Below are positions 1 to 64,000 of a DNA stretch of 64,000 nucleotides, piece after piece; position 1 is the stretch's first letter, and the number at the start of each line of letters is the position of its first letter. The notes under the pieces are model-generated. The model saw only the letters and a program-made list of their open reading frames with translations. It searched no databases and had not been told where the DNA came from. This DNA comes from Blattamonas nauphoetae (lineage: Eukaryota; Preaxostyla; Oxymonadida): assembly GCA_033064195.1 (NCBI GenBank), contig JARBJD010000011.1, positions 1-64,000 of the forward strand. Reading direction: 5' to 3'. The position numbers and the translations under genes were made by a program.

Positions 1-250
1 AAAAAGACACTATAGCAGATTTAAAATTTGAAAACTTTGTCAATAAATTCAATATATAGCAAAATCGCTCCCGTGAAAAAGTCATGCTTTTAACGAGGGT
101 AACAAGTGGCCAAGAATTAAGATTTAGCAGATCGCTCCCGTGAAAAAGGCATGCTTTTTTAAGGAGGGTAGATAGGTAGACGATAAAAGGAATATATAGC
201 AGATCTGAACATTCGAGATATAAAGCACAGGTCGAAACTAACATTTTCAG

Positions 251-322
251 GAGCTAGTAGCTCAGTGGGTATGTTCCATGTCCACCCGTTTCTAGAGGGT
301 GGTTCTGATTCAGGCGAGGGGC
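251..322 (+). other. tRNA-like segment in the Polinton left TIR
   Basis: An A-box match (TAGCTCAGTGGG, 258-269), a strong CCACCC/GGGTGG hairpin in the anticodon-arm position and a B-box-like GGTTC..ATTC about 30 bases later give tRNA-gene layout. The acceptor stem does not close, so this is a tRNA-derived or tRNA-like sequence rather than a working tRNA. It is mirrored in the right TIR. Confidence 0.5.
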
Positions 323-526
323 AATCTTAATTTCAAAAAATGAAAAAGTTTCAAAATGCCAAAATAATTTCAAAAATTTAAAAAATTCAAAAATTCAAAA
401 AAAATTTCAAAAAAAAATACTTAGGAAAATTTCAAAAATTCAAAAATTCAAAAAAATTCAAAAAATTCAAAAAAATACAAAAATTCAAAAATTCAAAATT
501 TCCAAAAAAGTTGAAGTATGAAACCT

Positions 527-1140
527 CGACGTAATTTCCTTGATACTCAGGCAAAATGGTGCCCTCGTGGCTAATGCGTAGAACGAATTGAAGGTTGGAT
601 TGGAGCGGGACGAGCTGGGAGGCTGTCCCCGGGGGGTTCACTGTGGGCATCACTTGAATGTGACCGTAAATCATGCCCGCCAATACCTTAGCCCTTCAAG
701 GAATTCGCCAGCAGTAGTCATTGAGTAGGATCATGATAGAGTGATCCCCAAAGGAGTATCGGGTTGTCCTACGGTACAATCATACAAAAACTTGATAAAG
801 GAAATGATGAACGATGAAGGCTTGAATGATTGAATGATTGAATTTCAAGTTGAAAAATGATACCTCGACGTAATTTCCCTTGATGCTCAGGCAAAATGGT
901 GCCCTCGTGACTAATGCGTAGAACGAATTGAAGGTTGAATTGGAGACGGTGGATTTCTAGGAATCCGCCCCGGGGTTCATGTTGGCTTCAGATTCTCGAC
1001 AGAGAGTTTGACTGTAAATCATGCCCGCCAAGCCTTAACCCTTCAAGGAATTCGCCAGCAGTAGTCATTGAGAAGGATCACGATAGAATGATCCCCAAAG
1101 GAGTATCGGGTTGTCTCATGGTACAATCATACAAACTTGA
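527..1140. repeat. Two-copy ~270-bp repeat in the Polinton left TIR
   Basis: Copies at about 527-785 and 855-1140. Each contains the same blocks: the words CTTCAAGGAATTCGCCAGCA and CCCCAAAGGAGTATCGG, and a stretch that can encode LQSNLQFVLRISHEGTILPEY-like peptide on the minus strand. Mirror copies occur in the right TIR, and one more diverged copy lies just inside it (about 17035-17310). Whether the shared peptide is expressed cannot be told: the DNA is conserved in all frames. Confidence 0.8.
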
Positions 1141-1343
1141 AAAATTGAATGATTGAATGATTGAATGATTGAAAAATGAAAGAATGAATTGAATGAATGA
1201 ATGACAAAATGAAACAAAGAAGAAAGAAACAAAAAAGAAAGAAGCAAAATGAAAGCTGGCACAACAAGGAACAAGAAATAAAAAGTTCCAACACCTCACT
1301 TCACATTTCATTTTTCTTTTTTTGATTTTTTAATTTGTATTAA

Positions 1344-1769
1344 ATGACAACAGTGAACACTACATATGTCTCGCTAAAGACTTCGAACCCTCCAAAGGGG
1401 AGTGAAAAACGTCGAACAGATGCCAAGCAAGCTTTGATTCAGTCAATGAAAGAAGAGAACTGTGAACTTGTCTCTGAGTATGTCAGACACAATATCCCAG
1501 TCATCTATGTTCATGAAGGTGTTGAATGGAGGATAAAACCAAAGTTGTGGAATCATGGGAACAGACCACACATGTCACAACGTCGACACTACACTCAATC
1601 ATTTGTTGAGAATGAACTGAGGAAGTACAACTGTGAGCTCGTTGGTGAGTACAAGCAAGTTCCAACTCCATTCATATATCGAGAAATTGGTGGTAGTGAG
1701 GTTTTCAAAGTGCGACTAGATTCATGGTTCAAGGCAAAGAAGAAGCCACATTTGAGGAAGCCAAAATAA
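1344..1769 (+). CDS. Polinton TIR protein with two ~48-residue repeats (left copy)
   Basis: A 141-residue basic protein of unknown function, in the left TIR. It has two internal repeats: about residues 35-80 and 90-140. Both follow the pattern NCELV.EY.....P.IY...G.E...K..LW/SW.....PH. This resembles small modules with a CEL..Y....I.Y start that accompany phage and homing-endonuclease proteins, but the metal-binding cysteines usual there are not seen; that link is inference. An AT-rich TTTTTTAATTTG motif lies just upstream. The TIR boundary falls within the gene, so the right copy has a different C-terminus. Confidence 0.7.
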   Translation: MTTVNTTYVSLKTSNPPKGSEKRRTDAKQALIQSMKEENCELVSEYVRHNIPVIYVHEGVEWRIKPKLWNHGNRPHMSQRRHYTQSFVENELRKYNCELVGEYKQVPTPFIYREIGGSEVFKVRLDSWFKAKKKPHLRKPK

Positions 1770-1786
1770 TCACTCAACTTTTTTGT

Positions 1787-1800
1787 ATTTTTTATTTTTT
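1787..1800 (+). promoter_or_regulatory. Polinton T/A motif before 1814
   Basis: TTTTTTATTTTTT-like motif placed 13 bases before the start codon; same motif and spacing class as seven other Polinton genes. Confidence 0.55.
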
Positions 1801-1813
1801 TAATTCGTAGTAA

Positions 1814-2137
1814 ATGACACAACTCTGGAAAGTGAAGCAACAAATCAGAGAGGTTAGAGAACTATTTCCAAACACTCAATTCGCATTTACTGATGGTCGA
1901 ACATACAAACCTGACAGCCCAAACAAGCAACATCACTATTCATTTCTCCTGGCAATGCTTCAACACCCAGATGTTGGATATCGAAATCCTAATCCAACAG
2001 CATATCTTTATATCAATTCAATTCCAAAATTCCTGAACGAAGTGAGACATCAACGACAAATTGAACAACAACTGTTAATTCAGAAACAGAATGAACAGAA
2101 CAACAACACAATGATGAATGAAGAGGATAAAACGTAA
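1814..2137 (+). CDS. Polinton hypothetical protein, 107 residues
   Basis: Small protein with a Gln/Asn-rich tail and no family I recognise. It starts 14 bases after a TATTTTTTATTTTTT motif, in the arrangement used by the other Polinton genes. It ends 5 bases before the polymerase region and may share its transcript, because no separate motif precedes the polymerase start. Confidence 0.55.
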   Translation: MTQLWKVKQQIREVRELFPNTQFAFTDGRTYKPDSPNKQHHYSFLLAMLQHPDVGYRNPNPTAYLYINSIPKFLNEVRHQRQIEQQLLIQKQNEQNNNTMMNEEDKT

Positions 2138-2142
2138 TCATC

Positions 2143-5100
2143 ATGGACATGAAAGCAAATCCAAGAGTGAACGAAACTGAATTGAAGAAGCAAGTGTTCA
2201 AGATCACACGGAAGCTAAAATCAATTGAGGAGAAGCTGATGGATCACTGGATGAAGAATCTGTTGATCATTCAGAAGAAGAATGAACAAATGGAATCAAG
2301 AACAGTGAAGTCATTTGATGGATTCAATGAATGTATCTTGCTCGCTGAACCAAGAGACAAACCTGGCTTCAACGAATGTCTGACGAACGCTCGAAAGAAG
2401 TTCAAAAAGAATGAGGTCGAGAAGGTTGAAGACAATGGAAAACCTTATCAGCTGTACTTCCACAATCATCTGAAGAATGGTGAGGAAATCAGAACCTTCA
2501 TCAAAACAGTGTATGAAAAAGAGAAGGATCGTCCATTCAAGATCAGCATTGACTTCGGAAAGATTGTTGAGAGAAAAGACAAAGATGAGACACTGTACAA
2601 TGATTTCAGACCAGAATTGGAGAACACATCAAAGAGTTTTCCAACAGTGATCAGAAGTGAAGCAGACATCACTGAGTATTCCAAGTATGCAATCAACCTT
2701 ATCAAAGAATCACAGGAGAGAACTCTGATGGACACAAAGACAATGTTCATTGCCTTCCGTTCCATTCTGGTTGCAGTGTACAGATTCCCAGTTGCAGGAA
2801 AAGCGAATGCAATTCTCACTGAACATATCAAAACGAGAAACATTCGGTACATAGATTCTGAGTACAACATATGCTTCTTTCAAGCACTATCATTCCGTAC
2901 ACTTCCTGAGGTTCAAGGAAAGAAGATATCAATTAAAATGAGAAACACCGAAGCATACAAACTGTTCACCAAATGGATGAATCTCACCAATCTCACGTCA
3001 TATCAACTCACTGAACACTTGCGAAAATACCCTGGATTTGATATTGCATCTGACATGGAGAAAGCAATGCAATTATTCAATATTACGGTTCACATTTATG
3101 AATACGACGAAGACAAGAAGAAATATTTCCTGAGTCAATCGTACATCAACGAGAATGATGACGCAAGAGTTCTTCCAATCCTGATGATTCCTCTCACTGC
3201 AACTCTTGTTCATGTGATGTTCATTGTTGATCCCGAGAAAATCACTGGATATAAACTCTGTCCATATTGTCAGTCAAGAGGATTCCAAGTGAAGGATTCT
3301 CACTTCAAGACATACTACGAGAAGCATCTCAAAGAGTGTAAAGAAGTTGATGGAAAACATGTGAAGAAAATCTCCCTTGACAAAACACCAAGACCATATG
3401 TTCCACACATCCTCAACAACAAGACTCATGAATTTCTGATGGCACACAAAAGACAAGACGAATTCAAACCAACACAATACTACATCACATACGATTTCGA
3501 AACGATGGAAGATCTCATTCTTGACAATCTATTCTCTGATGACAATACACAGTTGCTCTCACATTTGAAACCGCTCTCTGTTGCATCAGCAATCAAATCA
3601 AAATCAGGCGTTCAATCGATCTACTTTGATCTTCGAGATGGAAAAGACTTTGTGAAGTAATGGATCAGAGAACTCTTCAAATATGCAGAAACTGTTCGAG
3701 AGAACAACCAATATGAAGACCCTGAAATTCCCTCACAAAATGAAGTCAGTGTGATTGGATTCAACAGTTCCAGATTCGACATTTTTCTTATCTTTCGTGA
3801 TCTCGTTGACAAGGATTGGAAAGTGGTGAGCTTTCTTGGATCAACAACAAAGTACAAACAAGTATTGATCAGACATGAGAAAACACAACAGGTTCTTCGG
3901 TTCATCGACATGATGTCATACACAGGACCAATGACATTGGATAATGCAGTAAAAGCCTTTGGAGGAAACACCACACTCCAGAAATCATTCTTTGCTTACG
4001 AATCTTTTGATTCATCAGACTACGATACAGTACTAAGCAAACAAGAACCTTTCTCCAAATATGAATTCTACTCCAGTCTGAACAAGAGTGAAATGTCCGA
4101 CACTGAGTACCAACTTTACCTTGATGATTGGAACAAGCAAGGATTCAAGAACAGATGGGAATATCTGAGATTCTACAACATCAGAGACGTTGAATGTATG
4201 ATTGCACCATTGGATAATCTGATTGATTTGAACTTCCAATACAAAGTGGATATGTTGCACAATCTCTCACTGTCAGCAAATGCTTCTGCAATCAAATACG
4301 CATGTGCCTACAAAGACTTTGATATTGATGCTGACTATAATGAATGTGACGAATCTGGACCAATCAAGATCACCAAACAATACTGGAAGTACAAAGTTGA
4401 AGGATACAGGTACCAAGACCAGAAAGCTCATCGCAATACTACAACAATGTCACTGAATCAGACTACGACTGGTTTGTTCAACAGTGCAAGAGAGTGTGCT
4501 ATATCTGCAAATGTCACTTCACACAAGCAGTTCGACCTACATTGGACAGAATCGACAATACAAAAGGTCATTCAAAAGAGAATGTGAAGATCTGCTGTGA
4601 TTACTGCAACACTTACAAGTCAGACCATGATGAACATCTCACTCGATTGAGAATTCAATTGAAGAAATACTGCATCTGGAAATCATTGCCGATGACTCTG
4701 ACACATGAGCAAACCTATCACAAACTCAGAGCAGCAGTGACTGGTGGATTTTCGAATGTTCAGCATAGACAAAATATCAAAGACGTGACACCGATCAACC
4801 ACTTCACTTTGAAGATGGTAAGGTCATCTCCAAAGATACAGAGCATACAATGACTCACGTTTGTGGCGTTGACTTTAATTCTCTTTATCCAAGTGCTTTC
4901 TCATCAATCAAGAACAAGAGCAATCCATACACCAATCACAGAATGTACATGCCAGGAAGATGTCTGTACACAGCAACAGGAGATAAAGAATGCCGTGAGA
5001 TCATCGAGAACAAGAATCAGAAGACATTGCTCGTTGCAGAACTGAAAGGACACATCGATGAAAAGTACATAAATGATTTCATTAACTTCCCACCAATCTT

Positions 5101-6217
5101 CAGAAACATTGTGGTCAATACAACAGAAGAAAACATTGGAGAGAAGACATACTCGTTGATGAAGAAACATGGATTGAAGACTGATGACAAACAAAGAAAG
5201 CTGACCCAACTCTTGAGCACACACGATCAGTATATGTTCTTTTCGACATACTATCTGTGGTTCCTCATCGACTACTGTCACTTCATTGTGGACGACGTTA
5301 AGAGTGTGATGGTGTTCTCGAGATATGCTGGATTTGAACCATTTGTGACATCGTTCATGAATGATCGAATTGAAGCAAGGCAGGTTGGAAATAAAGGAAA
5401 AGAACAGTTCTGTAAGACCAACTTGAATGGAAGCTACGGATACGATGGAATGAACACTGAGAAGTACAACTCAATCACAATCTGCAATGAGAAGAGAACA
5501 TATTTGAAGCAGATGATGAAAGGATTTGTAGCAACAAGAGAGATCAACGAGGACAACTACATTGTGATTGAAGACAGAGAGAAAGCATCGTGCAAAACAT
5601 GTCTGCAAGAAGCAGTATTCACACTCGACAATGCCAAGTTCTGGTATCTGAATTTCATCTACAACTTCATGTACAAGTGTCTAGACATGAATAAGATTCA
5701 CTTTTGTGAGGGAGACACTGACTCAGCATACTGGGCAATTGGTGGTGATCCGAATGCAGGAATTCATCAACAATTTGAAGACGTTATTGCTGACAAAGAA
5801 TTCTATGATACACACAAATATGAATGGTTTCCCAATCCTGAAAAGGGAGTTGATGATGAGAAGAAGCTGTTGGGATTAGCAATTGAGAAAGAAGGTGAAC
5901 AGATGATCTGTCTTTCACCAAAGTGTTACTCGCTCGATGAGAAATGCAAAATCAAAGGAGTGTCTCTGAAGAAAACAAACATCACCAGTGACGATTGTGT
6001 GAAGTGCCAGAATGGAGAGAAAACTGTGACAACAACCTTGAACTTTCAAACGAGAAGAGTTCACACTGACGATGACAGCAATGGATTTGAGATTGCGAAA
6101 ATACAACAGCAAAAACTCAGTCTCAGTGGAATACATCTGAAGGCAATCGTACTTGAAAGTGAATCGTGTCCTCCATTCATTCATGGACTGAAAGCAACTG
6201 AATATACAATTGAATAA
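2143..6217 (+). CDS. Polinton protein-primed DNA polymerase B region (fossil, broken)
   Basis: Region encoding the element's replicative polymerase. Recognisable parts in order: an OTU-like cysteine protease segment (YNICFFQAL near 2860-2890), a CxxC...H...C zinc-finger-like stretch near 3255-3340, the three 3'-5' exonuclease motifs (YDFE near 3490, NSSRFD near 3765, YNIRD near 4175), an HNH-nuclease-like segment (CYIC...LDRIDN...C..CN, about 4494-4625), then polymerase motif A (DFNSLYP, 4865-4890), motif B (NGSYGYD, near 5430) and motif C (GDTDS, near 5715). The order matches Polinton polymerases; the HNH part between exonuclease and polymerase is less usual. The region is broken. Confidence 0.9.
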
Positions 6218-6240
6218 ACACAAACTTTATTTTTGTAGAA

Positions 6241-8166
6241 ATGGCTAGACCATTTTTGAGTTCAAAACAAATTGATCAAATAGTGAAGAAACTCCTGGAC
6301 AACACGTTCCATTCCGAGACTAAAATATTCACAGTCACATTGACGTTTTCCCAAATGCTACCAACCTATCATGTCAATGATTCAAATGGACAATACGACG
6401 CAAATGATGAGACATAGTTCAATGACTGGCTGAATGGAGAATTACCTCCTGATTTAAACATTGCTGATGGAAAAATAGTTGTTCAAAGATTTGTGAAACA
6501 ATTCACCGGATGGATCCTTAGTAACAACACTGCAAGACAAGCGTACAGAGCATATCAACAGTATTCTCAGGAATCACAGAATATTCATTTTAATCAACCA
6601 CCAGCCATCGTAATTCCAACACAACTTCCACAACCAATTGCAATTGAACCTCCTGAATCTCCAATCATTCCTGGACAGAAGAGAAACCCGACATCAATTG
6701 GTTCAGAATATGAATTTCCAATGAAAGAGATGAGGTTTGAAGATGATGATCCACTGATCCCCAAGTCACCAGATCCACAAACAATTATGAAGATTGACAA
6801 AGGTTTTGTGCCATATGTGAGAGAGATCAACAAGGTCGAACCAACGACAAGGCAAGTGCTGGGAATGTTGGAACGAGTGAAAGGCTATTTTGACCATCAA
6901 CAGAAGGACAATTCAGAGGAGGAACAAATCAAAGCAGAGAATTCAATGATGGACAATCAACAGAAAATGGAACAATTCATTGACAAACAGATCGTTGAAT
7001 CAAAGAAACTGAATCGAAATTTGTTTATTCTTTCACACGTAAGCAGAACTCTCGGAAATGACGAAACTGAGTTCATTTTAGCACATCCTAAACAAATCCC
7101 ATTTGGTGGAAGATCATTTCAGGAATGGTATGATGAATATGTTCACCGATGGGATTCTACACATCCTCGGAAAATAAGGAGGGAACAAGGAGGTAGCACA
7201 TTGATGATTGATCAACCAACAATTCAGAGAACAACAGAGAAAATCCTGTATCCATTTCGATCAAAGATGCAATTCATGTCAAAAGACATCACTGGAGATC
7301 CACACCAGACATCAGACAGAAGAGTACCACAGAAGTGTGACAGACCTTACTTCTCTCCCAAGTTTGGATCATGGGAAATTGATCTCGTATTCATTCAATC
7401 ACCAACGTCGAAAACAGTTCTTCAGATTTACCTATTTGCCATCAACATCAACACTAAGTACCTTGTAGTAATTCCTGTACTGGATAAATCATGGAGCAAA
7501 GTCAAGACTGCAATCAATGACCTGATTAATCATCGTGGAGTTCATGTAAGCAACATTCGAGGTGATGGAGAAGCAGCATGGACAAGTGGAGTAGCAGAAA
7601 AGTTCTTTCGAAAGCAAAAGGTCTGCACATATTTCACAAGTTCACCATTCACAAATCACAACAGAATTGTCGATCGAGTGATCAGAACAATCAGAGATGG
7701 ATTCCAGGACAATGCTACACAGATGGCAAATCATTCGCTGATGAATCAGATGGTGGAATACTACAACATGACTCCACATCGAGCGTACTGGAACAAGTTC
7801 ACTCCACAGCAGGCACAAATCAATCGTGAAATCGAAGCATTGTACATTTCCTCATGTGAAGAGCAATTAAAGAACATCCAAAGACAGCAGACAACACAAC
7901 TGCTTTGGCGATACAAACCAGGAAACATTCTGTTGATTCATCTTGATCTGAACAAGACTGTTGCCAAGTTTCAGAAGAAGCGAAGACAGTTTCAATTTGT
8001 TGGACAATTCATTGAGTACAAACACGGAAATGTGGTGGCAAAACTTCTGAATGGACTCACATGTCTACCAAAAATAGTGTATGTTCCAATCCAACACACA
8101 AAGTTCCATGCAGACTCAATTGACAATTTAACTCCTGAGTTCATTAATGAGTTCAATTTGGTTTAG
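6241..8166 (+). CDS. Polinton rve-type integrase region (fossil)
   Basis: Retroviral-type (rve, RNase H fold) integrase used by Polintons to insert. Seen: WEIDLVF around 7375, IRGDGEAAW around 7560 and the following NRIVDRVIRTIRD helix around 7665, in the spacing of the rve core, followed by a YNMTPHRAYWNKFTP.QA motif typical of this family. A charged region precedes the core, and a small beta-rich C-terminal part (VGQFIEYKHGNVVAKLL) follows it. A TTTATTTTTG motif lies directly upstream at 6226-6235. Confidence 0.88.
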
Positions 8167-8201
8167 TTCAAAACTGTTTTGAATATTTTTATTCCATTGA
8201 A

Positions 8202-8561
8202 ATGTCAGCACTGAAAATTTTGGAACCGTTTGATCCTGAACAGCAATGTTTTGAAAACATCTATGACTTTCAGAGACATTTGGAAAAGAACAGAGAAGAA
8301 CTGAATAAATACACAACTCAGAAACTTAATCGGTTGATCAGAATTGATGGATACAGAATCACAAAAATAAGAGGTGAGATAGCACTGAGGAAAGCAATCC
8401 AAGAGAACAACGGTGACTCCACTTCACTTTCGATTGATCAAAGGCTTTCAGACATTGAAGAATCAATTCGAACACCAACAGATACTCTCAGCATGAGGCT
8501 TCGAAGTCTTGACGAGACCATCAACAACCTTATTCAAGACTTAACGGACAGTTCGGGCTAA
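8202..8561 (+). CDS. Polinton small coiled-coil protein, 119 residues
   Basis: Polar protein with two predicted helical stretches (about residues 20-70 and 80-115, heptad-like leucines and isoleucines). No family recognised. The motif TATTTTTATT precedes the start. Its end overlaps the end of the opposite-strand packaging ATPase by about 20 bases, making a convergent pair. It may be a structural or scaffolding partner; that is a guess. Confidence 0.6.
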   Translation: MSALKILEPFDPEQQCFENIYDFQRHLEKNREELNKYTTQKLNRLIRIDGYRITKIRGEIALRKAIQENNGDSTSLSIDQRLSDIEESIRTPTDTLSMRLRSLDETINNLIQDLTDSSG

Positions 8562-9452
8562 ACCTTCTTTCTTGATCTCAGTCAAAGCAACTCCATCTGT
8601 ATTGTATCGAAGAATGACTGCTTCACATTTTTGTTTTCGTTGGTAGACATTCCAGAATTGTCGAATATCAATTGGTGAGTTCAACTGAGGATAGACTCGA
8701 CTGATTCGTTCTTTGTTGAAGCCTCCAAAGATCCACATTGAATCAATGTTTGACTTCATGTCTGCTGACAAACTGAAGAGCTCATGCATTGTCAGAAAGA
8801 AGGTGAACTTCGGTTGTCGATTCTCCAGTAGTAAGTCCATCATTGTCATTCTATTTTTGGATGCTCTTCGTTCACCTAGGATTCGACGACAGTCATCAAG
8901 AAGGATAATTGTTTGGAGATTCTTCACTGAGAAGTCCTCGATGTTAAGTGAATCAAAGAGATCCTCTCGACACTCATCAGTAATTCTGTCTTGCCACTGG
9001 TTGTCAATAATCTCTTCATAAGCAGCTTTCGATTGAGAGAGTTCCAACAGAAACGGAAGTACTTCATCATATTTCACTTTCACATACGGAACATTCAGAA
9101 TTGGTTTGAATTTGTCGAAGGTTGGATCAATGTTCTTATCAGTGACGAAGACAAACAAATGGAACAGTTCATTCCGAACTTGAACAGTCTGGAGCTTGGC
9201 AACCTCTCGAAGAGCATTGAATGTCTTCCCACTTCCTCTGTTTCCAACGAGGACATTGACACTGTTGCGATTGAAATGTAGGTCTGGATGAATCTGTGAT
9301 TGAACTTCATGAGACATATTCCTACTAGATGCTTCACTCAGTTTTGCATTCATATATGCTGTTAGAGACAAGGGTTCCACCCTCCGCGAAACCAAAGGTT
9401 TTGTTGTTGAAGATACGGGCTGTGCCCTCAGAATGGAATTCGTTCTTTTCAT
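8541..9452 (-). CDS. Polinton genome-packaging ATPase (FtsK/HerA-like)
   Basis: P-loop ATPase that in Polintons and related viruses drives DNA into the capsid. A Walker A motif (GNRGSGKT) sits near residue 70 and Walker B (TIILLDD) near residue 175, followed by FTFFLTMHELFSL in the sensor position. The length of 303 residues is usual for the family. It is one of only two non-TIR genes on the minus strand. Its upstream side (9453-9490) is shared with the divergent gene starting at 9512 and is AT-rich. Confidence 0.9.
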   Translation of the reverse strand: MKRTNSILRAQPVSSTTKPLVSRRVEPLSLTAYMNAKLSEASSRNMSHEVQSQIHPDLHFNRNSVNVLVGNRGSGKTFNALREVAKLQTVQVRNELFHLFVFVTDKNIDPTFDKFKPILNVPYVKVKYDEVLPFLLELSQSKAAYEEIIDNQWQDRITDECREDLFDSLNIEDFSVKNLQTIILLDDCRRILGERRASKNRMTMMDLLLENRQPKFTFFLTMHELFSLSADMKSNIDSMWIFGGFNKERISRVYPQLNSPIDIRQFWNVYQRKQKCEAVILRYNTDGVALTEIKKEGLARTVR

Positions 9453-9486
9453 TTATGATTTCTCTCTAATTAAAATATAGTTTTGG

Positions 9487-9497
9487 ATTTTTTATTT
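9487..9497 (+). promoter_or_regulatory. Polinton T/A motif before 9512
   Basis: TTTTTTATTTT copy 14 bases before the ATG at 9512; supports that start over upstream non-ATG extension. Confidence 0.5.
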
Positions 9498-9511
9498 TGT
9501 ATGAAAACACA

Positions 9512-10459
9512 ATGTCGAAGAAACAATACATTCCCGCAAAGAGAAAAGCGCCTGCGAAGAAACCGAAACTGAGATATGAGCAGGGGACAATGGATGCAAT
9601 GAAAAGAATCTATGCTGATGATGACATTCGCACCAAATTCAATTCTGCACTCAGTAGTGTTCCATCAGCTTTAGAATACATTGAAAGGACTGGACAAAAC
9701 TGGAGAGTGGAAATGGAGAAACATGGAAAAGTTCCTGATGTGATGGTCTACGACAGAGACAATGGAGATCTGGTTGCAGCAAATGGTTTCATGCTTGCAT
9801 CATACAACAGTCGACCTGTCGTCGAGACATACTATTCAATGAATCCAACACCAGATATGCGAAGACAAACACCATATTCATCATTTCGTCAAGATCATGG
9901 AAGAAGAATCAAAGCTGCACACAACAACTTCCTCAAGAGTGGGGAGTACGCTTTGCCTGGAAATTATCGTGAAGTCAACTACCAAGAAATGCAAGCACAA
10001 CGATCACAACAACCTTATGCAATAATGAAGAAAGCTGTTGGTGAATTTATGAATGATACTTTGAAGCTGTATCGAGCCAGTCGAGAACAACCTGCAGACA
10101 CTGGGAAAGGAGTGTTGGACAATATGGTTTTCAATTCCATTCAGTCTAAAGTTGCATCAAAGATGTGGGATCAGTGGCTTGAAGACTATGTTGAAGGTTT
10201 CATCAGTTCAAATCCAGATCATCAGAGAACAAAAGCAAGAAAAGCGTTTAAGGAACAAATTCATCCTCAGTTTCTCGAAATCATCACAGGAAGAGAAGAT
10301 TTGCAAACTTTCCTTGGTCGTTATTCAGCAAACATCTCAACATTTGTGAACGAACAGACAACTGCAGCGTACCGAACAAGAGATGTGGGTCAATACCAAA
10401 CAGGATATATGCCGGAATATGCTCGATTCGCACACTTGGAGAAAGATTTGAGTGATTAA
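9512..10459 (+). CDS. Polinton hypothetical protein with basic N-terminus, about 315 residues
   Basis: The start is taken at the ATG at 9512 (MSKKQYIPAKRKAP), which follows the ATTTTTTATTTTG motif at 9487-9497. The first 25 residues are Lys/Pro-rich, like DNA-binding core proteins of adenovirus-type virions. The rest is mostly helical with many Gln, Arg and Tyr residues. No enzyme motif seen. Its position between the ATPase and the small virion-like genes suggests a virion component. Family not recognised. Confidence 0.65.
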   Translation: MSKKQYIPAKRKAPAKKPKLRYEQGTMDAMKRIYADDDIRTKFNSALSSVPSALEYIERTGQNWRVEMEKHGKVPDVMVYDRDNGDLVAANGFMLASYNSRPVVETYYSMNPTPDMRRQTPYSSFRQDHGRRIKAAHNNFLKSGEYALPGNYREVNYQEMQAQRSQQPYAIMKKAVGEFMNDTLKLYRASREQPADTGKGVLDNMVFNSIQSKVASKMWDQWLEDYVEGFISSNPDHQRTKARKAFKEQIHPQFLEIITGREDLQTFLGRYSANISTFVNEQTTAAYRTRDVGQYQTGYMPEYARFAHLEKDLSD

Positions 10460-10474
10460 AAACATAAATATATA

Positions 10475-10486
10475 TTTTTTATTTTT
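10475..10486 (+). promoter_or_regulatory. Polinton T/A motif before 10497
   Basis: TTTTTTATTTTT copy 10 bases before the ATG at 10497. Confidence 0.55.
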
Positions 10487-10496
10487 ATAGAAAGTG

Positions 10497-11084
10497 ATGC
10501 AACCAATTCTAAGTTGTCAATTTACGAAACACACAAGTTCTTCTTCCGTTCCAACGTCAATCACCAACAATGTCATCATCGACAATAAAGGATCATCTTC
10601 GGGAAGGTCAAAGTTAGAAGATCGCAATGAACAAGGGGCAAACGTTGAACTTGAGACTGTTCCAGGTACATATGATCCACCACCACTTGAGATTTATCCA
10701 TCCGCTCCAATCCAAAGTCGCTCAATACCACTGCGAGAATACACGTCTAACATTTCAGCATTCAAAGATCAACTATTCCTAGTTTACAAGAATGCATTTG
10801 CTTGTGAAAAGAAACTACTGAATAATCTCATTGAACCATCGAAGAAACTGATCACGAACCAAAGTGATTTATGTGCACTGATTGCGACACTCACTGGGAT
10901 CAATGATGTGGTGATCGAATTGGATGATTTATCAACAAAATGTTCATGTCTGAATTCTCTCCCAATCTTTCGAACCATTTTCAAGATCCTTGTTGGTGGC
11001 AAAGACATGAGCATTGCCTTCAATGAAGCTTACAATACCATTCTCAATTATGGAATTTCATTGACAAAGGCAATTCCTCGTTAG
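10497..11084 (+). CDS. Polinton hypothetical protein, about 195 residues
   Basis: Starts at the ATG at 10497, 10 bases after the ATTTTTTATTTTT motif. The N-terminal 90 residues are Ser/Pro/Asn-rich and look disordered; the C-terminal 100 residues look helical (KKLLNNLIEPSKKL...). I recognise no family. Its place in the block of virion genes suggests a minor structural protein. Confidence 0.6.
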   Translation: MQPILSCQFTKHTSSSSVPTSITNNVIIDNKGSSSGRSKLEDRNEQGANVELETVPGTYDPPPLEIYPSAPIQSRSIPLREYTSNISAFKDQLFLVYKNAFACEKKLLNNLIEPSKKLITNQSDLCALIATLTGINDVVIELDDLSTKCSCLNSLPIFRTIFKILVGGKDMSIAFNEAYNTILNYGISLTKAIPR

Positions 11085-11102
11085 AAAAATGAATGAATTG
11101 TA

Positions 11103-11115
11103 TTTTTTTATTTTT
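11103..11115 (+). promoter_or_regulatory. Polinton T/A motif before 11122
   Basis: TTTTTTTATTTTT copy, 6 bases before the ATG at 11122 (spacer ACATAC). Confidence 0.55.
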
Positions 11116-11121
11116 ACATAC

Positions 11122-11436
11122 ATGGCACCAGGAAGTTTCAACAAACTCAAAAATATTGGCAAACAGTTCTTTCAATTCATCAAACCTCTAGCTCCATCAC
11201 TGCTTCAGGTTGGTGGTGGACTCCTCTCCCAGACGAACCACAAATTTGGACAAACAGCAGGAGGAATACTCAGTGGCTTAGGCGGAATGATGGATGTGTA
11301 CCAACAGAACAAAGCAATCAATCGAGCACCACAACAACAACAGATGATTGATTATGAACCGCCGCGAAATGCACGCTATTCCAAGGATGACATTCCTCAA
11401 TCGTCAAATTCTAAAATTCAATTCAAAGGATTATAA
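11122..11436 (+). CDS. Polinton small MAPG protein 1 (virion-like)
   Basis: A roughly 104-residue protein starting MAPGSFNKLKNIGKQFFQFI, with an amphipathic or membrane-active first helix and a Gly-rich hydrophobic stretch (LLQVGGGLLSQ...GGILSGLGGMM). It shares its start pattern MAPG-aromatic-..-KL...GK with the next gene, so the two are probably paralogs. Small proteins of this kind in adenovirus-like virions bind DNA or disrupt membranes; this assignment is by analogy. The motif TTTTTTTATTTTT lies 7 bases before the start. Confidence 0.65.
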   Translation: MAPGSFNKLKNIGKQFFQFIKPLAPSLLQVGGGLLSQTNHKFGQTAGGILSGLGGMMDVYQQNKAINRAPQQQQMIDYEPPRNARYSKDDIPQSSNSKIQFKGL

Positions 11437-11451
11437 TTTGTTTGTGTTCTT

Positions 11452-11464
11452 GTTTTTTATTTTT
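11452..11464 (+). promoter_or_regulatory. Polinton T/A motif before 11471
   Basis: GTTTTTTATTTTT copy with the same ACATAC spacer as the previous gene. Confidence 0.55.
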
Positions 11465-11470
11465 ACATAC

Positions 11471-11773
11471 ATGGCACCAGGTTGGTTTTCAAAATTAGCA
11501 GCAGTTGGCAAAAACATACTTAGAGTTGGAGCTCCATTTCTGAACCTAATTCCGTTTGTTGGACCATTGATTTCGAAGGTTGCACAGACAGGTGTTGAGA
11601 TGATTCCAGATGTGAAATCGGATCAGCAAATCCATACAGAAAAGATGGCTCAGTATGAGCAAGCAATGAATGAAGGAAACACTTCAGTGGCGAACAAACT
11701 CAGAGGAGAAATACTGAAACTGGAAGAAAAGCTGAAACCGAAAACAAAGAAGAAGAAACTGAAAAAGAAATAA
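11471..11773 (+). CDS. Polinton small MAPG protein 2 (virion-like)
   Basis: A 100-residue protein starting MAPGWFSKLAAVGKNILRVG, then a hydrophobic segment (APFLNLIPFVGPLISKV), a charged helix and a strongly basic tail of mostly Lys. The start region is repeated from the previous gene down to the upstream sequence (TTTTTTATTTTTACATACATGGCACCAGG in both, differing only at its left edge), so a local duplication is likely. The role is probably virion-associated; this is inferred from size, charge and location. Confidence 0.65.
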   Translation: MAPGWFSKLAAVGKNILRVGAPFLNLIPFVGPLISKVAQTGVEMIPDVKSDQQIHTEKMAQYEQAMNEGNTSVANKLRGEILKLEEKLKPKTKKKKLKKK

Positions 11774-11782
11774 GCATTATTG

Positions 11783-11795
11783 TTTTTTTATTTTT
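11783..11795 (+). promoter_or_regulatory. Polinton T/A motif before 11802
   Basis: TTTTTTTATTTTT copy, 6 bases before the capsid-like start. Confidence 0.55.
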
Positions 11796-11801
11796 GATAA
11801 A

Positions 11802-13892
11802 ATGAACTCGCATATAACACATCTGACAAACAAAAGAACTGGAGCATCATCACTGACTGGAAATACAACAGGAAATGTAAAATATACACGAGACGATATT
11901 GGACAGATACAACAGCAATTCATGTCTGAACATCACATAAATTACCTCTTGAACGATGGTGCTCACAGTACTTCCATTCAGGAATTGAAACCATCAGAGA
12001 ATTCACGCTTCTACAAAGGACAGGAAATAATTATTCCATTGACTGGGAATCAGGATGTTTGTCAAATTGATGATTCATTCATTACGTTCACAATGACAGC
12101 GACTTTGAAAATGAACAATTGGCTAAACACGACAGGGAAAATTGGATCTTACATGAACGAGAGGATATTCATCTTCGTTGGTCTCAAACATTCAGCATCT
12201 ATCTTTCGTGACCTAACTGTACTTCATAACAATCAGAGAATCACAAGTACAACAACCAATGATGTATCCATGGAATCGCACATATATAATATGATCAAAC
12301 CGAAGAGTCAATTAGAGAATCGAAAACAGTGTCACACTCCGTGGCAAAATGCTTGGAATCATGATGAATCTGTTGCTGGTGTTTATATTCCAGTATCAGC
12401 ATTCACAACAACATCTGGAACTGGAGTATTTCGAGACACAATTGGGTGAGAATTTTTGAGATCATAAACAATTTCGAGAATCCGAATCAGAAAACGAGAA
12501 TAATCCGTCTTGTCAGTGTTTAGTCTAATTTCACGAGAATGACATCGAATGGTGTATCCAACGAATCTTTGAGAATGGACAAGGGATGTCTCAGCTGTGT
12601 GATGAGACGAGATTCGAAGAAGGGTATTCGAACTGTTTAATGATATCAAAAATTCTCGCCCAATTGATGTCCCAATTCGTGTGTCAATAAAGCTTGAAGA
12701 TCTTCTCATTTTCTCAGGCATGACTGACTATCCTCGGTGTCTCTTCGGAGATCTGAAACTCAGCGTGCACATCAACGAAGATGCATTCGTTTGTTGTCCT
12801 GTGAATCCTAAACTGACATTGAACAATACACTTTCATCAATTGTTAATAGAACGACAACAGCACCAAAGATTCGAGAATCCACTCTCAATTGCATTCAAC
12901 ATCGTCCATATTTTCTAAATACTCTTGTCACCTTGTGCACAAAGAATTTTGTTCAAATCGGTCAATCATTTCTACAACCAACAGTATCTCAAGATATTGT
13001 TTATAATTCAGCTGGAACAGTCACAAAAGAACCAGAATTTGCGAATCAGTACATATCATTGAACATAATTGATTATCGCATTGATGACGTGTATTGCATG
13101 AGTTCTGGATACAAAATGAAGGAAATTGCGAAAGAGAATCTGAAGCAGATGTATCAGAATCGTCCCGGAACGATACCAGCAGAAAAGATTTCATTCTATC
13201 CATTTCAGAAGACACCAACAGCATCAGGAATTGATTGCACTCAGCAAATGGTTCTCGTGAATGCCAAAGATATCATGCTCCTCTTTCGTCACTACGATAG
13301 TGAAGTCACTTGTTTCCACAATCCAATGCAGAAGAATATCCAAGTGAATCTACTCAACAAGTATTATCCAGAGCAACCAACAACAACGATTGGAGCTCGC
13401 TTCTATCAATTTGCATTGTCAACTCTCAATCTCGATTCGTACCTAGCTGTTCCTGATGATTTAGAGCGATCACTGACAGATTCTCTCGTTGAAGAGAAAC
13501 TCACTGGTGATGGTTCATATTCAGGTGAAACAATGACAAGAGTGCGACCGATTCATGACAACACTGACTTCCTTTTGTGCTTCTCAACTCAGAGAAGCGG
13601 ATGTCCAACAAATTGCAATGATTCCATCAGTTCCAAAGGTCAGAATGTTCCTGTCACATTACGATCCCAACCAATATATCAAGGTTTGATTGACACATAC
13701 TACAATGTCTACAATCCAAGTCAAAGTGGTAGCAACATGACGACATTTACTCATCCTCCAGCACCGATTCTAGCAACAACCGCAACAACGTGGTGGGTTG
13801 TACGATTCAGCAATGGTGAACCAAAAGTTGAGTACTATCCTAGTCATACACTAAAAGCGTTGTACAAAGATTTGGGAATTCTTCCGACATGA
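11802..13892 (+). CDS. Polinton major-capsid-like protein 1 region (fossil, interrupted by a MITE)
   Basis: Region related to the neighbouring gene at 13941-15617. Shared blocks include the start with QEL.P.. and an IPLTG.-type strand, an SMESHIYN/HESFLYH block, a YP.CLFGDLKL.VHI..D..V.CP/YPNSIFGNLRLRFHL block and a common C-terminus (PPAPILATTATTWWVVRF). Size and position fit the double-jelly-roll major capsid protein of Polintons, but I cannot run a profile to confirm. A 220-bp MITE sits inside it at 12443-12662. Confidence 0.7.
12443..12662. mobile_element. 220-bp MITE inserted in the Polinton
   Basis: Ends are inverted (TGGGTGAGAATTTTTGA at the left; TCAAAAATTCTCGCCCA at the right). Two other copies of exactly the same length lie at 19943-20162 and 35492-35711 with the same terminal pattern (TGGGTNA...TTNGAANA). 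It has no coding capacity. It entered after the Polinton did. Confidence 0.8.
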
Positions 13893-13921
13893 AAATGAAC
13901 AAAAGAAAATAATGATATTGT

Positions 13922-13934
13922 ATTTTTTATTTTT
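13922..13934 (+). promoter_or_regulatory. Polinton T/A motif before 13941
   Basis: ATTTTTTATTTTT copy, 6 bases before the second capsid-like start. Confidence 0.55.
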
Positions 13935-13940
13935 CTATAA

Positions 13941-15617
13941 ATGAGAAGGATCAGATCAAATCAATCCAAACCAACATCGACACTAATTGAGCAAATCGAA
14001 GTGCAATCATATATGCCGAAACAGTGGGATTCAGAACCTCATGTGTATTCCATCCAAGAAGTGCATCCAACAAATCCTCCTATGCCATGCAGAATTGGAG
14101 ATGAGATTGAAGTTCCATTGTGCTATGACGGTCATGATGTGACTGAGTTTGCGAAGAGTCATTTGCGAATTGATCTCACCGATACTGTTCCGTTTCATCA
14201 ACCAACAATGCATTTTCAAGGAGGAGCTGAAGTCTACGGAATGTTCTACGGATACAAATCATCATCAGATGCCATTCGAGACATGAGACTCGTCGACAGT
14301 CAAGGGAACATTATTGACAATTCACTCCAGAACAATCATGTTCATGAATCATTCCTGTATCACACATTCAAATCACAAGAAGAGAAAAACAATATGAAGC
14401 ATTGCTACAGTCTTTGGGAAAATGTTCAGAGAATGGATCCGAGTGTCTGTGGAGACTATCACTCTCCAATCGAGGATCCAGAGACTCCAACGATCACATT
14501 TACTATTCCATTAGTGATTCCATTTGTGAATCTCCTTCCACTGAGTACCTTTGATCAGTATCCAAATTCAATCTTTGGCAATCTGCGTTTGAGATTTCAT
14601 TTGACAACTGATTCACTCGTGTATTGTCCGATTCGATTATCAACTGTCATTAGAAAAAATCTTGAGAATGCTCGCGATCGAAAGCCAGATAGGTTATTGG
14701 GTGAAATGACAAATCGTCCTCAGATGGATTTTATGCGTGAAGGAGAATACACCAATGTGACACAGGAATTTACCCAATTGGGAAATCCGATATTGCAATT
14801 TGATGTCTATGAGGATGCTCCAATTCCGGAGTATCGTACCGAATCAGTCGTTTCATCTGTTCTGAATTCATCAGTGGACAAAGTAACGTCAATTTGCTAT
14901 GGATATCAAATCACAGATGCAACAAAACAATCTCTCATCAACACGTATTCAAAGACATTGTATGTCTTGAAAGCTGAAAGAATTGACACACAATCATTTC
15001 AATCAAAAGCAAATGCAATGGGAGTGAGATCAAACATCAGTATCAAACTCAACAATCTCATGAATCTGATGTGCTTATTCCCCGAAAGACCAAATGAATG
15101 TACAGTCTTCAGAAATCCTCATTATGTTGGTCAATTCGAAATGCTTGTATCCAACTTTCCCAATTTCCCAATGTCAACAATCTCACCAGAGTTCTATCAG
15201 ATGATGATGGTGAATGGTGATTTTATCGGTTGTTCAGCAACAGAAGAATTTGAAAATTCCATTTGTATGCCACGTACGTTTGACTTCAAAGGAATCGAAT
15301 ACAAGAGGAATAGAGCTGTCACAGATGCGACTTCTTTCACGTTCATGGTTCCAACAGATCGAAGTGTAATTGCAGGTGGAGAAGAAGGAATCTCAACATC
15401 AGAGTCTGTCAACATTGTCTACCGAGGAACACCAATCAAACAAGGTGAACAAGATCCATATTTCACATCAACTCCTGAAGGTCCTCCTCCACCGATTTTG
15501 GCATTACATCAAGCATCATACTGGCTGTTCTGGATTGAGAATGGACAACCACGAGTGCGATATGTCATTGATCGTCGTCTGCAAGAAGCATATGAAGAAG
15601 TTAAACGTGGTTATTAA
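13941..15617 (+). CDS. Polinton major-capsid-like protein 2
   Basis: A 558-residue beta-rich protein, paralogous to the protein encoded at 11802-13892. The strand-rich segments (IGDEIEVPLCYDGHDV, IPLVIPFVNLLPLSTFDQYP, FGNLRLRFHLTTDSLVYCP) and C-terminal PPPPILALHQASYWLFWIENG are shared. Length and location among virion genes fit a Polinton capsid protein. Starts at the ATG 7 bases after the TTTTTTATTTTT motif. I cannot tell which of the two paralogs forms the main shell. Confidence 0.7.
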   Translation: MRRIRSNQSKPTSTLIEQIEVQSYMPKQWDSEPHVYSIQEVHPTNPPMPCRIGDEIEVPLCYDGHDVTEFAKSHLRIDLTDTVPFHQPTMHFQGGAEVYGMFYGYKSSSDAIRDMRLVDSQGNIIDNSLQNNHVHESFLYHTFKSQEEKNNMKHCYSLWENVQRMDPSVCGDYHSPIEDPETPTITFTIPLVIPFVNLLPLSTFDQYPNSIFGNLRLRFHLTTDSLVYCPIRLSTVIRKNLENARDRKPDRLLGEMTNRPQMDFMREGEYTNVTQEFTQLGNPILQFDVYEDAPIPEYRTESVVSSVLNSSVDKVTSICYGYQITDATKQSLINTYSKTLYVLKAERIDTQSFQSKANAMGVRSNISIKLNNLMNLMCLFPERPNECTVFRNPHYVGQFEMLVSNFPNFPMSTISPEFYQMMMVNGDFIGCSATEEFENSICMPRTFDFKGIEYKRNRAVTDATSFTFMVPTDRSVIAGGEEGISTSESVNIVYRGTPIKQGEQDPYFTSTPEGPPPPILALHQASYWLFWIENGQPRVRYVIDRRLQEAYEEVKRGY

Positions 15618-15623
15618 GATGAA

Positions 15624-15635
15624 TTTTTTATTTTT
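15624..15635 (+). promoter_or_regulatory. Polinton T/A motif before 15649
   Basis: TTTTTTATTTTT copy 13 bases before the ATG at 15649; decides that start. Confidence 0.55.
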
Positions 15636-15648
15636 GTTTAAAACAGCA

Positions 15649-16059
15649 ATGGTGAAGCGATACTTCTCAATTCAGAATTCTCACACTGCTCAACTACCTC
15701 ATGATCTTACCAATTCTAGAAAACAAAAATACATCTACTTTCTTGACTGCAAACTCATCCATGTGAAGGAAGAAATAAATGGTTCAACAACCGTCATTTC
15801 AAAAGACATTCCTCAACACATCACAATTCATGGTGATTGGATCCAGACTGATGCACACAATGATTCATATGTTGCTTTCTGTACCGAACAGATTGCGAAA
15901 AGAAAGAAGTGGGAATTAACTACTCGACAATCGATTGTGAAGATCTGGTTCAAAGACAGTTCTGGTGAATCAATCGAGATGGAAACATCAGAGACAATCA
16001 ATGGAAAAACAATCAAAGAGTACTATGAATTTCTTGTTGATCTCATGTTGGAGTACTAG
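15649..16059 (+). CDS. Polinton hypothetical protein, 136 residues
   Basis: The start is taken at the ATG at 15649 (MVKRYFSIQNSHTAQLP), 14 bases after the TTTTTTATTTTT motif; a longer open frame upstream overlaps the capsid gene and lacks this context. The protein looks beta-rich (IYFLDCKLIHVKEE, ITIHGDWIQ, VKIWFKD). It could be a minor capsid or vertex protein, but I see no specific motif. It converges with the S74 gene, overlapping by 17 bases. Confidence 0.6.
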   Translation: MVKRYFSIQNSHTAQLPHDLTNSRKQKYIYFLDCKLIHVKEEINGSTTVISKDIPQHITIHGDWIQTDAHNDSYVAFCTEQIAKRKKWELTTRQSIVKIWFKDSSGESIEMETSETINGKTIKEYYEFLVDLMLEY

Positions 16060-16963
16060 TCAGTGAATTATATTTTTGAATGAGTTCATTAATGATTGTC
16101 TGTTGTTGCCCAACAATAGAGCACAATTCCTGAATGGCTTTCACACAAAAGCAAGAGAGTTCTGCATAATCAACTTGAAGACAGTCTGGATTGGAATCAT
16201 TCACGACTTCAGGAAAGATTTCTTGGATTTGTTGTGCAATCACACCAATGTGTTTCTTCTCGCTTTCCTTCTTCAGACACTCACATTTCTCTTTGCAGTT
16301 CTTCAAGTGTTCTTCATCTGTCTCATTCGCAATTTGCTTTGTCACTTTGTTGATCTTCGAGTCGAATGTGTTGAATTGATACTGTACAATTTCCACTTTA
16401 TTCAATTGTTCAAGAACATCTGGGTATGCTTCAATATTCCTTTTGACTCTTCTGTCTGACAGTTGAGAAAAACTTCCAGTTGGTGATATTGAAAACACTC
16501 CTGAACCAGCGTCCTCATCGTAGTAATACAAAGCTGGTGAGTCACACGGTGACCACATAATAATGCCATCACCATTGAACTGAATTCCTGATGTTTCTGC
16601 AATCGATTGTGAGATTGATATGCCAGACTTAAATGTTGAAGCCGGATATGTTCCAGGATACTTCGGAAGTGATCCTTCTGATATATTCCACTTCGCTCCA
16701 TTCACATTGATCAATCCACCAATTTCTGGTGTTGCAATACCAGCTGAACAACTGATTGATCCAATTGTTGAAACGACGTTTTGTATTGAGGATATTGCTG
16801 TCTTGTGTGCTTCAGTTGTCTTCTTTCGTGTGTCGACTTCTTCCTGATTCGTTTCTAATTCCGTCTGTAGTGAGTGAATGACTGCTGCATTCTCAGTGAT
16901 CGTCGAAAGATTATGATCAATCATTTTCTCAATCATTTGTGAATTGTATTTTTGTCGATTCAT
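16043..16963 (-). CDS. Polinton tail-fibre-like protein with S74 intramolecular chaperone
   Basis: A 306-residue protein. N-terminal coiled coil (residues 1-60), a middle Gly/Ser-rich beta region (about 60-165), then a C-terminal S74 chaperone domain: SDRRVKRNIE near residue 172, HIGVIAQQIQEIFPEVV near 240, LQVDYAEL near 262, and a final helical coiled coil. The S74 domain trims and trimerises phage tail spikes and fibres and is also found in eukaryotic MYRF. Here it suggests a trimeric surface fibre on the virion. The gene is on the minus strand with its own AT-rich upstream region (TTTTTTAATTTC). Confidence 0.88.
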   Translation of the reverse strand: MNRQKYNSQMIEKMIDHNLSTITENAAVIHSLQTELETNQEEVDTRKKTTEAHKTAISSIQNVVSTIGSISCSAGIATPEIGGLINVNGAKWNISEGSLPKYPGTYPASTFKSGISISQSIAETSGIQFNGDGIIMWSPCDSPALYYYDEDAGSGVFSISPTGSFSQLSDRRVKRNIEAYPDVLEQLNKVEIVQYQFNTFDSKINKVTKQIANETDEEHLKNCKEKCECLKKESEKKHIGVIAQQIQEIFPEVVNDSNPDCLQVDYAELSCFCVKAIQELCSIVGQQQTIINELIQKYNSLTSTPT

Positions 16964-17034
16964 TTATGTTTGCTCTTTCATTGAAATTAAAAAAGACAAA
17001 AATCGCCGTTGAGTAGTTCTTGTTCATGTTCGTG

Positions 17035-18580
17035 TGAGTGTCCTATGGACACCCCGATACCCCTTTGGGGACGATCTATCTCAATCCTTCTCAATGACTG
17101 CTACGCTCTCACAGAGAATAGCGAATTCCTTGAAGGGATAAGTCTTGGGTGGGCATGATTTACGGTCAAACTCTCTGTCGAGAATCTGAAGCCAACATGA
17201 ACCCCGGGGACAATCTTTCGATCATCCGTCTCCAATCCAACCTTCAATTCGTTCTACGCATCAGTCACGAGGGCACCATTTTGCCTGAGTATCTTGGAAC
17301 GTTACGTCGAGGTCTCACACTTGCACAAACTGGACCTACTCTTCATATGCAAAATAAAAAATCCAAATAAAAAAAATCAGCGTTAATTGTGTGAACACCC
17401 AAATCATACCAAATTCTTCTCTGAAAGAAAAGGAACTTGCTTGTACTCACCAACGAGCTCACAGTTGTACTTCCTCAGTTCATTCTCAACAAATGATTGA
17501 GTGTAGTGTCGACGTTGTGACATGTGTGGTCTGTTCCCATGATTCCACAACTTTGGTTTTATCCTCCATTCAACACCTTCATGAACATAGATGACTGGGA
17601 TATTGTGTCTGACATACTCAGAGACAAGTTCACAATTCTCTTCTTTCATTGACTGAATCAAAGCTTGCTTGGCATCTGTTCGACGTTTTTCACTCCCCTT
17701 TGGAGGGTTCGAAGTCTTTAGCGAGACATATGTAGTGTTCACTGTTGTCATTTAATACAAATTAAAAAATCAAAAAAAGAAAAATGAAATGTGAAGTGAG
17801 GTGTTGGAACTTTTTATTTCTTGTTCCTTGTTGTGCCAGCTTTCATTTTGCTTCTTTCTTTTTTGTTTCTTTCTTCTTTGTTTCATTTTGTCATTCATTC
17901 ATTCAATTCATTCTTTCATTTTTCAATCATTCAATCATTCAATCATTCAATTTTTCAAGTTTGTATGATTGTACCATGAGACAACCCGATACTCCTTTGG
18001 GGATCATTCTATCGTGATCCTTCTCAATGACTACTGCTGGCGAATTCCTTGAAGGGCTAAGGTATTGGCGGGGCATGATTTACGGTCAAACTCTCTGTCG
18101 AGAATCTGAAGCCAACATGAACCCCGGGGCGGATTCCTAGAAATCCACCGTCTCCAATTCAACCTTCAATTCGTTCTACGCATTAGTCACGAGGGCACCA
18201 TTTTGCCTGAGCATCAAGGGAAATTACGTCGAGGTATCATTTTTCAACTTGAAATTCAATCATTCAATCATTCAAGCCTTCATCGTTCATCATTTCCTTT
18301 ATCAAGTTTTTGTATGATTGTACCGTAGGACAACTCGATACTCCTTTGGGGATCACTCTATCATGATCCTACTCAATGACTACTGCTGGCGAATTCCTTG
18401 AAGGGCTAAGGTATTGGCGGGGCATGATTTACGGTCACATTCAAGTGATGCCCACAGTGAACCCCCGGGGACAGCCTCCCAGCTCGTCCCGCTCCAATCC
18501 AACCTTCAATTCTCGTTCTACGCATTAGCCACGAGGGCACCATTTTGCCTGAGTATCAAGGGAAATTACGTCGAGGTTTC
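17035..18580. repeat. Three-copy ~270-bp repeat at the Polinton right end
   Basis: Copies at about 17035-17310, 17960-18240 and 18300-18580. The outer two mirror the left TIR pair; the innermost is unique to the right side and more diverged. It starts inside the internal region, so the repeat is not merely a by-product of the TIR. The innermost copy encodes a plus-strand 73-residue open frame (17149-17370) sharing the HEGTILPEY peptide. Confidence 0.75.
17404..17751 (-). CDS. Polinton TIR protein (right copy)
   Basis: Mirror copy of the gene at 1344-1769, with identical protein for about the first 107 residues and a different, shorter end where the sequence leaves the TIR. Only the first repeat and part of the second are present. 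Both copies face inward, so each TIR carries its own promoter and start. Confidence 0.6.
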   Translation of the reverse strand: MTTVNTTYVSLKTSNPPKGSEKRRTDAKQALIQSMKEENCELVSEYVRHNIPVIYVHEGVEWRIKPKLWNHGNRPHMSQRRHYTQSFVENELRKYNCELVGEYKQVPFLSEKNLV

Positions 18581-19215
18581 ATACTTCAACTTTTTGGAAA
18601 TTTTGAATTTTTGAATTTTTGTATTTTTGAATTTTTTGAATTTTTTGAATTTTTGAATTTTTGAAATTTTCCTAAGTATTTTTTTTTTGAAATTTTTTTG
18701 AATTTTGAATTTTTTAAATTTTTGAAATTATTTTGGCATTTTGAAACTTTTTCATTTTTTTTGAAATTAAGATTGCCCCTCGCCTGAATCGAACCACCCT
18801 CTAGAAACGGGTGGACATGGAACATACCCACTGAGCTACTAGCTCCTGAAAATGTTAGTTTCGACCTGTGCTTTATATCTCGAATGTTCAGATCTGCTAT
18901 ATATTCCTTTTATCGTCTACCTATCTACCCTCCTTAAAAAACATGACTTTATCACGGGAATGACTTTTTTACCCTCGTTAAAAAGCACGACTTTTTCTCG
19001 TCAGCGATTTTTTCAAAATTAGTTAGATTTTCCGTTTTAACATTTTCCCCCCGTTAAAAAGCATGCCTTTTTCACGGGAGCGATCTGCTAAATCTTAATT
19101 CTTGGCCACTTGTTACCCTCGTTAAAAAGCATGACTTTTTCACGGGAGCGATTTTGCTATATATTGAATTTATTGACAAAGTTTTCAAATTTTAAATCTG
19201 CTATAGTGTCTTTTT
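17432..19215 (-). repeat. Polinton right terminal inverted repeat
   Basis: Reverse-complement copy of 1-1663. It is about 120 bp longer because it holds more of the outer direct repeats with the CACGGGAGCG core (18940-19150). The outer end is at or just beyond 19215; a tRNA-like sequence starts about 40 bp further on. Confidence 0.93.
18775..18847 (-). other. tRNA-like segment in the Polinton right TIR
   Basis: Mirror copy of the left-TIR tRNA-like segment. On the minus strand it has TAGCTCAGTGGG, the CCACCC hairpin and GGTTCGATTC, which fit RNA polymerase III A and B boxes. The acceptor arms do not pair. Confidence 0.5.
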
Positions 19216-19253
19216 TTCGGGTTTAAAGTTTCTGATTTTTCGGGATAATTTCA

Positions 19254-19337
19254 GGACCGGATAGTCTAGTGGTAGTGGTGAGTGCACGCACTACTACTAC
19301 TAAGCTGAAGGTCCTAGGTTCAATTCCTGGCGGAAGC
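19254..19337 (+). tRNA. tRNA-like sequence flanking the Polinton
   Basis: A-box-like TAGTCTAGTGGT (19262-19273) and B-box GGTTCAATTCC (19318-19328). The T-arm stem CTAGG/CCTGG closes over a TTCAATT loop. The acceptor ends do not pair cleanly and the centre holds an ACTACTACTACT run, so a degraded tRNA or tRNA-derived sequence is more likely than a working gene. It starts about 40 bases outside the Polinton's right end. Confidence 0.4.
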
Positions 19338-19942
19338 ATTTAATTTCACATATCACTGCCCTTTGGCATGGTCTAGGCCCTTGGCAAGACCAACGTACGT
19401 CTCCGGAACTCAAATCGAGAAAAATGAGTTCCGATGCCGGTCTAAAAGGGACCGATGAGAAGGGTCGCAACCTTCGGAACCTTGAAAAAATACACCAGCT
19501 TCCGCCAAAATCAAGGTTTTTGCTTTTTTGAAAATTTTCAAAATTTTGCTTCAACTTGAAAGTTTGAAGTAACTGAACTCTGGAAGAGAATATTTCTCTA
19601 AGATTGACAACTTTCTGAAATGAAAATGACTTTTACTCCAAGTATTTTCTGAATTGTCAATCGGCATGGAGAAAAAGCTATAGTAGTGGTGTCTAAGGAG
19701 CGGGGGTTCCCAAATCGCCTTCTATACTACTAACTCCCGCAAAGATTCGGACTCCCATCGAAGTGCTGATGATTTCACTTGTGGAAGTTGATTGAAAAAG
19801 CGATCGCCAGTGAAGACGTGAATGGCATTGAAGACTGGACGACATCCAAATGGTTGAAATGCTCGGAGTGGAGGGATCGTTCATCATTTATAGTGATAAG
19901 AGAACCCGTGAAGGTAAAATAACCCGGCCCATTTTAGGAGGT

Positions 19943-20162
19943 GGGTCAGAATTTTTGACATCATTCAAAAGTCCGAAGACAAACATTCAAAAAAATCAAT
20001 TCACCGCTCTTGTCGCAGCTTGATCAAAGATCTCTAAAAAATTATTCAATCATGTCATCCACCAATTCTAGAGAAAGGTTGATTCATTTCTCAACCATGA
20101 GAGGAGAATAGTTTTGAATGTTGGTCTTCGGACTGTTGAATGATGTCAAAAATTCTGACCCA
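19943..20162. mobile_element. 220-bp MITE, copy 2
   Basis: Ends TGGGTCAGAATTTTTGAC and the inverse, with TIRs of about 45 bp. Same length and terminal pattern as the copies at 12443-12662 and 35492-35711. The rest of 19338-20519 shows no gene I can support. Confidence 0.8.
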
Positions 20163-20519
20163 GGTGTTGAACCCATATCTCCACATTTCTCCGAACCCAC
20201 AATTTTGTGGGTCCCACTTCCTTTGTTTCCATCATCATCACGGCTCCGGGATTTGTTTGAGGTGGAAATCGAACCTCCAAAATAGGATCCCAGGTTGGGG
20301 TCTCCTATTTCGTAGTTTGTTTTGGCCCCTTTTTTGACCTTTTTTTGACTCCCAAATAGGAGGTAGTGAACATTTAAGCTTCGAGGATCCAAACTTCCTG
20401 ACCATATTCCTCAGCGCCTGTTCATGATTTTTCTTTCTCGTTTGATTTCTGGTGGTTTGGGATGGTTTTCTCTCGAAATGATAATTTTTTGAAAAATGAA
20501 AAATCCTGGGGGGACCTGG

Positions 20520-21083
20520 GTGGAAATGCATGGTCAAATACTGATTTGCCTGTAGAATTAGCTTGGGATTGTGAAAATTTGTATTGATCATATCTCCACA
20601 ACCAGAGATAGTTCGGACATGAAGTTTTCACCAATACGGATCTTTTGTTGAGAATTATTGTTTTCTGAATAGTTTGAAAACAATCCCCTTGCGGCAGTTG
20701 AGATACTTTTGGGTAGCTTGTTCGCCCTTTTGATTTTTCTTCGCTAGCTATTCATCATTTTTCCAAATACTCTTCAAATTCATTCAAAACGATGTTTACA
20801 CAATCAGAATTGAATCCAAAGAATCAATCCCAGAAAAAATTGGTCATTGAGGAAAATGTTGGATGATCATCGATGGAATTGACGAAAAAGGCTTAAAACT
20901 CCGTTTTAGGAAATCTTCGAAAATTCTCAAATAAATCAGAAAGAAAAGTATCCAACAAAAGATCCTAATTGGTGAAAACTTCATGTCCGAACTATCTCTG
21001 GTTGTGGAGATATGATCAATACAAATTTTCACAATCCTAAGCTAATTATACAGGCAAATCAGTATTTGACCATGCATTTCCAC
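20520..21083. mobile_element. Long-inverted-repeat element (564 bp)
   Basis: Inverted arms of about 130 bp (20520-20652 and about 20955-21083) starting GTGGAAATGCATGG. Arms contain CTCCACAACCAGAGATAG, a word family shared with the other long-TIR MITEs nearby. No coding capacity and no clear target duplication. Confidence 0.75.
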
Positions 21084-21127
21084 TCATATCGAAATCGAAT
21101 CAGTTGAAGAATTCTACAACACATCGA

Positions 21128-22282
21128 CAGTACCCACGGAAATTAACTACATCCCTTTGCATCCAGGGTTCGTTGTTCAACTTGGTGGATGGAACCCACG
21201 CCGTTCCATCCAATACTGGCCCAGACCATCACTTTCGGAGGGTGTGCTTTCTTCTCTTTCCCCCATTTTGGACCGTTTTCTTCTCCCTCAGCTAGCCAGA
21301 CGTAATCTCTCCCATCAGAGACGAAGGCACAGATCTTGCTTTCATCCGTCCACAGTATGTTCCTCCATTTCTCAACTGTCGAACTTTTCACATTTAGAGC
21401 AAATGTGAGTATGTCCTTTTTGTGTTTGTCTGTGAGCAGGACTATTTTTCTCCTGGTTCTTTGCCGCAGGCCTGCTTCTATCTTTTCCAGGTGAAACACC
21501 AAATGGCAGAAGATGAGGTCAGAATCCTCCTCAAACTCCGAGGAAGCCCTGGGATCATAAAACTGCTCAATGACACGGGAAGAGTTTTCAACGCAGGTTC
21601 AGTCCGACTGGTGATGGAGTGTGGCGAGATCGACCTCGCTTCTCAGCTCAAAGAATGCTCTTCATATGAATTTTGTTTTGAATTTCCGGAGCGTGGCTGA
21701 AACGATTCTCTTTGACAACAGAGAGTACAGCTGAATCTTGTGTTGCTGAGGTCTTTCTCTTTCTCCCCCGTCCTTTTGCATTTGTGTCTAAAACTCTCCC
21801 AGACCATCATATTTCGTGCAACGGTCGCCACATCATCCAGTTGGAGGAGATCAACAACTCTCTGCCTTGTTTGCGGTGTGCATTCTTTTTTCTTTTTATG
21901 CCTAAACCAGGTAGACATCTGAAGTTTGGGAACCATGATAGTTGAAGTTCAACAACTGACCCGGATCGTCCAATCGAAGCGTGCGAATGACAACTTTCGC
22001 AGTCCCGGAATCACTTCGCTCTTTATTTCAATCCTCACCTCATATTTTATCATTTTATCTCTTCTCACTCCATTTTCTTTTTGAAATCAACAAAACGGAC
22101 AATATTCCACAGAGAAAAGATGATCGACCCTCTTTGTCGAGATCGCTCTTCCAGCAGCCTCTCCGGACGGTTTCCTTCTCATTCCTTATGTAACTTCATC
22201 CAACTTCCTGTTCTCTCCCACAGTCATCACCACATCGTTGACTCAGGTTCTCTTCGGTAGTAGTTAATTTCCGTGGGCACTG
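21128..22282. mobile_element. Tc1/mariner element, decayed
   Basis: Ends are inverted: CAGTACCCACGGAAATTAAC at the left; GTTAATTTCCGTGGGCACTG at the right. The CAGT start is typical of Tc1-like elements. It contains a broken minus-strand transposase. The expected TA duplication is not preserved at either end. Confidence 0.8.
21143..21936 (-). pseudogene. Tc1-like transposase pseudogene
   Basis: Minus-strand fragments in more than one frame. The N-terminal part (21643-21936) has TPQTRQRVVDLLQLDDVATVARN, a helix-turn-helix of Tc1 type. The C-terminal part (21143-21502) has NILWTDESKI, the first catalytic Asp region of DDE_3 transposases, and PKVMVWASIGWNGVGSI, the strand after it. The third catalytic region is missing. 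At least one frameshift separates the parts, and the end is truncated close to the left TIR. Confidence 0.75.
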
Positions 22283-22302
22283 GAGTTGTATCAAAAACCA
22301 GG

Positions 22303-22861
22303 TCAGTTTCAACAACCTGTAGCAGGGGGGTTGATAAATATATCTTGGTCAAACCAGGACAAATAAATAAAGGTACCGCGCCTAAACGCCTGTGTCAGGA
22401 GAAAACCCTAAAATACTTTGAAAGCCAGAAATTCATCTTTTTTTGAACTTTGTAAGTTTTTTCTCGATAACCAACCATCCGCTTTGCACCAAATTAAACA
22501 CATAGTTATCGGAAAGATCTCGACAAAAGCTTATCTGTAATAAACCGGTTTTTTAAACTAGAAAACAATATGAATTTTTTGCCATTGTCCTAAATACTGA
22601 TACTTTTGTCTCCATTTTTTGTCAAAATGTTCGTTTCATCAAATAAACATTTCTATGAAAAATATCATCCAAATCGATTCAGTGGCTGTTGAGAGATTGC
22701 CGAAACGATTTTTTTCTTTGGCGAAAGTGGGTATTTTGAGGTTTTCTCCCGACACAGGCGTTTAGGCGCTGAACCCATTTTTAATTTACTTGGAAAGACC
22801 AATACAAATTTGGCTTGCCCCATGTTACGGGTTTATTAACAGTTCGGGTTTTTGAAACAAA
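22303..22861. mobile_element. Long-TIR MITE copy 1
   Basis: TIRs of over 100 bp meet the pattern GCGCC(T)AAACGCCTGTGTC.GGAGAAAACC and its inverse, with an outer GGTCAAAC/GTTTGACC block. It has no coding capacity. The same family recurs at 24811-25400, 25409-25960, 31019-31200 and 35750-35935. Confidence 0.75.
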
Positions 22862-23161
22862 TCGAAAGTCGGTTCAACTGAGAAAAAGCATGTTCAACCG
22901 AGATGTGAGGTGACCCGAGTTTTCCTGAGTGGACTGAAGATGTGTCAGCTCAACCAAGAACAACTCAGATCAACCTGATTCAACTCACCGATACTGTGTT
23001 TTATGAATCAAAAATTGATTTTCAGTGCAGTTTAGACGTGAAATGAGTATACAGACGATAGGAAATTCGGGAGAGTTGTGGGAAAACAGTCTTTCAATCA
23101 AGAGAACTCAAAAAAGTTCTGAAGAAGAGAGAGAAATCCCTTTGTAGATGTCTGTCAACTG

Positions 23162-23830
23162 CAGACCTTAGTACCTTGAGATCAATCAGATACAATTTGA
23201 GATCGACTGACCTCAAGGTGAGAAAGGGGGATTGAGATCGATTTGGAGTGGTTTTGACCCTTTTTTCACACATTCTCAGACCTTAGAGATCGATCTCAAT
23301 GATCTCAATTTTTTCGACCTCAATAAATAACGCGCCTGTGATTCTTCCTTTTCTTCTCGCATCATGTGTAATATACCCACATTGTCACACAATTTTTTGG
23401 GAAAATTCATAATTTCTAATATGTGTCGAAAAACAACGTCAATGTCTCACCACATTTTTCACCGTTGGAGCGAACGTTCACATGAAAACAATGCACTCCG
23501 AAGTGAAAGAACACCAATTATGTCATAAATGAGATAAAATTAAGGGTTATTTCAATCACTCAGCCAGATCAGGTTGATCCAACCCATTGGAGTCAGACTT
23601 CAACTTGTCTGGGTTCATTCTTCAACTCATGGTTTCACTCGGGACCTTTTCTTCATCATCTTTTTATATTGTTTAACATCAGAGAACCATTATTTTTTCC
23701 TGATTTTGTGAAATGTTGTGTAGAATGTGTGAAAAAAAGGGTCAAAACCACTCCAAATCGATCTCAATCCCCCTTTCTCACCTTGAGGTCAGTCGATCTC
23801 AATTTGTATCTGATTGATCTCAAAGGTCTG
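23162..23830. mobile_element. hAT-like MITE (669 bp) with GTCAACTG duplication
   Basis: Ends CAGACCTT and AAGGTCTG with inverted arms of about 105 bp. Flanked by GTCAACTG at 23154-23161 and 23831-23838, a perfect 8-bp duplication as made by hAT transposases. Related uninterrupted sequence at 58240-58270 shows the pre-insertion state. No coding capacity. Confidence 0.9.
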
Positions 23831-23838
23831 GTCAACTG

Positions 23839-24052
23839 ACTGGTCCAATGATTCGAGTGCGGGTTGAGACATCATCCGATCGATGCTTTTTGTGGAGTTT
23901 AGTCTCTTTTGTTTCGAAATCCGAACAGCTTCACGGTGTCTTGCCTCCTTTTCTTGGACAGTGTCGAGGAGAGAACTGATCAGTTGATGTGAATGCTGCC
24001 CGTCCTCATCTGTCAGGTTCTTCTGCGCAATGTCGATGTTGGTCAACCACAC
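23839..24052 (-). pseudogene. Harbinger transposase C-terminal fragment
   Basis: About 70 residues, roughly 90% identical to the last 75 residues of the transposase encoded at 58239-59462. Its upstream side breaks off at 24052, where unrelated sequence begins. The reading frame then runs into the inserted MITE. Confidence 0.85.
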
Positions 24053-24062
24053 AGATCATTTT

Positions 24063-24590
24063 CTAACTCCGTCATTGTCCAATCGCCATCTGTATCGACC
24101 CCAACGAACGAATATGAGGGCAGATCAAACTCATCGAAAAGTGAGTTCACCAAAGCGAGATGAGTCTTTCCGTCAGCCTCCTTCAGGAGAGGTTGCAGTG
24201 ATTTGATCATTAAGAAAGGCTGATTCTTCGAAACGTCGACACGAAAGAGCGAGCGCCGGTTTGGCCTTCACGTCCTGTCGATGATCCTTTCTCTCTAGTG
24301 CGAGAGTCGGATCGAGTCCTTTGTCCGGTTTTCTTCTTTTCCGTCTTTTTGGGGTTTCTTCAGGTGTGATGGAACTTCGCTTTATTGGTCCTCCTTCGGT
24401 TTCCTCCATCTCTTTCCAGTCCGTGCTGGTTTCTGTGGGTGATAGAGGTTGCGAGCTTTCGAGTGTTGTCCCAGTTTCAGAGCTGTTCGTGATAATCATT
24501 TCTGATTCATCCTCCCAGTCTGAAGAGTTTGTATCTCCTGAAGAGGGCATGTCCTTGTTTCTGAAGAGACTGTCTCGAAGGAGAGCGGAG
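24063..24590 (-). pseudogene. Hypothetical partial gene with acidic Ser-rich start
   Basis: Minus strand: MPSSGDTNSSDWEDESEMI... (24173-24550), a disordered, Ser/Thr/Glu-rich stretch followed by a basic patch (KRRKRRKPDKG). In another frame, 24063-24180 continues as a sensible segment (ADGKTHLALVNSLFDEFDLP, then a DTDGDWTM stretch). It stops where the Harbinger remnant begins, so it is probably truncated by that insertion. Family not recognised. Confidence 0.35.
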
Positions 24591-24810
24591 GTTTAAGGAA
24601 TAAGTTGTCCATGGCTGACATCATCGATGAGTCGTTGAGCCTATGGGTCTGGTCGGAAGGGAATGTCGACTTCCATCAATGATTGGAGTTGCTGCGATTT
24701 GAGAGGAGTTTGTTTTCTTTGATTTGGTAAAGAGTTTTGGGATTCATCCGAACATTCTCATTAATCCGGGTAGTGGGACGAAAATAACAATATTGGTTTA
24801 GTTAATAGTA

Positions 24811-25400
24811 GTGTCAATAATCCGTACATATTCAAAAATCCGTACAATGGTGATTGAAAAATTTGGATGGGTCAAACTAAGAAAAATAAAATTTGGTTCC
24901 GCGCCGAAACCCCTGTGTCGGGAGAAAACCTCAAAATACTGTTTCCTTTTGGCATCCACATATTTTTCTCAACTTTTTGCCCTCATTTCTCCACAACCAG
25001 CCATCCGTTTTGAATCAAATAAAATGCATTGTGATCGTAAAGATCTCGACAAAAGCTGCTCAAAAAATAAACCGATTTTTTTTCTAAGAATTTTTTGTCG
25101 AGAAAAATATGGGTTTTTTTCCATTATCCCAAATATCCAGATTTTTTTCTCCAAATTTTTTTCAAAATGTTCGTTTCACCGAAAAAACGTTTTTGTGAAA
25201 AACTGCATCAAAATCGGTTCACTGGTTGTTGAGATATTGCCGAAACAATTTTATTTTTCGGGCAAAAGGGGGTATTTTGAGGTTTTCTCCCGACACAGGG
25301 GTTTCGGCGCGGAACCAAATTTTATTTTTCTTAGTTTGACCAATATATATTTTTCAAGCCCCATGTTACGGATTTATGAAAAGTTCGGTTTATTGAAACA
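24811..25400. mobile_element. Long-TIR MITE copy 2
   Basis: The best-preserved copy of the family (590 bp, arms of about 130 bp). The arms hold AATCCGTA.CATGG, GGTCAAACTAAGAAAAATAA and CCGCGCCGAAACCCCTGTGT. The interior is a palindrome-like set of words shared with other copies (CTCCACAACCAGCCATCCG). No clear flanking duplication. Confidence 0.78.
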
Positions 25401-25408
25401 TCTATAAG

Positions 25409-25960
25409 TTAAAGAAAAATTGTTCCGCGCCAAAATGCCTGTACAAAGAGAAAACCTCAATACACTTGTACAGCCAGAAAAACACACGTTTTGCTCAACT
25501 CTTAGTGCTCGTTACTCTACAACCAGCCATCCGTTTTGACCCAAACAAAATGCATTGTTGTCGAAAAGATCTCTAGAAAAGCTGCTCAACAAATTTTCCA
25601 ATTTTTTCCCATGAATTTGTTGTCCAGAAGAAATGGGTTTTTTTTCAATTGTTCCAGATACTCGGCATTTTTTCATAATATTTTGCAAGTTCATAGAACC
25701 AAAAAACGTTTCTGTAAAGAATAACATCAAAACTGTGTCACAGGTCGTGAAGATATATCCAGTCCACCCAGAAAAAAGAAGCCAAACTGGTGTGTGGTCG
25801 ATTTCTATGGGAAAAAAAGGAGTTTTATTGGGTTTAAAACGGATCTCTTGTTGAGGAGATACGGTGTTTGTAGATTATTTTGATTCCACACGGAATTGAA
25901 TTCTCCAATTTTATATTTTCTTTGTTTAACCAATCTGTTTCTTTCAACCCCTGATCCTCA
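25409..25960. mobile_element. Long-TIR MITE copy 3 (diverged)
   Basis: Starts with TTCCGCGCCAAAATGCCTGT and the CTACAACCAGCCATCCG word, and ends in the TTTGTTTAACCAATCTG arm. The right arm is more diverged. It directly follows copy 2. Non-coding. Confidence 0.55.
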
Positions 25961-26120
25961 GATATGAAATGTTATTGGATTAATCACGCCTCTTTCCAGT
26001 ATTGTAGGATTTCTCTGTTCTCTTCCTTCTCCCTTCCCTTTTCCGTCTCTCCTTGTTCTATCTTCTCCACCTCAATCTCTTCATTTGCGAACGTGGAGAT
26101 GATTGCATTGATTCTTCAGC

Positions 26121-27593
26121 TTGGGAGAATGCCAGATGAGAGATGAGATGGACCAGGAGAGGGAAGAGACAGCAAACATAATTGGATGGGAGATATCGGG
26201 AATCCCACGCACACTGAAAGGAACGAAGAGAAGCCACAAGCAAATGGCAAGACCAGAGAGATCGTCGATGGAGAAAGCTCAACCAAAGAAACAGAAATGG
26301 GAGAACCTTGTGGGAAAAGGGAAGATCTCGTCCGTGATGAAAGAGATCGAACGAGGTGACGAACCAAATCAACTGTCACTTGAGAAGATCTGTGCACTTC
26401 ACAACGACACAGACAGGAAAGAGTTAGCAGCGAAAACGATGATGAACCCGAGACAAGTATTGAGAGATGAGGAAGAATTAGAAATCAAGAACGCGCTCCG
26501 AGGATTGAACAGCAGTTCAACCCCGTCCCTCGATGGCCTCACGGTCGAGTTCATCAAACGCTGCTGCAGTGGCGACAGAAACCTCCGTGGGCACCTGGTG
26601 GGGGCTGTGGCCCTTTGTTTGGAAAAGGGTTTTCTTCCCTCGACCTGGTGCATGGCAAGGTTGAGTGCAATTCCGAAAGCAGATGGTCGCCTTCGACCGA
26701 TAGCCGTCCAACACACCCTCAGAAAACTGATGGCACGTCTCCTCTTGGAGAGGAACAAATATTGGTTTCAATTACACACCTCGCCGCGACAAAAAGGAGT
26801 GGGATGTCCATTTGGATGGAACATCATCATTGATGAAGTCGAAAGAGAACTGGATGAAAGTCTCACAAAACAAGAGGAAAGAGATATGTCGAACGCCTAT
26901 CAGAACGTGAGGCGCCAACTGCTGCTCGAAAAGCTAGCTAACACTCGAGGGTGTGACACGGAACTCCTCACATTCCTCCAACTATCCTTCCAACAAGAAA
27001 GACTCGTGTTGGATCACAGCGGCGAGACCAGAGTGGTTGAGAACAGTCGAGGGGTACAACAAGGCTGCCCCCTCTCACCAGCACTGTTCGCCTTCTACCT
27101 CACAAATACGATGGAGGAGGCAGAGAAGGGAGGAGCGAGAGTGTGGGGATACTTAGACGACCTGATAGTCATCAGCAGATCCAAGGAGACTCTCTCTCAG
27201 AGCCTCAACAATCTCACCACCTCACTCACAAAAATCGGGCTCTCACTCAACCCTACGAAGACCGTTCTTCTCGCGTAAAAGAACGGTAAGCACCTCAACG
27301 ACTCCATCGACATCCTCGACCAACGCATCAAGCCTGTCGAGAGCACCAAACTACTCGGCTCTATCATCTCACCATCACAAGAAGAGAAAGACAAGTTTTT
27401 TGAAAGCAAGATGGAGAAGGTGATACAGTCCCTCGCGAGACTCACCAATCTCAGTCTTCAGAGCAAGATGCTCTTGCTTCGTCAATCGATAAGCACGAAA
27501 CCACTTCATGTTCTCTCCACAACACCTATCTCACACTCATCATTCCAAAGGATGTTTCAAGCCTCAGAACATCGATCAACAGGGAAAGGTTGA
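26121..27593 (+). pseudogene. Non-LTR-type reverse transcriptase, one in-frame stop
   Basis: RNA-directed DNA polymerase of a LINE-like element. In order: STPSLDGLTVEF (motif 1 region), LSAIPKADGRLRPIAV (motif 2), an NAYQNV segment (D.NA.N type motif A area), SRGVQQGCPLSPALF (motif B, near 27045-27090) and WGYLDDLIVIS (catalytic YLDD, 27141-27170). After a single in-frame TAA at 27276-27278 the same frame continues through the thumb (KLLGSIISPSQEEKDKF, then ARLTNLSLQSKMLLLRQSIS) to 27593. No endonuclease domain is seen on either side, so the copy is probably 5'-truncated. Confidence 0.85.
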
Positions 27594-27919
27594 AGAGGAA
27601 AACCCCCTTTGATTTGCTGCTGGAATGGCTGGCAGATTACGATTGGAAATATGAACAAAAGACCGACGCAGAAAACCGACTCACACATCTATTTTTTGCA
27701 CGAAAGGATTGTATCTCCCTTTTTCAGACATTCCCACTCCTCCACATTGAGGGAAAAACCTTCATCGGGAACGTGTTTACCATTGGACATGTGTTGATGA
27801 GTGGTGAAAAAGAAGCAGATTATCAATGGCCACTCACTACTTTCTATCGGTACATCGGGTTGAAGCAAAATCTCTACTGTTCTTCACTGATTCAACAACA
27901 GGTGTCGTCCATCAGATAA
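27590..27919 (+). pseudogene. MULE-like transposase fragment
   Basis: A 109-residue piece: FFARKDCISLFQTFPLLHIEG (first catalytic Asp region of the MULE domain, where the usual Asp appears as Glu), then FTIGHVLMSGEKEADYQWPL, the conserved E...DY.W.L stretch of MULE transposases. The rest of the gene is absent. A MULE source could have moved the long-TIR MITEs around it, because long TIRs are typical of that superfamily; this link is inference. Confidence 0.55.
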
Positions 27920-28087
27920 AGCATGCCAAATTTCTTGCAACATTTCAGTAGAATAGAAGACAGTAATCGATACCTATCTAGATCGCCAATAACACGGAAG
28001 AAAGGAAGTTCAACCTCAAAAACACACATTTTGTGATCCTTCGATTTTGATGAATTTTGGATCTGATTCTACCTTTATTTTGATAAA

Positions 28088-28722
28088 ATGAGCTCCAAAA
28101 ACACACCTTTTATGAAGGAATACCTCCGAAGGATGTTTGAACGAAACCCCACAAAATCCTCTCAGAACAGAATCCAGACAACGACAATCAACCCATTTTC
28201 ACCTATAATCAACAGATCCTGCGTCAGACAGCCGCCAACACACCGCAAAAGAAAGATCGTCGAAGCCAGTTCATACATCAATCGGCTGGATTCGAACGAG
28301 CAGGGTATCGTACTGTCTTCGTTGATGAATCTGCCTGGAATGCGACAACTGTGCGAATGAAAAGGTGGAGTCCCGTGAATCACCCAGCTATCCTCCAAGC
28401 CCCTCCAAACATTCTATCGTTCTCAATCCTCTGTGAAATAACAGTGGCCATTCGGCCGACAGCCTTCACTGCTGATCGAACCTTTCCTTCGATAAAAATA
28501 TCCAGAGAAAATCGCTCCGATACGGGAAGCGTACCTCGTTTTGTCGCATGGACAGCTGTTCAGACTCACTCTGGAGAACCTTCGAAACCAAAAACAATAT
28601 CCTCCACAACTTATTATCAATGTGGTAGAAAATTCCCTTGTGGCGATAAAAACACCAAGAGAAAAGAATGTAGAGTCAGCAACACAGTCAAAAGCCGACA
28701 ACCAATAAGTTCAGAAACCTGA
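28088..28722 (+). pseudogene. Tc1/IS630-like transposase relic
   Basis: Near 28290-28380 the plus strand reads GFERAGYRTVFVDESAWN followed by TTVRMKRWSPVNHPAIL, the first catalytic Asp region and downstream strand of a Tc1-like transposase. The preceding frame (28088-28360) holds the linker region. Frame changes and loss of the other catalytic regions mark it as dead. No TIRs found. Confidence 0.5.
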
Positions 28723-28744
28723 AAAAAATGTCAAACACTTCATA

Positions 28745-29845
28745 GATATGTCATTTACCAGGTCATGTCAGCAACCCGGAACCTGTGGTTGAAACAAACC
28801 GTATGGGTCAAACTAAGAAAAAAGTGATGTTTGAGAACTCAATTCGCTGGATATTCGGAGATCCATTTTATAGTGGCGTCACCAATTTGTTCGATGTCAA
28901 CAATGAGTGCTTTTTTCTGGAATTATCACTTTTGGTCAAACTTTGAAAAAAATAAAATTTTAGAATTTTCCTCCCACTGGATCCCAAAAAACCCTCACAA
29001 TAGCTCTTTTCAACCACTTTTTTCATGTGTTCTCGTCGTAACTTCACGACCTGTGAACCGATTTTGATGAAATTTTCCACAGAAACGTTTAATTGGTGAA
29101 ATGAACGTTTTGACAAAAAATTGGAAAACAAATTATGGGTATCTGGGAAGATATGAAAAAAGGCTGTTTTTCGCCCAGAAAAACTTCATGGGAAAAAAAA
29201 TTCTTTTTTTGAGTGTCTCTTATCGATATGTTTACGAAAATAATGCTTTTTCTTCGGTCTCAAACGGATGTCTGGTTTTGGAAAAATGATCGTGAAAAGT
29301 TTGGAAAATGTGTGGTGTTTCGCTGTATAACGTATTTTGATGGTTTCTCGGGATCCAGTGGGAGGAAAATTCTACAATTTTGTTTTTTTCTTAGTTTGAC
29401 CAAATGTGATAATTCCAGAAAAAAGCACGAATTGTTGACATGGAACGTATTGGCGACGCCACTATTAAACCAAATAAAAAACATTTTAATCGTGAATATA
29501 TCAATACTCCAAAAAAAGAACATTGTATTCTAAGATATTTTTGGTCCGAATAAAGGCGTTTTTTCACATCTTCCCAAAGACCCACCTTTTTTTCACCATT
29601 TTGATAAACAAGATCATTTCACCTAAAAAACGTTTCTGTGGACAATTTTATCAAAATTGATCCACAGGTTGTGACGATATGCCCAGTACACACAGAAATA
29701 AGTGGTCAAAATGAGGTATTTTGAGGATTTCTCTAATTCCCCAAACAGAAAAAAAACAAAGTTAAGGTATTGCTTGGTTGGACCAAAATCATTTGTTTCG
29801 ACCCCAAATTCAGGGTTGCTGACATGACCGGGTTAATGACATATC
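28745..29845. mobile_element. Long-TIR element enclosing a second inverted-repeat element
   Basis: Outer arms of about 75 bp (GATATGTCATTTACC..GGTCATGTCAGCAACCC, inverse at 29760-29845). The outer arms carry the GGTCAAACTAAG / GGTTGGACC block of the long-TIR family. A second pair of arms of about 110 bp lies inside at 28871-28985 and 29340-29463. Non-coding. Confidence 0.7.
28871..29463. repeat. Inner inverted-repeat element
   Basis: Arms start TAGTGGCGTC.CCAATTTG and meet at CTCCCACTGGATCCC. They lie nested in the 28745-29845 element. The interior has the CCTGTGAACCGATTTTGATG and CAAACGGATG words of the wider family. Confidence 0.7.
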
Positions 29846-31018
29846 AATAATTCTACCAACTTGAGGATTTTTTATTTTCCGGATTATTTCGTCTCCAAGG
29901 ATTCTGATCAGAACACCCACCTGCTTCTTTCTTGCGACATCAATTGCTGAATCTAGCATCAAAGAAAAAGGTTTTCACGAATGCAAGTATTTTCTAATGT
30001 CTGTCGCGAGCTTTTGCTCAAATTGTTCTGTTCTTTGACAGAACATCGTAGCAGAAGTGTACACAGTCGAAGATGATGATGGGAGATTGGCTCTGCAATC
30101 CAGAAGATGACAAAAAGTCGAAAAATGTGCTTCACTGAATTCAGTGGCTGCAAAGGATGAAGCAGCTCGAAACCTATTTTCAGTGAGAAAGTCTTTCTAT
30201 CAGAATCTTCCGAAAACAAGGTCTGTTTTTCAGGCCTGAACCATCCGGAATCTGCAAATGAAATCTTTTTCCTATTCACAACCGACAAACAATTCAAGTG
30301 GAAAAACTGTCTGTTTTCGTTCAGGAGTCACGGCTTTCTAATCCCAAGCGCCGCATCCCCGCGCGCACTTGGTTCTGGCCAGTGGCCGTGAGTAGGAGCA
30401 AACGGTAAAAAGAAACTCCACTTCACATTGGAGAAGCAAACCGAATGTGTGGCAGAATGGTTGATGAGAGGAGCACGTGTTTCTGGAATAGAACCGCCCC
30501 TCCAGTAGGTTCTGTTCAAAACCAGGTACTCCTCTCTGTTGAGCTTTGAAAGGACAAAAGGAGATAAATGAGAAGAAAAACAAGCCTGAAGTGAAATTCA
30601 CAGGTACTACGAAGGCTGGCCATGACCAGCTTTCAGCTACTGGCACCATTCAGCTGCGAGGTCAGGTGCTGTGTTCCCAAACAGAATTGGGCACGAGTAG
30701 TGAGATTGGAGGACTGTCGATGTCAGTGACCTGTCGACATGCTCTCTAATCAGAGCCTTCTTTGCTCCTTTCACCCGCACCAGATTGCTAACAGAGGGAT
30801 GTTTGATCGAGGATGGGCGGAATTGAAGAGGGTCCCCCAATTCGATTGGTGTCGCTGCCATCAGCTTAGCAAGGTGGGAAGTGCGAAGTGCACACCACCT
30901 CTTCCAGAATTATCGTAGCTAATATTCTCTCCCACTTCATGCAATAATTTGTAAACCGTTCACTATTTCTCAATTTCGTAGATGACATGAGATCCGGCCT
31001 TTTTTCTGGAAAAATCAA
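29846..31018. other. Stretch without a recognisable gene
   Basis: Both strands have only short frames without domains. The section 30340-30700 is richer in G and C than its surroundings, but I see no motif in it. No TIR pair found. Confidence 0.5.
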
Positions 31019-31200
31019 TATTAGTCAAACTACGAAAAATATACAAAAGTTCCGCCCCGAAACCCTTGTGTCGGGAGAAAACCTCAAAATACCCCCTTTT
31101 GCCCGATCAAAAAAATCGTTTCGGTAATATCTCAACAACCAGTGAATCGATTTCGATGAATTTTTTCACAGAAACGTTTTTTTGGTGAAACGTACATTTG
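31019..31200. repeat. Long-TIR MITE half copy
   Basis: One arm only: TATTAGTCAAACTACGAAAAA, then CCGAAACCCTTGTGTCGGGA and the CAACAACCAGTGAATCGAT word. It breaks off near 31200 with no opposite arm. Confidence 0.6.
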
Positions 31201-31566
31201 GGAAAGTTCTTATGAGATGTCCATCTGGTCCCCAGGCACTCCAGGTGACCTCTGAAACATTGATTTTTTGAAAAAGCGCAATAAATTAGGATTTAAAGTG
31301 AGATGGAGAAATTGACGTTCATTTTATTGTCTTCATAGAGTCAGTCGTATCTTCGACGTGCCGAGCGGGGCGTATCAAGAGTTTGATGTCGAGCATAGAG
31401 GCTTTCAATCCATGCATTCTTTCTTTGAATTGACACAGAGTCCGTAGTCTCAGAGTTGTCAGTGACTTCCTCCCGGGATTCATCATCCTCAGCCTTCCAT
31501 GATCGTCTTCTTTTTGTAGTCACTATCTTTTGTGTCGGTTGTTTGATTGGAGAAATCCAATCGTTA

Positions 31567-33778
31567 CAGCTCGACTAGTTCTGAATTGTATTTTAATTAT
31601 TCAGAAATGAACATGATTGTTCAGAAATGAATTTTAATTTTTCAGAAATGAACATGATTGTTCAGAAATGAATTTTAATTTTTCAGAAATGAACATGAAT
31701 TATTCGTAAATGAACAGTGATTTTTCTGAAATGAACAATGATTATTCGGAAATGAACAGTGATTGTTCAGAAATGAACGGCTCTTTTTCGGATTTATTTT
31801 TGAGACCACTCGTTTTAGAAAAGACTGACAGAACGAAGGGAAACACTCTTGTGTGGTGAATTATTGATGAAGCAGTTTATTCTTCAGGTTCTTCCACTCG
31901 TGGTCCGTGGTCTGGTGGCATGATTGCTTGCGGACTTGGAGCATGTGGGCCGTTCGAATCGCGGTTGAACTGTTCTTGTGTTCGATTGAGAGCCAAATCA
32001 CCTCGGCGAGCGACAATTGGATGAAGTCTGAGAGACACAAATCTGATGGCCGCGGATATCTTCCGATGAGGAATTGCACTGAGAGATTCCGAAAGATGAA
32101 TCCGCAGTTGATCCTCTGTTCTGACATGAGAAGGAATCGAACTCCCACCTTTCCACATGCCAAAGACGTACTCGATCGGATTCAACTCACATGAATTTGG
32201 TGGAGTGAACAGAGTTGTGTAATTTTTCGATCTGATGAGCTCTTTCACCTCATCCGTCTTGTGCAAGCCAACATTGTCCATAATCAGTGTGCAGCTTTCA
32301 TTCGTTCTTCTTTGAAGGGACTCAAAAAGTGAGAGGAGGAAATGTTGGAATTCAAGAGCAGACACAGTTCCTTGAACCCACGTCACATGAACAACACCCC
32401 ACGCTTCAGAGATCGCTGTGATTGCAGTGAGATTTTCCGTTTGCAATCGACGAACTCGTTGAAGGCAACGCTGACCGATTGGAGCACGACCTTGATTTTG
32501 GAAGCAGGTCTTGTTGAAGGAAGTTTCGTCGATGTAGACAGCAAATCCACCTTGAGAGAATGTTGTTGCGTATCGCTGAAGATAGTCGAGTCTCGCGTCC
32601 TTTGTTTCCTCCGAATTGCGTTCGTGTTGGAGCAGTTCGACTTTCTTCACAGTGAACTTTGTACACCCGTGTTCCACCATTTTTGGTGAAGTTAGGTGAG
32701 CATTGATTGTCGACACTGCAACCGATGTTCCATGATTCTCCTCGACGAGAGTTTTGAGTTCTTCTCCCCTTCAAGAGTGGGTTTTGAAGAATTGCATCAT
32801 TCATTGATCGTGAAATTTCTGGAGTGATTTTTCGATAGACTGCTCCCCCACGAGGCTTGGGAGCAGGTTTTCCAGATGCGATGTTGTTGATTGTTCCTTT
32901 CGAGATGTTCCACTTTTCGACAATCAAATCGTACTTCTTCCCTTCCTTCACTTCATCGAGGACCAATTCGCGTTCACGAGGCGTGAGAATGGTGTATGAT
33001 CGTCGGGGCTTTGGGGCAGGACGAGAAGTTGGACGACCACGTTTCATCTTCTGAGGAGCTGGTAGTTCAACAAACTCATGAGGATCTTGTGGAAGAAGAG
33101 GTTCAGGTGGGCTTGCACTATCAACTGCTTCAATTCTTTCTGGCAAGAGTCTTCGAAGTTCATCTTTCGATCGTTTGAGACTTGTTCGAATAAAATCCTG
33201 ACTGAATCCGCCTGTGAGAAGCCCATCCTGCTGACTTTCCATCCCAGATTCACAATCAACAACTTCATCACCAAAGAACCATCCATCCGATTCGTTGAGA
33301 GATTGGTATTGTATTTGTCTTTCGGTGATCGATGAGTTTTGAGACTCGTCAGTCTCAGATTCATCATCGATGAGAGAAAAGGAGCGTTCCATGAAATTTC
33401 GCGATGATTTTCCAGAAAAATCTTCTCCGTTTATCATCTGATGTCGCAATTGGAAATGGCTACGCGTAATTTTTTTTAGACAATTTAAGGGTCCGATCAA
33501 CCTTTTTTCATTTTTCAGAAGCCTGAATATAGCTTCTAAATTGCATCTGGACAACTCATTTTGATCCTTCATTTATGAAAAATTAGTATTCATTTCAGAA
33601 AAATCACTGTTCATTTGGGAAGAATCACTGTTCATTTCTGAACAATCTCTGTTCATTTCTGAACAATTATGTTCATTTCTGAAAAATTAAAGTACATTTC
33701 TGAACAATTATGTTCATTTCTGAATAATTAAAATCTATTTCTGAAAAATTAAAATGCATTTCAGAACTAGTCGAGCTG
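31567..33778. mobile_element. Tc1/mariner element with TA duplication
   Basis: Ends are inverted (CAGCTCGACTAGTTCTGAA at the left; TTCAGAACTAGTCGAGCTG at the right) with TA on both outer sides (31565-31566 and 33779-33780). Behind each end lie many copies of TTCAGAAATGAACATGATTG-like units (31590-31790 and 33600-33760). A minus-strand transposase lies between. The insertion splits the HGK gene. Confidence 0.92.
31877..33572 (-). pseudogene. Tc1/IS630-type transposase with one frameshift
   Basis: N-terminal part: a disordered acidic region, a basic GRPTSRPAPKPRRSY patch, then a helix-turn-helix (LTPRERELVLDEVKEGKKYD, then IVEKWNISKGTINNIASG). The C-terminal part (31877-32716) holds the DDE_3 core: AVYIDETSFN (Asp63 of that frame), LIMDNVGLH (Asp147) and SCELNPIEYVF (Glu182), giving a DD34E spacing. 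The two parts are in different frames; the change lies near 32765 at a run of four C. With all three catalytic residues present and only one visible break, the copy is young or the break is an assembly error. Confidence 0.88.
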
Positions 33779-35491
33779 TACGGTTTTTGATTCGATTTTT
33801 AGTACTATCACTGGTTTGGCTCTTAAAGTGAGGCACAGCTTCCGGATACTGTTTTTCGGCTTGTTTGCGAGTCTTGGGTTTAAATGTTTCCCCGATAGTA
33901 TCCCATTTGTTGGGATCGTTTGTCGGAAGACCAGTAGCTTTGATCTGGATGTCATTTCGAATGTAGTTCAGATAGAAGGAAATGCCATGAAAAACAAGAG
34001 AATTAAGTGGAGTTGGAGTCTGAGGTTGAAAGTGAATGAAGGAATGGTTCGATCTGAGACGTGTTTCAGCTTGCTGACGCTTGAAAAAATCTATGAATTG
34101 AGGAATGTTTGTGATGATTTCTTCTCCAAGGTTGTTTCTTACCAGATTGGTCAGCTCCCCAAAAGAAGAATCCACGCGTGACTTTCCATGGCATTCGTAA
34201 AAGAATCGAATATGAATCGCCTTGTTTGCGAGGTCAACGGAGGTGGTGGACAGGAGTCGACTGAGAACAACGCCATTTCTAAAATGCGTCCCAGTATCAA
34301 AAATAAAAGTTACCTTCCGGGCTGTTGTGAAGGGAGGAGTGCAAAGGAGATGATTCAAAGTTTCAACAACGAAGAATCCATCATGATTCAGATTGGTGGA
34401 AAAAATATGGGTAAAGTTGTGATCGATGGTCCCGATCGTATTTGAAACTACAAAACAGCCCAGGTGAGACACTTGTTGGTATGTATAAAACTCTTTCGAT
34501 CCCTGTGTGTCTCGAAGTAAGAATCTCCAATTTTCCTTGAAGTCCGCCAAACATACCACTTCATCAATGCCACAAGTCGCGATGTCAAAATCAATTGCTT
34601 CACGTTGCATCTAAGCTTGCTTTCAATGCATCTCCAGGATCTGCTCTTCCACAATCAGTTCTTCCGGCACCAGTTTGCTTCTTTGGATCAATTCAAGTTT
34701 AACTTTTCCGATGTAGGTGAGATGATCGCACCTGGGACAAACATCCGTCCGTCTTTTTGCTCATTTTATGTTCATGGTGCATTTTCGAAACATCCCGATC
34801 CGAATTTGAGAAGTTGGAAAATCCTTCTTGAACTCTCGGAAGAGGTTTCTTTTAGTGGTTTGTGTAATTCTCCTTTCCCATTTCCATTTTTTGGTGAGGA
34901 ATGGGTTTAATTGGCTCGACTGGATGAGACTCGATGGACTGTTGATAACCTGTGATTGACACGATGCCATCGTGTTCCTTTCGATCCATTGGAAAAGGTG
35001 GATAACATTTGGAGTGGATACACGACTTGAATTCGGAGAAACGGGTTGGTACTTTTCTTTGTATTCACCTTTCTTTGCTAATCTTCGTGGATGATGGAGG
35101 GAGTTCGAATCTGCTGGGAATCCGGCCTGTGACAGTTCTGCGGGTGTACAATGGGGGACGAGAGCTTGGAGCAACACAATTTGATCGTGATGTTCCATCA
35201 CTTTAGAAGCTTTTGACAATTCCAAAAGCCTCGTCATCTCTCTCTCTTAGAGACAAATATTTAAGAAGTACAATCAACATACCCTTTTCTCTTAGAAAAA
35301 TTGTGTCTTTGATTCTGACGCCCCATTCACCTTTTGTGTGAATATGAAAGAAAATTTTAGAGTAGTCATCACCAAGTTTATTCAAGGCCACTTTTTTGAT
35401 ATCTTCCGCTAAATGATAGAGTTCTGATTTCGTTAAAGAGTCAAATGCTGAAGTGATCATGATCGCCCCTTAGAAAAAGTTGGTGGACATA

Positions 35492-35711
35492 TGGGTCAAA
35501 ATTTAAGGTATCATTCAAAAGTTCGAAGACCAACATTCAAAACCAATCTCATCTCACGATTGAGAAATGAATTGACTTTTCTCTCAAAGGGGTGCTCGAC
35601 ATGATTGAACAGTATTTTCGAGATCATTGATCGAGCCGTGGAATGAGTGTTCATTTGTGTGTTTTATTTGTGATTGTCGGACTTTTGAATGATGTCAAAA
35701 ACAGTGACCCA
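35492..35711. mobile_element. 220-bp MITE, copy 3
   Basis: Ends TGGGTCA...CATTCAAAAGTTCGAAGACC and the inverse. Same length as copies 1 and 2. The ATAT next to both ends may be the duplicated target or part of the TIR. Confidence 0.8.
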
Positions 35712-35749
35712 TATCATAGAAAAGCACCCATTTTAAAGTTAAAATTGAG

Positions 35750-35935
35750 AAAAAATTCTGGGTATTTGGGAAAATCGAAAAAAACCCATATTTTTCTCGA
35801 CAAAAAATACTTAGAAAAAAAGATCTTTAATTTTTTGAGCAGCTTTTGTCGAGATCCACACGATCACAATGCATTTGATGTGATTCAAAACGGATGGCTG
35901 GTTGTGGAGAAAAGAGGGCAAAAAGCTGAGAAGTT
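35750..35935. repeat. Long-TIR MITE interior fragment
   Basis: Matches the middle of copy 2 (24811-25400) inverted: GAGCAGCTTTTGTCGAGATC and CGGATGGCTGGTTGTGGAGA words. No arms left. From 35936 to 36417 I see nothing further. Confidence 0.6.
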
Positions 35936-36829
35936 GAGTGAGGATTTGGAGAATTAGTCACTTTGGGTTGATCAATCCGACACTCTTAAAAAGAAGCGTT
36001 AAAGAACCTCTTGGATTGACAAGTTGGGAAAGATCGGTGACGATTGAAATCCGTCAACATTCTGCCCTGGAGTCGATTAATCCACCACTGAAATTCATCA
36101 AGGCCAGATACTTCCTAACGAAAATGATTTATGTTATACACCGCGCCTGAAGACAAGGTGGAACCATGAAATAGAACAGTCCTGAACAAACGCCCAATAG
36201 AAGCGACTCCCACGTGAATCAGAGAGAATTCTATGATGGAAGAAGCTCTGAAAGCATTCATATATTCACCTCACCCAATTTCAGGTGCTAAAAATTACTC
36301 CGGTTTTTCAAAACAAGAAACTGCTGTCAAATTTGTCAATTTTTTAGCACAGGTATTTCTCAACACGTTCTTTTCCCACATATTAATCCCATATCTCACT
36401 ATTTCATGTTTTCAATGTATACTGGCGTGACCGGGGTGACCGGGTCACTTTTGGCCAAAAAGTGGTGACCGTCAGTGACCGTGAGTTTTTCAATTATGGG
36501 TGAGATCTGATCAAGCTATTCCCGAAGATCTCCAAAAATGGCTTTCAACGGCATGAAATTCAGTGATTGAAGAGAATTTGAGTAAAATGGCATTTCTTTC
36601 TCCCAATACTCACGAAAGAGGAACCGTACTCTCTCATTTTTTCATGAGGATGGTGAGCAGAAAAAGACTGGTTTGATCGAGCCAAAGTTTTGAAAGTGGG
36701 TCACTACAGATAAATGATTCATTAGACAAACATTAATAGGTGCTGTCGAGTGAAATGGTCACCTTTAGCTCATGAAAAATAGATTCAATCCTCTTCTCAT
36801 CCATTTCTTCCGAACTCTCCCTCCTCATT

Positions 36830-38883
36830 CCCTCTTTCGTCTTCTTCCTCCTCCGTTATCTTCTTCTCTCTCCATTTCTTCCTGTATGTGGAGAGCGTTG
36901 TTTTCAGACAAATCGTCGTCTTTCTGAGTCTTGTTTCCGAACAGAGTCACTCTCCTCTCCCCCTTCTTTCTTCTCTCCTTCGTTCCTATCCTCGTTGTAG
37001 TCTTCTCCATCGCTCTCAGAACTCTCTTTCTCAAATTCCCTTGTTTTCACTTGTTCCTCGTTGGATGTGGCATTTTTTTCGTTTTCTTCATGTTCGTGTT
37101 CGCTCTCCTCAATGTCTTTCTCTTTCTCCACTTCTGTCTCTTTTTCGGTGTCTTTCACTTCCTGTTCATTCATGTTCTCTTCTTCTCCAATCTCTCCTTC
37201 CCGTTCTTCCTCTTTCCCTTCCTCTTTCTCCCCATTCTCAACTTCTTCCTATTCAATCTCTTTCATAATCTCTTCCTCTCCTTCCAACACTTCTTCCCCA
37301 TCTCTACTCACATCTTCCTCCACATATTCAATCTCCTCAATTTCTTCGTTTTCTCCTTCCTCTTCTTCCCCTTTTGCTTCTGTTGCACCTTTTTCTTCGT
37401 CTTCTGCGTCACCTTCACCAAATTCTGCTTCAGCATCATTCACCTCATCGACTTCGATCATTTCTTCCTCTTTTCCCTCGTTCTTTCCTCAGTGTCTCCT
37501 TGATCGGGTTGTGAAACGTCTTTCGTGAGCAGTTCGTGGTTTTCTTCATTATCCTGCAGATAGGCAGTATTAGCCTTTTTTATCATCTTCATTTTCGTTT
37601 TCCTCCCCATTTAGGTCGGTCTTGTCGTTCTGGGGGGAAGGAGGAAACAACAGAGTTTTGATCTCACCCTCCTCATTGTTTCCAGCTTCTCCTGTTCACC
37701 CCTCCGCTAACTCATCATTTCCACCTTCCTCATCAGATACTTCGCTTTTTCCTTCCATCACACCGTCCTTTTCACCAATATCTTGATCGGCAGGATCGAG
37801 TGATTGGATATCATCTAGTTGGTTGTCTTCGTCCTTCATGTTCATTTCAATGTCTGAAATTTCCTCATTTTCATCGTTTTCTGCACCTTCATCAGTCTTG
37901 TCCTCTTCTGATTCTTCAGCCTTTCTATCCCCAAACTCATCCGGCACTTCCCGTTCAAATGTGCGTGTGCAAACCACCTCGTCAGCTTCTGCGTCCTTCT
38001 CTTCATCGATGTTCCCCTCAGCTTCAATTTCATCTTCTTTTATTGCTTCTTCATCGCGGTCAGATGCGTCGTCTTGTCCATCTGGTTCTTCATCATCGCA
38101 TTCTTCTTTCCCTTCATTGTTCTCCTGTATCTCCACACCGCCCTTCAATTCAGCATCCACGTCTTCTTTTTCATCATTTCCATCCTCGGCGGCTTCTCCC
38201 TTAGCGTCATCCAATTCCTCCTCCATTTCTTTCCCTTCCTCATCATCTTCTTGTTTATCAGCTTCGATTTTTCCTTCAGCATCATCCTCATGTTCTTCGG
38301 GGTGAGTATCGTTGTCATCGTCGTTGTCCACATCGATCTGTTTCGTCGATTCATCGTGTGTCAATTCCACTTCCGATTCTTCGTCGAATTGCTCAATATA
38401 TCCACCTTCCTGCTCCCCACCTTCACAATTTACTTGTTCTCCATCAGATATTGCCATGTTTCCGTTATCATTATCTTCTGGTTGTATCGACTGTTCTGGA
38501 TCGATTTCTCCTTTATCTTCAGCTTCTTCTTCGTCGACATTTTGATCCTCCTCCAATTCTCCGTGTTCAGACTCGCTCATCCTGCTTTCAAATCAGTCTA
38601 CTCCCAATTCTTCATTGTCACATCCAGCGTCCAAACAACTGTTCTCGTCGTCTGGTTCACTGACAGAGTCAGCACCACCATCCTGTCCCTCCACTTCTCC
38701 AGCATCTTCAAGGGCATTCGCAACGTCTTCAGACATCTCTTCCTCAAATCGATCATTGTACACGTTGTCTTCTTTCTCTTCGTTCTTATCTTCCGCTGGT
38801 TCCTCATTGTTGTCTTCTTCGCAGTCTCAGCTTGAATACCTATCTTCGACCTGACCAGAAGTGTTGTCTAAATCTACAGTCAT
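36830..38883 (-). pseudogene. Acidic Glu/Asp-rich protein gene (cargo of A)
   Basis: The minus strand codes for a very acidic low-complexity protein in several frames: a start at 38883 (MTVDLDNTSGQVEDRYSS), then EEMSEDVANALEDAGEVEGQ near 38700-38760, a 294-residue block at 37696-38580, and further blocks at 37249-37461 and 36904-37173. In-frame stops and frame changes separate them. LDNTSGQVED and EDAGEVEGQ vaguely recall the acid tail of midasin, but no MIDAS domain follows, so I do not name it. Coding on the strand is supported mainly by the consistent E/D composition; the plus strand is pyrimidine-rich accordingly. Confidence 0.5.
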
Positions 38884-39401
38884 TCACACACCATGGATTT
38901 GTGAAGAGAGGAGATTAAAACTGGGATCAAGACGAAAGAATTGAATAGAGACGGAAAAAAATCTGCAGGACGTGATGAAACGACGGTGAAGATGATAAGA
39001 CTGGTGAAGCACACCTTGTTGATGTGTTGTTGGCATCATGAAAGATTTCGGACATGGGCGAACGTTGACTCTGGGTAGATCACAACCGTTTTAAACCTTC
39101 TGACAGTTTCATCTTCTTACCCATGTTAAGGATGTGCAACGGACGGACAAAACCTCGTTCTCATCGGACATCGGACAGAGACCTTGTCCAAGGTGAAAAA
39201 AAGTGATTCCTCAGGCATCAGTGGGGCTTGCTTGTTCGCAACTCCGAACAATTTTTGAATTATGGTTTCCTCAATTCACTTCGTTTTCGTTGCTAACTGA
39301 AAAATGAGATAAACTTCGTCCCGATTTCACGTTTAACCCAAAATTTTACGTCTCATTCACAAAGATCGTTCTTTCACCCTCTTTTCACCGAGTAAAGTTG
39401 A

Positions 39402-42400
39402 TAGTGCCCGGATAAACCCGCACAAAATACATAAACCCGCACAAATTCTAGTTTTGAGAAATCAAGTTGAAATAATTGCACTGATCTTGAAATTTGCATT
39501 TTTATCTCACCACATCACATATTAAATCTGTTGGTATCACTATTTTTTTAATGGTTGTGATCAAGATTGGATTCCACAAAAAAGCGTCTCACGAGATTGA
39601 TATTTCATGAAATGAAAAATACAATTCAGATAATATAGTAGCAATTGTGATTACAAGGAGTTGACGCCATTTGCATCACACGGTGAGCGAGTGGGTTTCC
39701 CTCTTGCAATGGTAGCCGAGAGCCAGCAGGATGGTCTGGAACTCAATGGTGAGAGGCTTGTGCGTGGGCAAGTTGCAGAGTGTGAGTGTGGTGTCAATAT
39801 GGGAGTTGGATGGTTCATATCTTGCTGATAATTAGCTTTGTGGTTGTGGAAGGCATTGAAAACTAATGAAACAGGAGCTGAAAGAAGAATAATAGAAGTG
39901 AGAGAAGATTGACAAGAACGTTGAAACAAAAGAAAGATTGAATGGAATGAAGAGGAAGGCGAGTATATTGACAAACCGAATGGCCTTGTCATCGAATGTG
40001 TATCATGTGTCATCCGTTCAGTGTGCTCCGTCGACGTCTTCGGCTTGGATTTCATCAGATCGAGGTTGATGTCCTCCTCGAATTTCCGCTCTGCGCAACA
40101 TGTCAGCCTGGGATCCTGTGTTCATAGGGAAAGACTGGATGTTGAGTCGACACAAGTGACTGTGTCATCTTGAGCGGGCATGGCCTCATCAGCTGTCCTG
40201 AGATGGAGAGGACGGGATGATGAACAATAGTTGAGTGGTGAAAGGAGACTACAAACTGATTCATCGATAAACAGAATTGTGATCTGACTTCAGAACATGA
40301 TCATCCCACTTGCACCATTGCCTTTGATCCTTTCGAGAAAGCCTGGTTCTTCCCGTTATCTATCTGGAAAGATGAGGAGAAGAAAAGCACTCATCAAATT
40401 CCATCGAATGCTGAGCTGACGAGGATTTCATGAGTGGTACTGCGCTCAGGTAGAGAAGACACTTGGCGTTGATTATCCTGTTTATGTGTGTGGAAAAACT
40501 TGAGAGAGAATGAAGTTGTTTCTCACATTCTCCGCCAGACACAGCTCCACAATCGAAACTGCCAGTCTCGACTCCATCGCCTGCTGTCGCTTCACAAAAC
40601 TCTCTGCAAGTTAAGTCGGATTGGTAGCGACATAGCACAATGACGTGTCGAGATCCAACAGAGTGTGGATGTCTTACGGGTTGGGCTCACACGGATATCG
40701 GTAAACCCCGCTGTTCTTCCCAAAACGATCACTGTTGACAACTACGTAGCGGAAGGAGACTCCATCCATCTCTTCGATCCCGATGTGGGCGGAATGCTTC
40801 CTTCCGTGGAACTTCACAACGGTCCGCTTTCGGAGCAAGACAGCGTGCTGAGAGCGAGTGAATGCGATTCCATTGGTCTGGGATGCGGTGAATAGTAGAG
40901 ACGAGATCCACTGGAGGATCTTCTGTTGGATGCGGAGCTGTTCGATGTCCTTAATCTGGCTGGGCCTGCCTTATGTCGTCGTTGCGGAGGTACGTGATGA
41001 GGAGGAGATGAAGTTTGAACGAGTCGGTTCGTGTTTTGAGGGCCTTCCACTGTTCGATGTGTCCACAACCTGTCTTTCATTGTTTGAGATCTGTGTTGAA
41101 GCGATGCGCGGCGTCATCCATTCCTTTCGCGTTGAGGTCGTTGAACTGCCCAGTTTTCCAGTGATCCCACAATCTCTGCCTTTCCGCCTTCTGCCCCCAA
41201 CCCAAACAACTTGAAGTCGACCATGCGAACCCCCTGCTGTGCAATGAACTGCTTGTAAGCTTGGAACTTGGAGGGCGGGGAACTCGGTGTATGTTTCGAA
41301 TCTGTTCATAGAACGAGAGTTGCTGCGAACTTGCGTGCTCCGGATCGTCGGGCTGGTGTTCTGAGCTGATTCGATAGACTTGGTGTCGTTGTCTTCTTCG
41401 TTTTCGGTGAAGATACGAGGGAAGGCTTGTGCATTCATGATTACCTCTTCTCACGTCGAACACAATCTTCGTCAAGTTATTGATCACTGGATTCCACTCA
41501 GTCTTCTGTCCAGTGAGGATGGCGTTTCACGGAGAGAAGAAGGGCTTCGAGGACCAAAGAGAGAATCAGTTTGAGGCATTCGTTGAAAAGAGTGAACGCG
41601 TTTTGGAGCAAGTCTTGCAGTCTGGAACAATGGCAAGAGTCGATGAAGATGAGTGGAATGCGGGCGAGGCACATGATGATCATCTCCACGCATGTTTATC
41701 TGCCTCTTTGAAGCCGAGACCAGCTTCAGCACATTCGAGCACATCTTGTGAGCATTTGAGCAGAATGTGAGGGTGCTGGGAGCGAGGAGCAGCTCGTTCT
41801 CATATGCTTCGACACAGTCGACCACCCTCGAAGAATCTGTTGTGATCCCCTCTCTGTTGCGTGGTCGAACACGATGACGATCGTTCCAACTGCGTTCTCT
41901 TCAACAATCTCCATCTTCTCTTTCCGTCGATGATGAAAGGGTCAGGTTGGACGAGACACCTTTCTGGATGCTAATTTGGGGTGCATTGCAAACTATGAGA
42001 GGTCAGAGTTAAGCACAACTTCGGGAGTGTCAGACTCTTGACACGGAACTTTTCCACCTGTCTGAAGATGCACAGATCCTCTTCACTTCCGTCTTCAGAG
42101 TGAGGTCATTCAGGAGCGGTATCATCTCGCCAATGTGTGTGATGACAAAGTTCACAACGTGGAGGACAGTCTGGATCAGCTTGATGCACGTGCCGTGGTT
42201 CAAATTGCGTCCCATTCCTTCACTTTTGGCGTCCACTTCAATCACCGTTCTGTCGTTGTCGTTCGTTTCGTATTCGCTGTCTTTTGCTTTCATTAGCAAC
42301 TTCTTGTCGAGAGGGCTCTCTTTGATGGCTTTCTCATTCTTGCCCGGCTTCTGGCCTTCCATTACCTGTGTGACAGTCAAACTGGCGTCGTCCATCCGCA

Positions 42401-44469
42401 TTCCTTTTGTAGCTGGATCGGTGTAGCCGCGAGGCATGAACATCGCCAGAGACAGAAGGAGAGATGGGTTGCTATCAGCAGTGGCTGTCAAAACGGATCC
42501 TCGTCTTGGATGACTTGGAGAAGACTGAGAACTGGAGCGATTCGGACTCCCGTCAGCATCGATCCTGTCTCCACCATCAATCCAATGTTATTTGGACGGA
42601 TGACAACCGATGCGCAAACGTCTGAGAGATTTGCTGTGATGAGTGTCTTGCTAGTCTTTGCGGAGTGACCTGACTTGGCAATGCCACAAGAAACAGAGTT
42701 GATACGGATGTCGAGTTGTGGGAGGTGAGCTTCGAGAGCAAGAGACGTGACGAAGAAGGCGAGGAGTCTCTTTCGAGCTATGAAGGTGTTGAGGTTTCTC
42801 TTTTCTTCTCTTTTCAACTGATTCGAGAGCTCCTTCTTGTCTTTCTCCTGATCCTGGTCAGCTGGTCCTGCCAAACAACATGCCTCCATCATCTTCAGAA
42901 TCACCGGAATCATGCGAAGGGCTTCCTTGAGAAGAGGGACGAGAATTGTCATGAGATCTCGCAGCCCACCCTCCGCGATGTTCACAAAGCTGCACTCACA
43001 TCGACTCTCAGTGTGGTCCTTGGAGAGTACTTGTTCATCAGCTCGTTTCTGATCGCGTCTTCCAATACTCGCATCTTTGCCACGGCAAGTGCGATCTTCG
43101 CTGCTGTCTCGAAGCGAAGTTCCTCTTCATATGAAGTGGAGATGATGATGAGCGGGATGATGACAGAGATTGAGTCGATGAATGAGCTTGTCGGGACAGT
43201 ATTCTCGTCCTCTCGATGAACCCACGCGGAGAACTGGCTTGTTGTGACGATGCTGGTTCCGGTCAACTGGACGGTCAGAAGCTGAATGTCTGACTTGTTC
43301 GGCAGCACGTGGTGGTCATGTTTGGTTGGGCCATCGTTCCTGGTACGCCAGTGTCACACAACTTGGTGTGGACAGAGAATAGCAGATCGGTAAACTCACA
43401 CACGACGGTGTTGACCAACTCTCCGCCCAAATCTGATGTGATGAGGGAGTCGATGGGGATTCGCATGCTGCCAGCCTTCCCGCCGAGTGTCATGACAGGA
43501 GGAAGGAAGGATGTTACACTCGATCTGTCACTCGCTGTCCGTTTCTCACTTCTGGCTATTCTACGCCGAATGGATGGTCAAGCATGTCTAACTTATCGAC
43601 TCCAGAATGCACATGGACAGATGGGATCGACTTGTTGAAGAGGGAGTTGGCGAGCTTAATTATGTGCAATATGAGAGAGAAGAGTTCCTTTGGACAAACA
43701 ATCCCAGCGTACAGATTCTTGCGATGGCAGAGCAGTGTGACAGTGATTCCCTCGTTCATCACTATCTGGTTGTCCTTGCTATCCAATTTTCGCAGTCCCT
43801 CGTCGAATTGGGTGTGCATTTCTGGATACCGAGATAGTATTGTTGCAATTGAGCGATTCAGAGTGGAATTGATTCTTTTCTGGTTGGGAGTAAGATTCGC
43901 GAGATGCTCGGCGAAATTCAAAATAGAACGATTATCGTCGTTCACGCCCATAAAGCAATCAATCATATGCATCCGCATGTTCATTACGTCCGCTCCAAGT
44001 GATAGGTTAAGTTTTCCTTTCGACATTGCGAGTGAAAGTTTGGTGTCTGGAGCTCCGAGACAAGAATGATGGAATGAGATTGCAAGCGAAATTGTAGTTG
44101 GTGTAAGAAGTGGAAGGTAGTCGACAGCGTTATCTGAAAAGTTCGATCAAGAGCTGCGTTTTGTTCAGCGATCTTGGATTGTGTCTGAGAGCTAGGATGG
44201 CGGGTTCAGCAAGTTCTCGCGTTGTCTGGTGTGAGTGAAAGTTGTGAGGAGGAGGTGTTGAATGTGATAGAGCACAGTTTATCATTCTTCAAGTGTTCTG
44301 CACAAATGTGACCCACTTTTTGATTTTGAACTGACTCCCTTTTAATCAATTTGGAGTAACTAGTTCTAAAAAGTGAAAAAATGAAATGGAAGGAATTAAT
44401 CCATAAAGATGATCAACATTTTGGATTTTGTGCGGGTTTATGGATAAAAGCGGGTTTATCCGGTGACTA
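39402..44469. repeat. Nested inverted repeat pair in B (inner)
   Basis: Arms carry TAGT..CCGGATAAACCCGC plus a second ATAAACCCGCACAAA unit, at 39402-39450 and 44420-44469. A mariner-type MITE sits directly against the right end. No matching target duplication found, even after allowing for the MITE. Confidence 0.6.
39651..44200 (-). pseudogene. Large multi-frame gene (cargo of B), family not recognised
   Basis: Minus-strand coding in several frames with sensible protein: LGADVMNMRMHMIDCFMGVN (near 43960), SVIIPLIIISTSYEEELRFE (near 43150), RKRLLAFFVTSLALEAHLPQ (near 42740), LLLSLAMFMPRGYTDPATKG (near 42440), KFQAYKQFIAQQGVRMVDFK (near 41230) and LLRKRTVVKFHGRKHSAHIG (near 40810). Alternating short hydrophobic strands recall bridge-like lipid-transfer (VPS13-type) proteins, weakly. 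Some breaks may be introns; one possible acceptor (CATTAG on the minus strand) is near 39865. Others look like frameshifts. Confidence 0.45.
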
Positions 44470-44792
44470 CAGGGTGAGCCAAAAGTAACCTTCATCCCAC
44501 AATTGTGTTTTTATGTCATCTTTTCGAAAACAAACATCAAATAGAGATCGTTGTCGCTATACTGTTTGCTCACCACCTCATTCACTGATTTCTTTCTAAT
44601 CAACTTCAGTGCAGTGTACGAATGAAGTCAGATCGTTCGCATGTCCCGATTTCTGACAAAAAACGAACGAGAATTCAGTTAAGCTTTAATGATCACTCTC
44701 TTCATATTTCACGTCTTGAAACTCTCTTTTTTAACTTTTGTCGAAAAAGGCTTTGATCGGCCCCTAGAGAAGGTTACTTTTGGCTCACCCTG
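44470..44792. mobile_element. Mariner-type MITE (323 bp)
   Basis: Ends CAGGGTGAGCCAAAAGTAAC and the inverse over 23 bp, flanked by TA on both sides (44468-44469, 44793-44794). Non-coding. Related in end sequence to the MITE at 56989-57343. Confidence 0.88.
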
Positions 44793-45669
44793 TATGAGGA
44801 ACAGGTGAGACTTGTCAGAACTTTGGATCCCAGGAGACATATCCACTTTAACCTGGACTGTCTAATCATAATCCGTGGTCATGTCATGGAGTCCCAATCA
44901 ACGTGGTGACCAAAACAGACTTTTCATCCCTTAATTCTGTTTCACTTCAAGATCCTTATTCAAAGAACCGAGAAATACGGATCATCGTCACAATATCGTT
45001 TGCCTACCACCTCTCAAAAACGATTTTTTTTCCATATAGGTATTTCACAGTTTGAGATAGCACTTCATGATTTGAGATATTATTGAGGGTTTTGATCCAA
45101 ACCATAATTCAAGACTTGTTCGGAGTTACGAACAAGCAGATCCCACTGATAAATCAATGTTCAATCATCCAATTTCTTTCTTTAAATGGACCAAAATCCC
45201 ATAAATTGCTGAAATGTCCACGGTGGTCCGAGCTTGGACATCCGCTCATTTATTGAAAAAAAGAATCGCCTGAATTTCTTCACAAGTTATGATGTTAAGT
45301 TGTCCTGTCCTCCTCACTTTCTGTCCGTCCTCCTCTTTTTCTTGTCCGATTCTGAAATTGAAAGAAAATTGAAAATTTTGGATATTTCCAGTGATAAAAG
45401 TGCATTTTAGGATCGAATTTGGCTTGATTTTGCAAAAAACGTGAAAATCAACGAAGTCGATCCAACAAATCACATTGAGGGTTGATCACGGATCGAATCT
45501 TCTCGAATACTTTTGTTTCCGATGAAATGTTGCGAAATACAGAATACGAAAGAAGTTAGAAGGAAGTGGACGGAGTAGTGATGAAACAAGCACTCTTCTT
45601 CGCCTTCACACAACTACCTCAGGTTGGGTCGGAACAAATGGAAGAAAATGAGTGAAGATACTGCGGAAT

Positions 45670-48600
45670 TCATCCGGTTAGCGTAGAAAACCCGAGGGAA
45701 CAGCTTGACGTTGGCGAAATTTGATTTGAAATGAAGTGAGAGATGAAGCAATCGATATATTTAGAATTGAGTGTGTGAATGGGAGTGAACGCGCGATCGT
45801 GGAGAGGAGGGAATGTGCGATCGTGGAGAGCAGGGACGCGCGATCGTGTAGAGGAGGGAGTGTGAGATCGTGGAGAGGAGGGACGCGCGATCGTGTAGAG
45901 GAGGGAGTGTGCGATCGTGGAGAGCAGGGAGTGCGCGATCGTGGAGAGGAGGGAGTGTGCGATCGTGGAGAGGAGGGAGTGTGCGATCGAGTAGAGCAGG
46001 GAGTGTGCGATCGTGGAGAGGAGGGAGTGTGCGATCGTGGAGAGCAGGGAGTGTGAGATCGTGGAGAGGAGGGAGTGCGATCGTGGAGAGCAGGGAGTGC
46101 GCGATCGTGGAGAGCAGGGAGTGTGCGATCGTGGAGAGCAGGGAGTGTGAGATCGTGGAGAGCAGGGAGTGTGAGATCGTGGAGAGCAGGGAGTGTGAGA
46201 TCGTGGAGAGGAGGGAGTATGCGATCGTGGAGAGCAGGGAGTGTGAGATCGTGGAGAGGAGGGAGTATGCGATCGTGGAGAGCAGGGAGTGTGCGATCGT
46301 GGAGAGCAGGGAGTGTGAGATCGTGGAGAGCAGGGAGTGCGCGATCGTGGAGAGCAGGGAGTGCGCGATCGTGGAGAGCAGGGAGTGTGCGATCGTGGAG
46401 AGCAGGGAGTGTGAGATCGTGGAGAGGAGGTGCGATCGTGGAGAGCAGGGAGTGTGCGATCGTGGAGAGCAGGGAGTGTGCGATCGTGGAGAGCAGGGAG
46501 TGTGAGATCGTGGAGAGGAGGGAGTGTGCGATCGTGGAGAGCAGGGAGTGCGCGATCGTGGAGAGGAGGGAGTGCGATCGTGGAGAGGAGTATGCGATCG
46601 TGGAGAGGAGTGTGCGATCGAGTAGAGCAGGGAGTGTGCGATCGTGGAGAGCAGGGAGTGCGCGATCGTGGAGAGGAGGGTGCGATCGTGGAGAGGAGTA
46701 TGCGATCGTGGAGAGGAGTGTGCGATCGAGTAGAGCAGGGAGTGTGCGATCGTGGAGGAGGGAGTGTGCGATCGTGGAGAGCAGGGTGCGATCGTGGAGA
46801 GCAGGAGTGTGAGATCGTGGAGAGGAGGAGTGTGCGATCGTGGAGAGCAGGGAGTGTGCGATCGTGGAGAGCAGGGAGTGATCGTGGAGAGGAGTATGCG
46901 ATCGTGGAGAGCAGGGAGTGTGCGATCGTGGAGAGCAGGAGTGTGCGATCGTGGAGAGCAGGGAGTGTGCGATCGTGGAGAGCAGAGATCGTGGAGAGGA
47001 GGGAGTGCGCGATCGTGGAGAGCAGGAGTGCGATCGTGGAGAGGAGGGAGTGCGATCGTGGAGAGGAGGGAGTGTGCGATCGAGTAGAGTGAGGCGCGAT
47101 CGTGAGGAGGGAGTGCGATCGTGGAGGAGGGAGTGTGCGATCGTGGAGAGCAGGGACGCGCGATCGTAGAGGAGGGAGTGTGAGATCGTGGAGAGGAGGG
47201 ACGCGCGATCGTGGAGAGGAGGGAGTGTGCGATCGTGGAGAGCAGGGAGTGCGCGATCGTGGAGAGGAGGGAGTGTGCGATCGAGGAGAGGAGGGACGGA
47301 AGATCGTGGAGAGGAGGGAGTGTGCGATCGTGGAGAGCAGGGAGTGCGCGATCGTGGAGAGGAGGGACGGAAGATCGTGAAGAGGAGGGAGCGTTCGTGT
47401 AGAGCAGGGAGTGTGCGATCGTGGAAACAAGGAGTGCGCGATCGTGGAGATGAGGGACGGAAGATCGTGAAGAGGAGGGACGGAAGATCGTGGAGAGGAG
47501 GGAGTGTGCGATCGTGGAGAGGAGGGAGTGCGCGATCGTGGAGATGAGGGACGGAAGATCGTGAAGAGGAGGGAGTGTGCGATCGTGTAGAGCAGGGACG
47601 GGAGATCGTGGAGAGTGAAAGTTCCTGTCGGCATTCCGAGTCCACTCTGAGTGTATCTCACGTAGTCAGGACTACTGTGTCGAGAGTGGTTGTGAAGCGC
47701 GTCAGTGATGGCCTGTCCGGTGAAGTGAACGACAGTACCATCAGAACGAGGTGATTGGGATAAGGTGACCACTGTTGAGGGTGAGGACGCATGTTGAGAG
47801 GAATATTGAATGAGTTGATGATTGAATCGAAGGATCGACGATGAATTCGTCGGATGTGCACTTCACTGAGAGCAGATTGTGTGTCAAGCTCTGGAAAATC
47901 GAAGATGAGGAAGCGAGAAAAGGGGTGGCGATCATCCTTCCTTCGACGGCCGATTCTGCGAATCTCTGAAGAGTCGCTGTGGCCTCGTCGAGAAGATTAT
48001 ACAAGATCCTGCTGGTGATGGCGTTTTGTGTTGGATGAGGGATCAGCGTACTGTCCAGTCTGTCCTCGTCAACGATCAGGTAATTCTCGGCAATTGTCGT
48101 GGAGTCACAGTTCGTGATTCTTGTTGCGAACAACGACGAGCACCCTGGGTTCTGGAGCACGAACTCCATCCCTTTGAAGAGTCGATTCCTCTGAATATCA
48201 CGCTGTCCAGAACGAGCCCGGAGCTGTCTGCGAGGCGCATGGCACAACTCACCTCGCCTTCAGAGGGAGGACGGCAGCAGTCCATGAAGAGTATGAGGCA
48301 GAGACTGGCTGGAAAACCGAGCCTGAGATGGAAAGAGAGGAAGGGCCGGAGAGTGTCGCACTTCCATCAAACTGCGCTGAACACGCCATGAACAAACAGC
48401 GACTGAACGTGATGTGGTTTTGAACGATGCCGTTGATTTCTGGATGATTCTGTTGAAGGAGGCGGCAAAGGGGTGAAGGAGACGTTCGAGCAGACGAGGG
48501 ATTCTCCGTTGTTGAGTCCACACACCCTGTTCCACTAAGTTGGTTCGAGCTCATTGTGTCAGGAGGCGGGAAGAGAGGAGAGATGAGTCAACTGTGAGTT

Positions 48601-49734
48601 GAGTCGGTACGACTTGATTCTGTTCTGTCGAAAGTGTCCTGGGGAGAGGAGAGGACCAGTTCCAAGAACGAGGCTGGTGACGTGAATGAGGAGACCGGAG
48701 CAGCTGACAGAAGCTGCACTGTTTATCTCAGAGCAGGGTGGTTGGGCGGAGGAGAATTTGCGGATTGGGGAAAAGGCAATCAGTGGAAGGAGTGTCCGAA
48801 GTTCACTCGATCTGGGAACAACGTCAATGAAAGAAATTGAACATCCATCGTTCACCTCAGAACAGACAAGCATAAATGGGGAACATGCAGGATTTGAGAT
48901 GATCATGCTTGACGAAATGACCACGTTGGAGTTCGAGAGTTGTCCGTTCGAAAGAAACATCCCTCGACAATCAATTATCATCCATGAAACATAAATCGAA
49001 CAATTTGAGAAGATAAATATGAATTTGATCGTTTCTTCATGGTAGTTTGCTTTGTTTTTCCACGTCCGAGATTCATGTTGACGAGCTTCGTCCACCAACC
49101 ATGTAGAATAGATTCTTGTTTCTTTTCCTCGAAGATTCATCGTCGTTGATGAGACTAGGTACTGATGCGCATGATATTTATCGTATTTTAAATCGAGTAT
49201 GCGGTGAAATCCGTCTTGATCGCCATTTTCTCGTGTCGGCTTCTCTTCAATCGCAAGTCAGAGCAGAATGATGAAATATCGTCAGAGTCGCACTTGGTGG
49301 TTTGTTTCGGAAGTTGATCGAGAAAAAGTGAGTCATCCGCCTAATCATCGGAGGCTGGTTGTAAATTGGCTGCCCACGTTCGTTCCGCAATTCTTTGCAT
49401 GAATAAGACCCGCTCAACACATCATTTCCCGTGTGTACGATGAGGGAATCTGTTTCATTCTGTGGCAGTAGCCTATTTTCGGAGAGCGGCACGTTCAGAT
49501 CCTCCTTCCGTTTGGCTTCGATACAGTTCTCGATTGTGAGTGAGTCGGAGATTGTGTCAAATCTGAAGAGGTGATTGGTTCCTTCAAATCACGTTCTGAC
49601 AAAGAGAAAGGCGGAGTTATGGACAGTGTCGGGAACGGGATGTCCTTGAAGTTCTCCGTGTTGTTCGGAAGAACAGAGGAGGTATGTGGTTCGGCTAATT
49701 GATGAAAATGAGTATAGAAACAATAAAGATGCAT
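45670..49734 (-). pseudogene. Surface-protein-like gene with 8-residue repeats (cargo of B)
   Basis: Minus-strand coding in several frames: SLIVHTGNDVLSGSYSCKEL (49350-49460), CRGMFLSNGQLSNSNVVISS (near 49000), SRCLFMACSAQFDGSATLSG (near 48370), then SAVEGRMIATPFLAS and DGTVVHFTGQAITDALHNHS (near 47720), leading into the 24-bp repeat array. The short Ser/Gly/Cys-rich strands look like the right-handed beta-helix surface proteins common in some protists; that is a resemblance only. Frames change at four or more points between 49734 and 47640. The array continues open to 45670 on this strand. Confidence 0.45.
45785..47620. repeat. 24-bp minisatellite, about 75 copies
   Basis: Unit GAGCAGGGAGTGTGCGATCG plus TGGA, with variants. 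Each unit holds GCGATCG, so the CGATCG palindrome recurs about every 24 bp. Since 24 is a multiple of 3, most frames stay open across the array: LHDRTLPA and LSTIAHSL on the minus strand, ECAIVESR and VRSWRAGS on the plus. Irregular unit lengths from about 46430 on suggest repeated slippage. Which strand, if any, is translated cannot be judged from openness. Confidence 0.92.
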
Positions 49735-50083
49735 ACTGATGTTGGGAGTTTTTCCTATTTCATTTCTTTCTGTTTATTTCAGATTGTTACACGATCAAGT
49801 CATCTATGTCGGATAAATGATGAGAAACATGGGAAGAAGAGGGTAATAACAGCGGAGATACATACTGATGGAGTGATTTTTCACCAGATTAATTCGATAC
49901 GATATCAATGACAAGAAGAAGAGGAGTCAATTCTGGGTCAAGTGGTTTTTCACGAATTTGGATTCAACACAGACAAAATTGATTTAGAACCCGACAATAG
50001 AAGGGTTGAATGTAGAACGGAAGTCAAATTGCGGAATGAGAGGTCCTGAAAGAAAAGAGATGACGAAGACAACTCATCGTGGG

Positions 50084-50249
50084 GAAGAGGATCGGGACAA
50101 ATCGGACATGTCCGATTTGTCCGATTTGTCCTCTTTTGAGATAAGTGCAGAAGTTGGATGAACTAATTGAGAGAAAGTTCCAGTGTGAATATAAGGTGCT
50201 TGTCCGATTTGTCCTCCTCTTTGTCCTCTCTTGGGCCGATCGTCCTCTA
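50084..50249. repeat. GGACA-type short inverted repeat element
   Basis: Left AGAGGATCGGGACAAATCGG, right the inverse type (CCGATTTGTCCTCC ... GCCGATCGTCCTC); an AAATCGGACATGTCCGATTT palindrome lies at the left. Similar words recur at 45290-45345, 50552-50698, 59461-59510 and 62300-62362. The AACTCCTAATTAGGAGTT palindrome lies just right. Otherwise 49850-51430 shows no gene I can support. Confidence 0.5.
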
Positions 50250-50551
50250 AACTCCTAATTAGGAGTTTAGGAGACAGAGCCCCTACGGCTCGTGATTCAC
50301 CACCAAACTGATTTTCACACATATTAACGCCCTTTTTAATGTCATACGATGGATATGATCGAATATTGAAGGATCAAGTCTGCTATATAGTCAGAAAATT
50401 CCATGAAAAAAGTGCGGGGTGAAGAAACTTCTTTTCAGACATTTTGAAGCATTCTCTGGCATTGAACAGGTCCGAATAGAGACAAAGAGTGTTTGAAGAA
50501 CAGAGAGAAGGTGAATTCAGATGAAATGGAGGAAAACAAAGCTGATTTTCC

Positions 50552-50698
50552 GAGGAGGACAGGACCCCTGTCCTCTGTCAAGATTTTGTCCTTCGTCCGT
50601 CCTCTTAACATCATAATTCACAAGTTTATAGCGATCAGTTGAAAACGGACAAAACGGTCCAGTCCTGGACATGTCCGGATCGTCCTCCCCATCTTTAT
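50552..50698. repeat. GGACA-type short inverted repeat element 2
   Basis: Left CGAGGAGGACAGGACCCCTG, right GGACATGTCCGGATCGTCCT. Same word family as 50084-50249. Non-coding. Confidence 0.45.
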
Positions 50699-51529
50699 TT
50701 GCTTTCGTCGTCCATTTTCTCTCAGAACCTCTTAAATCGCAATTTGAATTCACTTGTCGGTTCAAGCATTCTATTGTCCTGCTTCACATCATTCTTGTCT
50801 CAAGTGAATCCTAATTCATGGAAATAGGTGCAGCCATCAAAAGCCGTTTCTCCTCACAATGTATGACATCATAAAGGAATAATGTTTGAAAAAATCTCAT
50901 CATTAGTGTGTATCTCCATTGTTTTTTACACGTTATCGATCTCATTCTCTTCATTAGTGTGACATGGATATCACTATCAAACCGCAACCTGTTAAGGACA
51001 GAAAGAGAAGAGATAAGGACAACTCACACCATCAGTATTCATCTCCCTTGTTATTCCAGCTCTTTCCGAACCATTGGACGTCAGCTAGAACGTGTCCAAC
51101 CTATTCAGAGGCGCAATTGTTGGTGATTCAGTACTATTCGATCATTGTGGGTATTGCGTCCATCATTCAACCAATTAACTGTTTTATCCATGATTTTGCC
51201 CTTCAGTTATTTCTCTTTCCCTTTCTTCATCATGTGTTCATCCATCCAACCAGTCAATCATGACGAGATTGCTCCGATCGAAACTCTGCGGTTTCCATAG
51301 ACCAAAACGACACATTAATGCACAGGAGGAGGGTACCGATTTCATCGTGGTAATACGTTCAAACCTATGAGATATATGATAAACATGATGAAGTTGAACT
51401 CTCTCAGCCAGGAGCTCTCATCAACACCCTTCATGTTTGTGTACCCACATTTTCGTGATAATCATGATCCCAATATCGAAATATTTGTTCATTCTTTCAG
51501 ACATCAGGTCTTCTAATCACCCCATCACA

Positions 51530-53780
51530 GCTGAACCATCTCCTCAACTATCTTCCTTCTCCCATTCCTCTCTCGTCGTTTCTCGCCCTGGCTGGTCTTT
51601 GCACTGTTTATCCCTTCAAAGGGCAGAGCAAAGGAATATTCCAGCAGTCGAATCAAGTCGTGTGGGATGGTGTCATCATCACAGACGAAGGCCAGGCCAT
51701 GAAAGTGCTTGAAAGGCAATGGCAGAAGGAGAAGGAGGAACGAAGAATTGTTGGTTTGGTATTTTATGGTCATTTATCTTTTTTTCTTCGCTTTTGTCGC
51801 TATCGTTCGATTCGTACCATCACACATCGTTTTGCTTCCTCTCTCCACATCAGACAATCCTGAAGAAATGAAAATACTCCGACGACGATGGAAGGACCCA
51901 CATTTTCCTGGCCGTGTTGAAGGTAACAAGGGAATCAAAATCAAGGAAGTCGAAAACGACTGAAAAGAAAGAGGTGAACGAGAGAGACGACAAGAAGAGA
52001 AAAAACTGGAAAGAGAAGCGACAATGCCCATTCAAACACTTCAGCTGTCCTACCTACTCAACTTGCTGAAGACCCTGCAAAGCGACAAGATGGATATTTC
52101 TGAACTAAAGCAAGCCATGCTGACGACAAGCGCGGGTGAGAAGGGGATGGTCTTTGATTACTATTCGAAGGAAGCATTGGAGCGGGAGGGGCAGGTGGAA
52201 GAGGTGAAGGAGGAGAAAGAAGACAACACCAAACCGAAAGAACTTGCTACCGAGATGGAGAAGGAGAAGAAGAAGCGAGAGTTTGGTTCACGTGGATGAG
52301 GAGAAGGAGAACGGAGGGAAAGATGGAGGCGATGTACTCGAAGAGAAGAACGTCCTGCGGATCGGCTCTGAGCGGGGGATTGTCTCCAAGCCGCGTGGCA
52401 ACCACGGAAAGCTCAAAATGACTGGGTGCTCCATCGCACGAGGGGCACTCGCACGAAAAGGGTGACGAGGGAACCGATCGATGCTGGACGAGGAAATCGA
52501 GGATCTTGTGTGGCAGGAGGAGACCACAATGTACGGTGAAGTCATCTCCGCCCAACGCCTCTTCGAGATCACCTGACAGAGCAAGAAGGGTGTGCTGCTC
52601 AAGTCCCTCCAGCAGAATAGCCACATTAGCACCCACTCCGCCTCGTCCCACTTTGCATCGATGCTCAACAACAAAGCCGCCCGATCCGCTCAGCCAGCTA
52701 CAACATCCTGTCGTCCACGTTGCAGTGGCCGTCAATTCGTTCATGCACCTCTTCGACGCCAACACAGGCAAGCAGAACGGAGAGTACGACATGGGCAACA
52801 TTGTCACTGCTCTCGTCATCGAAGATCGGCAGCGGAAGTTGCATTTCGGAACGATCGACGGAGAGGTACGTGTGTACAAGTTCAACAACGGTGCAGTGAT
52901 GAAAGAAAGACAGAACAGACGTTGAGCGGGAGATGGATGCAATGTCCCCGTCCTCAATCCAATCACAAGCTCGTATCCTCTCGTCAGAATCTCTGTCCTT
53001 CACAACCTCCCAATTTCGGTTTATTCTGGAGAAGCAGAGGAATAGAAGGAGTGAAGCAGAAGGAGAGGTTGGAAAGTTAAACGCATCAAGACGAGCTGGA
53101 CGACCTGAAGCAGATGCCAAACTTGGACGCTGACGATCGCGACGAGATGACACTCATCGCTCGCTAGAAGAGGCACTCCGACACAATCGCCTCGCTCGAG
53201 TACATCCCTCTCTCACATCCCATCCTTCGCGCACGCCTGATTCGAGCTCACTTGGAAGCAGACTCATCTGACGCTCTGCACTCCGTCGGATGGAGGACGC
53301 ACTGTCAACGTGCCACGTTCACTACAATCACTCATCTCGCACCACTCGAGCACCTCCTTCCGATCAACCTTGTCCCGACGAAAGACAATGCAACTCAACA
53401 ACCTGACCAAAAACATCATTAACGAGGACGTATCCGATCCCTTCATTGGTCCAATCAAGATGTTTGGACGCCTTATGAAGTGTCTGGTGAATATCCACAG
53501 TGTCATCGGTTGCGTGAAGCGACCCAGATTCGATGAGACGGGGTGTTGGAGATATGTGACAGAGAGAGGGGCAAATACTCTTGTTTCCTCGTGTTGATAT
53601 CCTCGATCGGCGAGAGATGGACAAGAAGGGGGAGCTGCAGAAGATGGGCTCACTCTGATCCGACAGAACCGCCAACAAGTCCGAAAATGAGTAGTTACTC
53701 GCTGTACTCATTCGTTTCATTGTCATTTCAACATATCGTTTCGATCCTCCCCATTTTCAAAACTTACGAGTTACGACTTC
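51530..53780 (+). pseudogene. WD40-like gene in pieces (cargo of B)
   Basis: Plus-strand coding in several frames. First piece near 51580-51760: ALAGLCTVYPFKGQSKGIFQ then ITDEGQAMKVLERQWQKEKE. A charged piece follows (52024-52299, SYLLNLLKTLQSDKMDISEL, then a Glu/Lys helix). Near 52710-52915 comes VVHVAVAVNSFMHLFDANTG and LHFGTIDGEVRVYKFNNGAV, which matches the D..tG, (S/T)..DG.I.V pattern of WD40 blades. A further piece at 53310-53600 is helical. Breaks may be introns or frameshifts. Only part of a propeller is visible. Confidence 0.45.
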
Positions 53781-53787
53781 CTAATTA

Positions 53788-53813
53788 GGCGCTGTCCAAC
53801 CTTGGACAGCGCC
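53788..53813. other. Perfect hairpin near the right end of B
   Basis: GGCGCTGTCCAA, CC, TTGGACAGCGCC: 12-bp arms with a 2-base loop, 30 bp inside B's right end and followed by more GGACA words. It could be a subterminal transposase-binding or folding site. Confidence 0.6.
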
Positions 53814-54224
53814 TAGCTTGGACCGGACAACTGCACATCCCTAACCTAGGGATGGGCAGCGGTCGGTCCGACTGCTCGTCGACCGACCGACTGGTTTTTT
53901 CTGATGATCAACCCTTTTTCACGAAAATAGGATGGTGTTTTCTTGAGAATCCTTCATGGTCATTCTCTAGGGACTGTTTCCTGGATCTTCATGTTAATTG
54001 AGTGGAATAAGTTCTATTTTAATCCGAGAGACATGCAGTTTTGATAATTCTGCGTGGAAAATGGGAAGATCATTTCGATGAAGAGAACTAGCTTCAATAT
54101 CACGGACTTTTATGAGAAGGAGTGAAGTGAGAGATGAAAGCGTCAAAGAAAAGGGACAACAAGATTAATTTGTTCGAACAACACTTGTCAGCGCGGTCAC
54201 TCTTCTTTCTATTGGCTTCTTCAA

Positions 54225-55064
54225 TCATCCTATGTCATTCTCCCTTTCCCACCTTTTTCTCACTGCTTCTCTTTTGTCTCCTTCCCTTTTCCTTTTCAGT
54301 TCCGCTTGATGATCGTTCGTTTTTCTGTTCACCACACATTTGCTGTAATTCAAACTTCTTCGTCCACTTTGCTTTTTCTTTGCTTCCTGAATGAACCTGC
54401 TCCTTCCTCTGTCTTGGTTGATCCATTCTTCTGTCCATCCATTTCCCTCTTTTTCTTGTGTTCTACAGTTCATTGCCTTCTTTCAATGATCTCTCTTCCT
54501 GCTTTCTTTCTCCATCGTTCGTCACTTCCACATGACAGTCTCACCTTCTTCCCTCAGATCTTCGGTTGTTTCCTGATGAGACCACTTTTCCTGCGTCACA
54601 TGGTGAAGATCGTCCTTTGTCAGTATGTCCTCTCCTTTTGGTAGTTTCCTCCAATTTATGTGTTGTCTTCGCTCTTCTGTTTCAAGATGTGTCTTCCTCA
54701 TCGTGTCATCTTGCGATTGCTTGTGATGCTCTGAACTTTGAGATCTTCTCATGTCTCCTGTCTGATTAGCTCGATAAGTGCTTCCAATTCGTCTGATCGA
54801 TGAAACGAACGATTTAGTTCTTCCACTTATCCTTTTCGGTTTCCCTTCTTTTCTTCCCCTTCTTTCTTTCTATGGTGATCCTTTGGAGATCGGCTGAATC
54901 TTGCCATAGATTGTCCCAATATTCTCGCAATGTACGATCTGATCACTCGTACTCATGCTCTGTCTCCCTTTTCCTTCAGTTTTTCGTTTCAGTTCTCTTC
55001 TAGTGGCCATTTTTGTCGACACTTTATCCGTTGTCTGTATTCTGTTTCTCTTCTTCAGCATTCA
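54225..55064 (-). pseudogene. Basic, charged gene remnant (cargo of C)
   Basis: The minus strand is purine-rich with Lys/Arg/Glu-rich frames: KVSTKMATRRELKRKTEGKG (54870-55061), EELNRSFHRSDELEALIELI (near 54800), RKTHLETEERRQHINWRKLP (54522-54752) and ELKRKREGDKREAVRKRWER (54225-54473). These pieces are in more than one frame. The 437-bp MITE at 55065 interrupts the 5' side. Family not recognised. Confidence 0.3.
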
Positions 55065-55501
55065 GGCAATAAGTAACTTTAAGGGACTGGTCAAATACCG
55101 ATTCTAAGAGGATATTCTAGAGATTTTCTAGGAAATTCGAAGCCTTTGTGGAAGTAGAGAACAGATAATTGAGTTTTCTCTAGAAATAAAAGAGTTGGAA
55201 ATGTGTTGATCAAAAAAGTGAAGTGTCTGGTTCTCTGTCGTTAGGACATAAATTAGGATTTAGTGACCACCTAGTCACTCAAAAATAGATTATTCAACTT
55301 TCTAGGGGAGCTAAAAAGTTCTGATGAACTTCCATTTCAGATTAGAGGTTTTGATCCGACCCTAAATTTTATTGTTTCTTCAAAGGAGGCGATCTTTCTC
55401 CTGAATCCTAGTGACATATCTCTATGAAGAAAACATGCCTCGGAATGCTTTTAGGACTACTAGAGTTAGTTTTAGTCAGTCCCTTAAAGTAACCTATTGC
55501 C
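55065..55501. mobile_element. hAT-like MITE (437 bp) inside C
   Basis: Ends GGCAATAAG.TAACTTTAAGG and the inverse, with AGCATTCA on both sides (55057-55064, 55502-55509): a perfect 8-bp duplication. Non-coding. Confidence 0.9.
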
Positions 55502-55547
55502 AGCATTCATCCCTTCGTTGATGGGTTTCCTTTATTTTTGAATCTCC

Positions 55548-56352
55548 GTGCTGTATATGTTCATTTGGTCAGGTTGTATCATGTCCTTTGTGATATCCAT
55601 CGTGGATCATTTGATCCTTCTGACCATTCGCTCCTGTGAGGAGAAAAAGTTGGTTAAAAAGGAAGGCATACGAGTGATGATCGTTTTAAACTGCACTGGA
55701 GTGAGAGAGAAGGGCAACTATATGAATGTTGAGAAGAAGTTCACCAAAGATGTTGAGGGAGCTGAGGATGTGAAATGAAGAAGAATTAAAGAAATGAAAC
55801 GAGGAAGAACAATTGAAGAAGGATAGATGAAACAATGAGGTGAAGATACATACATAGAGTTCCAAATATTCAGAGAACAGCATCAGAGTTCTTGTTCTGG
55901 AAAGATCCTTGATGTCTGCTCATCGTTGGTGTCAATAGAGCACTATCTTGCATGTCAGACATTGACTACTTATGTAATTTGGGTTTCAACTTGTTTCTCT
56001 ACCGATTCGTTCAATCGGAGTTGAATTGGTTTGTTTTTTTGAGTGTTTTGACCATTCCATGTTGAAAGGAGAAATGAATCAGAATGAGGACGTGAGAGAA
56101 ACGATCTGTTGGTTTTGTGCTACAAGAAAAGAGAAGTTTTTCGATGAAGAAGGGAAGATGAGAAAAATTGGTGAAAAAAAGAAGAGAGATGAGGATGAAT
56201 GGGACAAGATGGATCTGACATGCAATGACGTGAAGAAGCACACTTCTTCATCCAAAGTTTCACAGAACAGCGCCAGCATCAAAACGTATGACAGATTCTT
56301 GTGCGAAGTCAGAATCAACGCTGTGATGACCGAGGAAAGCGAGAGAAATTGA
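55548..56352 (+). pseudogene. Charged hypothetical frames in C
   Basis: Two plus-strand frames, 55548-55778 (IVDHLILLTIRSCEEKKLVK) and 56026-56352 (RKEKFFDEEGKMRKIGEKKK). The second is highly charged with a few aromatic residues. Neither shows a family motif. Adjacent 56610-56760 resembles 49690-49850 in B (both with a TTTCATTTC...TTCAGA pyrimidine tract before GATAAATGATGAGAAA), so B and C share a diverged repeat or paralogous gene piece with an intron-like boundary. Confidence 0.25.
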
Positions 56353-56988
56353 ATCCTGGAAAGAGTGGAGTGTAAAGAGTAGAATGAAGGAAATGGACGA
56401 ACAATAGGATAAGATCAAACAGATTTTGTAGAAGAAAGTCACAGTCTTTATCTTCCTTCATCTTCATCTCTTCATCTTCATTTCGCTCTTCATTCCAACT
56501 GGATATGTTCTCCTCTGGAGAAATCTTCCAGCAATTTATTCGTTATCTCCGTCATTTTGACCAGTTCCAATTTCACATCGACTTCTGGCTCAAGTCGCAG
56601 ATTATGAGGAGACAGAGGGTGATAAGAGTGGAAAAACAATAGGGATGCAAACCGATGTTGTGAATTGTCTTTATTTCATTTCATTCTCTCGACTTCAGAG
56701 TTGGGCTTGATCAAGACATGTTTTGCTGATAAATGATGAGAAAGAGTTTGGTAAGGATGAAATAGAAATTAAACACCAGTTTTCTTTCATTTGGATCTAT
56801 AGCAAAGCAGTCAGAACAAAAAGGAAGAGTCGGGGTCGGTCGGACAGGCCGATTTTTTGTCCGATGTTGGGGAAGGACAGACCGACTCAGGGACTCTTGA
56901 ACTACGACCTCTGAAACGATAATTTCGTGAAAAATGAGATGAACTAATTGTAGTGATGATGTGAATCAAAATTGAGAAAAAGAGAATA

Positions 56989-57343
56989 CAGGGTGGCCCA
57001 GAAGTAGTCTAACCGTATGGGTCGATCACTTTTCTTCGAACATGTGCAATTGACGTCAATCGACTTTCTCTTCTTTCCTATGCTTCTAAATTTCCCTTCT
57101 TTTCATTTCACAAGTGCTTCCTCGACTGTAGTCTCAATGGATCTCATGAAACGGGACTGACTCCATTTTTTGAACACTCCTTTCTTGAGCTGACAAGGAT
57201 TGTTGATCAACGAAACAGTGGTGAAATGAAAAGAAGTTAAATTTAGAAGCATTGTAATGAGGAGAAAGACGATTGGTGTCAACGGATTTTGTTCGACAAG
57301 AAGTGATCGACCCATACGGTTAGACTACTTCTGGGCCACCCTG
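56989..57343. mobile_element. Mariner-type MITE (355 bp) inside C
   Basis: Ends CAGGGTGGCCCAGAAGTAGT and the inverse over about 45 bp, flanked by TA (56987-56988, 57344-57345). Non-coding inside. Confidence 0.92.
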
Positions 57344-57349
57344 TAATAA

Positions 57350-57425
57350 AGTGTCCCTGACGGGATTCGATCCTGGGTCCGGGGAGCAAAAAGCTGGTGT
57401 GCTACCGCTCGACTAAAGGGCACTT
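57350..57425 (-). tRNA. tRNA-like sequence, possibly a Lys(UUU) relic
   Basis: Minus strand AGTGCCC ... GGGACACT gives an acceptor stem with one bulge; a D-arm-like TAGTCGAGCGGTAGCA, a CTTTTTG loop in the anticodon position and a GGATCGAATCC B-box follow. The anticodon stem is poor, so a degraded tRNA or tRNA-derived piece is likely. It abuts the mariner-type MITE. Confidence 0.45.
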
Positions 57426-57924
57426 CAAAAAAGTCGCCGACTGTTTTATTTTTAGGGACTGGACTCGATGTTTTCAGACCGACCACTGCCCATGCCTACC
57501 CTAACCCATGTTTTTGTTTGTATTAAGATCTTGCTGTAATGCATTCAACCATATTTCTGAGTGATGTATTGATCTGACCCTTAGAAGAAAAGTGGGGTGA
57601 CACTGACCGACCCAAAAGGCTCGGTCACGCCAGTATATTTCAATGATGCTTACCATAATTTCTTTGTCATAAATCTTCAATATTAGTGTCTATAACCAAA
57701 GTGAGATGATTGTCAAAAAAAACCAATCTTGGGTTGATCATGATCAGAATCATCTCGAATACTTTTTCACGATCAAATGTCACAAAAGAAATAGAACTGA
57801 ACAAATCATGTGTGTTTGGATAGAATTGAGATCAAGTGAATACATAATTGGGGTTGAAAATGAACAATTGGTTGGGGTGAGGATCGTTCTCAATTCTGGC
57901 TCATTAGATATTTCTTGAGAAAAG

Positions 57925-59510
57925 TCAGTAAACCAGAGTTGACAGACCTATATTGAATTTGACTGAGTTAAATTGAGTGCCACTGAGTAATTTTGAGTTG
58001 ACTCGAGTTATTCTGAGTTTTCCTGAGTTGACTCAAGTTAAGTCAGATCAACCCAGAACAACTCTGATCAACTTGATTCAACTCACCGATACTCCATTTT
58101 ACTATACAAAAATTGAATTTAAGTGCAGTTTAGACATGAAATGAGTTTATAGACGATAAAAAACCCGGGAGAGTTGTGGGAAAACCGTCTTTCAATCAAG
58201 AGTACTCAAAAAAGTGATGATGAAGAGAGAGAAATACCTTAGTAGATGTCCATGTCATCTGACCAGTCCAATGATTCGAGTGCGGGCTGAGACATCATCA
58301 GATCGATGGTTTTGGTGGATTGTTGTCTCTTTTGTTTCGAAATCCGAACAGCTTCGCGGTGTCTTACCTCCTTTTCTTGGACCGTGTCGAGGAGAGAACT
58401 GATCAGTTGATGAGAATACTGCCCATCTTCATCTGTCAGGTTCTTCTGCGCAATGTCAATGTTGGTCAGCCACACAGCAATGTGAAAATCAGCGTTGAGG
58501 TTCTTTCTGTCGGCATTGTATCTCAGAGCCAGTCTGTGCCACAATCTTTTCAGTCTGCCAAAGAACCATTCCACTGGAACTCGGAAACTGGCAATTGTTT
58601 CGTTAAGCTGGATGTCAGCTAGTGCCTCCGGCTTCACATTCTTCTTTGGATGGATCATTCTGATCTCATCCGATTCTCCGATGTATCCTTTGTCTCCCAT
58701 CACTGCCCATTCGGCAAAGTTTTCGTCCCCTGCCAAAAGCTGCATTTCCTCATCCGTCTTTTTGAGATATTCCTTCATCTCTGGGAGGCATGACTCGTAA
58801 ATCGCCAGTTCAGAGACGCTTCCTTCGACCAGTTGGCTCACAATGACTGCCTCGAACGGTGGAGTAGCCATTACACCGACAAGCACCTTCATACTGTACA
58901 TCTTGTGGTGTCCATCGTACCACTTCTTTTTCTCGTTGAACGTTCCAGAAGGGATTTCGATTGGGATGGTCGTTGCATCGACAAGAAGAGCCACATTCCT
59001 GAACTGTTGATTGTCAGGAATGCGAGGTCTGCATCTCCTCATCGCCATTTCTCGCTGAGCAACCTCAAAGAGCTTGTCTCTGATGTATGTAATCCCACTG
59101 GCAACCATTGATGGTGACAGCTTCATCATCGACGCAATCCGTTCGATCGTTTCATTGCCCCTCAGCCATTGAAGATACAGTACAAGACGATCAGGGATTG
59201 TCAGAGTTGGTTTCGTTCCTGGTCGTGGAGTTCTGTCACAAATGCTTTGAACTTTCAGTGCGATTCCGTTGATTATATTTGGATGCAGCTGTAAATTTTG
59301 GAAGAGACCGTACTTTTCATATGAGTCCCAGATTTTTCCACTTGGAATTTCTTCAGGTATTGGTCGAGGAATGACATTTTGAACTTTTCTGTCAAATAGT
59401 TCGCTTCTTTCTGCAAGCTTTCTGGCTGCCTCCACTATCGACGCTTTACCATGGGTCGGCATGTCCTATAGGCAGGACATCATAGGACAGCCAAAAAGAG
59501 GAGGACAATT
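57925..59510. mobile_element. PIF/Harbinger-like element, more complete copy
   Basis: A terminal non-coding part (about 57925-58238, with repeated GAGTTGACTC-type words) matches 22868-23153. It is followed by a whole-looking transposase gene on the minus strand. The right boundary is not resolved: element D starts at 59522 and GGACA-rich sequence lies between. I could not identify a TIR pair or 3-bp duplication. Confidence 0.65.
58239..59462 (-). CDS. PIF/Harbinger-like (DDE_Tnp_4) transposase, 407 residues
   Basis: Cut-and-paste transposase with an RNase H fold. A helix-turn-helix-like region (ETIERIASMMKLSPSMVASG, residues 104-123) precedes the catalytic core: VDATTIPIE (Asp162), MGDKGYIG (Asp257) and RVPVEWFFGRLKRLW (Glu298), the pattern of the IS5/Harbinger DDE_Tnp_4 family. 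Followed by the WLTNIDIA block and a charged tail. The frame is open without interruption, and all three acidic residues are present, so it may be functional. Start at the ATG at 59462; the stop is TAA. The MYB-like partner protein of classical Harbingers is not seen nearby. Confidence 0.9.
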   Translation of the reverse strand: MPTHGKASIVEAARKLAERSELFDRKVQNVIPRPIPEEIPSGKIWDSYEKYGLFQNLQLHPNIINGIALKVQSICDRTPRPGTKPTLTIPDRLVLYLQWLRGNETIERIASMMKLSPSMVASGITYIRDKLFEVAQREMAMRRCRPRIPDNQQFRNVALLVDATTIPIEIPSGTFNEKKKWYDGHHKMYSMKVLVGVMATPPFEAVIVSQLVEGSVSELAIYESCLPEMKEYLKKTDEEMQLLAGDENFAEWAVMGDKGYIGESDEIRMIHPKKNVKPEALADIQLNETIASFRVPVEWFFGRLKRLWHRLALRYNADRKNLNADFHIAVWLTNIDIAQKNLTDEDGQYSHQLISSLLDTVQEKEVRHREAVRISKQKRQQSTKTIDLMMSQPALESLDWSDDMDIY

Positions 59511-59521
59511 TGGATAAAAGT

Positions 59522-62046
59522 TAGGCATGGCTGACCGGCCAAAAGTGCCGGTCAGTGTCACCTCAGAATTCGTATAAGGGTCAGATCTCTCTTGATTTGT
59601 AAATTGCATGTTTTAATCAAGAATATGACAAAATTGCTGAGATTCATGTTCAGATTAACTTCAAATTCGTGGTGAGAAGGCAACCCTCTTTGTATGTTTC
59701 TCTTTTTCGTCAGCCTCTCTTCACACTTCAGTTTTATGAGAACAAGGAAGAGGAGGCTGTTTGCCATGCATTCTGCGACAAATATAATTTGCCAAACACT
59801 GTGTACTCCCATCTTGTTTCCCAAGTAACCGCAATGCATCAACAATTCCTTCAAACTGAAGAAGAAGAAGAATCAGAATGGGAAGAGGAAGATGAGAGCT
59901 TTGAAGAAGAGGAAGTTGAAGAAGACTCCGAATCTGATGCTCCTCTTCCTCAAAAGCCGCTCCAACAACCCGACGCTGGCGCAGACATCATCAATCCATT
60001 CACGCCACCACTGCCTCCAATCCCGACAAAATCGAACGACTGACACGACAAGGAGAAGAAATCAGAGACAAGAGACAACAAGCAGCGAGAGAAAAAGAGA
60101 AGAACGAAACTCCAAAAACAAAACAGATAACAGAAAAGGAAAAGACAAAGATTGTGAACAAACTGTATGAAGACGCCAAACGACGAAACTACGTACATTA
60201 TAAGCAGCTTGCAGAACCGAGACATGTTGTGGAAGGAAGGGTGTATGGAGAAACCGACGATCAGCCGCCGCATTCCGAATGCACTTTCCATCCGACAATT
60301 CGCAAAAAGAGCCAAAATCTCACAAGTACTCGTCGAACACTTGCTGAAGAAGACGAGTCCGTTACCACGAGACTGTATAAAGACGCGATGAAGAGGAAGG
60401 AATCACAATCGGCCCTCGAAGAAGATACTCCACAATTCAAAGATTCTTTACGAGGTTCATCACATGTTGGAGGAAGGACCATTCGAAGTGCACACTCTTC
60501 AGATCGGATGAACGACACCACACAAATCTCGCAGGAATTAACTGAAAAGATGGAAAAAGAAATCGCACAACAGAAGTACCTTGAAGTAACCAAGAAAAAT
60601 CGGAAAGAACGGTTGGACAACGAACACGACGAGAAGGAAGAGCCGAAAACAACATTTCGAAAGCGAATTGTGCTCCCTTCAGACGAAATATCACCAAAGA
60701 AAGTGACATTGGAACAAAACAGAATCGACTCTCTCACAGCTCGCCTTTATCGTGAATCTGAAACCATCGAGAAGCGAAGAATGGAGCGAGCGCGGGTTCT
60801 TGATCACGAAGCGAAGGAACAATCGAAAACAGCCCGCCCAGACAAGAAATCACTTACGACTGTGGAACAGAAGCAACGGAAGCGGATTGACGAGGTGTTT
60901 CTTCATTTAGTTTCTGGATTACGAGAGTGGAAAAGTGAGAATGTTGGATCCCCAAATTTACCCGATGATGGAGAAAACCACACCACCCCACAACAAAATC
61001 AAGAAACAGAAGCCCTTTTGAATGTGACAGAGCTTGGAGTGGTCATTTCTCTCTCCCAACCATCCGCCTCAATCAGAAAATGGAAAAACTTGAACAAACC
61101 GCATTTCGAAACAAGCGCACTCTCGCCCACCCTCCCAACTCGCATCGAGGATGCTTCAAGCCCATATTTCACAACTCAGAATCTCTCCACTCCAAAGACA
61201 GAGTCGTCCGTCCCTGAAAGTTTCGAACCGTTCCCACAACAGTCTCCGCTGAGTGGAACAGGCAAAACATCATTTCTTTCGCTTGCATCATTAGATGCTG
61301 TTCACAGGATCCGAAATTCAATCACTTTCTAGATAGAATTGGAAAGCCCGAAAGACGTTGATGCCGAACTGATTGAAAACGAAGAACCGCCTTTTGGACT
61401 GAGTTTTCACGTGTGGGAGGATGTAATCCATCATGTTGCGTTCGTTTTGGAGGAGAAGCTGCGATCTCGAGGTTTGAGATGAGAAGGAAGGAGACAGAAA
61501 GTGTTTCAAAGATAAAGTGACATTTGGAGAGTCATATTCGTATTTTTCTTCATTTTTGGACCTTTTCAGAAATCACTGAGAGAATTAGATGAACATTATC
61601 ATGCCTAAATCGAGCGATCTCACGGTTGATTTGGTTCAAACAAAATTACATTCTTTGACTCTTGGGAGACTTCAAAAACAATATAAGTCAAATTTCAAGA
61701 AATATTCCAAATATAACTTTCATATTGATGACATGTTTAAATAAAACGAATTGATGTGTCCGGAATCTCAATCGATCAGATGCCCATTACTGTTTTTGAG
61801 ATCGTTCCGGCAAGAAATGTCTTAAAATGTGAGTGAAACTGCTTCATTGAAGTGATAATGATTCAATAATGGTCAATTCGAGGTAATAATGTGAATAATC
61901 GTGTAATTGATTCGAATTTCGGTTTCTATAAAAGCCACCTCGGAGAAATGGTAAATCTCGATTATGGGTTCCGATATTTCTCCGGTCAGTGACCGTCAGT
62001 ACTTTTCGATGAAAACTGACCGGTCAGTGCCGGTCAGCCATGCCTA
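59522..62046. mobile_element. Element D: hAT-like element carrying an intron-bearing gene
   Basis: Ends TAGGCATGGCTGACCGGC (59522) and its exact inverse (ending 62046), with ATAAAAGT at 59514-59521 and 62047-62054, a perfect 8-bp duplication. Subterminal GACCGGTCAGT words repeat at both ends, as in element A. It holds one protein gene, unlike any transposase, and no hAT catalytic motifs, so it is non-autonomous. Sequence 61483-61975 has no gene. Confidence 0.92.
59617..61482 (+). pseudogene. Coiled-coil 'FHPTI' protein gene captured in D
   Basis: A first exon piece (YDKIAEIHVQINFKFV) ends at a GT at 59672; an intron of about 60 nt closes at TTCACACTTCAG (59731) and the frame resumes in phase with FYENKEEEAVCHAFCDKYNL. 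Then comes an acidic block, a Pro stretch (PFTPPLPPIPTKSN), and a long basic coiled coil with ECTFHPTIRKK (near 60280-60310) and RLYKDAMKRK/RLYRESE repeats. These resemble cytoskeletal or ciliary coiled-coil proteins of protists. One frameshift near 60030 and one in-frame TAG at 61330; the frame then runs on to TGA at 61480-61482 (PPFGLSFHVWEDVIHHVAFV). Confidence 0.7.
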
Positions 62047-62115
62047 ATAAAAGTGCCTGAGACAGGAATTGAACTAGCCTCTTGCTTCGTCGGATGGTGA
62101 AAACTCGAAACGTTA
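62047..62115 (-). other. Weak tRNA-like 3' half next to element D
   Basis: On the minus strand GGCTAGTTCAATTCCTGTCT followed by CAGGCACT looks like a T-arm and acceptor end. The 5' half is not recognisable. The D duplication ATAAAAGT overlaps its end. Confidence 0.25.
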
Positions 62116-62119
62116 AAAT

Positions 62120-63310
62120 GAGGAGTAAGATGAGACAATACAGTACATTTTCTGTTTTAGAATCATTTATATTGTGTTTATTCACCTTCTTTTGACGAAA
62201 ATCGCGAAAGTTGTCCAAAAGCGGTCGATCAACCCACCATAGGACATGAAAGCTATTTGAGGTCTTCACAATAATTGCGTTCCGTTTTCACAATAAAATC
62301 GAGGGAGGACAATTGTCCTGTCCTGTCCTATCGTGTCCTATGGTGGCCCGATCTGTCCTATCAAACCAACATTTTGGTAATTTCCCTCTCAAATCGTCGA
62401 AATGACATTCTCATCGAAACACGCTGAGCGAACAAGGTACTCTGTGTGCTCTTTTCTTGTTCTTGTATTCATATTTATCTTTCTCTCGTTTTATAGACAT
62501 TGGACATCATGATCGTGGAGACATTTGAAAGAGTCGAACTGAAGAGAAATCTGAAAGAATGAAGCAACCAGTCTGCTCTCTTTTTGTCGTTTATTCTCTT
62601 ATTTTCCATCTTCTCGAATTTCAGTGCAAATAGAACTGGTTTTCACAACACCTGAAGCAAGGGACAGAGGAACACGAGAAACACCAGCAGTACTGTCTGC
62701 CAGTTTGCCTTCTTCATGTTTTAATCATCCTCTTGATCTCGTTCTCTTCTATGTCTTCGAAATTTCACTCTTGATCGACAAGAAAAATGAACTGATCATG
62801 TTGACATTCGGACACTCAGGAGCTTCGTGTCGCATCAATTGTATCGACTGTTTTTCTGTTCAATTTCTTCTTCTTTCCATTCAGTGTTATTGAATTCACT
62901 GGAACTGTTCTGTAGAAACTCCTTCATCATGCTGGTCTGCTCTTTCCCTTTTAACTTGTCAAGCATCGCAGTCTTGTGCAAAATAAACGAAGCAATCAAT
63001 CTAAAGTGCGGAAATATACGTATATTTCATTATTCAATCATGTGAAACATTATATAAATCTCAACCTCTCATCTCAACAAAACATCAACCTCTCCCGTTC
63101 TTTAGTTTCGTCCATCCATCTGAATTCACATTAACCATCATTGCGTGTCCAGATCTCTTCAGATATAGTCAAGATATCATCCCTGAATCTCACAAATCGA
63201 TCAACGCAAAAACGAAGGATCAAAAACAAATATAAGAACTGACAGCGTAAGAGAAGAGAAAGATACAGACGAGATACAAACGGAAGGTGCGTTCGATAGA
63301 TAAACCGAGC
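62120..63310. other. Mostly non-coding stretch with intron-like boundaries
   Basis: GGACA-type words at 62300-62362. Pyrimidine tracts ending in TTTTATAG (62499) and CGAATTTCAG (62634) look like splice acceptors and a GTACTCTGTG donor is at 62437, but the flanking exons do not join into an open frame I can defend. No domain recognised. Confidence 0.3.
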
Positions 63311-63314
63311 ATGG

Positions 63315-64000
63315 ATGCGAGGCAGATCAGCACCACGAGTTCGACATGAATGCGTTCCCAACTTGGATCCTCCCGACCGATCGGCAAACAAATCAAGGAC
63401 GCCTCCTCCAATATCAAACCAAGACGGAGATGGCTATGATTCAAGCGCCAAATTCGGAGTCGGAAATCAAATGATTTGTCGAGCCACATTCTTCCTGGCG
63501 GATTAACACCGACAAGAGCTCTCCTGCGCCAGATAGAATCACCGGACATTGACTACAAGATTCAGAAGCTCCATGGCAGCATGAGTATGTGTGTTTTAAG
63601 CAAGGAGGAATATGCTGCTGAACTTCGAGACCAAAAACGAGAAAAATGGGAGCGAGAGCAAAAAGTGCGGGAACAGCGGAAACGAGAGCACTCTCCACAA
63701 CAAACTTTGGGGTATTTTCATTTCGGACGAGGCGGAGGAGGAGTACCATGGAGAGATGAGAATGGTTGAATCGTCCTCGCAAAAGATGTACCTTCTGGTC
63801 GTCAGTCCACAATCAACAATCATCTAACTCACGAACAAGCTGAATTAAGTCCACTGCGTGTTGAAAGAATCCACCGGCAGGATAGGCAACCTCACGGAGA
63901 GGACCATGCCATCCGATCGCGCGCTGCATCGATGGAGGAGAGAAAGACGGTTGCTAATGCTGTTAGAAGTGTCACAGAGAATGTTCCAAGTAGCAGAATG
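63315..64000 (+). pseudogene. Gene with GGGG-PWRDENG motif, running off the window
   Basis: Plus-strand coding in two frames: ANKSRTPPPISNQDGDGYDS then SSAKFGVGNQ (63315-63470), and SNDLSSHILPGGLTPTRALL, then KIQKLHGSMSMCVLSKEEYA and FHFGRGGGGVPWRDENG (63440-63766). One in-frame TGA (63767-63769) follows, after which the same frame stays open to the end (GRQSTINNHLTHEQAELSPL). GGG.P.RD..G motifs followed by charged helices occur in centrosome or cilium-associated proteins; this is a loose resemblance. One frame change near 63470. Confidence 0.5.

Follow-up and report, generated by a model that had tools for sequence, protein, structure and literature searches.

The window analysed here is a 64,000-nucleotide stretch of the Blattamonas nauphoetae genome (C13:1-64000), and all genome-wide searches were carried out in an assembly of 88.3 Mb and 837 contigs; the published assembly, built from Nanopore and Illumina data, is described in sections of the genome paper as comprising 88.5 Mb and 879 contigs, a contig number that differs from that of the genome searched (PMC10703272). 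Between positions 36418 and 57637 the window holds a nest of nine elements, three of them (A, B and C) with hAT-like ends, whose parts sum to 21,220 of 21,220 bases by base count with nothing left over.

Architecture of the nest

The outermost element, A, is flanked by the 8-bp target duplication TTTCAATG (36410-36417 and 57638-57645), carries the terminus TATACTGGCGTGACCG as an inverted pair at 36418 and 57637, and lies on the forward strand in two parts (36418-39126 and 57512-57637); its end family and its end-to-end alignment with a sibling (L064) mark it as a hAT-type non-autonomous element. Inserted in A is B, with the duplication ACCCATGT at 39119-39126 and 57504-57511 and the termini TAAGGATGTGCA at 39127 and TAGGGATGTGCA at 53843. 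B consists of three forward-strand pieces, namely its left end (39127-39216), a second piece that lacks 68 bp present in the copy on C76 (45151-45286), and a third that includes the right end (50617-53843) and is copied at C76:22114-24653 (100%) and C76:24633-25336 (99%). The third hAT-type non-autonomous element, C (53847-57498, +), has the end TAGGSATGGGCAG at 53847 and 57498 and the duplication CCCTAACC at 53839-53846 and 57499-57506. Because this target of C is made up of the last 5 bp of B and 3 bp of B's duplication, the right octamer of B is intact at 57504-57511, where it overlaps C's duplication by 3 bp. The first-pass annotation had considered B's duplication readable only after removal of C; it is in fact directly legible, and what C conceals is its adjacency to B's right terminus.

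Two small elements lie within C, namely m2 (55064-55500, +; 437 bp), with a duplication of 7-8 bp (AGCATTC/CAGCATTC), and m3 (56989-57343, +; 355 bp), with a TA duplication. Four further insertions, D, E, F and m1, are contained in B and were absent from the first-pass annotation, which had described three nested hAT-ended elements; all three end pairs and their 8-bp duplications were confirmed, and the nest is deeper than described. D, an inverted-repeat element of ~543 bp with an AT duplication, is present on the forward strand as a left part (39217-39403) and a right part together with AT (44793-45150). Between them lie F (39404-44467, +), a 5,064-bp element with a TA duplication and the ends GTSMCCGGATAAACCCGC that has the same limits and TA at C123, and, directly beside it, m1 (44470-44792, +), a small inverted-repeat element of 323 bp that also has a TA duplication. 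A placement of m1 'in the end of F' as an order of events was considered and dropped: at C124, F is abutted at this TA by a different element, which begins CAGGGTGA. E (45287-50616, +; 5,330 bp) is bounded by the 8-bp duplication TTCACAAG (45279-45286 and 50617-50624); a 24-bp minisatellite of ~80 copies occupies 45793-47615 within E, an element that itself has many near-identical copies.

Without later insertions, A, B and C in the window measure 2,835, 3,445 and 2,860 bp. They are elements of ordinary size (2.8, 3.4 and 2.9 kb), since the remaining insertions account for the rest of the 21,220 bases, and their earlier description as large does not hold. The proposed order of A, B, C and then the two small elements in C is borne out by the duplications and by siblings lacking B, C, m2 and m3. 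In the most probable full sequence of events, A entered the chromosome and B entered A, followed by D, E and C, in whatever order, into B, with C landing exactly across B's right junction; F and m1, in either order, inserted side by side into D, and m2 and m3 into C.

Outside the nest, the flanks hold two transposase frames, one DDE_3 (31877-32770, −; 2e-21) and one DDE_Tnp_4 (58239-59465, −; 2e-20), and a reverse transcriptase was found at 26112-27278 (5e-21). A Peptidase_S74 match lies at 16043-16963 (−; 1.6e-13), and the frames of positions 1-19000 read to us like a Maverick/Polinton-type element, five of the six frames scanned there being without a Pfam match.

End families, target duplications and empty sites

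The octamers of the window were counted and compared with their counts in 100 shuffles. TTTCAATG occurred nine times, a number reached in 65 of 100 shuffles, and ACCCATGT occurred twice, as 47 of 100 did, which makes each of them weak alone; CCCTAACC also occurred twice, a count reached in 5 of 100. The window octamers are thus weak by themselves, and it is the genome-wide pairing of ends with duplications that is decisive.

Genome-wide, the 16-bp end TATACTGGCGTGACCG gave 135 + 139 matches at two or fewer mismatches, compared with 9 + 11 for the reversed control. Left and right A-type ends diverge past 16 bp, and separate patterns for them matched the genome 71 times (left) and 195 times (right), with 0 matches for each reversed control. 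Among the ends used for pairing (68 of the 71 left ends and 91 of the first 100 right ends listed, out of 195 counted), 31 opposed pairs were found, of which 26 had identical octamers, one more matched at 7 of 8 positions, and five lacked a perfect duplication; a perfect duplication was present in three of six further A-type pairs and absent in the other three. The span was 1.2-3.1 kb in 27 of the 31 pairs, the window's A being the longest. An 8-bp duplication, shared inverted terminal repeats and a hAT transposase in the same-ended element L031 identify A as a member of the hAT superfamily. Over its full length, A without its inserts matches L064 (2,807 bp; 88%); L039 and L066 each align with it in two blocks (96-98%), and siblings free of the window's inserts measure 2.5-2.8 kb (L064, L037, L039, L040 and L066). 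In all seven A siblings compared, the insertion point of B is crossed without a gap, and these siblings therefore represent natural empty sites.

The C-end pattern matched the genome 409 times (control, 1), and the first 100 of these matches yielded 30 opposed pairs, the octamers being perfect in 27 and imperfect in three; when octamers were shuffled among the pairs, 0.96 were perfect on average. Inverted ends combined with the 8-bp duplication (27 of 30 pairs) would place C among hAT-type elements. In three blocks, C and its sibling L081 (2,853 bp) share an identity of 99.2% or more; L081 lacks m2 and m3. Three of the C pairs have one octamer in common and could stem from a single event. These C-type elements (C2:379909, C13:375071 and C165:38916) are preceded in two cases, at a distance of 2-4 kb, by B-type left ends with a single octamer, GTAATGAA, and could be copies of a unit of B with C or the product of segmental duplication.

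B-type ends are rarer in the genome than those of A. The window's B has a further copy (C76:22114-25624; 3.5 kb), which is flanked by CCGTCTTT on both sides and is without C, D and E, reading GGC-AT-AAATC at D's site and a single TTCACAAG at E's site. A relative of B at C220 (L080; 5.7 kb) is bounded by matching ends and by the duplication GTTCTCAT, so that an 8-bp duplication is found in three B-type copies, those of the window, C76 and C220. The termini of B and C (TARGGATG and TAGGSATG) resemble Ac-type TAGGGATG ends, and both elements share 8-bp duplications with Ac-like hAT elements; the TATACTGG ends of A are unlike the Ac type.

The inner elements recur as well, E and F with limits that are the same as here. 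D is found unsplit, without F and m1, at C25:145749-146271 (96% identical); F has at least seven further copies that extend beyond 5,000 bp and are 100% identical after rounding (40 of 518 candidates scored), and E at least 24, with at least 2,600 of the 2,967 bases searched at 97-100% identity (40 of 339 candidates scored). Further copies of the ends, for which the first-pass annotation had proposed a search, exist for A, C and, through the second B with its own duplication, for B. Empty sites, which it had also proposed to look for, were found as copies without B, C, D, E, F and the small elements, but A itself is known by its duplication.

A host gene-like fragment in B

Positions 52028-53635 (+) of B are collinear with C828:180830-177648 (minus strand) at 77-92% identity, with some stretches skipped. 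The frame on C828 is open over 1,864 aa (800 of 800 codons open in the part read); the copy in B is broken by two in-frame stops in the longest aligned piece, by frame shifts and by deletions. WD40-type/beta-propeller matches of both the B fragment and the C828 donor are weak and all below curated cut-offs, and the gene name is accordingly tentative; because the identity is only 77-92%, the actual donor may have been a paralogue of the C828 gene. B bearing the fragment was found at two sites, C13 and C76, which are 99-100% identical and have different duplications. With a host gene fragment between its ends, a parent elsewhere and mobilization together with the fragment, B is, judged by its sequence, a Pack-hAT with a decayed 1.6-kb fragment of a host WD40-like gene, present at two places. 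The fragment might have been captured through gap repair or template switching.

Interiors of A and of other A-type elements

A contains an acidic open-frame region (37195-38826, −) that is interrupted in the window (longest frame, 298 aa) and open over 526-529 aa in three siblings. Among 28 genome stretches matching the interior of A, 21 have a listed A-type end no more than 8 kb away and seven do not; the acidic region is also present, at ~70%, in GAC-type elements such as those at C35 and C220. A Pfam scan of the acidic frame returned no match. The frame was also considered as a gene under selection and rejected as such: dN/dS was 0.68-0.76 in three sibling pairs, compared with 0.70-0.72 after a shift of the frame by one, and with values so alike no coding constraint is shown for A. 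Of 500 sequences simulated at the same dinucleotide frequencies, 0 contained a frame as long as 526 codons, from which it follows that the acidic frame was probably coding once. On these comparisons, the 'cargo' of A appears to be family sequence without detectable coding constraint.

The 36 A-type elements form 11 groups by their interiors, so that loci with the same ends do differ inside. Of 180 stop-to-stop frames with a length of 88 aa or more, 116 were scanned (excluding acidic frames of L040, L053 and L063, the 32 shortest and some others), and five Pfam families were matched at E≤1e-3. A frame of L067 matched the DDE_1 transposase (Pfam). L041, which has the perfect duplication GACCGAGA, contains at 1447-1974 (+) a piece of a dynein motor (AAA_6, PF12774, 4e-6, over the cut-off), with a PDB match to a dynein heavy chain (E=4.8e-4). 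L036, with the perfect duplication AATTAAAA and a sibling elsewhere that is 97-98% identical (L032), contains at 2349-3005 (−) the start of a ubiquitin hydrolase (UCH, PF00443, 1.3e-6, over the cut-off). By domain match, both of these A-type elements hold host-like gene fragments. A 100-aa frame at L065:4434-4733 (+) that matched two kelch/beta-propeller models (E=9.6e-7, below the cut-offs) was not counted as a capture, because the duplication at its A-type ends is unconfirmed. Scans of 30 frames gave no Pfam match, and four frames of L081, the sibling of C, gave none at E≤1e-3. The earlier statement that all three elements carry gene-like cargo is thus upheld for B, through the C828 fragment, but not for A, which appears to hold family sequence, or for C, given the four L081 frames; likewise, the movement of gene pieces is supported for B by the fragment at two sites and unsupported for A and C.

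Probable transposases of elements that share the ends

The observation that none of the three elements shows a transposase is correct for the window copies, but of the same-ended elements L031 (A) encodes one and L080 (B) a hAT-like one. The hAT dimerisation family was matched at 61 genomic places (150 of 156 candidates scored). L031 has both A-type ends, the perfect duplication CTCTTTCT and an 895-codon frame that matches Dimer_Tnp_hAT (PF05699, E=4.9e-6, over the cut-off) and is listed in databases as hypothetical protein BLNAU_15546. Seven hAT places have one of the 91 A right ends no more than 10 kb away in the orientation seen in L031, where ~0.3 would be expected, and two are near such ends in the wrong orientation.

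The 916-codon frame of L080 (2551-5298, −) is hAT-like with a C-terminal OTU cysteine-protease domain; its OTU match is over the cut-off (E=5e-7) and its PF05699 match below (E=0.012), and in two homologues the hAT dimerisation match is likewise under Pfam's cut-off. A profile of L080 matched the A-family transposase (96.5%, E=8e-10) over 321 columns spanning conserved D, C..H and RW positions, which we take to be the hAT catalytic motifs; compared with PDB sequences, the B transposase profile matched no solved structure. Seven related database proteins were found, all from B. nauphoetae and six of them labelled OTU (8,000 candidates scored). The motifs TNGSCF and NHY are present in seven of eight aligned rows; the remaining row is another gene model for L080 itself. 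B differs from Ac-like hAT elements in the OTU domain on its presumed transposase. For C, no transposase partner was found, and 12 of the 61 hAT places (~3.2 kb each), scanned for C ends, had none. A candidate for the autonomous hAT with the same ends that the first reading proposed to look for is L031 in the case of A; for B the hAT match of L080 is sub-threshold, and for C none was found. A and B, and C by its ends and 8-bp duplications, are non-autonomous and would presumably depend on transposases supplied in trans by longer elements with the same ends, those of L031 and L080 acting on the ends of A and B.

Discussion

Taken together, the 21-kb interval is very probably a stack of nine DNA-transposon insertions in which A, B and C are non-autonomous hAT-type elements and B is a Pack-hAT. 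Their spans in the window (21.2, 14.7 and 3.7 kb) and the open frames inside them would also suit composite elements of large size, each with a cargo of host genes, but this is very improbable in view of the insert-free siblings, which measure 2.5-2.8 kb for A, 3.5 kb for B (C76) and 2.85 kb for C (L081), and of the bulk itself, which is mostly E and F, both recurring elsewhere. It is even harder to credit that the nest is an assembly artefact joining repeats. All its parts are indeed repeated sequence and the nest is known from the assembly alone; at eight of the nine insertions, however, duplications are accompanied by matching empty sites (F and m1 jointly), which misjoins would not be expected to produce, A having a duplication only.

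Within the stack of insertions, the WD40-like stretch could be viewed as a decayed accessory gene of the element, acquired without host capture, as it lies inside B and in two B copies. We regard this as unlikely, since the related copy on C828 is a long open frame and no B end was found on C828 among 52 and 89 listed genome matches; furthermore, the B sequence to the left and right of the fragment is matched by C195:46289-48882, the fragment itself being unmatched among the alignments reported (40 of 127 candidates scored). Capture of a host gene fragment by B is the reading retained here.

B as a Pack-hAT belongs to a known kind, Pack-hAT/Pack-TIR, as far as sections of the two reports describe it (PMC8903248, PMC8277862). 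Like the plant Pack-hAT/Pack-TYPE elements in those sections, B has hAT ends and 8-bp duplications, is non-autonomous and contains a gene fragment with a parental copy elsewhere; in contrast to them, it resides in an oxymonad and its fragment is decayed (PMC8903248). Among animal Pack-TIRs, 208 of 370 are hAT and few are multicopy according to the corresponding excerpts; B resembles them in having a fragment between hAT ends and several copies with distinct duplications, and differs in its lineage and in a capture of ~1.6 kb with internal deletions (PMC8277862). The literature searched, subscription papers aside, did not describe hAT or Pack elements from any oxymonad. Another oxymonad, Monocercomonoides exilis, has 3.72 Mb of DNA transposons, for which the sections available name no superfamily (PMC8767320), and 'transpos' is absent from the main text of the B. 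nauphoetae genome paper (PMC10703272). The transposase frames found here are hypothetical proteins in databases, and because they carry such labels, the 25,221 gene models of B. nauphoetae probably include transposon- and Pack-derived ones.

The least expected by-product of the analysis is the OTU domain on the presumed transposase of B. A hAT-OTU fusion, for which there was no report in the literature searched (subscription papers aside), is a testable oddity. It is conceivable, though we place it somewhat short of an even chance, that B. nauphoetae hosts a Pack-hAT system that is still active across the genome, several end families capturing host gene fragments that then decay and B being driven by a transposase that has gained a C-terminal OTU domain; if so, the OTU domain would perhaps strip ubiquitin from the transposase itself or from host silencing factors. 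The analysis gives a closed base-by-base account of the 21-kb nest and extends hAT-type gene-fragment capture, described in plants and animals, to an anaerobic, mitochondrion-less gut flagellate far removed from both.
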